Shown here piece after piece: positions 1-36,260 of a stretch of DNA of 36,260 nt (its first letter is position 1; every line of letters starts with the position of its first letter). The position numbers and the translations under genes were made by a program. The stretch is taken from contig JAPLNJ010000273.1 in assembly GCA_026692885.1 (NCBI GenBank), forward strand, positions 1 through 36,260, written 5' to 3'. This DNA is from Planctomycetota bacterium (lineage in GTDB: Bacteria > Planctomycetota > Planctomycetia > Pirellulales > Pirellulaceae). The notes beneath the pieces are model-generated. The model searched no databases. It was not told the DNA's origin and was given only the letters and a program-made list of their open reading frames with translations.

Positions 1-7
1 CCGCCTT

Positions 8-56
8 CCTCCCTTCCCCAGCCTGCCGCCTCCGGCGGCAGGCTGGGGAAGGGAGG
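8..56. repeat. Perfect 23-bp inverted repeat (long hairpin)
   Basis: Positions 8-30 and 34-56 are exact reverse complements separated by the 3-base loop TCC. The stem is very GC-rich. As RNA it would be an extremely stable hairpin. It could terminate transcription of a gene lying to the left of the window, although no clear U-tract follows (GGTATT), or it could be a REP-like palindromic element. The base pairing is read directly from the sequence; the function is inferred. Confidence 0.8.
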
Positions 57-139
57 GGTATTGCTGCGTTCGCGATCTCGCTCACAAGACTCCTTCACCG
101 GCCGCGCAAGGCGGCAGGGGTCGAAGTGAGACAGTCGAA

Positions 140-255
140 CTAGCCGACGCACCTTTTTCTCGCCCCGATGGGGGCAGCCACAAATCAGCCCAGTTAGCAA
201 CGCCCTAGCCGACACGCTTTTTCGCCCCGATAGGGGCAGCCACAAATCAGCCCAG
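140..255. repeat. Two direct copies of a ~52-bp intergenic repeat
   Basis: Positions 140-193 and 205-255 carry near-identical units. Each begins CTAGCCGAC, continues through a T-rich stretch and a CGCCCCGAT(A/G)GGGGC segment, and ends in CAGCCACAAATCAGCCCAG. They are separated by 11 bases. Each contains a small internal palindrome (GCCCC / GGGGC). Only two copies are present, so this is not a CRISPR array. A dispersed intergenic repeat family is the simplest reading. Confidence 0.75.
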
Positions 256-296
256 GGCAGAGCGGAGCGGCGTTCGCCGCGTAGCGCCGCCCTGGG
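251..296. repeat. Inverted repeat / hairpin next to the direct repeats
   Basis: CCCAGGGC at 251-258 pairs with GCCCTGGG at 289-296, and the intervening sequence is itself GC-rich and self-complementary (GGCGGCG and CGCCGCC segments). It directly abuts the second direct-repeat copy. A short AGCCCTGAAGGGGCGAAAC segment follows at about 319-337. This looks like a REP-type palindromic unit. It lies between the window edge and the first gene and could affect transcription read-through. Confidence 0.6.
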
Positions 297-356
297 TTCT
301 GGGATTATCAAGAACGCCAGCCCTGAAGGGGCGAAACAAGCCAGCGCAGTACGATT

Positions 357-503
357 ATGCCACAGGACCAGGTCGAGCATCATCGTAGAAGAAAGCTCCA
401 GGACGCATGGCGTGTTTTGTTCAGACGCCACGGGCTGGACTTTGGCGAACGATACGTGTGGGATGAACCAACTAATCCCCCCCCCTTCTTCCTCTTCACG
501 TGA
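357..503 (+). CDS. Small ORF of unknown function overlapping the 5' end of the next gene
   Basis: An ATG at 357 opens a 48-codon frame that ends at a TGA at 501-503. The product is basic in its first half and contains the stretch LDFGERYVWDEP before running through prolines encoded by a 9-base C tract. I do not recognise it. It lies in a different frame from the downstream dehydratase, but loss of a single C in the tract would join the two frames. It may be a real small gene, a remnant, an N-terminal extension separated by a tract slip, or chance. Confidence 0.22.
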   Translation: MPQDQVEHHRRRKLQDAWRVLFRRHGLDFGERYVWDEPTNPPPFFLFT

Positions 504-2559
504 TGCGCAACCGTTCCGCCATTCTTCCATGAAACCCACGAATCGCCTTCAAGATAACGAGCAGGGTTCCAACGGCCATGGCGGCCGCTTCGCCTCGTCG
601 TCGCGAGCCCCGGAGCACGACAACCGTGTGCAGCGGTGGTGTCGCTGGGCAGCCCAGAGGACGAATCGATTGCTGACCGGAAAGACGGCATCCTTCCGCG
701 TATTTCTTCTGGGTTTGGGCCATTCCGGGTTGTTCGTGCTCGCCTACTGGATGGCGTTTTGCCTGCGTTTCGACTTCGCGGTGCCCCCGGACTCCAGAGA
801 AGTGTTCTGGATGACCTTGCCGTGGGTCTTGGCGGTAAAACTGGCCGTCTTCTTCTTCTCCGGCAACTACCACGGCTGGTGGCGTTACGTGACCTTTGCC
901 GACCTGGTGGTGTTGCTGCGGGCAGCCGGACTGTCGCTGCTCGTGGTGGCCGCGGCGGACCATTTTAGTTTCAGCTCCCACATTCCCCGCGTCGTGCTGG
1001 TCTTGGACTGTGTCGTCACCGTCGTGGCGCTAGGAAGCTTGCGGGCGTCTTGGCGATTGTTCCGCGAGCAGGTTTGGCCGCTGTTCAACCCCCACGATTG
1101 CCGCTGGGCGCTACTTATTGGGGCAGACCACTCCGCCGGGCTGTTGGCCCATCAGATTCAATCCCATGCGCAAACCAAGTACCGGATTCGCGGACTGCTG
1201 GCCACGGACGGCGAGAGCACAGGCTCACACCTGGGCGGCATTCCCATCGTGGGCACGGCCGAGCGGCTCTGCGAACTCGCCGCGATCCACCGCACCACGG
1301 ATATCTTGGTCATCGCGGGGAGTGTGCCGGGTAACCGCTTGCGGCAGTGGATGGAAGCGTGCGATGCTGGTGGCTTGACGCTGAAAATCATTCCGCCTTT
1401 GCAGGATCTATTTGACGGCGACCGCCGAATTCCTGTCCGGGACATCGAAATCAACGATCTGCTGCACCGAGAACCCGTCCAGCTGGACTCGCACGCCGTC
1501 GGTACGCTGCTGGAAGGCCGCACGGTCATGGTGACGGGTGCTGGCGGCAGTATTGGTTCGGAAATCTGTCGCCAAGTGCTGCGGTTCAAACCACGGCAGC
1601 TCGTGCTGGTGGGCCGGGGTGAGAACCGCATCTTCTTTGTCGAGCGCGAACTGCAAGCCTGCGGCACAGCGACGACGCTCTGGTCTTGCATTGGCGACAT
1701 CACGGATGTCCCTCGGATGCGGCGGCTGTTCGAGGAACACCGTCCCGAGGTGGTCTTTCATGCGGCCGCCCACAAGCACGTGCCACTGATGGAAGCGAAT
1801 GTCGGCGAAGCGATCAAGAACAATGTCCTCGGCACGAGATGCCTGGCCGACTTGGCGGATCAAACAGGGGTTCAGAATTTCGTCCTTATTAGCACCGACA
1901 AAGCGGTCAATCCTTCGAGTGTCATGGGTGCTTCCAAGCAACTTGCCGAGCGCTACGTGCACGCTCTGTCCCAGGAATCCGCGACGCGATTCACGGTCGT
2001 CCGCTTTGGCAACGTGCTGGGTTCGACCGGCAGCGTGGTGCCCATCTTTCAGGAGCAGATTCGCCGCGGCGGGCCGATCACCGTGACAGACCTCAGGATG
2101 ACCCGTTTCTTCATGACGATCCCCGAAGCCTCGCAACTCGTCTTGCAAGCCGCCGCCATGGGCAAGGGCGGCGAAATCTTCGTGCTGGACATGGGGGAAC
2201 CGATCCGCATCATCGATCTGGCGCGCGATCTGATCCGTCTGTCGGGCCTGCCCGAGGAAGCGATTGAGATTGTCGTCACCGGCACCCGCCCCGGAGAAAA
2301 GCTCTATGAAGAGCTGTACTTTGGTGAGGAGGAAACCCTGGCCACTTCCCACCCCAAGCTGCGCGCCGCTTATCACCGCTTCGACACCAAGGACGAGGCC
2401 CGCCAGAGTATCGCGGAACTCGCGGCCCTGGTCGACGGGCAGGATGCGTCCCTGCTGCGCAAGCTGCATGAGGTCGTACCGGAGTTCCAACCTCCGTCTA
2501 GCACAAGTCTTGAGCAAACACAATCGAGTGAGTCCTGCGCACTCATCGCTCAAGAATAA
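463..2559 (+). CDS. Membrane-anchored nucleotide-sugar 4,6-dehydratase (WbpM/CapD/FlaA1 family, long form)
   Basis: This predicted inner-membrane enzyme converts a UDP-HexNAc (usually UDP-GlcNAc) to the 4-keto-6-deoxy form, the first step toward QuiNAc/FucNAc-type sugars. The 698-residue product has a hydrophobic N-terminal third with about four membrane segments (roughly residues 78-195), a CoA-binding-like middle domain and a C-terminal SDR domain. That domain has the Rossmann motif TGAGGSIGSE near residue 360 and the catalytic region STDKAVNP followed by MGASK, a Ser-Met-Lys triad (about S477, M488, K492) typical of the long WbpM-like forms, where Met replaces Tyr. The frame is open back to a GTG at 412. 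ATGs lie at 463 and 529, and the N-terminal ~60 residues are low-complexity, so the start is uncertain. A 9-base C tract (477-485) lies between the two ATGs. Confidence 0.9.
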   Translation: MNQLIPPPSSSSRDAQPFRHSSMKPTNRLQDNEQGSNGHGGRFASSSRAPEHDNRVQRWCRWAAQRTNRLLTGKTASFRVFLLGLGHSGLFVLAYWMAFCLRFDFAVPPDSREVFWMTLPWVLAVKLAVFFFSGNYHGWWRYVTFADLVVLLRAAGLSLLVVAAADHFSFSSHIPRVVLVLDCVVTVVALGSLRASWRLFREQVWPLFNPHDCRWALLIGADHSAGLLAHQIQSHAQTKYRIRGLLATDGESTGSHLGGIPIVGTAERLCELAAIHRTTDILVIAGSVPGNRLRQWMEACDAGGLTLKIIPPLQDLFDGDRRIPVRDIEINDLLHREPVQLDSHAVGTLLEGRTVMVTGAGGSIGSEICRQVLRFKPRQLVLVGRGENRIFFVERELQACGTATTLWSCIGDITDVPRMRRLFEEHRPEVVFHAAAHKHVPLMEANVGEAIKNNVLGTRCLADLADQTGVQNFVLISTDKAVNPSSVMGASKQLAERYVHALSQESATRFTVVRFGNVLGSTGSVVPIFQEQIRRGGPITVTDLRMTRFFMTIPEASQLVLQAAAMGKGGEIFVLDMGEPIRIIDLARDLIRLSGLPEEAIEIVVTGTRPGEKLYEELYFGEEETLATSHPKLRAAYHRFDTKDEARQSIAELAALVDGQDASLLRKLHEVVPEFQPPSSTSLEQTQSSESCALIAQE

Positions 2560-2589
2560 CCGACGTCAACAACCAACGGGACGAAACCT

Positions 2590-4149
2590 ATGAAGGTTCT
2601 TCTGATTCAGCCTTCGGAATTTGCAGACGACACGATAACCCCCGAGTACAAGAAGCGGGGCCGCTTGAAAGTCTTGGCGAAGTCCGTGATCATGCGCCCC
2701 GCCTGTCTCCCGCCCATGGGTCTCTTGTATGTCGCCAACTCCATAAAGCGAGCCAATCATGAGGTCGCGATCATCGACGCCGTCACCCTGCAACTCACCA
2801 ACAGAGAAATCGTTCAGGAAATTGTTCATTGGACCCCCGACCTCGTTGGTATATCTTTGTATTCGTGGAGGCTCCGCGAAGCACACTCATTAACCGCGAG
2901 TATCAAGAAGGCCCTTCGAATCCCCATCGTGCTCGGCGGCCCCCATCCCACCGCCTTACCAGACGAGACGCTCGCTGAATTCAAGGACGCAGATTTTCTC
3001 CTGACGGGGTGGGCCGATTTCTCCATCATCAACTTTTTAGATATGCTCGAAGGAAGAACCGGTCAGACGACCGTCCCTGGCTTGTGTTACCGCGCAAACA
3101 ATACCATCACCAAAAACAGCCCTTCCACGCTCCCGTCAAATCTCGATGAAATACCCTTTCCGGACAGAAGCGTAATTGACTACATGTATGATAACGATCT
3201 GTATTACAACATCACGACTCCCAATCGCAAGATCGATATCATCATGACCTCTCGAAACTGCCCCTTCACCTGCAGATTCTGCCAGAACCTGACAGGACAT
3301 AAGTACCTTCCTCATAGTCCTGAACACGTCATTGAGGAGATCGACTATCTTGTGAGTCGAGGTGTGAGTTCTATTGAAATCATGGACGATACATTTACGG
3401 TGAATCGCAAACGCGTTGAGAAGATATTTGACCTGATTGAGTCAAGACACCACGGGCTAGACTTCCGTATCAGGAGTCGAGTGAATCTGATTGACAAACA
3501 GCTACTACACAGATTCAAGAGAATCGGCGGAAGAGCCGTAAGTTACGGGCTGGAATCCGGAAGTGATGCGGTCTTAGGACTAATGCATAAACAGACCACC
3601 GTTGCAGATAATGCGGCGGCCTGTCTAGCAACCAAGGAAGCGGGCCTCATTTGTCATTCCACCTGGCTGTTTGGGTGGCCTGGCGAGTCTTTAGAGGACA
3701 TTGACTGTACCTTCGAGTTCATCAAGCAGTATCTGCCGACTACATTCAATATTGGTGTCCTGATACCACTGCCCGGAACTCCGATCTATGACGAAGCAAG
3801 AGAGAACGGGACCCTCGATAAAGACTGGAGCGTCACCAATACATCTCTTCCATATGTCAAGACCGCATTATGGCCCAATCGGGCCGACTTGGTACGCCTT
3901 CTCGATCGAAAGATGTTTTATCTGCAGATCAATCCCAGATACCTATGGCAGACGATGCTTCTGATTGTGCGTTTCCGCAATACTCGATTGTTCTCATATG
4001 GGGCGAACGTAGTATTCCGCAAGGTCTGTCGGGCGGCCTTTTACAGCGCCGTGTTTTTGTGGCGACAGCCTCAACAAACATTTGGCCGACTGTCACACGT
4101 CATCGAAAGAGCGATTAAGAAACCCAGAATCAGGGGGCACAAGAGTTGA
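2590..4149 (+). CDS. Radical SAM protein with N-terminal B12-binding-like domain
   Basis: The 519-residue product has an N-terminal cobalamin-binding-like Rossmann domain (about residues 1-150, including the GGPHPTALPDE strand-loop) and a radical SAM domain with the cluster-binding motif C224-x3-C228-x2-C231. The BchE/Elp3-type layout suggests a cobalamin-dependent methylase or C-C bond chemistry; I do not see the full DxHxxG cobalamin motif. The C-terminus is basic with a hydrophobic stretch, perhaps membrane-associated. It begins 30 bases after the dehydratase. Base composition is visibly more AT-rich than its neighbours: the line 3181-3240 has 23 G+C of 60, against 42 of 60 at 5041-5100 in the glycosyltransferase. 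This suggests separate acquisition. The substrate is unknown, but lipid or sugar modification fits the context. Confidence 0.85.
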   Translation: MKVLLIQPSEFADDTITPEYKKRGRLKVLAKSVIMRPACLPPMGLLYVANSIKRANHEVAIIDAVTLQLTNREIVQEIVHWTPDLVGISLYSWRLREAHSLTASIKKALRIPIVLGGPHPTALPDETLAEFKDADFLLTGWADFSIINFLDMLEGRTGQTTVPGLCYRANNTITKNSPSTLPSNLDEIPFPDRSVIDYMYDNDLYYNITTPNRKIDIIMTSRNCPFTCRFCQNLTGHKYLPHSPEHVIEEIDYLVSRGVSSIEIMDDTFTVNRKRVEKIFDLIESRHHGLDFRIRSRVNLIDKQLLHRFKRIGGRAVSYGLESGSDAVLGLMHKQTTVADNAAACLATKEAGLICHSTWLFGWPGESLEDIDCTFEFIKQYLPTTFNIGVLIPLPGTPIYDEARENGTLDKDWSVTNTSLPYVKTALWPNRADLVRLLDRKMFYLQINPRYLWQTMLLIVRFRNTRLFSYGANVVFRKVCRAAFYSAVFLWRQPQQTFGRLSHVIERAIKKPRIRGHKS

Positions 4150-4313
4150 AAACATCCTATGTGATCCGACTGGCCAGCCTGTCACGCACAACGGCCTACC
4201 ACCGCGGAAGACACGGAGATGCCGTCGTGCTGTTCCTCATAGCTTCAATGAGCTGGTATCCGGCGTACTTCCGTCCAACCTGAAGTGGCAATATGAATAG
4301 ACAGACCGGAGAC

Positions 4314-4752
4314 ATGAATCTAGATGTGAAAAAGTATGGGGAGGCCGGACCCCGTGGCACTGATACCTACATTGTCGGTGAACTAGAGCAGCATTCGAAA
4401 GAATGGTTTGAAAAGGTTGAAGATCATCGCTATAGCGTAGAACCCTTCATGCATTTTCGTCGGGATGCTCTATCATCGCCGGTCGCTAACCACTTTGCGG
4501 GTATGGATCAAGCACGGACTCCTAAAAGGGAGACCATGGCGATCCTTTCGCGATGTGCTGCATCATCATGTGAAGTCGCTCGGCACGAAAGCCTATACGA
4601 ACGCGGAAATACGCAGTCTATTTGCTGAGTTTCAGCAGGTTCAAATAGCGCCGTTTCTGACTGATGGCGATACACGCCGGTTACCACAATTCGTGGTTTC
4701 CGTACTGCCAAATTCCATTGGCTGGTTCTTCGGGATAAGGGCGAAACGATGA
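4314..4752 (+). pseudogene. SAM-dependent methyltransferase remnant lacking its central domain
   Basis: From the ATG at 4314 the frame encodes a methyltransferase-like N-terminus (KYGEAGPRGTDTYIVGELEQ, then EWFEKVEDHRYSVEPFMH) up to about 4455. It then runs into unrelated sequence and stops at 4628. From about 4465, in another frame, the C-terminal part of what looks like the same family appears (LYHRRSLTTLRVWIKHGLL, then SFRDVLHHHVKSLGTKAYT) and runs to the stop at 4752. The SAM-binding core with a GxGxG-type motif, normally between these parts, is absent. The simplest explanation is one internal deletion of several hundred bases with loss of frame near 4455-4465. The product should be inactive. 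The family assignment is from recall of motif order and has not been checked by a search. Confidence 0.65.
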
Positions 4753-4857
4753 TTAAACGTATTCCGAGTGTATCGCCGTTTGATACGCGGACGTGACACC
4801 CCCGATCCGTGCCGCTCGCGGCTTGAGCCGGCTCAAGACAACATTGTGGATTGCAGG

Positions 4858-5994
4858 ATGACGAAGCGGCGAATGCTCATGGCGGTCTACAACCCCATCG
4901 AGTTCGATGGCCGGGTCAAGCGCGCCTGCGCCTGCATCGCGCCGGAGTTTGAGCTGACGCTCGTATGCCTCCCGAGCGCAAACGAGTACCGGAACGACGC
5001 TTTCCGGATCGAGCGCCTCGCGCCCGCGGGCGGTGGGCGAATCGCGCGGCTGGTGTCCTTCTGGTGGCAGATTGCGCGCACGGCGCGCCGTCTGAGGGCA
5101 GAGGTCGTGTATGTGCATGACTTCTTCCTGCCACTGGCGGGTTGGATGGCAGCGCGCGTCTGTGGTGCCCGGTTGATCTACGACGCCCATGAGCTGATCG
5201 TTCCGGTGTCCGGGGTCCGCCTCACGCCCAAGGAACGCCTCTTCTACTGGTGCGAGCAGTTCACCGTGAGCAAGGCGGATCTCGTGATCGCCGCCAATCC
5301 GGAGCGGGCCGAGGTCATGCGGTCGCACTACGCCCTTGAAGAGCGACCCACCGCGGTGCGGAACATCCCGCCGGCGCCCACCTCGAGGTCGACCGACGCC
5401 GAGGTGGTAGCTCGTTTTCCAGGGCTAAGGAAGGACGCTCCCAGTGACGTGCACCTCGTTTACATGGGCGACGTCTGCATGGCGCGAGGGCTGCGGCTGT
5501 TGGTCGAATCCCTGGAGTTCCTTCCGAGTAACTACAAGCTCGTCTGTGTCGGCGGTGGGCCAGACTTGCCCGACTTCCGCAGGATCGAGGCGAGCGATCC
5601 GGAGCATCGCATTCGCGTGACCGGTGTAGTTCCCCACGATCAGGTTTTCGACCTGGTCCGGCAGGCGGACATTGGCGTCGTGAGCTACTCGATGTCGGGA
5701 ATCAACAACATCCTCTGCGCCCCTAACAAAGTATTCGAGTACGCGCAAGCCGGCCTGCCCATGGTCGCCACCTGCCAGCCGACGATTCGGGCGATTTTCG
5801 ACAAATGGAAGATCGGTGCGCTGGTGGGGTGCGACGGTGTCGTCACGCCACAAGAGATCGCCAAGGCGGTCCAGGAGGTCGGAAGCCACCGCGATCACTA
5901 CGCCTCCAGTTTGGTGCCCTTCCTGGAGGCCAATACCTGGCAACGTGAGGCTGAGGTGCTCCTGTCGGCCGTACGGACGGCCTGTGCAGATTGA
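4858..5994 (+). CDS. Glycosyltransferase, GT4-like (GT-B fold)
   Basis: The 378-residue protein probably transfers a sugar from a nucleotide donor to the growing lipid-linked glycan at the cytoplasmic membrane face. It begins MTKRRMLMAVYNPIEFDGR, where GT-B enzymes start their first strand. It has VYVHDFFLP and YDAHEL segments near residue 85-105, a VYMGD donor-domain start near 202, GVVPHDQV near 260, and a nucleotide-sugar-binding loop NKVFEYAQAGLPMV near 290. The frame is open upstream to 4768, but the upstream part does not look coding, so the ATG at 4858 was chosen. It is the most GC-rich gene of this part of the window. Acceptor and donor cannot be read from sequence. Confidence 0.85.
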   Translation: MTKRRMLMAVYNPIEFDGRVKRACACIAPEFELTLVCLPSANEYRNDAFRIERLAPAGGGRIARLVSFWWQIARTARRLRAEVVYVHDFFLPLAGWMAARVCGARLIYDAHELIVPVSGVRLTPKERLFYWCEQFTVSKADLVIAANPERAEVMRSHYALEERPTAVRNIPPAPTSRSTDAEVVARFPGLRKDAPSDVHLVYMGDVCMARGLRLLVESLEFLPSNYKLVCVGGGPDLPDFRRIEASDPEHRIRVTGVVPHDQVFDLVRQADIGVVSYSMSGINNILCAPNKVFEYAQAGLPMVATCQPTIRAIFDKWKIGALVGCDGVVTPQEIAKAVQEVGSHRDHYASSLVPFLEANTWQREAEVLLSAVRTACAD

Positions 5995-6127
5995 CGGAGC
6001 AGGCCGATGGGGACAACTATCCTGTCCGTGCGGAGTCAGAGGTTGTCGGTTTGGCCGTCCCGCTTGGAGAGACTGGTGGCACATGACAGGAAGTCACAAC
6101 CGAGGCTTTGGGGGCTGAGAGGCACCG

Positions 6128-6134
6128 AGGAGGG
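6128..6134 (+). promoter_or_regulatory. Strong ribosome binding site for wecB
   Basis: AGGAGGG lies 8 bases upstream of the ATG at 6143. It is among the best Shine-Dalgarno matches in a window where most starts have weak or overlapping signals, and it fixes the wecB start. Confidence 0.75.
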
Positions 6135-6142
6135 AACGGTTT

Positions 6143-7270
6143 ATGAAGAAAATCCTTGTCGTTTTCGGAACTCGTCCTGAAGCGATCAAACTAGCGCCGG
6201 TGATCAAGGAACTTCAGGCGACGGGGGCGGCGGAGACGCGTGTCTGCGTCACGGGCCAGCATCGCCAAATGCTAGATCAGGTTCTGAAACTGTTCGGGAT
6301 CACACCCGACTTTGACCTGAACCTAATGCGCCCCGGCCAGGACTTAACCGACGTCACGGCAGGTGTCCTCCAAGGAATGCGGTTGGTGCTGAGCGAATTC
6401 CGTCCGGACTGGGTGGTCGTCCAGGGGGATACCACCACGACCTTCGCCGCGACTTTGGCAGCATTCTATCAGAAATCGCGGGTGGCCCACGTGGAGGCCG
6501 GCCTGCGTACGGGGTGCCTGCTTGCCCCGTGGCCCGAAGAACTCAACCGGCGGCTAACGACGGTGATGGCCAATCTACACTTTCCCCCCACTGCCAGAGC
6601 CGCTGCTTGCCTATTGCGGGAAGGTGTGTCCGCCGAGGTGATCTGCGAGACCGGCAACACCGTGATTGATGCCCTGCTGATGGTCGTCGAACGCATTCGT
6701 AGCGATGACAGCCTTGCTGTAGCTCTGCGAGAAAGGTTCGATTTCCTGTCGCCGGATTGTCGCCTGCTGCTGGTGACCGGGCATCGACGAGAAAGTTTTG
6801 GCCAGCCCCTCGAAGCCATCTGCCGGGCCCTGCGGCGACTTGGTGAGCGACCAGACGTGCAGATCGTCTACCCGGTGCATCCGAACCCGAACGTCCAGCA
6901 ACTGGTGAAACAATACCTAAGTGGCTTGCCGCGAGTGCATCTGATCGATCCGCAGGACTATCTGCCGTTTGTCTATCTGATGATGCGCGCCTACCTGATC
7001 ATCACCGACTCGGGCGGAGTTCAGGAGGAAGCCCCTTCACTTGGCAAGCCTGTACTCGTCATGCGAGACACAACAGAGCGACCAGAGGCCGTCGAGGCAG
7101 GAACGGTGCGACTGGTAGGCGCCCACGAACATCGCATCGTCGATGAAGCGACTCGCCTGCTGGAGGATCAGAGGGAATACCAACGGATGTCGAGCGTTCA
7201 CAATCCTTATGGCGACGGACAAGCGTCCTCCCGGATCGTTCGTCGGATGTTGCAGGAGGTTTCCCCATGA
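6143..7270 (+). CDS. wecB: UDP-N-acetylglucosamine 2-epimerase (non-hydrolysing)
   Basis: This cytosolic enzyme interconverts UDP-GlcNAc and UDP-ManNAc. The 375-residue product matches the family length and shows its hallmarks in order: FGTRPEAIK near residue 8, TGQHRQMLDQVLKLFGI near 37, QGDTTTT near 94, HVEAGLRTG near 116, PWPEELNRR near 130, ETGNTVIDAL near 170, VTGHRRES near 212, and TDSGGVQEEAP near 290. It overlaps wecC by an ATGA and is followed by it, the classic WecBC pair that yields UDP-ManNAcA. A WbpI-type role (2-epimerisation of UDP-GlcNAc(3NAc)A) is an alternative given the downstream 3-amino-sugar genes, but the motif wording is closer to WecB. Confidence 0.95.
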   Translation: MKKILVVFGTRPEAIKLAPVIKELQATGAAETRVCVTGQHRQMLDQVLKLFGITPDFDLNLMRPGQDLTDVTAGVLQGMRLVLSEFRPDWVVVQGDTTTTFAATLAAFYQKSRVAHVEAGLRTGCLLAPWPEELNRRLTTVMANLHFPPTARAAACLLREGVSAEVICETGNTVIDALLMVVERIRSDDSLAVALRERFDFLSPDCRLLLVTGHRRESFGQPLEAICRALRRLGERPDVQIVYPVHPNPNVQQLVKQYLSGLPRVHLIDPQDYLPFVYLMMRAYLIITDSGGVQEEAPSLGKPVLVMRDTTERPEAVEAGTVRLVGAHEHRIVDEATRLLEDQREYQRMSSVHNPYGDGQASSRIVRRMLQEVSP

Positions 7271-8520
7271 GACTTCCCTTCGAAAAAATATCGGTCGTCG
7301 GTTTGGGCTACATTGGCTTGCCAACCGCCGTAATCATGGCCAGTCACGGCCTGCAGGTCGTCGGCGTCGATGTTAATGCAAATGCGGTCGCAGGGGTAAA
7401 TGACGGACACGCGCATTTCGTGGAGCCGGAACTTGATGCCGTCCTGCAGGCTGTGGTCGCTTCCGGCAGACTGCGAGCCACCACGCAACCGGAGGCCGCA
7501 GAGGTCTTCATCATTGCCGTGCCGACGCCGTTAGCAGAAGACAAGCGGCCGGACGTTTCCTATGTCACCGCGGCAGGCAGCGCAATTGCCCCGGTCTTGG
7601 AGAAGGGCAGTCTGGTGATCCTCGAGTCCACGTCGCCGGTTGGCACCACGGAACAACTAGCCGCGCAATTGGCCCAGGCCAGACCGGACCTGACATTCCC
7701 GCAAACCGCCGGCGAGAAAGCGGATGTCCTGGTCGCCCACTGTCCGGAACGGGTGTTGCCCGGCCGGATCCTTCGGGAATTGGTCGAGAATGACCGTATC
7801 ATTGGCGGTTTGAGTCGGGCCAGTGCTCGGGCTGCTAAGACGCTCTATCAAATTTTTGTGCGGGGCGAGTGTTTCATTACTGACGTGCGGACGGCGGAAT
7901 TGGCCAAGCTGACTGAGAACGCATTCCGTGATGTAAACATCGCGTTTGCTAACGAGCTGTCACTCATCTGCGACCGACTCGGCATCGACGTCTGGGAACT
8001 GATCAAACTCGCGAATCGTCACCCGCGAGTCAACATCTTACGGCCCGGCCCCGGCGTCGGAGGCCATTGTATCGCCGTCGACCCTTGGTTCATCGTCGCT
8101 TCCGCGCCACAGGAGGCCCGGCTCATCCGCACGGCTCGCGAAGTCAACGACTCCAAGCCCTTGCACGTCGTCGCGGCCATTATGCGTCGCGCAGAACGTT
8201 TCAAAGATCCCGTGATCGCCTGCCTGGGACTGGCGTTCAAGGCCGACGTAGACGATCTCCGCGAAAGCCCCGCCATGGAGATCGTGCACCATCTGGCAAC
8301 TGCGGGAGTCGACCGCCTGCTGGTGGTCGAACCGCACATCGAACAGTTGCCCCACGGATTACGAAGTCTCGCCCCGAAGGTCGCTCTCGTGGATCTGCCG
8401 GAGGCGCTCGCCCGAGCAGACATCGTTGTACTCCTGGTCGATCACCGGTTCTTCCAAGACATCGAGCCCCAGATGTTGCGAGAGAAGATTGTGATCGACA
8501 CGCGCGGGGTGTGGCGATGA
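7267..8520 (+). CDS. wecC: UDP-N-acetyl-D-mannosamine dehydrogenase
   Basis: This enzyme oxidises UDP-ManNAc twice at C6 with NAD+ to UDP-ManNAcA. The 417-residue product shows the NAD-binding VGLGYIGLP at residues 11-19, LESTSPVGTTE near 119, CPERVLPG at 159-166, and LTENAFRDVNIAFANEL near 215-231. PGVGGHCIAVDPW carries the predicted catalytic Cys268, and LAFKADVDDLRESPAMEIV is the C-terminal domain signature. The wording is closely WecC-like (ending DTRGVWR) rather than WbpA-like. Its start overlaps the wecB stop and its stop overlaps the next start, so the three genes are translationally coupled. Confidence 0.95.
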   Translation: MRLPFEKISVVGLGYIGLPTAVIMASHGLQVVGVDVNANAVAGVNDGHAHFVEPELDAVLQAVVASGRLRATTQPEAAEVFIIAVPTPLAEDKRPDVSYVTAAGSAIAPVLEKGSLVILESTSPVGTTEQLAAQLAQARPDLTFPQTAGEKADVLVAHCPERVLPGRILRELVENDRIIGGLSRASARAAKTLYQIFVRGECFITDVRTAELAKLTENAFRDVNIAFANELSLICDRLGIDVWELIKLANRHPRVNILRPGPGVGGHCIAVDPWFIVASAPQEARLIRTAREVNDSKPLHVVAAIMRRAERFKDPVIACLGLAFKADVDDLRESPAMEIVHHLATAGVDRLLVVEPHIEQLPHGLRSLAPKVALVDLPEALARADIVVLLVDHRFFQDIEPQMLREKIVIDTRGVWR

Positions 8521-10697
8521 AACAGGTGCTATTCAAACAAGGCTGCGTCGTGGTCGAAGACGTGCCGGCACCGCTCGTCGCTCCGGGCACGGCACTAATC
8601 CGCACCGCGTACTCCTGTATCTCGACCGGAACGGAGTTGAGCGGCATCAAGGCTAGCGGGCAGCGACTGTGGAAGCGAGCCCTGCAGAATCCACAAGCCG
8701 TCGTCAATGTGCTGCAACTGGCCGCCACGCAGGGAATCGGGCATGCCAGCAGCGTCGTCCAAGGGGCCGTGTCCACCTGGCAAGCGACCGGCTACTCGGC
8801 CGCTGGAACCATCGAGGAGGTGGGCCCCGAGACCGGCGACCTGCATCCCGGCCAACGCGTTGCCTGCGCCGGCGCTCAGTGCGCTTTCCATGCGGAGCAC
8901 CTTTGCGTACCGAGAAATCTAATTGTCGCCGCGCCTGACACCGTCGACTTGGCAAGTGCGTCCACCGTCGCCTTGGGCGCGATCGCCCTGCAGGGCGTCC
9001 GGCGTTGTGCGCCAACCTTGGGAGAAACGATCGTCGTCGTCGGACTGGGCGTGCTCGGTCAGTTGGTATCCCAGATCTTACGAGCGAACGGCTGCCGCGT
9101 GATCGGTGCTGATTTGAATCCGGCCCGGCGGCAGCTTGCCCAGAGCTTGGGGGTTGAATTGCTCGTCGATCCCGCAGGCGGTGCCGAGCCCCAGCAGGTC
9201 GCACGGCTGACGGCCGGAATCGGAGCCGACGGCGTGATCATTACGGCGGCCACGCCCTCGGACGAGGTCGTGTCGACTGCTTTTGGCATGTGCCGCAAGA
9301 AAGGACGCGTAGTCCTCGTCGGTGACGTCGGCCTGCATTTGCGGCGTGCCGATATTTACGAGAAGGAACTCGATTTCCTCGTGTCCACTTCCTACGGTCC
9401 AGGTCGCTACGACCAACGGTACGAGAGCGGAGGACTCGATTACCCTGTGGGCTACGTGCGTTGGACCGAAAGTCGCAACATGCAGGAATACCTGCGGCTA
9501 CTCGCCGAGGGAAAGGTACGCGTGGAACCACTGATTGGCGGTCAGTTCCCCGTCGACCGCGCCACCCAGGCGTACGAAGCCTTGCAGACGGGAGACCCGA
9601 GCACTCGTCCGCTCGTTGTGTTGCTACAGTACCCCGAGTCGTCCGACTTAACTCTCCCCTCAAATCGACGCATCAGCACACCACGGGCCCGCACACCGCG
9701 GCCCGGCGCCATCCGCTTGGCCGTTATCGGTGCAGGCAGCTTCGCCGTTGGGATGCACCTGCCGAACCTGAGACGGGTCCCTGACCTATTTTCCTTACAG
9801 GCGGTCGTCAATCGCACCGGCCACAAGGCCACAGCCATCGCAAAACAGTTTCACGCGAGCTACGCAACCACCGATGTTGATGAAGTCTTGTCCGATCCCG
9901 ACGTTGACGCGGTTTTGATCGCCACACGTCATGATCTGCACGCGTCACTGGCGCTGCGATCGCTGCAGGCCGGCAAGCACGTCCTCTTGGAAAAGCCGCT
10001 GGCCCTGACCAGTCAGGAACTGGACCAACTTAGCGAGTTCTTTGCCCAAAGAGACGGACCGGCTCCAATTCCAATACTGATGACCGGCTTCAATCGCCGA
10101 TTCTCGCCGCACGCCACACGGATTCGCGAGCTGGTCTCAAATCGCAGTGACGCCATGGTCCTGAACTACCGCCTTAATGCCGGCTATATGCCTTCCGATC
10201 ACTGGATTCACGGCCCGGCAGGCGGTGGCCGCAACATCGGGGAAGCCTGCCACGTCTATGACCTTCTGCTCTCGCTGACTCAGGCACCGGCTGCGCAGAT
10301 TGCGGTCCAGTGCTTGCAGCCGGCGCATCAGCACTACCTATCCCACGACAACTTCGTGGTCACGCTCTCGTTTGCCGATGGGTCGCTGGCAACCCTCATG
10401 TATACGGCGTTGGGTGCGAGTCAATTCCCGAAAGAACATTTGGAGGTTTTCGTCGATGGTAAGGTGATTCGCTTGGTCGATTACCGGACCACCGAGGTCT
10501 TCGGTGCCAAGGCGAAGGGGCTTTCGACGCGGTTGGTAGAGAAAGGACATCGCGAAGAATTGGCCGCATTCGCACGCGCCATCCGAGAAGGTGTTGAATG
10601 CCCGATCCCCTGGTGGCAACAGGTCGAGGCAACGCGAATCAGTTTTGTCGTGGAGCAATCGTTGCAGCCGGGCCCCTTGCCGACAGCGACAACGTAG
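8517..10697 (+). CDS. Bi-domain oxidoreductase: zinc-type alcohol dehydrogenase fused to Gfo/Idh/MocA dehydrogenase
   Basis: The 726-residue product has two NAD(P)-dependent modules. Residues 1 to ~380 form an MDR/zinc-dehydrogenase-like domain (STGTELSG near 37, Rossmann loop VVGLGVLGQL near 170). From ~398 to the end it is a Gfo/Idh/MocA domain (AVIGAGSFAVGMHLPNL near 400, LLEKPLAL near 490, GFNRRFSPH near 522). The zinc-type half shows few of the usual structural cysteines. The frame is open back to 8067 inside wecC, but the ATG at 8517 overlaps the wecC stop and starts MKQVLFKQG, a normal MDR N-terminus. Fusions of this type occur in polysaccharide loci with heparinase and AsnB genes, as here. 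The substrate is unestablished; a sugar-nucleotide oxidation/reduction role is inferred. Confidence 0.88.
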   Translation: MKQVLFKQGCVVVEDVPAPLVAPGTALIRTAYSCISTGTELSGIKASGQRLWKRALQNPQAVVNVLQLAATQGIGHASSVVQGAVSTWQATGYSAAGTIEEVGPETGDLHPGQRVACAGAQCAFHAEHLCVPRNLIVAAPDTVDLASASTVALGAIALQGVRRCAPTLGETIVVVGLGVLGQLVSQILRANGCRVIGADLNPARRQLAQSLGVELLVDPAGGAEPQQVARLTAGIGADGVIITAATPSDEVVSTAFGMCRKKGRVVLVGDVGLHLRRADIYEKELDFLVSTSYGPGRYDQRYESGGLDYPVGYVRWTESRNMQEYLRLLAEGKVRVEPLIGGQFPVDRATQAYEALQTGDPSTRPLVVLLQYPESSDLTLPSNRRISTPRARTPRPGAIRLAVIGAGSFAVGMHLPNLRRVPDLFSLQAVVNRTGHKATAIAKQFHASYATTDVDEVLSDPDVDAVLIATRHDLHASLALRSLQAGKHVLLEKPLALTSQELDQLSEFFAQRDGPAPIPILMTGFNRRFSPHATRIRELVSNRSDAMVLNYRLNAGYMPSDHWIHGPAGGGRNIGEACHVYDLLLSLTQAPAAQIAVQCLQPAHQHYLSHDNFVVTLSFADGSLATLMYTALGASQFPKEHLEVFVDGKVIRLVDYRTTEVFGAKAKGLSTRLVEKGHREELAAFARAIREGVECPIPWWQQVEATRISFVVEQSLQPGPLPTATT

Positions 10698-10713
10698 ATC
10701 CGGGCAACCAAGC

Positions 10714-11848
10714 ATGTGTGGACTGGCGGGCGTGTTATGTCTGGACGATACGGCGTTTCGCGTCAGCGAGCCATACCTTGTGCGCCTGCGCGACACCATG
10801 CTTCACCGCGGCCCGGACGGAGCTGGGGTATGGAGCAGTCCCGACGGCACCGTTGGACTCGCCCACCGCCGTTTGTCCATCATCGATCTCTCAACGTCCG
10901 CTAACCAGCCGATGAGCAATGAAGACGGCATGATCTGGCTGGTCTTCAACGGCGAGATCTACAATCACGCTGAGGTGCGAGCCGAGCTTCAGAAAGTGGG
11001 CGGTCATGTCTGGAGAACGGATCACTCCGACACCGAGGTTATCATCCATGCCTACGAACAGTGGGGCATCGACTGCCTGCAGCGGTTCCGCGGCATGTTT
11101 GCCATCGCAATCTGGGACCGGCGAACCAAGGAACTCTGGCTCGTCCGCGACCGATTGGGCATCAAACCACTGTACTACAGCCAGCACCACGGCCGGCTGA
11201 CGTTTGCCTCGGAGATCAAAGCTCTGCTGGCGGATGCCGAACAACCACGGGTCGTCCACGAGGAAGCCTTCTTCCACTATCTGTCGTTCCTCGCTTCTCC
11301 CGCCCCTCAAACGTTATTTGACGGCATTCGCAAGTTGCCAGCCGGCTGCTACTTGCACGTCCGTGCGAACGGTCAACTCTGCGAGAAGCGTTATTGGGAG
11401 GTTTGGGACCACACCACACCGTTAATCGGCCTGTCGGATGATGAGATCGCCGCGCGAGTCCTGGACGAACTGCGAACCAGTGTGCGCCTGCACGCCGTCA
11501 GCGACGTTCCCGTCGGCATTTTTCTTTCCGGCGGCATCGACTCCTCCACCAATGCGGCGCTCTTCTCCGAGACCACCGGGCAGCCCGTACGCGCTTTCAC
11601 GATCGGCTACCAAGACGACTATCCCTGACCAGTTGATCGATCGCCGCAAACAGGGCTTCAGTGTGCCGATCAACGAATGGTTCTTCGACCGCTTGGGCGA
11701 GCGCATGCGAGGTGAGTTGACGACGTTCTGCCAACAGACGGACTTCCTGAACGCCGCTTACGTGCGACATCTGCTTGACGGCCGCAACGGTCCGTTGGTT
11801 TGGTATCTGTTCAATTTCGCCTTGTGGTGGAAGGAATTCGTCGGATGA
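10714..11848 (+). pseudogene. asnB: Asparagine synthetase (AsnB-type amidotransferase) with internal deletion and frameshift
   Basis: The start MCGLAGVL supplies the N-terminal nucleophile Cys2 of a class II glutamine amidotransferase. The glutaminase domain appears complete, and the ATP-binding SGGIDSS is at residues 272-278. The frame ends at 11628 just after FTIGYQDDYP. The C-terminal part of the same family continues in another frame from 11621 (IPDQLIDRRKQGFSVP ... WWKEFVG) to 11848. In the intact AsnB at 27283-29208, about 275 residues separate SGGIDSS from VPDQV. Here the two anchors are about 32 residues apart, so roughly 240 residues (about 0.7 kb) are missing. The synthetase domain should be non-functional. 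The intact family would amidate a sugar carboxylate or Asp. Confidence 0.88.
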
Positions 11849-11873
11849 AGCAGTCTTACTCCCTCCTTCGCTA

Positions 11874-14255
11874 ATGATCCTCTGGGCGACCTTACGACAC
11901 GCCTGCTCGCTGCCGCCGCGCGAATTCGCGCGGCGCGCTGTCGCGATTACTCGTCGATGGATCGCGGACCTGCTCGAAAGCTGGCACGACGCGCGGCATT
12001 CAACCTACGCCAACGATCCGGGCCATCTCGGGTCGCTAAGTCGCTTCTTTCTGCCGCTGCCGATCACATCCTTGGGGTCACACGCGGCACGGATTCGTCA
12101 ATTGACAGACTTGTACCTGCAGCATCGATTTGACCTGCTCGGCTCGGGTTGGGTTCCGGTGACGTACGGAGTTGAATGCTCAGGACTCGCCGGGCACCAG
12201 TATCCCGCGGGAAAAACGGTTCAGCCGGACCGGCTTGGAGAATGGCTCGCAGAACGAGTGACCCCGGCGAACTTGCCTAAGGCGCAGGTCACGTGGCAAC
12301 TGGTCCGCGCAGGCTACCAGCCCATCGACTGGCAACTGGACTTCAAGTCGGGCTATTGTTGGTCCTCGACCACAAGGTCCTCGGCGATTCGCTATGGTGG
12401 CCCACCCGGCGCCGACGTCAAGGTCCCCTGGGAACTCGCCCGCATGCAGCACCTGCCGCAATTGGCTTGGGCATACATGCTGGCGGTGCACCCCGAATCA
12501 GGCCTCGAATCGCCTGCGCGGTACGCGGAAGAGTTGGAGCACGAAGTCCTGGATTTCATAGCGACCAATCCGCCACGTTGGGGTGTGAACTGGTCCTGTA
12601 CCATGGATGTCGCGATTCGCGTTTCGAATTGGTTTGTCGCTCACGATCTGCTGGCGGCCGCTGGCTGGTCGTTTCGGCCAGACTTTGAGCGCCGATTCGT
12701 GTGCTCCGTCTACGATCACGGCCGCCATATTGTCTCGCACCTGGAATGGCATCCGAGGCTGCGAGCCAACCATTACCTGGCCGACATCGCAGGACTGGTC
12801 CTGGCGGCCGCATTTCTGCCGTTGACCGAGGAAACCGGCCGTTGGTTGACGTTCGGCATACGCGAGTTGGTGCAGGAGGTCGCTCGCCAATTCACGCCCG
12901 ACGGGGCGAACTTCGAAGCTTCGACCTGCTACCATCGTTTGTCGGCCGAGATGGTCGTATACGCGACAGCAATTGTGTTGGCCTTGCCAGCGGATAAGAT
13001 CGCGTTCCTTCAGATGTCAACCACGCTGGGGCCTCGGTTTCGACCGGGGGCACCGGCCGACGAATTGGCCTGGCGATACGCCGCAGAATACGGCCGCGCA
13101 GTCCCCTTCCCCGAGTGGTACTTCGAGCGAATCGAGAAAATGGCGGCATTTACGGCGGCGATAACCTATCCCGATAAACAGGTGGTGCAGATTGGCGACA
13201 ACGATTCGGGGCGGTTCCTGAAGGTCTGGCCGGCGTATGGGAATGATGGTCTGGCGTCCTCAGACGCGGGCGATAATGCAAAGCAGAATGTGGCGTTGGC
13301 TCCGCCCGGTCGCCTGTCGGAATCCTATGGACCCACCGAGGACATCCTCGATCATCGTCACTTAGTTTCCGCGATTCGCGGCTTGCGACACGCCGGGCGA
13401 ACTGGCAGCGTCGAAACGCCTGACGTGGAAGAAGAGTTCGTACGGAGGCTGATATGGAGGCAAACGACGTCGCAAGGTTACGTCGATGAGACGCCTGTCG
13501 GAAACAGTCAAATGTCTCGGCTCGCCGTGCAGGCACAGGATGTCCTGCACGTTTTTCCAGATTTTGGCCTTTGTGTGTATCGAGTCGGACGTCTGATGCT
13601 GACGATCCACTGCGGCCCGGTGGGCCAGAACGGCCACGGCGGTCATGCCCATAACGATCAACTCTCGTTTGAACTGGCGGTTGACGACATGCCGGTGATC
13701 ATGGACCCGGGGACGTACGTTTACACGCCGTTGCCCGACGAGCGCAACCGGTTCCGCTCGACCGCCATGCATAACACGCTCACTTTGCCAGGTAGCGAAC
13801 AGAATTCGTGGGTGCCGGGCCCTGAAGGGCTATTTTCTCTGTCCGGCCTCGGTCAGGCACGTGTGCTGACGGCCGAGCCGCACCGATTTGTCGGCGAGTT
13901 CGCACGCGGACCAGTCCGTCATCGGCGGACGGTGCACATTGACACGGAACGACTAGAAATGGTCGACGAGTGCTCCGTCGCCGGAGACAAGTTCGTTGCC
14001 TTCCACTTGGCACCTACGGTTCAAGTGGAGAATTTGACATCGGGGAACGGAGTCGTGTGCCGATTACCTGGTGCCTCCGGGGCATCGGTCGTGCTGCGTA
14101 CCCTCGACAATGACCCGTTTCATGGCACGTGGTCGATCCAGGACACACACTACTCTCGTGGGTACGGACTGTGTGCGTCCACGAAAAGCTGTCTCTTGAC
14201 CAGTCCGTCAGGGACGATCGCTTTGTGCATCGAAATTCTGACGCCCAGTCGGTGA
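11874..14255 (+). CDS. Heparinase II/III family protein (alginate-lyase-like toroid plus C-terminal beta domain)
   Basis: This predicted polysaccharide lyase-type protein cleaves uronic-acid-containing chains by beta-elimination or acts as a modifying partner in polymer assembly. The 793-residue product has a helical N-terminal region (family-like NPPRWGVNWSCTMDVAIR near residue 225 and NHYLADIAGL near 300). It also has the signature heparinase II/III segment GQNGHGGHAHNDQLSFEL near 584, followed by DPGTYVYT and RSTAMHNTL. No clear signal peptide is visible. The ATG at 11874 was chosen because the upstream part of the frame overlaps the AsnB C-terminus. It stands 25 bases downstream of the broken asnB. 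A uronate-rich polymer built from WecBC products would be a fitting substrate; this is inference. Confidence 0.85.
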   Translation: MILWATLRHACSLPPREFARRAVAITRRWIADLLESWHDARHSTYANDPGHLGSLSRFFLPLPITSLGSHAARIRQLTDLYLQHRFDLLGSGWVPVTYGVECSGLAGHQYPAGKTVQPDRLGEWLAERVTPANLPKAQVTWQLVRAGYQPIDWQLDFKSGYCWSSTTRSSAIRYGGPPGADVKVPWELARMQHLPQLAWAYMLAVHPESGLESPARYAEELEHEVLDFIATNPPRWGVNWSCTMDVAIRVSNWFVAHDLLAAAGWSFRPDFERRFVCSVYDHGRHIVSHLEWHPRLRANHYLADIAGLVLAAAFLPLTEETGRWLTFGIRELVQEVARQFTPDGANFEASTCYHRLSAEMVVYATAIVLALPADKIAFLQMSTTLGPRFRPGAPADELAWRYAAEYGRAVPFPEWYFERIEKMAAFTAAITYPDKQVVQIGDNDSGRFLKVWPAYGNDGLASSDAGDNAKQNVALAPPGRLSESYGPTEDILDHRHLVSAIRGLRHAGRTGSVETPDVEEEFVRRLIWRQTTSQGYVDETPVGNSQMSRLAVQAQDVLHVFPDFGLCVYRVGRLMLTIHCGPVGQNGHGGHAHNDQLSFELAVDDMPVIMDPGTYVYTPLPDERNRFRSTAMHNTLTLPGSEQNSWVPGPEGLFSLSGLGQARVLTAEPHRFVGEFARGPVRHRRTVHIDTERLEMVDECSVAGDKFVAFHLAPTVQVENLTSGNGVVCRLPGASGASVVLRTLDNDPFHGTWSIQDTHYSRGYGLCASTKSCLLTSPSGTIALCIEILTPSR

Positions 14256-14891
14256 GGTTCCTGCGTTCCGGACACACCACCGACGAGCATGGCGACACCC
14301 GCGACTACGCCGTGCGCAAAGGGACACGGTTCCGGGCGGAGAATTTCGCTGATTCCGAGTGTCTGAGGCCAGCACATTGCATCCGGGTCGTCTCGCGCAG
14401 GAAGATTTACTGCTGGACCTAATTATCCCATCTTGCTCATCTTTACCATTGACACTTTCATTGCGACTGCTAATCTGGTGATGCAGGGAATTACAGGAAA
14501 GCAAGGATGTCTGTAGCGACCAAATGCGTTCTTTGTCGAGGACGCGACTTGACAGATGCTTACGGAACGTTTTGATGCTGAATTGAGTAGAGCTGAGTTT
14601 TCTGGTTGTCTGTCCCCGCCGAAACGGCTGTGGTCCGAAAGGGTGGGGGCTGCACGCGGCGGCCTGAGCAGGCTGCCCTAGGGTCAAGAGGACCTGACAA
14701 TGGCACGGAGCCGAACACGCTACTGAATGGATTGCGACACGCTGGCGCAACCCACGGGGACGAAGTCCGCGTTGACGCCACAGCTGCCATGACGAAAACC
14801 CGTATGTGCCCGCCGGTGGATGGAAGCTTGTGATGCTGGCGTGACGTTGAACACCTGAAACACCGGGCGGTATTCTCCCCGGATTCCCCCT
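14256..14891. other. 636-bp intergenic region without a convincing gene
   Basis: This is the longest internal gap. Short open frames exist on both strands (for example 14606-14833 + and 14560-14790 -), but their translations look like random sequence, with no recognisable motif and many Cys/Pro/Arg. It separates the WecBC/heparinase block from the amino-sugar block. It holds a candidate promoter at its right end and a weaker TTGACA / TAATCT pair at 14449-14476 (16-bp spacing). It may be the remains of a deleted gene. Confidence 0.5.
14847..14876 (+). promoter_or_regulatory. Candidate sigma70-like promoter for the amino-sugar gene block
   Basis: TTGAAC (14847-14852) and TATTCT (14871-14876) are separated by 18 bases, and each matches the consensus hexamer at four of six positions. 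Transcription would start about 9 bases before the ATG at 14892, giving a very short leader. The position after a long gene-free stretch supports it, but short motif pairs also occur by chance. Confidence 0.35.
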
Positions 14892-15995
14892 ATGACTACC
14901 ATCATCTCGCCGCTACGCTTCGCCATTGTTGGTTGCGGTCGCATTGCCGCCCGTCACGCCGAACACATCCGCACAGTGGGAACGCTGGCCGCCGTATGCG
15001 ATATCGACCCCCAGCGAGCGGCGGATCTTGGAACACAACATGGCGCGACCCCCTACACGGATCTCGCGTCCCTCCTGAGTCGTGAAGCCGGGCACCTGGA
15101 CGTCATCTCGATCTGCACGCCGAATGGCCTTCACGCAGAACACGCAATTCGATCCCTTCAAGCCGGTTGCCACGTGCTATGCGAAAAACCCATGGCCATC
15201 CACGCGGCAGATGCCGCCCGTATGATCCACGCCGCAGAACGCGCCAATCGCCGTCTTTTTGTGGTCAAGCAAAACCGTCTCAACCCGCCGGTCGTCGCCG
15301 TCAAGCAAGCTCTCGATGAAGGACGCTTGGGCCGCCTCTTCAGCGTCCAATTAAACTGTTTTTGGAATCGAAATGACAACTACTATCGCGATTCGTGGAA
15401 GGGAACGTTGGATCTGGACGGCGGGTGCCTCTATACCCAGTTTAGCCACTTCATCGACTTGCTCTATTGGTATCTTGGCGACGTTCATTCCGTCCATACG
15501 CTGTTGGCCAATTATGCTCACCAGGATACGGTAGAATTTGAAGACTCAGGAGTCGTAATCATCGAATTTGCAAGCGGAGTCATCGGCAGCTTGCACTTCA
15601 CCATCAACAGCCACCGTCAGAACATGGAGGGTTCCATCACCATTTTCGCAGAAAAGGGAACCGTAAAGATCGGCGGCCAGTATTTGAATGAACTCGAGTA
15701 TCAGAGTATCGAGGGATATTGCATTGAGAACCTGCCACCAGGGCGTCCCCCAAATCAATACGGCGAGTATGTGGGATCGATGTCGAACCATGACAAGGTC
15801 TACGAAAACGTTGTCAATGTCCTTCTTCACAATGCGGCGATTGTAGCCAACGCTCTCGAAGGTTTGAAAACGGTCGAGATCATTGAAAAAATCTACGCTG
15901 CCAACGGACAGTGGTCGCGTTCCTCGCTGTCTCCGATCGAATCACCGCGTGCCAGACGCCCCGCTTGCATTCCGACTCCGATCCTGTCGCGCTGA
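14892..15995 (+). CDS. Gfo/Idh/MocA dehydrogenase, WlbA/WbpB-like (probable UDP-HexNAcA 3-dehydrogenase)
   Basis: In the WbpB/WlbA family this enzyme oxidises C3 of UDP-GlcNAcA to the 3-keto sugar that an aminotransferase then aminates. The 367-residue product has the NAD-binding GCGRIA at residues 14-19, the catalytic EKP at 98-100, VKQNRLNPPV near 125 and FWNRNDNYY at 157-165. DGGCLYTQFSHFIDLLYW (about 176-193) carries the conserved His186. These segments are characteristic of WlbA-like members rather than inositol dehydrogenases. It is followed by an acetyltransferase and a DegT aminotransferase, the same trio as wbpB-D-E. The ATG at 14892 is the only reasonable start. Confidence 0.88.
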   Translation: MTTIISPLRFAIVGCGRIAARHAEHIRTVGTLAAVCDIDPQRAADLGTQHGATPYTDLASLLSREAGHLDVISICTPNGLHAEHAIRSLQAGCHVLCEKPMAIHAADAARMIHAAERANRRLFVVKQNRLNPPVVAVKQALDEGRLGRLFSVQLNCFWNRNDNYYRDSWKGTLDLDGGCLYTQFSHFIDLLYWYLGDVHSVHTLLANYAHQDTVEFEDSGVVIIEFASGVIGSLHFTINSHRQNMEGSITIFAEKGTVKIGGQYLNELEYQSIEGYCIENLPPGRPPNQYGEYVGSMSNHDKVYENVVNVLLHNAAIVANALEGLKTVEIIEKIYAANGQWSRSSLSPIESPRARRPACIPTPILSR

Positions 15996-16114
15996 CCATC
16001 TCCCTCGGTCTCAGTTGTGACGAGCGGTTCAAATGGTCGACGATCCCTAGAATACCGCCATTCTTCATCATCCCCCGGTGCTTCTTGGACCCCGCCCGTG
16101 TCATCTATTTGAAC

Positions 16115-16720
16115 GTGATCTTACCCGCAGACGCTGCGATTGGTGAATTCGTAGTCATTGGCGTTACGCCATCTGGACGGACCGTCGGCGAACTAACTGT
16201 CGCGATCGGACCCGGAGCCGTGATTCGCTCCCATTGTGTGATCTACGCAGGAACTCGTATTGGATGCAATTTTCAGGCGGGTCATGGCGCATTGATCCGG
16301 GAGTTCTGTGAAATCGGCGATTATGTAAGCATTGGCAGTCACACGGTCATCGAACATCACGTGGTGCTGCAGGACGGCGTCCGCATTCACTCTGGCGCGT
16401 TTATCCCGGAATTCTCGATCCTGGAAGCTGGATCTTGGATTGGACCCAACGTCGTGTTCACAAATGCCCGCTATCCTCGCAGCGCCGCAGCGAAGTCCAC
16501 CCTTGTCGGCCCCCGCATCCTAGAGGGCGCCCGAGTGGGTGCCAACGCCACGTTGCTTCCCGGAGTGATCATCGGCCGCGAGTCCCTCGTAGGCGCGGGC
16601 GCAGTCGTCGTGGAGAATGTACCCGACTTTGCCGTTGTGGTCGGCAATCCTTCCCGGGTGGTCAACGACGTGCGCAAACTGCCGGCGTACGCCACGCCAG
16701 AATTATTGCTCGAAAGCTAG
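16115..16720 (+). CDS. Left-handed beta-helix acetyltransferase, WbpD-like
   Basis: This enzyme probably N-acetylates the 3-amino group of the UDP-sugar made by the neighbouring dehydrogenase and aminotransferase, using acetyl-CoA. The sequence is a run of hexapeptide repeats (IGPGAVIRSH, IGCNFQAGHG, IGDYVSIGSHTVIEHHVVL, IGPNVVFTNARYPRS, VGANATLLPGVIIG, VGAGAVV). The loop NARYPRS and catalytic-type His residues resemble WbpD/WlbB. The frame is open from a GTG at 15911, but its first ~29 codons overlap the upstream gene and look like shadow. The GTG at 16115 gives 201 residues, close to the family length; TTG at 16109 is an alternative. No ATG exists in frame, so the native start may have decayed or be non-ATG. 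Confidence 0.78.
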   Translation: MILPADAAIGEFVVIGVTPSGRTVGELTVAIGPGAVIRSHCVIYAGTRIGCNFQAGHGALIREFCEIGDYVSIGSHTVIEHHVVLQDGVRIHSGAFIPEFSILEAGSWIGPNVVFTNARYPRSAAAKSTLVGPRILEGARVGANATLLPGVIIGRESLVGAGAVVVENVPDFAVVVGNPSRVVNDVRKLPAYATPELLLES

Positions 16721-16725
16721 CCGCT

Positions 16726-17832
16726 ATGCGACGAGTACCTCTGGTCGACCTGAAGGCCCAGTATGCCACCATCCGAGAGGAGGTGAACTGCGCCATCCAG
16801 CGGGTGTTGGAAAATGCCTCTTTCATTCTTGGAAGCGAAGTCGCAAGTTTCGAGGCTGCGTTCGCTCAGTACATCGGCGTCCACGGGTCCGTGGGAGTGG
16901 CTTCCGGCACGGCCGCACTCCACCTTGCCTTGCGGGCCTGTGGTGTGGGCCCCGGCGACGAGGTGATTACGACTGCCTTTTCCTTTATTGCGACAGCCGA
17001 GGCCATTTCGCAGTGCGGTGCCCGTCCAGTCTTCGCCGACATCGTCCCCGAAACGTTTAACCTTGATCCCCACGAGGTCGAGAAATTGATCACCCCGCGA
17101 ACGCGGGCGGTCGTACCTGTCCACCTTTATGGCCACCCGGCCGAAATGGAGTCTCTGCGACGGATCGCTGCGGAACACAATTTGTACTTGATCGAAGACT
17201 GCGCCCAGGCGCATGGTGCGGAATACAACGGGCAACGTTGCGGTGCGATAGGAGATGTGGGCTGTTTCAGTTTTTTCCCGGCGAAGAACCTTGGCTGTTA
17301 CGGCGACGGCGGGGCGGTTACCAGCAATAACGAACGCCTACTCAGCGGGATTCGCGCCTTACGAAATCACGGTCGGCTGGACAAGTACGTCCATCAGGAA
17401 ATCGGTTTCGGCGAGCGGCTTGATTCCCTCCAGGCGGCCGTCTTGTCGGTCAAGTTGCAGCACTTGGAGGAGTGGACCGAGGCGCGCCGGCGTCACGCCG
17501 AAACGTACTCGAGGTTGTTGGCCGGCGCCGGCGTAACCTTGCCGGTGGCCAACCCACTGGTACGGCATGTCTATCACCTCTATGTGCTTCGTACGCCGCA
17601 TCGCGATGAATTGCTCGAACGATTGAAGGTGTGCGGCATTGAGGCTGGTGTCCATTACCCCATCCCGATCCATCGTCAGCCAGCGTATCTAAAGCAGGGC
17701 TACGATTCAGTGTGCCTCCCGGTCACCGAACAAGCCGCAGCAGAGGTCCTGTCTTTGCCCATGTATCCCGAGCTACAGGCGGAACAGTTGGAACAGGTAG
17801 CCCGCTGTCTCTGGGACGCAGTTGACAAGTGA
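16726..17832 (+). CDS. DegT/DnrJ/EryC1-type PLP aminotransferase (WbpE-like)
   Basis: This enzyme transfers an amino group, usually from glutamate, to a keto nucleotide sugar using PLP. The 368-residue product begins RRVPLVDLKAQY, has the GVASGTAALHLAL phosphate-binding region near residue 62, VHLYGHPA near 130, IEDCAQAHGAEY near 155, and FFPAKNLGCYGDGG with the predicted PLP Schiff-base Lys187. Family length is normal. It follows the acetyltransferase by 5 bases and completes a dehydrogenase / acetyltransferase / aminotransferase trio for a 3-acetamido sugar. The frame extends upstream to 16435 but that part overlaps the acetyltransferase, so the ATG at 16726 was chosen. Confidence 0.93.
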   Translation: MRRVPLVDLKAQYATIREEVNCAIQRVLENASFILGSEVASFEAAFAQYIGVHGSVGVASGTAALHLALRACGVGPGDEVITTAFSFIATAEAISQCGARPVFADIVPETFNLDPHEVEKLITPRTRAVVPVHLYGHPAEMESLRRIAAEHNLYLIEDCAQAHGAEYNGQRCGAIGDVGCFSFFPAKNLGCYGDGGAVTSNNERLLSGIRALRNHGRLDKYVHQEIGFGERLDSLQAAVLSVKLQHLEEWTEARRRHAETYSRLLAGAGVTLPVANPLVRHVYHLYVLRTPHRDELLERLKVCGIEAGVHYPIPIHRQPAYLKQGYDSVCLPVTEQAAAEVLSLPMYPELQAEQLEQVARCLWDAVDK

Positions 17833-17849
17833 TTCTGGCTGGCGAAAGT

Positions 17850-17855
17850 TACAAT
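17850..17855 (+). promoter_or_regulatory. Candidate -10 element upstream of rfbF
   Basis: TACAAT at 17850-17855, inside the 68-base gap before rfbF, matches the -10 consensus at five of six positions. A TTGACA at 17822-17827 is 22 bases upstream, which is too far for normal spacing. A 9-base T run follows at 17867-17875. This could be an internal promoter for the CDP-sugar module, but the evidence is weak. Confidence 0.3.
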
Positions 17856-17900
17856 GCATCGCCTGCTTTTTTTTTCAATCGGCCGGGGTGGGTTGATCGC

Positions 17901-18680
17901 ATGAAGGTGGTCCTACTCTGCGGCGGACAGGGAACGCGGTTGCGCGAGGAGACGGAGTACCGCCCCAAGCCGCTGGTGGACATCGGGGGTCGTCCGATCC
18001 TGTGGCACATCATGAAGCTCTATGCCCACCACGGCTTTCGCGATTTTGTGCTCTGCCTGGGCTACCGCGGCCAAATGATCAAGGACTACTTCCTGAACTA
18101 CGAGGCGATGAACAACGACTTCACGATCTGCCTCGGCAAGCTGGGCGCGGTGGCCTACCACGGCGAACACGACGAACAGGACTTCCATGTGACCCTGGCC
18201 GAAACAGGGGCCAGCGCGATGACCGGGGGCCGCATCAAGCGGATCGCCAAGTACATCGCGAATGATACGTTCATGGTGACATACGGCGACGGGGTCTCCG
18301 ACGTCAACATACAAGCCTTACTCGACTTTCATCGCGCCCACGGCAAACTGGCCACCTTGACCACGGTCCGCCCCATCTCGCGATACGGGATTCTGAGCCT
18401 GGGTGATGACGCGCAAATCACCGGTTTTTCAGAAAAGCCCCAGGTCGATGGATGGATTAACGCGGGCTTTTTCGTATTCCATCGGCGAGTGTTGGACTAC
18501 TTGGCGGATGACGATTCCATTCTGGAAAGAGAACCGCTGGAACGGCTCGCGTGTGAAGGCCAGCTCATGGCCTTCCGTCACGACGGCTTCTTCTACGCCA
18601 TGGATACTTACCGGGAGTACCAGTACCTCACCGAATTGTGGAGCAGTGGTCGGGCGCCTTGGAGAGTCTGGGAGACATGA
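17901..18680 (+). CDS. rfbF: Glucose-1-phosphate cytidylyltransferase
   Basis: This enzyme makes CDP-glucose from CTP and alpha-D-glucose 1-phosphate, entering the CDP-6-deoxyhexose pathway. The 259-residue product has the nucleotidyltransferase signature [13 protein letters not shown] near residue 6 with [18 protein letters not shown] directly after, [19 protein letters not shown] near 56 (typical of RfbF rather than RmlA), TYGDGVSDV with the metal-binding Asp near 130, and VRPISRYG near 155. The start at 17901 (MKVVLLCGG) is chosen over the upstream open frame from 17829. Its stop overlaps the ATG of the following rfbG-like gene. Confidence 0.94.
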
Positions 18681-19268
18681 ACGCATTCTGGCAAGATCAG
18701 GCCACGCTGCTCACCGGCGTCACGGGACTCGGCGGTGGCTGGCTGGTCAAGCGCCTGCTCGCCGTTGGAGCGGACGTGGTATGTCTGGTGCGAGACTGGG
18801 TGCCACAGGTGGAACTCGTCCGCGCCGGGATATGGGAGCATGTGAAGGTCGTCCGCGGAGACGTCTGCGACCAGGCCCTGCTTAAAGGCGGCCTGGGCGA
18901 GTACGAGATCACAACCGTCTTGCACCTCGCGGCCCAGTCGATTGTGAGCATTGCCAACCGCAATCCCGTTTCGACCTTCGAGACCAACATCCGAGGCATT
19001 CGGTCGCTGCTGGAAGCCTTCCGCCGTAGTCCCAAGGTGAAACAGATTGTGGTGGCTTCCTCAGATAAAGCCTACGATGCACACGAGGCCTTGCCGTACA
19101 CCGAGACGGCTCCTCTGCAGGGTGTGTTACCGCCCCGACCATGTCATGCACCTTCAGGCGGATATCAGGCGACTGCAACAGGCTACGGGATGGAGTCCGC
19201 AAATGGATCTTGACCAAGGACTACGTCAGACAATCGCGTGGTATCAAAGTCGACTCGAACGGGGGTAA
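18677..19268 (+). pseudogene. rfbG: CDP-glucose 4,6-dehydratase-like gene truncated and joined out of frame to another epimerase's tail
   Basis: From the ATG at 18677, overlapping the rfbF stop, the frame encodes an SDR N-terminus: [16 protein letters not shown] near residue 12, [37 protein letters not shown] and [10 protein letters not shown]. The next expected element, the catalytic YxxxK (usually YDVSKS), is absent. From about 19120 another frame reads [17 protein letters not shown], then [14 protein letters not shown] to TAA at 19266-19268, a typical C-terminus of a nucleotide-sugar epimerase/reductase. The two pieces may come from one gene or, more likely, from rfbG and a neighbouring epimerase joined by one deletion. 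The catalytic Tyr/Lys and substrate domain are gone, so CDP-glucose dehydration would need another enzyme. Confidence 0.82.
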
Positions 19269-19272
19269 TTGC

Positions 19273-20058
19273 ATGAAACCGAACGCCGATGTCATCAGCA
19301 GCCTCGGGCACCATGCCGCGAAGTACACCCCGTGCGAGGCCGATGCACCGGCCACGCTAGGCACGGCCTTCGAAGCCTCGCCTCTGTCGTTGGCGCAACG
19401 TCTGCAGGCATTTCCTCGCCATTCACGACGTCAAGATATCGCGCGATTTCTGGCGAAATATGAACTCTTCAAACTGTGTGTGGGGGTTCATGGAAGTGTT
19501 GCCGAATGCGGGGTCTTCACTGATACCGGTTTACTGGCATGGATGCATTTCTCAACCATTCTTGAGCCGTACAACCATACGCGACGGATTATTGGATTCG
19601 ACACATTCGCTGGCTTTCCCGCAGTGAGCGGAAAGGATCTCGACCAGGGAAATTCCGAACACTTGCACGCGGGCGCCTTTGGGACGCATCCCGGCATCCG
19701 GGAGGAAATCGAAGCCTTCGTGGCCATTCACGATCAGAATCGTCCCTTGGGACACATTCCGAAAGTGGAACTGGTCGCTGGAAACGCCTGTGAAACCATA
19801 CCGCACTATGTCGAGACGCATCCCCACGTGATCATCAGCCTCCTGTACTTGGATTTCGACATCTACGAGCCCACCAAAGCGGCGCTGCAAAACTTGTATC
19901 CTCGTGTCGTCAAAGGTGGCATCGTGGCCTTCGACGAATTGAACTGTGCCGAGTTTCCCGGAGAGACGGTTGCGATGCTCGAATCGCTCGGCCCCGATCT
20001 ACCCGAACTGCGCCGCTTCAGTTTCGATCCCTACATTTCCTACTTGGTGAGATCCTAA
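19273..20058 (+). CDS. TylF/MycF-like sugar O-methyltransferase
   Basis: TylF/MycF enzymes are metal-dependent SAM O-methyltransferases that methylate hydroxyls of deoxysugars. The 261-residue product contains GSVAECGVFTDTGLLAW near residue 76 (SAM-binding loop), IIGFDTFAGFP near 107, VELVAGNACETIP near 163, and YLDFDIYEPTKAAL near 195 with the acidic residues expected to bind the metal. FDELNCAEFPGET follows. The start at 19273 follows a GGGGG-type ribosome site at 19261-19265. It sits between the CDP-sugar genes and the transketolase pair, so the substrate is probably the same sugar. Confidence 0.85.
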   Translation: MKPNADVISSLGHHAAKYTPCEADAPATLGTAFEASPLSLAQRLQAFPRHSRRQDIARFLAKYELFKLCVGVHGSVAECGVFTDTGLLAWMHFSTILEPYNHTRRIIGFDTFAGFPAVSGKDLDQGNSEHLHAGAFGTHPGIREEIEAFVAIHDQNRPLGHIPKVELVAGNACETIPHYVETHPHVIISLLYLDFDIYEPTKAALQNLYPRVVKGGIVAFDELNCAEFPGETVAMLESLGPDLPELRRFSFDPYISYLVRS

Positions 20059-20063
20059 GTCGC

Positions 20064-20924
20064 ATGGCGTTTGCTTGTGGCCTCCTCCCCACGGCGGAGC
20101 TCAACCAGGACCCCCTGGGTTCTACAGACCTTGCACGGACCATCCGATGCGAGGTCCTACGGATGGTCCACGCCGCCAAGGCATCGCACGTCGGTAGTTG
20201 CCTGTCGATCGCCGACATCTTGGCCGTACTGTACGCCCGCGTGCTCAGTACGGACGCCGGTTGGGCGAATTGGCCCGACCGGGATCGCTTTGTGCTCAGT
20301 AAGGGCCACGCCGCAGCGGCCTTGTATGCTGTGCTGGCGGAGCAGGGATTCTTTTCGCGGACCTGGCTCGCCACCTACTGTCAAGACGGTTCGCCACTGC
20401 CAGGGCATGTGACCAGCCACGGGATACCCGGAGTGGACGTGTCCACAGGATCCCTCGGACATGGACTACCCATCGCCTGTGGCATGGCGCTCGCAGGCAA
20501 GCGAGAGCAACACCCGTATCGCGTTTTCGCGATGTTGAGCGATGGCGAGTGCGACGAGGGATCTGTTTGGGAGGCGATTCTTTTCGCTCCGCACCATCAA
20601 TTGGACAACTTGGTGGCGATTGTGGACTACAACAAGATTCAGAGCTTCGGCAGCGTGAAAGAAGTGCTCGACTTGGAGCCGTTCGCGGACAAGTGGCGGG
20701 CCTTCCGCTGGGCCGTTCGCGAGATCGACGGGCACGATCATGACCAAATCGAGACGGCCCTAAAGGCGGTGCCATTCGAACCGGGCCGCCCGAGCGCAGT
20801 GGTCGCCCACACCACGAAGGGTAAGGGCGTTAGTTTCATGGAGAACCAGTTGGCCTGGCACTACAAATCGCCCAACACCGAACAGTTGGCCGCAGCCCTG
20901 GCCGAGTTGGAGACGCAAGCGTGA
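20064..20924 (+). CDS. Transketolase-like N-terminal subunit (ThDP-binding)
   Basis: This is half of a split transketolase that transfers a two-carbon ketol unit using thiamine diphosphate. The 286-residue product has SHVGSCLSIADILAVLY near residue 41, SKGHAAAALYAVL near 79, STGSLGHGLPIACGMAL near 127, and the ThDP/Mg motif SDGECDEG (159-166) ending in YNKIQS (Asn190). HTTKGKGVSFME follows. Its stop overlaps the next gene's GTG start. Its place inside a CDP-sugar module, rather than next to pentose-phosphate or DXP genes, suggests it builds or branches a sugar for the polysaccharide; this is inference. Confidence 0.92.
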   Translation: MAFACGLLPTAELNQDPLGSTDLARTIRCEVLRMVHAAKASHVGSCLSIADILAVLYARVLSTDAGWANWPDRDRFVLSKGHAAAALYAVLAEQGFFSRTWLATYCQDGSPLPGHVTSHGIPGVDVSTGSLGHGLPIACGMALAGKREQHPYRVFAMLSDGECDEGSVWEAILFAPHHQLDNLVAIVDYNKIQSFGSVKEVLDLEPFADKWRAFRWAVREIDGHDHDQIETALKAVPFEPGRPSAVVAHTTKGKGVSFMENQLAWHYKSPNTEQLAAALAELETQA

Positions 20925-21859
20925 GGACGGCCTTCATCGAAACGCTGTGCCAGTTGGCCGCGGAGGATTCACGGATCTGGCTACTGACGGGGGATCTGGG
21001 CTACTCGGTGCTGGAGCGGTTCGCGGAGCGATTCCCGGAACGGTTCGTGAACGTGGGCGTGGCCGAGCAGAACATGACCGGGGTGGCGGCCGGACTGGCC
21101 CTCTGTGATAAGGTCGTATTCACGTACTCGATCGCGAATTTCTCGACACTTCGGTGTCTGGAACAAATTCGCAACGACGTCTGCTACCACAACCTGAGCG
21201 TGAAGGTGGTGGCGATTGGCGGTGGCTTGGCGTACGGCCCGCAGGGCTACACGCATTATGGTGTCGAGGACTTAGCCGTGATGCGAGCGCTGCCCAACAT
21301 GGCGGTCGTCGCACCGGGCGATCCTATGGAGACCCGACTGGCAACAAGAGTGGTCGCCCAGCATCCTGGTCCCTGCTATTTACGCCTTGGAAAGGCACAC
21401 GAATCCTTCGTACATCTGCAAGAACCGGAGTTTGTGTTCGGCAAGGCGATCACGGTGCGACGTGGGGGTGATGCGACCTTGGTAACCACTGGAGGAACAT
21501 TGAAGCTGGCGGTAGAGGCGGCAGATGCATTGGCTCGGGAAGGTGTGGCGGTGCATGTGATGAGCATTCCGTTTCTATCGCCGTTGGATGTGGATGCGTT
21601 ACAGGCGGCGGCGGGGTGCACACGCTTAATCTGTGTGTTGGAAGAACACGGCTCGGTCGGGGGACTGTCCGATGCCGTGGCGCGATCTCTGGTGGGGCAC
21701 ACGCCGTGCAGGCTGCACTTCGTCACCGTGGATACACCCTGGTTGCTTCAGAGCCGACGGATTGGTTCCCAAGCGTACTTGGCGAAACGCCTGGGGTTTA
21801 CGGTGGACGCCATTACCCGGCAGGTGCTCGAATGGCTGAGCGAGCCGCAAGGGCCTTGA
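20921..21859 (+). CDS. Transketolase-like C-terminal subunit
   Basis: This is the pyrimidine-binding and C-terminal half of the split transketolase. The 312-residue product includes TGDLGYSVLERF near residue 23, VNVGVAEQNM near 43-52 with the predicted cofactor-activating Glu49, FTYSIANFSTLRCLEQIRND near 67, GGGLAYGPQGYTHYGVEDLAVMR near 100, and a C-terminal transketolase domain. It starts at a GTG overlapping the N-subunit stop (GTGA), so the two are translationally coupled and should form one alpha2beta2-type enzyme. Confidence 0.92.
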   Translation: MRTAFIETLCQLAAEDSRIWLLTGDLGYSVLERFAERFPERFVNVGVAEQNMTGVAAGLALCDKVVFTYSIANFSTLRCLEQIRNDVCYHNLSVKVVAIGGGLAYGPQGYTHYGVEDLAVMRALPNMAVVAPGDPMETRLATRVVAQHPGPCYLRLGKAHESFVHLQEPEFVFGKAITVRRGGDATLVTTGGTLKLAVEAADALAREGVAVHVMSIPFLSPLDVDALQAAAGCTRLICVLEEHGSVGGLSDAVARSLVGHTPCRLHFVTVDTPWLLQSRRIGSQAYLAKRLGFTVDAITRQVLEWLSEPQGP

Positions 21860-21866
21860 AGACAGC

Positions 21867-23207
21867 ATGAAACCGATGCAATTTCCCAAATGGCTGCTGC
21901 GGAAGCTGGACGGCCTTCAGGGCTCGCGGCGTCATGTGCTGCTGCTCGCCGGCGGCTCGGCGGCCGCGCAGGCCATCGGGATCGTAACCCTCATTCTCAG
22001 CACTCGTTTCTTCGGGGCCACAAGCTACGGGTATGCTGCAACGTTTATCGGATTGGTGGGGATGGTGGCTCCGTTCGCGGCCCTCCGGTACGACTTGGCG
22101 ATCGTCATCGCGGACACTGAACACGAAGCATCCGTCATGTTCTGGCTTTGTTTGGTCCTGAGCATGGTCATCGCGGTCCTCTCCGCGGTGCTCATTGCCG
22201 TGATCGTCGGCGTGTTGGCGGTGCCTCCCTATGCGGAGATGGGCTGGACCGTAATGCTCGCGGCGCTGCTGATTTTAGGGCAAGGCATCACGAACACCCT
22301 GACGGCATGGAACAATCGCCTGCGTCTGTACCGCCCCATCGTTTGGCAAAGAGTTCTTTGCAGCATCGCATCCTTGGTGGTCGTGGCGATTTTCGCGGTC
22401 CTACATCGGACCGAATGGATGCAACTCGCTCTTTCGATGCTCATCGCCACCGGATTCGGCCTATTCGTCCTGGCGACAGCGATCCACCGTGGCGGACACT
22501 TGCCAAGCATCTCCGGTGTCGGTCTCTCATCGCTCTGGTCGCAAGCTCGCCGTCATGCGCAATTTCCCTTGTATAATCTGCCAATGACGGCGATGGATCA
22601 AATAACCGCCGGACTGCCGATTCCGTTTCTGGCCGCGAGTTTCGGGCCGGCCGTGGCAGCCAATTACGCCTTGGCCAACAACGTCCTGCGGGCTCCCGCT
22701 TCCTGGGTTTCCGGAGCGGTGGGCCAGGTCTTCTTCGAGCGTGCATCACGGTCCCGGCATGACCGTCAAAGCCTCCGCTCCTTGCTCCACAGGAGCATCC
22801 GTACGCTGTTCCTGATCTTCATTCTCCCCGCCGCCCTGCTGCTGTTGACTACTCCTTGGCTGTTCCCGGGCGTGTTCGGTCCGTCCTACGGCGAGGCCGG
22901 CCATTTCGCGCAGGCGATGCTGCCGTTGGTGTTCCTGGGTTGCCTGTTCTCTCCGGTAAGTACACTGCCGTCAGTCCTTGGGCGGCAGGGCACGCATCTA
23001 GCCTTTTCCAGCGTCGCTTGCGCTGGGCGTGTCCTGGCTATCCCCTTGGCGAGCTACTACCAGTCACCGATGCTGCTCGTCGCAGTCATGGTCAGCATCG
23101 AAAGCGTCACCAGCCTGGCCTTTGCGACTTGGATTTTCTTCTTAGTGAGGCCGCCGGACGACACGCCGGATGCCGTGAACGAGAAAGGACGTGCGGATCT
23201 TGTGTAA
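21867..23207 (+). CDS. Wzx-type lipid-linked oligosaccharide flippase (MATE/PST family membrane protein)
   Basis: This predicted inner-membrane transporter flips undecaprenyl-linked repeat units to the periplasm. The 446-residue product is hydrophobic throughout with about 12 membrane spans. The first span region is GGSAAAQAIGIVTLILSTRF near residue 31, followed by YGYAATFIGLVGM, a family-like pattern. Internal features include LPMTAMDQITAGLPIPFLA near 239 and NYALANNVLRAPASWVS near 266. It begins 8 bases after the transketolase gene and overlaps the next glycosyltransferase, consistent with co-transcription. With the Wzy/WaaL-type protein at 31854 it supports a Wzx/Wzy-dependent pathway. Confidence 0.88.
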   Translation: MKPMQFPKWLLRKLDGLQGSRRHVLLLAGGSAAAQAIGIVTLILSTRFFGATSYGYAATFIGLVGMVAPFAALRYDLAIVIADTEHEASVMFWLCLVLSMVIAVLSAVLIAVIVGVLAVPPYAEMGWTVMLAALLILGQGITNTLTAWNNRLRLYRPIVWQRVLCSIASLVVVAIFAVLHRTEWMQLALSMLIATGFGLFVLATAIHRGGHLPSISGVGLSSLWSQARRHAQFPLYNLPMTAMDQITAGLPIPFLAASFGPAVAANYALANNVLRAPASWVSGAVGQVFFERASRSRHDRQSLRSLLHRSIRTLFLIFILPAALLLLTTPWLFPGVFGPSYGEAGHFAQAMLPLVFLGCLFSPVSTLPSVLGRQGTHLAFSSVACAGRVLAIPLASYYQSPMLLVAVMVSIESVTSLAFATWIFFLVRPPDDTPDAVNEKGRADLV

Positions 23208-24357
23208 GTCCCAGCCACTGCTGACGATTAGCGTAATCACCTGGAATCGGTGCCGATTCCTGCAGGACTTCCTCGCATCGGTCGATACGCAATCCTGCGA
23301 GATTGATCCGCGGGAGGTTGAAGTCGTCGTGTCGGACAACGCTTCCGAGGACGCGACACCCGAGGTCGTGGCAGACTTCAAGCGGACATCGACTTTGCCG
23401 GTGCAATACTTCCGAAACGAAACCAACGTGGGTTCGGTCAAGAACATGTTGCTGGCTCTGCAGCGGTCCACCGGACGCTTCTGGATGTTCTATGGGGATG
23501 ACGACCTCGTTCCCGCGGGACGCCTGAAACAAATTATCTCCCTGCTAGCCCAACACCGAGACCAGCCTGCCGTTCTATTCCAAGGTGAAGGCGATTCACC
23601 TCCCGTGCCGAACGTAACTCAGCCGACGGCGATCACGCTGACGGAGGCCGCCCGCTCGTACTTCTACCCCTTCGGCAATCCTGGGCGATTTGCCGTACGG
23701 ACAGATCTGGCACTAACGGCAATGGACGAATTGCCGGAGGTGGCGACGATCACTTGGCCACAAACAGCGATTGGATTCACCGCCATGTGGGTGAGTTCGA
23801 ACGCGAAACCACTGCTGCTCGCACCGTTTCCCGGTGGTGCGAGTCCCAATCATTCCCGGAATACCATCTATACAATGTCGTACGTTTGGTGCACCATGTA
23901 CCGCGATCTGCTGCACTGCGCATGGATGGTGCGACAGCGCATCGGGAACAGAGAGATCCGCCAAAATGTGTATGACGCAGCATGCTTCCATCTGTTTTCC
24001 TGGTCGCGAATCAAATCTCTCACAATACAATTGCTAATCTACTCATTAATTGAAGATCAGCCGGCCGTCAGAAGAGTGCGCGGTAGTGTAAGACGTACTG
24101 TTCGGCGATTGCCCCTAAGACTGTTGCCTTATGGCATGATACCTTGGATTGTCCTCCTGCTCCCAAAATGGTTCCGATTTGGAGTGGCATGGCTTGCTCA
24201 GAGAATGCACTGGCTCGTTTCTGGTAGCTCCCTTCGGGTCTCGTTAAGACAGCGAATCGCGACCGCTAAAGCCGAGCTCTTGTCTGCCGGCAATGGTCGA
24301 AAAGACGAGCGACGATTTTCGATTGACGAGGAAGAACTCTGGAGGACGGAGTGTTAG
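23191..24357 (+). CDS. Glycosyltransferase family 2
   Basis: This is an inverting GT-A glycosyltransferase acting on the lipid-linked glycan. The 388-residue product begins with LTISVITWNRCRFLQDFL (residues ~10-27), VVSDNASEDATPEV near 48, FRNETNVGSVKNML near 74, and the metal-binding YGDDDLVPAGR near 99, the DxD position. A hydrophobic stretch (YGMIPWIVLLLP) near residue 315 may tether it to the membrane. The GTG start at 23191 lies 17 bases inside the flippase gene and follows an AAAGGA. The last ~350 bases are visibly more AT-rich than the 5' half. Confidence 0.87.
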   Translation: MRILCKSQPLLTISVITWNRCRFLQDFLASVDTQSCEIDPREVEVVVSDNASEDATPEVVADFKRTSTLPVQYFRNETNVGSVKNMLLALQRSTGRFWMFYGDDDLVPAGRLKQIISLLAQHRDQPAVLFQGEGDSPPVPNVTQPTAITLTEAARSYFYPFGNPGRFAVRTDLALTAMDELPEVATITWPQTAIGFTAMWVSSNAKPLLLAPFPGGASPNHSRNTIYTMSYVWCTMYRDLLHCAWMVRQRIGNREIRQNVYDAACFHLFSWSRIKSLTIQLLIYSLIEDQPAVRRVRGSVRRTVRRLPLRLLPYGMIPWIVLLLPKWFRFGVAWLAQRMHWLVSGSSLRVSLRQRIATAKAELLSAGNGRKDERRFSIDEEELWRTEC

Positions 24358-24554
24358 CAGTATGGTGGTTCTGATGTACATCAGGTTTCCACGCGGGCCG
24401 CGGCGCGCTCGCGAAATGCCACGTGCCTCAATATTCGTCTCTGAGTCAACACTAAACGATTCTAACGCTATTATGCAAACAAGCGTAGATCTTACAGAGC
24501 TCGGCTCGTACCGGCCCGTTCTTAAGACGGTTCTCAATGTAGGATAATCCCCAC

Positions 24555-25433
24555 GTGTTACGCATTGTGTTTCTGACTAACGGAGGGAACGTCGAATTAG
24601 ACGTCATAAGGCGTCTTCGGAGACAGAACTTGCGTGTGCATGCCATTGTGCATCAAACCTCCTGGACTCTTGAGAAAAGGCGTCGCGGAAACGAGCCTTG
24701 GCATGCGCACCAGCTATCAGGCCTTAAACTATTCCTTCGTGTGGCCAGATTCTATGCGCATGCTTTCGTCCACAGACGCAACTTTCCTTGGCGCGCCGAG
24801 AAGGTGTTCCCTGGAGGCCCGTTGAACAGTGCTACCATGCGCGATAGGTTGTTGGCGCTCCAACCAGATCTAGTTGTTCTGGGGGGCATTGGGATTCTCT
24901 CTCCTGCGCTAATTCAGGTGGCCCGTCTCGGTGTCATCAATGCTCATCCCGGTTTGCTGCCTTGGGTGCGAGGTTGCGGGGTTGTGGGAAACGCTTTGCT
25001 GCGAGGAGTTCCCGTCGGGGCGACGGCGCACTACATTGATGTGGGTATCGACACCGGGCCGGTGATTGAGCGACGTCTGTTGGCACTCACAGGCCGTGAG
25101 GAGTCGCTCGGTGAGATCGAGAGAGCCGCCGACGGCCTGGCTGCCGATATGCTCGTCGAGATTATCGGCGGAATACTAAAATCGAACAAAGTTCCGCTGT
25201 CGCAGCAGCAGACTTCGAAGGCCCCTATCTGTCGCTGGTTGTCTGCCGACGATCGAGCGGCGGTCGATCAGTTCGTCAAAGCGGGTCGCGCGAAATCGCT
25301 TTTCGACCAGTGGTCGCAATGGTGCGTCGAGAGGATGACTTGGTGTTTGCCGGTCGACTTTCAGGGCCCCGACTTGGGCCTTTTCCAGGGGTTCAACGTG
25401 GACCGTTTTCGGGAGACCGAGAATCGGCCCTAA
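24555..25433 (+). CDS. Formyltransferase-family protein (probable sugar N-formyltransferase)
   Basis: Formyltransferases of this fold use N10-formyltetrahydrofolate to formylate an amino group, often on a 3- or 4-amino sugar. The 292-residue product has VVLGGIGILSP near residue 107, then VINAHPGLLPWVRGCGVVG with the catalytic-type Asn129 and His131, and GATAHYIDVGIDTGPVI with Asp166: the Asn-His-Asp triad of the family. The start is a GTG at 24555. A 197-base spacer separates it from the upstream GT2 gene, and a 103-bp inverted-repeat element begins at its stop codon. With no aminotransferase nearby except the one at 16726, the amino-sugar substrate is uncertain. Confidence 0.83.
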   Translation: MLRIVFLTNGGNVELDVIRRLRRQNLRVHAIVHQTSWTLEKRRRGNEPWHAHQLSGLKLFLRVARFYAHAFVHRRNFPWRAEKVFPGGPLNSATMRDRLLALQPDLVVLGGIGILSPALIQVARLGVINAHPGLLPWVRGCGVVGNALLRGVPVGATAHYIDVGIDTGPVIERRLLALTGREESLGEIERAADGLAADMLVEIIGGILKSNKVPLSQQQTSKAPICRWLSADDRAAVDQFVKAGRAKSLFDQWSQWCVERMTWCLPVDFQGPDLGLFQGFNVDRFRETENRP

Positions 25434-25535
25434 GCGGCCGTAAAGAAACAACTCCGCAGTTTCGTCGTAGAGCGGACTTCAGTCCGCTCGGGCGGAATGA
25501 ATTCCGGCCTACGAATTTGTTTCTCTACAGCCGCT
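25433..25535. repeat. 103-bp nested inverted-repeat element
   Basis: The 19-base ends (25433-25451 and 25517-25535) are inverted repeats matching at 17 of 19 positions. Inside lie TCGTAG (25465-25470) against CTACGA (25509-25514), and a perfect 9-base stem GAGCGGACT / AGTCCGCTC (25470-25489, 2-base loop). The whole can fold as a long multi-armed hairpin. It starts at the last base of the formyltransferase stop codon and ends 17 bases before the next ATG. It could be a terminator-like structure, a REP/MITE-like mobile palindrome or both. Confidence 0.72.
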
Positions 25536-25552
25536 AACTGGCTAGATTGACG

Positions 25553-27019
25553 ATGAGCAAAGTGCTTCAATACTTCGTAGACATCTGTCCGGCGCGTCAC
25601 CGTCAGGCGCTCTATGCCCTCGGATTGTTACTCGAAGGCGGTGGGTTGGCCGCCTGCCCGACAACGTCGGCGGAAGACGCGGATATCGTCTATTCGCGTC
25701 TTCGCCCTGAGCGATGTTCCGCGAACTCCGTATGGATTAAAGCGGATGGTGCCTCGGACTGGAACCAGCCGGATGCAAAGATAGGCTGGTCGGACGAAGT
25801 CCCATACCTTTACCAGAACATCTCGCCTGCATCTAGCTCGGAGGCGGGTGACATGGGTGGCGACTGTTTGTACTCAACCTACGCGATCGTCACAGGGGTC
25901 ATGGAGCGCAACGAACAGCGTGATGAGTGGGGTGTCATTGTGGCCACTGGTAGCCAACTCCAGCGGGCAGGCATGCTCGGCTTGCCGGTGGTGGCGATGT
26001 ATGTGGATCGACTACTGCGATTATTGCAGCAACGGCGAGGCCCATTTCCGACCTTGGATCGCTGGCCGAACGGAAAGCGATTCGCCGTGGTCCTTACGCA
26101 CGATGTCGACAACCCCTTCTCCCGCCTGCCGCTGAGCCTGCGTGGCGCCGAGTTGCTGAGGGCCCTGCGGACGCGCCGTTGGTGCTCCACGGCCAGGTGG
26201 ATAGCCAGCTGGGGAGTCGAAGCGGGGCGCCGGATTTGCGGAGCCCGGTCCTGTTCGGAAAACGACCCCAACTTCTGTTTCGACAAATGGCGAGAAGTGG
26301 AGCGAAAGCTCGGCACCAGATCTTGCTGCTACGTGGCGGTTACAACGCGGTATGACGCGCATGCATCTCCCCAGGATATCACCTATGATTTTCGTCAGCC
26401 GCTCTTACGCGAGGTGCTGTGCCGCGCCATCGAGCAGGGCGGGGAGATCGGATTGCATGCTTCCATAAACTCTAGGAACGTGGCGGGGCGGTTCTCGGAA
26501 GAGAAGGAACTGCTTGAGAGCGTGCTTAATGGCTATCGTTTGAAGGGATTAAGGCACCACTATTGGACTTTGGACCGGGACCGCCCGGAGTGCACCCTGC
26601 AGCTCCACGCCAAGGCCGGCTTTCAATACGATAGCTCTCTTGGCCTCAACGACTCGCCGGGGTTCCGACGCGGAATGGCATGGCCCTACCAACCGTTTGA
26701 CCCGGAGCAAGGGACGGTGATTCCCATTCATGAGTTGCCGCCGACTTTGATGGACGGCGGAATCTTCTACCGGCCCGTGTCGCCCGCAGAAGGACAAAGC
26801 CAGATCGAGATGCACCTGCAGACGGTTGCTCGGTATGGCGGAGCCGCGGTGCTGGATTGGCATATTGAGATGTTGAACGCTCGTTTAATGAACGGTGCGG
26901 GACCTGCGCTTTGCCGTGTGCTCACGGATCTCTCGCTTCGTTCTGACGTGGCATGGTTTTCACCCGTCGAACTGTTAAACTGGTGGACTCGACGCCAGGG
27001 GCTGCTGACTTGCAGATGA
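25553..27019 (+). CDS. Polysaccharide deacetylase-like protein
   Basis: The 488-residue product has a C-terminal NodB-like (beta/alpha)7 region: VVLTHDVDNP near residue 178, with the Asp and metal-site Asp of the THDVD motif, GGEIGLHASIN near 300 with the His expected at the metal site, and a later WHIEMLN near residue 440. The N-terminal ~150 residues are less conserved and resemble the leader domains of DUF-type deacetylase proteins in polysaccharide loci. Length is longer than a minimal deacetylase. It may remove N- or O-acetyl groups from the glycan, or act as a carbohydrate-binding esterase. The frame is open from a TTG at 25547; ATG at 25553 was chosen. No signal peptide is evident. Confidence 0.75.
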   Translation: MSKVLQYFVDICPARHRQALYALGLLLEGGGLAACPTTSAEDADIVYSRLRPERCSANSVWIKADGASDWNQPDAKIGWSDEVPYLYQNISPASSSEAGDMGGDCLYSTYAIVTGVMERNEQRDEWGVIVATGSQLQRAGMLGLPVVAMYVDRLLRLLQQRRGPFPTLDRWPNGKRFAVVLTHDVDNPFSRLPLSLRGAELLRALRTRRWCSTARWIASWGVEAGRRICGARSCSENDPNFCFDKWREVERKLGTRSCCYVAVTTRYDAHASPQDITYDFRQPLLREVLCRAIEQGGEIGLHASINSRNVAGRFSEEKELLESVLNGYRLKGLRHHYWTLDRDRPECTLQLHAKAGFQYDSSLGLNDSPGFRRGMAWPYQPFDPEQGTVIPIHELPPTLMDGGIFYRPVSPAEGQSQIEMHLQTVARYGGAAVLDWHIEMLNARLMNGAGPALCRVLTDLSLRSDVAWFSPVELLNWWTRRQGLLTCR

Positions 27020-27068
27020 CCTTGGGCTGGAATCCAGGAACTGCATTGCATCACGGCCTTTGGTGGTT

Positions 27069-27269
27069 TCAAATCTGCACGGCCGGCAGATTGATCACAT
27101 GCTGGAAGCCATCGGGGACGTGCTCTATCAGGACGCAGGTATCCTTTCGGGTGTAGCTCAACTGCACATTCGGGATATATGTATAGTTGATGGGTTGTTT
27201 GCCGATTAGTCGGGTGAAATGCTTGCAGGGGTGCGGCGCAGTGGACAGAGAAGGGTTAGGACTTCGCTC
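27069..27269 (-). pseudogene. Possible gene remnant on the minus strand (unknown)
   Basis: In the 263-base gap before asnB the minus strand holds a 66-codon open stretch (27269 to the TGA at 27069-27071) without an ATG. Its translation looks protein-like rather than random (for example FTRLIGKQPINYTYIPNVQ, then CVLIEHVPDGFQHVINL, ending VQI). It lies opposite to the flanking genes. I do not recognise the family. An open stretch of this size can also arise by chance. Confidence 0.22.
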
Positions 27270-27282
27270 TTAACGACGATTG

Positions 27283-29208
27283 ATGTGTGGTATTGCGGGA
27301 TTAGTGATGAGGATTCCCACGGGCGGGCTTGGCTTTGTCCTCGGCCAGATGTCGAAACGGTTACGGCATCGCGGCCCGGATGATGACGGCTGGCTCGCCT
27401 ACGGTCGGGGACACGTGGCGACCGGGCGCGGCGCCCCAGCCAATTACCCGGCGGAAGTGCTTCTGGCGCATCGGCGCCTCGCAATTCTTGATCTTTCGCC
27501 GCGTGGCCATCAGCCGATGAGTTCCGCCGATGGTCGGTTTCACCTCGTTTTCAACGGTGAGATCTACAATTACCTGGAACTGCGCGAGGAGCTTCGCTCG
27601 GCGGGTGTCGTGTTTCGCACGGAGACGGACACCGAGGTGCTGCTCGCGGCATTTTCGCGGTGGGGCGCGCAGGTGCTAACGCGGCTGATCGGCATGTTTG
27701 CATTTGCAGCCTTTGATACCGAAGCCCGTGTCGTTACGCTAGCGAGGGACTTTGCGGGGATCAAACCACTGTACTACATCGTCGATTCGAAGCGATTCGC
27801 GTTCGCGTCGGAAATCAAGGCCCTGTTGGAGGTTCCTGGCGTAAAACGGAACATCGACGCGCAGTCGCTTTCCGACTACTTGTTGCACGGGCTTACGGAT
27901 CATCGAGCGCAGACGATGTTCGCGGACGTTCGGGCGCTCCCACCTGGCCATTTCCTGACGGTCCCGCTGGATTCATCTGCCGCTTTGTCCCCGCAGTGCT
28001 ATTGGCGTCTGCCCACCGACAGGGCAATCGATTGTTCGTTCGACGAAGCCGCAGGCCGGCTGCGCGAGCTATTCATCGAGAATGTACGGCTGCATCTTCG
28101 GAGCGATGTACCGGTCGGCACATGTCTGTCAGGGGGAATTGACTCCTCGTCGATTGTCATGGCGGTACGGCACTTGGCTGGACCTAAAGCGGATGTTCAC
28201 AGCTTCAGTTTCGTGGCGCCCGGGACGAATGTCGACGAGGAATCGTGGATGGACATTGTCGCCTCCGCGGGCGCGACGACCGCGCACAAGGTACAACTTA
28301 CTCCTGCCGAACTGGTGACCGATCTGGACCGCTTGATTGTCACCCAGGATGAGCCCTTTCGCAATACGAGCATCTATGCGCAACACCGGGTGTTCCGCTT
28401 GGCCCAGGAGGCCGGCGTGAAAGTCTTGCTCGATGGGCAAGGCGCAGACGAGATGCTCGCGGGCTATCCGTGTTACGTTCCTACCCGGTTCGTATCGTTG
28501 TTGCGCGGGGGCCATCTGTGGTCGGCGATGGCCCTGCTGCGTCACTCGCCGGCGCAACCCGTTGCGTCTCTGGGGCAATTGTTGCGTGCTTGCGGTCGTC
28601 TGCTAACCCCCACCATACAGGTGGTAATCAAAGGAATCCAGGCCCGCAACTCCTCGCCGCCGGTGCTCAACGAGGCCTGGTTTCGTGAACGAGGGGTGAC
28701 CAATCGCGAGGTCTACGATCGGCGTGCCAAACGGTCGCTACGTGGACACCTAGCGGAGACGCTGACTCGCAGCATACTGCCGATGCTCCTGCGTTACGAG
28801 GATCGCAACTCAATGGCCTTTGGCATTGAGGGACGCGTGCCGTTTCTCACGCCGAAACTGGTGGAATTCGTGTTCGGGCTGCCGGAGAGTTACCTGCTGC
28901 ACGTGGATGGCAGAAGCAAGCGTGTCTTTCGTGCAGCGATGCGGGGTTTGGTTCCGGATCAAGTTCTTGCCCGTCGCGACAAAATCGGCTTCCAGACTTC
29001 CGAGCATGCTTGGTTGCAGACGCTCCGGCCTTGGGCCGACGCTGTCCTCGCTAGTGATGCGGCGCGGGCCATTCCGATGCTTCGGCTCGATGCTGTCAGA
29101 CGCGAGTGTCAAGCTGTGCTCGACGGCCGAGATTGCCTTGATTGGCACATTTGGCGTTGGGTGAACCTGATCCGCTGGTCCGAGGTAATGGGGGTAAGTT
29201 ACGAATAG
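27283..29208 (+). CDS. asnB: Asparagine synthetase (glutamine-hydrolysing), intact copy
   Basis: This enzyme hydrolyses glutamine at its N-terminal domain and transfers the ammonia to an adenylated carboxylate. In polysaccharide loci AsnB homologues such as WbpS can amidate a uronic acid. The 641-residue product begins MCGIAGLV (nucleophile Cys2), has RHRGPDDDGW near residue 27, FNGEIYNYLELREEL near 90, the ATP-binding SGGIDSSS near 283-290, DGQGADEMLAGY near 384, and VPDQVLARRDKIGF near 557. Length is normal for the family. A TTG lies just upstream in frame, but the ATG is correct because Cys must be residue 2. It is the intact counterpart of the deleted asnB at 10714. Confidence 0.94.
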   Translation: MCGIAGLVMRIPTGGLGFVLGQMSKRLRHRGPDDDGWLAYGRGHVATGRGAPANYPAEVLLAHRRLAILDLSPRGHQPMSSADGRFHLVFNGEIYNYLELREELRSAGVVFRTETDTEVLLAAFSRWGAQVLTRLIGMFAFAAFDTEARVVTLARDFAGIKPLYYIVDSKRFAFASEIKALLEVPGVKRNIDAQSLSDYLLHGLTDHRAQTMFADVRALPPGHFLTVPLDSSAALSPQCYWRLPTDRAIDCSFDEAAGRLRELFIENVRLHLRSDVPVGTCLSGGIDSSSIVMAVRHLAGPKADVHSFSFVAPGTNVDEESWMDIVASAGATTAHKVQLTPAELVTDLDRLIVTQDEPFRNTSIYAQHRVFRLAQEAGVKVLLDGQGADEMLAGYPCYVPTRFVSLLRGGHLWSAMALLRHSPAQPVASLGQLLRACGRLLTPTIQVVIKGIQARNSSPPVLNEAWFRERGVTNREVYDRRAKRSLRGHLAETLTRSILPMLLRYEDRNSMAFGIEGRVPFLTPKLVEFVFGLPESYLLHVDGRSKRVFRAAMRGLVPDQVLARRDKIGFQTSEHAWLQTLRPWADAVLASDAARAIPMLRLDAVRRECQAVLDGRDCLDWHIWRWVNLIRWSEVMGVSYE

Positions 29209-29292
29209 ACATCAGAAGTATCCTTCCGTCTACCGCCTCGTACGTTGCTAGCAGTATCCGCTGTCCGGGCTCTTATGTTCGCGTTCAACTGG

Positions 29293-30384
29293 TCACGTAC
29301 ACGATTCCGGACCATGGCAAGCACCGGAAGTGGGGAAGGGGCCGTGACCCGATACCCGCTCTAGAACAAACAGGTTCCAGCCGAACATCCCATGCAACAA
29401 GGGCTTCGTCATGCGGTCGACTAGGTCGATGCGCTCAACGAGCCAGCGCGGGAAAAAATGGCGGATGAAACTTTCTCGATCCAACGGGCCACGAAATGGC
29501 GATAGGATCCGGTCAAGCACTGGACAGACGATCCAGAGCAGAGGAATTCTGAAAGCGGTATGACAAGCGTCGTTGACCAGAAATCCGAGAGCCATGTCAT
29601 GATCCCCAATTGTGAATCCATGTCTTTCGAACGTCTTGCGCCACTCCGACGGCGTGCGAAAGTTCAAGTGCGGCTCGCCCGGTATCCACTGGATTCCGAT
29701 CTGCCGCATCATCGCGATCTGAATCCGATTGTGACGTTCATAAAACGAGCGGCGGTTCGGCACCGTAACAAGTAGAACGCCGCCCGCCACAAGGTGACTA
29801 CTTAGTCTCTCAATGATCTGTTCCAAGTCCTCCAAATGCTCGATCACATCGAAAGCCGTAATGACCTCGAAGCGTCTGTTACCGAGGTCGTCCAGCGAGC
29901 CAGCGATCAGCTCAGGTTCGCCAGCTGTACCGTTCCATTCGTACGCACTGGCGTGGCGGCGCATCGTTTCGCGGTTCAGGTCAACGGCCGTGACTCGATA
30001 GCCGCGGCGCGCCATCTCGAAAGAGTCGCGGAGCGATCCAGCACCGAAATCGAGCGCGCGGATGGGTTTCCTGCGTTCTTCGATCCGCTTTAGAGCGTGG
30101 TCAAAGATTGTCCAGCGATAGCGCACGTTGCGCGTATTGCACCCGGTTAGTTTCGACACGTCCGCATGACGATCGAATACATCAGTGCTCGATCGTTCAA
30201 TTGCAGCCCAAGCCGGCGGCTCATTCGCATAACGGCTGCGGGTCCAGCCGAAGACCGCGTCAAACGCGATCAGCGGCGCGAAAACGACGACGAGAAATAG
30301 CCAATACACTCCCAGGGCGATAAGCACAAATGGAGCGACAAACCACCGCAAGATCGACAGGACATACACCAACAGACGCATCAT
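29293..30384 (-). CDS. Membrane-anchored class I SAM methyltransferase
   Basis: This is the only convincing complete minus-strand gene. The 363-residue product begins with two hydrophobic spans (about residues 3-20 and 22-42) and then a soluble methyltransferase domain: motif I LDFGAGSLRD at 111-120, AVDLN near 133 for the ribose-binding acid, FDVIEHLEDLEQII at 178-191, and GGVLLVTVPNRRSFY near 205. ATGs at 30384 and 30381 are adjacent; the first has a strong GAGGAGGT site 6 bases upstream. It converges with asnB and diverges from the next glycosyltransferase. Target could be a sugar, a lipid carrier or another small molecule; I cannot tell from sequence. Confidence 0.85.
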   Translation of the reverse strand: MMRLLVYVLSILRWFVAPFVLIALGVYWLFLVVVFAPLIAFDAVFGWTRSRYANEPPAWAAIERSSTDVFDRHADVSKLTGCNTRNVRYRWTIFDHALKRIEERRKPIRALDFGAGSLRDSFEMARRGYRVTAVDLNRETMRRHASAYEWNGTAGEPELIAGSLDDLGNRRFEVITAFDVIEHLEDLEQIIERLSSHLVAGGVLLVTVPNRRSFYERHNRIQIAMMRQIGIQWIPGEPHLNFRTPSEWRKTFERHGFTIGDHDMALGFLVNDACHTAFRIPLLWIVCPVLDRILSPFRGPLDRESFIRHFFPRWLVERIDLVDRMTKPLLHGMFGWNLFVLERVSGHGPFPTSGACHGPESCT

Positions 30385-30390
30385 GCCGGA

Positions 30391-30398
30391 ACCTCCTC
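30391..30398 (-). promoter_or_regulatory. Strong ribosome binding site of the minus-strand methyltransferase
   Basis: On the minus strand GAGGAGGT lies 6 bases before the ATG at 30384. This is the clearest Shine-Dalgarno match on that strand and selects 30384 over 30381 as the start. The 247-base divergent gap to 30632 must hold promoters for both directions, but I see no convincing pair of hexamers. Confidence 0.7.
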
Positions 30399-30631
30399 GA
30401 ATGCTGCAAGCTGTGATTTTAGTAGTTGGCAGCGATTTTGATCCTCCTCCGCCCCTGATGCAAGTGTCGGACGGTCCGTACCCAGGATTTTCCTACATCT
30501 TTTCTCAACCCTTTGTCTCAATCCACAGGCCGCAGTGACGCAAGGTCCGTGCGATCACGTCCCGCTGCCATCGCTGAGTCCCGAACAGGATGCCTGCCGT
30601 CTTGCGGATAAGCGGAGGAAGAAATCGACCG

Positions 30632-31771
30632 ATGCGTGATCCTGATCAGCTAGGTGGAAGCCCCTGGGTCGTTGTAGCCACTCAGACTCCGTGGGACGAA
30701 ATCCCACGTCTGCGTCACCAAGTGACACGTGCTCTGGCACGGGACCACCGCGTACTCTACATCACATTTCCCACCAGCTGGCGAGTCAAGTACCTGGCCA
30801 GTCGTATCCAAGCCGAACCGAATATCACCGTTTGGCGTCCCTCTAACCTCCCGGCGTTGCCCGCCCGCGTGATCGCGACATTCCCGCTCGCGCGGCGTCT
30901 GGAGGCGATGCTTCTGCGGCGTTCGCTGCTGGGCCAGCTAACGCGGCTGAGCAGTCCTCCGATCGGGATGGTAAACTTCGACCACCGCCATCTCTGGCTA
31001 CACGACCACCAGTTGTTCCCCCGATCCGTTTATGTCTGCAACGATGATCATTCCATTTTTGCTCCCACTCCCTTTCTTGTGCGGTGGTGCCTCCAGCAAA
31101 TGCGAGCTGCGGCGCGAGCCGCCGACGGCTGCCTTGCCGTCTCGGCGCACATCGCGGAGAGGCTTGAAGTTGGCGCGAAAACGCAGGTTTTTGTGCCCGG
31201 CCACGATCTGCGATTATGCGAAGCACCAAGCCTACGTACGCGGACTCAGGGCGAGCGGATCCGGCTCGGTTTCATGGGATCGATTGACCACCGGTTGCAA
31301 CTGGCGTGGCTCCAGCAAGCGGCCGCTGAGCCCGACCTCGAAGTGCATTTGATTGGACCCATCGCCAACCAACAGGTCCGAACTCAGTTGCAGTCGATTC
31401 CCGCACTCCACGTGCATGCTCCGTTGACGGGAGAAGCCCTTCTGCGATGGCTCCTCGAAATGGATGTCCTGACGATGCCCTATACACTGGAAATCGCGTG
31501 GAGTGAGACCGCCGCGGTGCCCAACAAGTTACCGTCGTATTTTGCCTCAGGTAGGCCGGTTGTTGTCTCTGACCTGCCGAACCTGGCGGATTGGGTACGT
31601 TCCAACGCGTATATCGCCCGCAATTCCACGGAGTTCATGGAACAGATACGGCGCGCCGTCTGCGAGGACGACATTCACAAAACGATGAGCCGGATAAGCA
31701 TCGCCAAGGAGTTCACGTGGGCCAAACAGATTGAGCCGCTCTTGCGACTCCTCAGTCCCCCGACTCCATAG
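30632..31771 (+). CDS. Glycosyltransferase, GT4-like
   Basis: The 379-residue product begins SPWVVVATQTPWDEIPRLRH near residue 9, has YITFPTSWR near 38, and CLAVSAHIAERL near 170 (a loop typical of GT-B enzymes before the donor domain). It has IRLGFMGSIDHR near 210 (start of the donor domain) and NKLPSYFASGRPVVVSDL near 297, the nucleotide-sugar phosphate-binding loop. The ATG at 30632 has GGAGG at 30614-30618, 13 bases upstream; the longer frame from 30590 is a less likely start. First gene of the right-hand operon after the divergent methyltransferase. Donor and acceptor are unknown. Confidence 0.82.
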   Translation: MRDPDQLGGSPWVVVATQTPWDEIPRLRHQVTRALARDHRVLYITFPTSWRVKYLASRIQAEPNITVWRPSNLPALPARVIATFPLARRLEAMLLRRSLLGQLTRLSSPPIGMVNFDHRHLWLHDHQLFPRSVYVCNDDHSIFAPTPFLVRWCLQQMRAAARAADGCLAVSAHIAERLEVGAKTQVFVPGHDLRLCEAPSLRTRTQGERIRLGFMGSIDHRLQLAWLQQAAAEPDLEVHLIGPIANQQVRTQLQSIPALHVHAPLTGEALLRWLLEMDVLTMPYTLEIAWSETAAVPNKLPSYFASGRPVVVSDLPNLADWVRSNAYIARNSTEFMEQIRRAVCEDDIHKTMSRISIAKEFTWAKQIEPLLRLLSPPTP

Positions 31772-31853
31772 CAACCGACTACGAGCGAGACACCTTATCG
31801 AGACCGCTTAACCTTCCGTCTGAGTTCGCTACCGAGATCAGTTCGTTCCATAC

Positions 31854-33206
31854 ATGGGATACATTGTAGCACCGCCGTCCGCCGCGAAGCGATTATTGGG
31901 TCGCCGTTTGTCGCTGCTCCTTCTCTGGGGCTACTTCTTGAGCCTGTATTGCATGCCCTATGTTAGGGTGTGGTACGATGTGCCGCGTTCTCTTGCGGTC
32001 CGTGAGATTTTCGCCGCCGCGTTGTTCGTGTTGACGCTCGACGTGATAGGTCCGCTACTCGTCGCGGCCCCCGGCTGGTTCTGGCTGATGTGCGTGGCGA
32101 ACGGCTTGGGGTTGCTCGTGTCGGAACATCTAAGCCCGGCATTTGAGACATTTCGCACGGCCGCACAATTTCCGTTGGTCTACTTATTTTCCGCTAGTTT
32201 CGTACGAACAGGGCGGGATATAATCGCTGGCTGTCGCGTCATCGCGGCGATTCAGTTCGCCGCCCTGGGAATCATCCTGGTGCAAATACTAGCCGGGCCG
32301 ATCGAACAACTTAACCTATACCCCGCGATGGACGAGGGTAGCCAGCGGTTCGGGGCGGTACGCTTGGGGACGGTTTTTGGAAATCCGATTTCCTCGTGCA
32401 TGATGTTACTGATTCTGCTTTGGCAGTTCGGCACTTCTGTCCAACGGTTCTGGCTGCGAACTGGAGTTGTTGCCGCTGTATGTGCCGTGTCGGCGTTCAC
32501 GATCAGTTTTGCGCCGCTAGTCGTAATGGCCATGTCGTCGGGAATCCTCGTGCTAGCCAGGTCGGTTTTCTTGACGAGAGTGTCCGTATTTCGGGTGGTG
32601 AAAATCGGCGCGTTGAGCGTGTGCGTGCTGGCCGGCCTGTACTGGGGCGCGGTTCCAATTCTGAAATCCCAGTTCGTTGACAGAATTGGTGGGGGACAGA
32701 CGGTGGAGGATTACGCCGCTGACCAATTGGAGTTCCGCTTTGTAACGTCCTTCCACAATGCTTACCGGGCCTTCCAGTCACGCGGATGGCAGTCGCTCCT
32801 GACGGGTTGCGGTTTTGACACCGCGGGCCAGGCAGCAGTGCGATTTGGCGCGGAGGACGCCTTTCGCCCCCACAACGTTTTTCTCGAAGTCACCGTAACC
32901 ATGGGGCTGATTGGGGCTGCTGCTTACATGTGGATGTTATGGGATCTCGCCCGATGCACGTTGGCGATACGGCCCAAGACGCCGGCTGGAATCCGTGCCA
33001 AAGGGTTAGGCTTGGGTGTCTTGGCTGCCGTCTGCAGCGCGGTGGTTGTGGACCCGCATCTTACCCAGGTGATCATGATACCGTTGATGTTCTTGCTCGC
33101 GAGTTTGAGATTTGCAGGGGGGCTGTTTAATCTCGACGGCGAGCCGGGGTGCTCACGGGCTTACGAGCCAGGGGCAGCTCGCATGTTGCTGGGTGTCGGG
33201 CGATGA
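31854..33206 (+). CDS. O-antigen polymerase / ligase-type membrane protein (Wzy/WaaL family)
   Basis: This predicted inner-membrane protein polymerises or ligates lipid-linked glycan in the periplasm. The 450-residue product is hydrophobic with around 10 membrane spans, the first near residue 18-36. A periplasmic-type loop (about 270-350) contains FRPHNVFLEVTVTMGLIGAA, whose HN-x2-L pattern followed by a Gly-rich helix is a hallmark of Wzy_C / O-antigen ligase proteins. RLGTVFGNPISSCMM near 168 is a further family-like segment. It starts 82 bases after the glycosyltransferase and its stop overlaps the next gene start. Polymerase versus ligase cannot be decided from sequence; the absence of another such gene in the window favours Wzy. 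Confidence 0.82.
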   Translation: MGYIVAPPSAAKRLLGRRLSLLLLWGYFLSLYCMPYVRVWYDVPRSLAVREIFAAALFVLTLDVIGPLLVAAPGWFWLMCVANGLGLLVSEHLSPAFETFRTAAQFPLVYLFSASFVRTGRDIIAGCRVIAAIQFAALGIILVQILAGPIEQLNLYPAMDEGSQRFGAVRLGTVFGNPISSCMMLLILLWQFGTSVQRFWLRTGVVAAVCAVSAFTISFAPLVVMAMSSGILVLARSVFLTRVSVFRVVKIGALSVCVLAGLYWGAVPILKSQFVDRIGGGQTVEDYAADQLEFRFVTSFHNAYRAFQSRGWQSLLTGCGFDTAGQAAVRFGAEDAFRPHNVFLEVTVTMGLIGAAAYMWMLWDLARCTLAIRPKTPAGIRAKGLGLGVLAAVCSAVVVDPHLTQVIMIPLMFLLASLRFAGGLFNLDGEPGCSRAYEPGAARMLLGVGR

Positions 33207-33799
33207 ATCCGGCAGATACGACGGTCGAAGGAACTGCCGGTGCAGGGGAATCACTGGCGATCGCCTTTTTGGGTTCGGTGGTATCCAATGAAATGATGCT
33301 CCGTTTGCCGGCAGTGAACCCGGCTGGCGACAAGTTCCAGGCGGCGATGGTTCGACTCCTACGCGAACGATTTGCTGTCTCGCCTGGCAAACGCTCGCTT
33401 GAGGCTGCTGCTGCAGATTCGCGGATTGTTTACTGGAGGCAGGTGCCGAACGCCGAGGTCGTTTGCCGTCAGCGTCAGGCAACCGTATTGCGGAACGCCC
33501 GGCCAAGCAGTGATTCAGTGACTCGATATACATTTCCCTCCAAGCTGCGAGAGTACATGCTCAGTGGCCGGCCCGCGATCACGACATTGTTGCCAGGTAT
33601 TCCTGCAGCCTACTATCAACACCTCTATGTTCTGCATGAGGATACGTCGGAGGCATTGGCAAGGTTGGTGGTTACAGTATGCGAACAACCCAGGATTGAA
33701 CTCCGTGAGATCGGGCGGCGCGCACGCGAATTCACACTCAAACACAGCAACGCGGAAACACAGGGACAGCGCATCTATGATTTCATCTGCACACTGTGA
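33203..33799 (+). pseudogene. Glycosyltransferase with large in-frame internal deletion
   Basis: The ATG at 33203 overlaps the upstream stop. The first ~55 residues (AIAFLGSVVSNEMMLRLPAV, then NPAGDKFQAAMVRLLRERF) look like the N-terminus of a GT4-like enzyme. From about residue 70 the sequence jumps to what is normally its C-terminal region: VYWRQVPNAEVV, RYTFPSKLREYMLSGRPAI (nucleotide-sugar-binding loop) and GIPAAYYQHLYVLHE. The product has 198 residues, about half the usual ~400. The middle, holding most of the acceptor and start of the donor domain, is missing, though the frame is kept. It is probably inactive; a small functional protein is a remote alternative. Confidence 0.72.
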
Positions 33800-35003
33800 T
33801 GTGGCTGGTCTGAGAATTCTTCATCTGACTCCGTCCATCGCGAGGGCCTCGGGAGGTTTGGGGCCGGTGGCGGTTGGATTGTTGCATGAACAGCGTTCGC
33901 GAGGTCACTGCTGCGCCATTTGGACTCTTGATGAGCCGGGGGACATTCAGGGGTTGGCTGGTGCGAACGGGTTAGATCCGTTGGAATTGTCCTGCTTTCC
34001 TACCTATGGGCCTCGTCGTTTCGGCTATAGCCCGTGTATGGAGCGGATGGCAGTATCCGAGACGGGTGCCCGGTTGGATGTCGTTCACCAACATGGAATT
34101 TTTCCGGCCATGTCGCGCGTGACCAACCGTTGGCGTAGTACCTATCATCGCCCCACAGTTGTTGCACCACATGGATCGCTCGAGGCGTACGCGTTGCAAG
34201 TGTCTTGGTGGAAGAAGAAACTGGCTCTGTTTGCGTACGAGATGGCAAATCTACGAGGTGCAACATGTCTGCACGCGACGTCAGCTTCCGAGGCGGCGAG
34301 TTTTCGCGACTTCGGACTGAGTGGCCCAATTGCGGTGATCCCGAATGGCATCTCGCCTCAGTTGATGCGGGGAGACGGTGATGCCGCGAGGTTTCGGGTT
34401 CGATTGTCGCTTCCCCCAGACGTACGTCTGATGTTGTTTCTCTCGCGCCTGCACTTGATCAAGGGGTTGCCGCTCTTGTTCGAGGCGATGGCGGGGCTTC
34501 GCACTGCCTTCGAACAATGGCAGCTCGTGGTGGCCGGATTCGAGGATCGACCGGGTTATCTGGCTGAATTGAAGCGAATTGCCGCCACGTTTCAGGTGGA
34601 AGACCGGATTGTGTGGGCAGGGCCGCTGTTTGGCAGGGACAAGGAGGACGCCTTCGCGGCGGCAGACCTATTCGTGCTTCCCACGCACAGCGAGAATTTC
34701 GCAATTGTCGTCGCAGAGGCATTGGCCGCGGGTGTGCCGGTGTTGACTACCCGGGGTGCGCCGTGGGAGGAGCTACGGACCCGTGGCTGTGGCTGGTGGG
34801 CTGACGTCAATGCTGAGTCGATCAAGGAGGCGCTGGGGGAGGCCGCAGGCACGTCCAAGGCGAAGTTGGTTGAGATGGGCGCGCGCGGACGAACGCTGAT
34901 CGCCGAAAAGTATATGTGGCCGCAGGTGACGCGACGTACGATCGAACTGTACGATTGGCTGTTGGGACGCTCAAGTCGGCCGGAATTCGTCATTGTGGAG
35001 TGA
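33777..35003 (+). CDS. Glycosyltransferase family 4
   Basis: The 408-residue product is a full-length GT-B retaining-type glycosyltransferase. From the chosen start it reads RILHLTPSIARASGGLGPV near residue 13, HQHGIFPAMS near 105, VVAPHGSLE near 127, ATSASEAASF near 167, VIPNGI near 187, LFLSRLHLIKGLPLLFEAM near 220, and FVLPTHSENFAIVVAEALAAG near 300, the EX7E-type donor site. The frame is open from 33564, but that part overlaps the upstream gene and is not family-like; the ATG at 33777 overlaps the previous gene by 23 bases and fits the first strand. It is followed directly by the FnlA-like gene. Confidence 0.9.
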   Translation: MISSAHCDVAGLRILHLTPSIARASGGLGPVAVGLLHEQRSRGHCCAIWTLDEPGDIQGLAGANGLDPLELSCFPTYGPRRFGYSPCMERMAVSETGARLDVVHQHGIFPAMSRVTNRWRSTYHRPTVVAPHGSLEAYALQVSWWKKKLALFAYEMANLRGATCLHATSASEAASFRDFGLSGPIAVIPNGISPQLMRGDGDAARFRVRLSLPPDVRLMLFLSRLHLIKGLPLLFEAMAGLRTAFEQWQLVVAGFEDRPGYLAELKRIAATFQVEDRIVWAGPLFGRDKEDAFAAADLFVLPTHSENFAIVVAEALAAGVPVLTTRGAPWEELRTRGCGWWADVNAESIKEALGEAAGTSKAKLVEMGARGRTLIAEKYMWPQVTRRTIELYDWLLGRSSRPEFVIVE

Positions 35004-35008
35004 ATGTG

Positions 35009-36097
35009 ATGTTCACGAACAAGATTCTCCTGATAACCGGTGGTACGGGGTCGTTCGGGAATGCCGTGCTGCAGCGATTTCTCAAGACGGAGATCGCTGA
35101 AATCCGCATCTTTCGCCGCGACGAGAAGAAGCAGGACGACATGCGGCATCAGTACCGCAGCGACAAGCTGAAGTTCTATATTGGCGTCCGCAATCCGGAA
35201 AGTCTGCGGGACGCGATGGAAGGGGTCGATTTCGTCTTCCACGCCGCTGCCTTGAAGCAGGTGCCCTCCTGCGAGTTCTACCCGATGGAGGCGATTCGCA
35301 CGAACGCCATGGGCACGGACAACATGCTGACGGCGGCGATTCAGGCTGACGTCCGGAACGTAGTGGTGCTGAGCACGGACAAAGCCGCCTATCCCATCAA
35401 CGCTATGGGCATGACCAAGGGGCTGATGGAGAAGATTGTAATCGCTCGCTCGCGAGTGGCCGCCGCCAAGGGGTGTACCCTCTGTGTGACCCGGTACGGC
35501 AACGTGATGGCCTCGCGGGGTTCGGTGATCCCGTTGTTCGTCGACCAGGTCCGTCGCGGACTGCCCCTGACCGTGACCGACCCGTGCATGACCCGGTTCA
35601 TGATGTCGCTGGAGGATGCGGTGGACCTCGTGCTCTACGCGTTCGAGCACGGCGATCCTGGCGACTTGTTTGTCCAAAAGGCCCCTGCGGCCACCATCGG
35701 CACATTGGCGGAGGCGGTCAAACGCATCTTTCGGGCCGAGAATCCCATCCAAGTGATCGGGACGCGACATGGAGAGAAACGCTACGAGACGCTGTTGACC
35801 CGCGAGGAAATGAGCCGGGCGGATGACCTGGGCCGCTACTATCGTGTGGAAGCCGATATCCGGGATCTGAACTACGACTCGTACTTTTCTGAGGGCGAGA
35901 GCCGCCTGGCCGAGATCGAGGACTACCACTCGCACAACGTGCGGCGGTTGAACGTCGAGGAACTTGTCGAATTGCTGCTCAAGCTGCCGTATATTCAAGA
36001 GGAGTTGGTCAACGCAGACGCCCCGCATCGTGCGTCGAGCGAACGCGGTCGGCCGGGGCCAACGAGGCTCGCAGCGGAGTCGGTCGTGCCGGTGTGA
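35009..36097 (+). CDS. UDP-N-acetylglucosamine 4,6-dehydratase, FnlA/CapE/WbjB-like
   Basis: This enzyme converts UDP-GlcNAc into a 4-keto-6-deoxy intermediate, with C5 epimerisation in FnlA/CapE members, leading to L-FucNAc or related sugars. The 362-residue product has LLITGGTGSFGNAV near residue 7, IFRRDEKKQDDMR near 35, FHAAALKQVPSCEFYP near 78, and LSTDKAAYPINAMGMTK near 117, in which Met replaces the usual catalytic Tyr (Ser-Met-Lys type). VTRYGNVMASRGSVIPLF follows near 155. ATG at 35009 starts FTNKILLITGG; the upstream frame from 34916 overlaps the glycosyltransferase. The partner genes fnlB/fnlC are not seen before the right-hand gene changes strand, so the end product may be something other than FucNAc. 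Confidence 0.9.
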   Translation: MFTNKILLITGGTGSFGNAVLQRFLKTEIAEIRIFRRDEKKQDDMRHQYRSDKLKFYIGVRNPESLRDAMEGVDFVFHAAALKQVPSCEFYPMEAIRTNAMGTDNMLTAAIQADVRNVVVLSTDKAAYPINAMGMTKGLMEKIVIARSRVAAAKGCTLCVTRYGNVMASRGSVIPLFVDQVRRGLPLTVTDPCMTRFMMSLEDAVDLVLYAFEHGDPGDLFVQKAPAATIGTLAEAVKRIFRAENPIQVIGTRHGEKRYETLLTREEMSRADDLGRYYRVEADIRDLNYDSYFSEGESRLAEIEDYHSHNVRRLNVEELVELLLKLPYIQEELVNADAPHRASSERGRPGPTRLAAESVVPV

Positions 36098-36132
36098 TGC
36101 GTATGAGCCGCAAGGCGCTAGCCCAATGCCAC

Positions 36133-36260
36133 TTAGTTTGACTCCACCGGTGGGGGTTGTTCGGCGTCAGATTTATTTTTCTTGCGTTGGGCTTTCTCGA
36201 ACTTGGTGGACTTGGGACGCCGGGGATGGGCTTTCCGTGGAAAGTTTCTCGGTGACTTGC
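36133..36260 (-). CDS. Partial minus-strand ORF entering from the right edge (basic C-terminal tail)
   Basis: Reading leftward from the window edge, an open frame of about 42 codons ends at a TAA at 36133-36135. The tail is strongly basic (PRNFPRKAHPRRPKSTKFEK, then AQRKKNKS) and ends in PPPVESN. Lys/Arg-rich tails of this type occur on nucleic-acid-binding proteins, but the family cannot be identified. It converges with the FnlA-like gene and would mark the right boundary of the polysaccharide locus. Confidence 0.4.
   Translation of the reverse strand, partial: KSPRNFPRKAHPRRPKSTKFEKAQRKKNKSDAEQPPPVESN

Follow-up and report, generated by a model that had tools for sequence, protein, structure and literature searches.

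The window, a stretch of 36,260 nucleotides (positions 1 to 36,260 of the Planctomycetota contig JAPLNJ010000273.1), carries a row of sugar genes and a split transketolase (Table 1). A preliminary description had claimed a packed set of rfbF, an rfbG-like gene, an epimerase tail, a TylF-like O-methyltransferase and a transketolase pair, and profile matches and translations placed all of these where it had put them. From rfbF to the flippase gene the spacings are -4, 0, 4, 5, -4 and 7 bases, with the rfbG/SDR2 joint placed by us at 19121/19122; the start of the rfbG-like frame gives a 4-base overlap with rfbF. Because a flippase-like gene follows directly downstream, the context was taken to be a polysaccharide locus. 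The rfbF product shares 79% identity with that of the related locus L013. The TylF-type gene is 62-66% identical to TylF-like genes that adjoin the pair in L034, L037, L041 and L057.

Table 1. Genes and gene remnants around the split transketolase of the window.
Feature	Position	Strand	Evidence
rfbF, glucose-1-phosphate cytidylyltransferase, open	17901..18680	+	TIGR02623 339.4 bits, cut-off 300.25
rfbG-like CDP-glucose 4,6-dehydratase, N-terminal ~148 residues	18677..19121	+	TIGR02622 positions 1-150 only
SDR2 (second SDR), C-terminal >=46 residues	19122..19268	+	translation; frame differs from rfbG
TylF-type O-methyltransferase	19273..20058	+	PF05711 47.1 bits, cut-off 23
TKN, ThDP-binding half of split transketolase	20064..20924	+	PF00456 151.7 bits
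TKC, pyrimidine-binding and C-terminal half of split transketolase	20921..21859	+	PF02779 120 bits, PF02780 70.5 bits
Polysaccharide flippase-like gene	21867..23207	+	PF13440 50.4 bits, cut-off 23; 7 bases 3' of TKC

Two of these genes are incomplete. The rfbG-like frame is 74% identical to L013 in its N-terminal part, scored 94.2 bits against TIGR02622 (cut-off 278.45) and covers 1-150 of the 352 model positions. Its end falls a few residues short of the YxxxK motif, which the open L013 relative has at residue 154, so the frame is not a full-length dehydratase with a catalytic YxxxK and a score above the TIGR02622 cut-off. The epimerase tail of the preliminary description (about 19122-19268) is genuine. 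When compared with the frames of 81 loci, its 19 best non-self matches were all SDR2 C-termini (best 68.6% over 35 residues), followed by rfbG C-termini, and its YRPDQVMHLEADI motif equals the consensus drawn from 10 aligned SDR2 proteins. As the best matches of the tail are SDR2 C-termini, a single gap has taken the back half of rfbG together with the front of SDR2, and the remnants are not two separate small genes. Because rfbG stops just before the catalytic Tyr, the set is broken here, and with the present sequence neither RfbG nor SDR2 of the window would be expected to function. Thus the gene set described earlier held for the genes present, but both rfbG and SDR2 are defective. The route in the window would be either dead, or supplied by genes elsewhere, or broken in the assembly alone. 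A genuine deletion, with the whole set decaying in this genome, is a serious possibility that we place a little below an even chance. The joint is clean, both ends are kept and the frames differ. However, an asparagine synthase gene 7.5 kb off (10591-11628) looks alike: its front is kept, its middle is missing and a weak C-terminal match comes next in another frame. In view of this like gap an assembly fault is possible, and repeated faults of assembly would explain the pattern no less well than decay.

TKN and TKC belong to the transketolase superfamily in its split form, with PF00456, PF02779 and PF02780 all above cut-off. The best solved relatives of both chains were 6yaj and 6yak, the split transketolase of Carboxydothermus hydrogenoformans, which has the same two-chain architecture; for TKN it was 6yak, the N-terminal chain. 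The ThDP Glu is kept in 81 of 82 split TKC and the TH-motif His in all 82, and H42, H82, H115 and H266 of TKN are invariant across 15 aligned sequences. Two other phosphate contacts are also kept in many split TKC (R2 in 78/82, S29 in 49/82). In E. coli transketolase, H461 and D469 are what we take to be the phosphate/acceptor-site His and Asp. At these sites the TKC of the window carries G100 and Q108, unlike the Carboxydothermus enzyme, which keeps both residues in the alignment. Throughout the 82 split TKC the His is replaced by Gly and the Asp is absent, whereas all 28 full-length enzymes that were readable, these being the top-scoring ones only, have both. The loss is not special to CDP-linked pairs. 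It is also seen in the non-CDP sister clade and in 13 of 18 outgroup split pairs, including a Sinorhizobium pair (L130) that adjoins a sugar kinase and a transporter, and it may mark a wide transketolase class outside the pentose phosphate path. Further transketolases were searched for in 45 genomes, hand-picked out of the 80 loci described below. At least two PF00456 matches were detected in 45/45, and a full-length transketolase of more than 340 bits in 31/45, one of them with an internal stop. The preliminary description had named, as speaking against its proposal, a pair that is the only transketolase of its genome and works in the pentose phosphate path; all 45 relatives searched have a further PF00456 match besides the pair.

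Gene neighbourhoods were compared in the nearest 80 of at least 586 relatives. Neighbours were labelled from graph clusters and from BLAST comparisons with a small number of reference proteins, and with these labels, some of them loose, rfbF and/or rfbG-type genes were detected in 32 of the 58 loci whose upstream flank reached at least 7.5 kb. In the clade of the window this applied to 26 of 28 such loci, and in 23 of the 28 rfbF and rfbG-type genes occur together; of the two loci without either, L067 has SDR2 and L005 has rfbH with SDR2. Among the other ingroup loci 6/30 were linked, two of the six through the loose SDR label only (L035 and L055 were scored through the SDR cluster alone). Outgroup split transketolases had rfbF or rfbG as best reference of any frame in 0/19 loci (E 1e-20), 14 of which span just 6-8 kb. 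The clade, whose rows are drawn from eight named phyla, has an SH-aLRT support of 94, obtained from a quick tree search that included no bootstrap, and the window is in none of the starred sets. Chance does not account for the association of the pair with rfbF/rfbG, which is conserved; a lack of such linkage elsewhere was what the preliminary description had named as speaking against its proposal. RfbG scored above cut-off in 31 of the 45 genomes, and in 23 of those 31 its distance from the pair, as read from coordinates, is about 7 kb or less. Single outgroup loci carry an rfbH-like gene (L125) or a weak SDR2-like gene (L124). Residues 110 (Tyr) and 29 (Ser) were tried as markers of CDP linkage and dropped: loci with the Tyr were linked in 23/25 cases and others in 9/33, but linkage changes just three times on the tree and therefore an independent-pairs test is without power.

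The order in the window recurs with every gene open. L037 reads rfbF-rfbG-C-methyltransferase-SDR2-TylF-TKN-TKC, so the same order with an intact rfbG does exist, with a C-methyltransferase between rfbG and SDR2. A Methylovirgula plasmid has rfbF-rfbG-SDR2-rfbH-TKN-TKC. On a plasmid of Paenibacillus cellulosilyticus, SDR2 and TKN are fused in one gene (635 aa), which sits between rfbF-rfbG-C-methyltransferase and TKC-TylF. Even when open, the rfbG type of the window falls below the TIGR02622 cut-off (196.7 against 278.45 bits in L016); its CDP-glucose specificity therefore rests on the adjacency of rfbF, and we infer that this type uses CDP-glucose. An assignment of SDR2 to a named reductase was rejected, as NCBIfam matches were far below cut-offs and PDB matches distant only; the nearest solved chain is MoeE5. 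Across 81 loci, SDR2 occurred in 20, an adjacent DegT gene in 32, both in none and neither in 29 (Fisher 8e-6), an exclusion that is not significant once corrected for kinship. That SDR2 and DegT act at the same step is an idea.

A known parallel is yersiniose A, for which CDP-4-keto-deoxyhexose enzymes, the ThDP enzyme YerE and a reductase are described in parts of PMC12247030 and PMC4753412. Common to that route, as described there, are the CDP-sugar, a two-carbon addition at a ketone by a ThDP enzyme, reduction of the arm and a polysaccharide product. YerE is a single-chain, decarboxylase-type enzyme that uses pyruvate and leaves an acetyl arm, whereas the window has a two-chain transketolase, from which a hydroxyacetyl arm would be expected. 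In the clade, CDP-sugar enzymes likewise lie beside a ThDP enzyme, with rfbF open and rfbG cut in the window. No YerE-class single-chain enzyme (TPP_enzyme_N, PF02776) was found among the 27 window proteins scanned, and in 29 genomes none lies closer to the pair than 10 kb, the nearest being 22 kb away by coordinates. In genome G010 (L019), the rfbG above cut-off is not next to the pair. It lies on a different contig at a distance of 3 kb from a weak TPP_enzyme_N match, and a YerE-like set may therefore also run in that genome.

Based on the gene identities, the conserved linkage, the SDR2-TKN fusion, the active-site changes and the other transketolases of the relatives, all observed computationally, we favour with modest confidence a route in which the pair replaces YerE, adds a ketol unit to a CDP-4-keto-6-deoxysugar and leaves the arm for SDR2 to reduce. 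RfbF would make CDP-glucose and RfbG would convert it to CDP-4-keto-6-deoxyglucose. In some relatives the 3,6-dideoxy form might be made first, by RfbH and a reductase-like partner, or a C-methyltransferase might act. TKN/TKC, a two-subunit transketolase-type ThDP enzyme in the place of YerE, would then add a two-carbon ketol unit (CO-CH2OH) to the C-4 ketone, with hydroxypyruvate or a ketose phosphate as the donor, giving a tertiary alcohol that bears a hydroxyacetyl arm. Reduction of the arm ketone by SDR2 would yield a 4-C-(1,2-dihydroxyethyl) sugar, which TylF would O-methylate before transfer into the surface polysaccharide. Acceptor, donor, branch position and the order of SDR2 and TylF are as we infer them. 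Weighing against this reading are the spread of the His/Asp loss beyond CDP-linked pairs, the phosphate contacts that many pairs keep, the choice of top-scoring enzymes as the full-length standard, the clade support from a quick search, the low-scoring rfbG type, an SDR2 outside any specific family, the possible YerE-like set of G010 and the broken genes of the window. The ketol-branch idea of the preliminary description is partly supported: the SDR2-TKN fusion, the lack of YerE and the altered active-site residues all agree with such a branch.

It is unlikely, though it deserves weight, that the pair makes or shortens a free or phosphorylated ketose for another sugar of the same polysaccharide and never touches the CDP-sugar, the linkage being polysaccharide-gene clustering. 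Pairs of the sister clade have the same residue changes and adjoin DegT and often TylF, without rfbF/rfbG, and DegT adjoins the pair in 9 of 40 rfb-linked loci. The wps-2 cluster of Actinoplanes missouriensis (AMIS_56690-AMIS_56780), of Wzx/Wzy type, combines a SAM methyltransferase, transketolase N and C genes and DegT; its section in PMC13390465 names no rfbF/rfbG and gives the transketolase no role, and sporangia were normal after deletion of the cluster. By this described gene content wps-2 resembles the DegT sister clade, and together they argue that the enzyme class has acceptors beyond CDP-sugars. In contrast, rfbF and/or rfbG are specifically present in nearly all loci of the window's clade, and the fusion binds the pair to a nucleotide-sugar-type SDR. 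We give still less credence to a branch that is added at another carbon or to another nucleotide sugar, for instance after C-methylation, with rfbF/rfbG serving partly a second sugar. A C-methyltransferase does separate rfbG from SDR2 in L037 and Paenibacillus (by Pfam) and in L004 and L051 (by eye), as a sulfotransferase does in L016, but in L029 rfbG, SDR2 and TKN follow one another without a C-methyltransferase, and so do rfbG and SDR2 in L001. That the pair is an ordinary pentose-phosphate transketolase, split and here by chance, is highly improbable: it has the same domains, ordinary split enzymes exist (6yaj/6yak) and the outgroup pairs L112, L115 and L129 retain both His and Asp, but these residues are gone in the split TKC and the relatives have further transketolases.

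Branching of a keto sugar by a split transketolase is not new as a proposal. For miharamycin and amipurimycin of Streptomyces, PMC12247030 in part describes a split-gene transketolase proposed, and as yet unproven, to add a hydroxyacetyl unit, and lists 13 further candidates by gene context, all from Streptomycetes and none characterised in vitro. Those are antibiotic clusters, whereas the loci here are CDP-sugar polysaccharide loci; the comparison with them is by description. In the paulomycin route, alpha-keto acid dehydrogenase-type enzymes make a two-carbon branch at C-4, and ketoreduction involving Pau7 gives a hydroxyethyl octose (excerpts of PMC4753412 and PMC12247030). There the arm is acetyl and Pau7 is an aldo-keto reductase, whereas SDR2 of the pair loci is an SDR. 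No title or abstract on a CDP-sugar gene set with a transketolase was found in the open-licence PMC literature, and the only paper found to mention transketolase, rfbF and rfbG together (PMC3877843) has them, in the part concerned, as separate metagenome functions. What the preliminary description put forward as its best candidate for an undescribed pathway would, by this literature, be new in its CDP-sugar gene partners, beside the two Streptomyces proposals. Bradyrhizose synthesis in Bradyrhizobium was considered and set aside: excerpts of PMC4743980 contain no transketolase, cytidylyltransferase or rfb, and the sugar suggests no two-carbon arm.

The position of the pair inside an activated-deoxysugar gene set, here and in many unrelated bacteria, suggests a possible way to grow a two-carbon arm on a surface sugar. 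More tentatively, and somewhat short of even likelihood, the clade, in at least eight phyla, may have left central metabolism to build tertiary-alcohol branched octoses on CDP-sugars. SDR2 would turn the hydroxyacetyl arm into a dihydroxyethyl one by reduction, or the arm would be aminated where DegT replaces SDR2, and the sister clade would act alike on other acceptors. We know of no structure for such a branched-octose class of surface sugars. If true, nature would form tertiary alcohols on nucleotide sugars not only with YerE-like and E1-type enzymes but also with transketolase, whose arm would be hydroxylated, and unknown sugars would be predicted in the polysaccharides of soil bacteria. 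Intact carriers of the pair exist for a direct test. For example, of 98 Bradyrhizobium genomes (the genus of G014), 11 carry a copy with an identity of at least 93% to the TKN of L024, L024 itself, Bradyrhizobium sp. YR681, being one of the 11.

The window is a polysaccharide locus. It encodes glycosyltransferases and a flippase-like protein, has a weak match to O-antigen ligase, and carries PF02719-type genes close to each end. The tightly packed gene set noted in the preliminary description is present, with the gene identities and spacings given in the table. All its members were confirmed; the rfbG-like gene and the "epimerase tail" are opposite ends of a single gap.

Coordinates of features in the window
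Feature	Position (nt)	Remarks
rfbF; front of rfbG-like gene; end of second SDR; TylF-type methyltransferase; split transketolase	17901-21859	Listed in order; spacings from rfbF onward -4, 0, 4, 5, -4 bases
Asparagine synthase, front part	10591-11628	
Asparagine synthase, C-terminal stretch	~11626-11780	Different frame, 3' of the front part
UDP-GlcNAc 2-epimerase, UDP-sugar dehydrogenase, Gfo/Idh oxidoreductase, hexapeptide acetyltransferase, DegT	6143-8520 and 14892-17832	Together presumably a diacetylated mannuronic-acid-type pathway
B12-binding radical SAM protein	2590-4149	
Lowest G+C of the window (48%)	3001-4000	Inside the B12-binding radical SAM gene

The rfbG-like part ends a few residues short of the YxxxK motif (residue 154 in the open relative L013). 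The "epimerase tail" lies in another frame, and all 19 of its best non-self matches were C-termini of SDR2, a second SDR type found beside rfbG in relatives. Since no other frame in the window scored above the PF02719-type genes against rfbG and SDR2 references, no spare copy of either gene is in view. A gap that looks alike was observed in an asparagine synthase gene. Its front matches, the synthase domain breaks off after position 56 of 354, and the C-terminal stretch follows separately. Comparison of this stretch with the second asparagine synthase copy of the window gave a weak match (38% over 29 residues, E 0.008). Because two such gaps fall within 36 kb, an assembly fault is indicated at least as much as decay. 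The break in rfbG-SDR2 makes the window a poor testing ground for a ketol-branching pathway, but there are fully open relatives.

Open gene sets were found in these relatives. Locus L037 has the order of the window, with rfbF, rfbG, a C-methyltransferase, SDR2, TylF and the N- and C-terminal transketolase halves (TKN and TKC). The Methylovirgula plasmid pHY1 carries rfbF, rfbG, SDR2, rfbH, TKN and TKC. On a Paenibacillus cellulosilyticus plasmid, SDR2 and TKN are fused into one 635-residue protein, preceded by rfbF, rfbG and a C-methyltransferase and followed by TKC and TylF. SDR2, TKN and TKC were contiguous in all six loci fetched from a search of the genus Bradyrhizobium (loci of just 3.8 kb). 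Among the pointers to SDR2 and the transketolase acting on neighbouring steps, the fusion is the strongest. The gene content also suggests a 3,6-dideoxy acceptor in sets with rfbH and a 6-deoxy acceptor in the others.

Linkage was analyzed in the 80 loci nearest to the TKN-relative alignment, out of at least 586, plus one plasmid. At least 7.5 kb of upstream flank was available in 58 of these 81 loci, and rfbF and/or rfbG-type genes were present in 32 of the 58. For a tree, TKN and TKC were concatenated into 100 rows; it was built by a quick search with SH-aLRT as sole support. The window fell into a group of 40 rows (SH-aLRT 94); no starred set contains it. Within this group, 26 of the 28 loci with enough flank were linked (rfbF 25, rfbG-type 24, both 23). 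The two unlinked loci both carry SDR2, and one additionally rfbH. Other ingroup loci were linked in 6 of 30 cases, two of these via a loose SDR label only. Neither rfbF nor rfbG was the best reference of any frame in the 19 outgroup split-transketolase loci, 14 of which are just 6-8 kb long. By record title, the group of the window comprises Pseudomonadota (14), Verrucomicrobiota (7), Planctomycetota (5), Chloroflexota (3), Acidobacteriota (3), Bacteroidota (2), Fidelibacterota (1), Myxococcota (1) and three rows with no phylum given. A CDP-glucose dehydratase exceeded the cut-off in 31 of 45 searched genomes. Judged by coordinates, 23 of the 31 have it no more than about 7 kb away from the pair, and 8 have it elsewhere. 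Relatives also encode further transketolases.

The closest solved relatives of both halves are chains of the Carboxydothermus split transketolase. At TKC position 100, all 82 split proteins have Gly, and His occupies this site in all 28 readable full-length enzymes (of 30 taken from among the top-scoring transketolases of the searched genomes, two being unreadable at this site). Asp at position 108 was found in none of the 82 split proteins and in 28/28 full-length ones. Position 105 is Tyr in 82/82 split proteins, and the Arg site at position 158 is Lys in 61 and Arg in 20 of the 82. Positions 100, 108 and 158 align with human transketolase H416, D424 and R474, which correspond to H461, D469 and R520 of the E. 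coli enzyme. The ThDP Glu and the TH-motif His are retained in split TKC. A conserved cofactor side with a changed acceptor side would fit an unusual acceptor. Both His and Asp are also missing in 13 of 18 outgroup pairs, among them L130 from a sugar-kinase operon, and both are present in three. Thus the residue changes mark a class, not a CDP-sugar substrate. Apulose-4-phosphate transketolase is likewise a split enzyme, and uses a ketone in the reverse direction. L130 might be an enzyme of this kind; the open-licence PMC literature search yielded no paper on the point. In L126, on a Streptomyces plasmid, a split transketolase clusters with LysW-carrier and adenylation-domain genes; here the His is present and the Asp is replaced by Tyr. 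Two split pairs per neighbourhood were seen in L048 and L118 (one contig, about 11 kb apart), in L058 (9992-18556) and in L127.

Addition of a two-carbon ketol arm to a CDP-4-keto-6-deoxyhexose had been proposed for the pair. This idea is partly supported, the computed evidence being gene identities, linkage, the fusion, the residue changes and the further transketolases of relatives; the set of the window itself is broken at rfbG-SDR2. We infer a route in which RfbF and RfbG would supply CDP-4-keto-6-deoxyglucose, the pair would transfer a ketol unit onto C-4, SDR2 would reduce the arm and TylF would methylate the product. YerE of yersiniose synthesis performs a comparable step with pyruvate. 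In 29 genomes, no relative of the YerE domain was found within 10 kb of the pair. Since one of these genomes (G010) has a weak YerE-type domain match 3 kb from an rfbG, on a contig other than that of the pair, both types of set may coexist in one genome.

Split transketolases have been proposed to put hydroxyacetyl on keto sugars in miharamycin and amipurimycin, and 13 further candidates were named from gene context in Streptomycetes; according to the review that describes them, in vitro characterisation is lacking for all of these enzymes (PMC12247030). A CDP-sugar set with a transketolase was not found described in titles and abstracts of the open-licence PMC literature.

Sister split transketolases without rfbF/rfbG include L006, L008, L010, L028, L031, L032, L050, L052, L059, L069, L081 and others. 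None of the 26 loci whose TKC has Gly29 and lacks Tyr110 was rfb-linked; 21 carry DegT and 8 TylF. The layout of the sister group resembles the Actinoplanes polysaccharide cluster wps-2, with methyltransferase, split transketolase and DegT genes; the published description of these genes gives the transketolase no role (PMC13390465).
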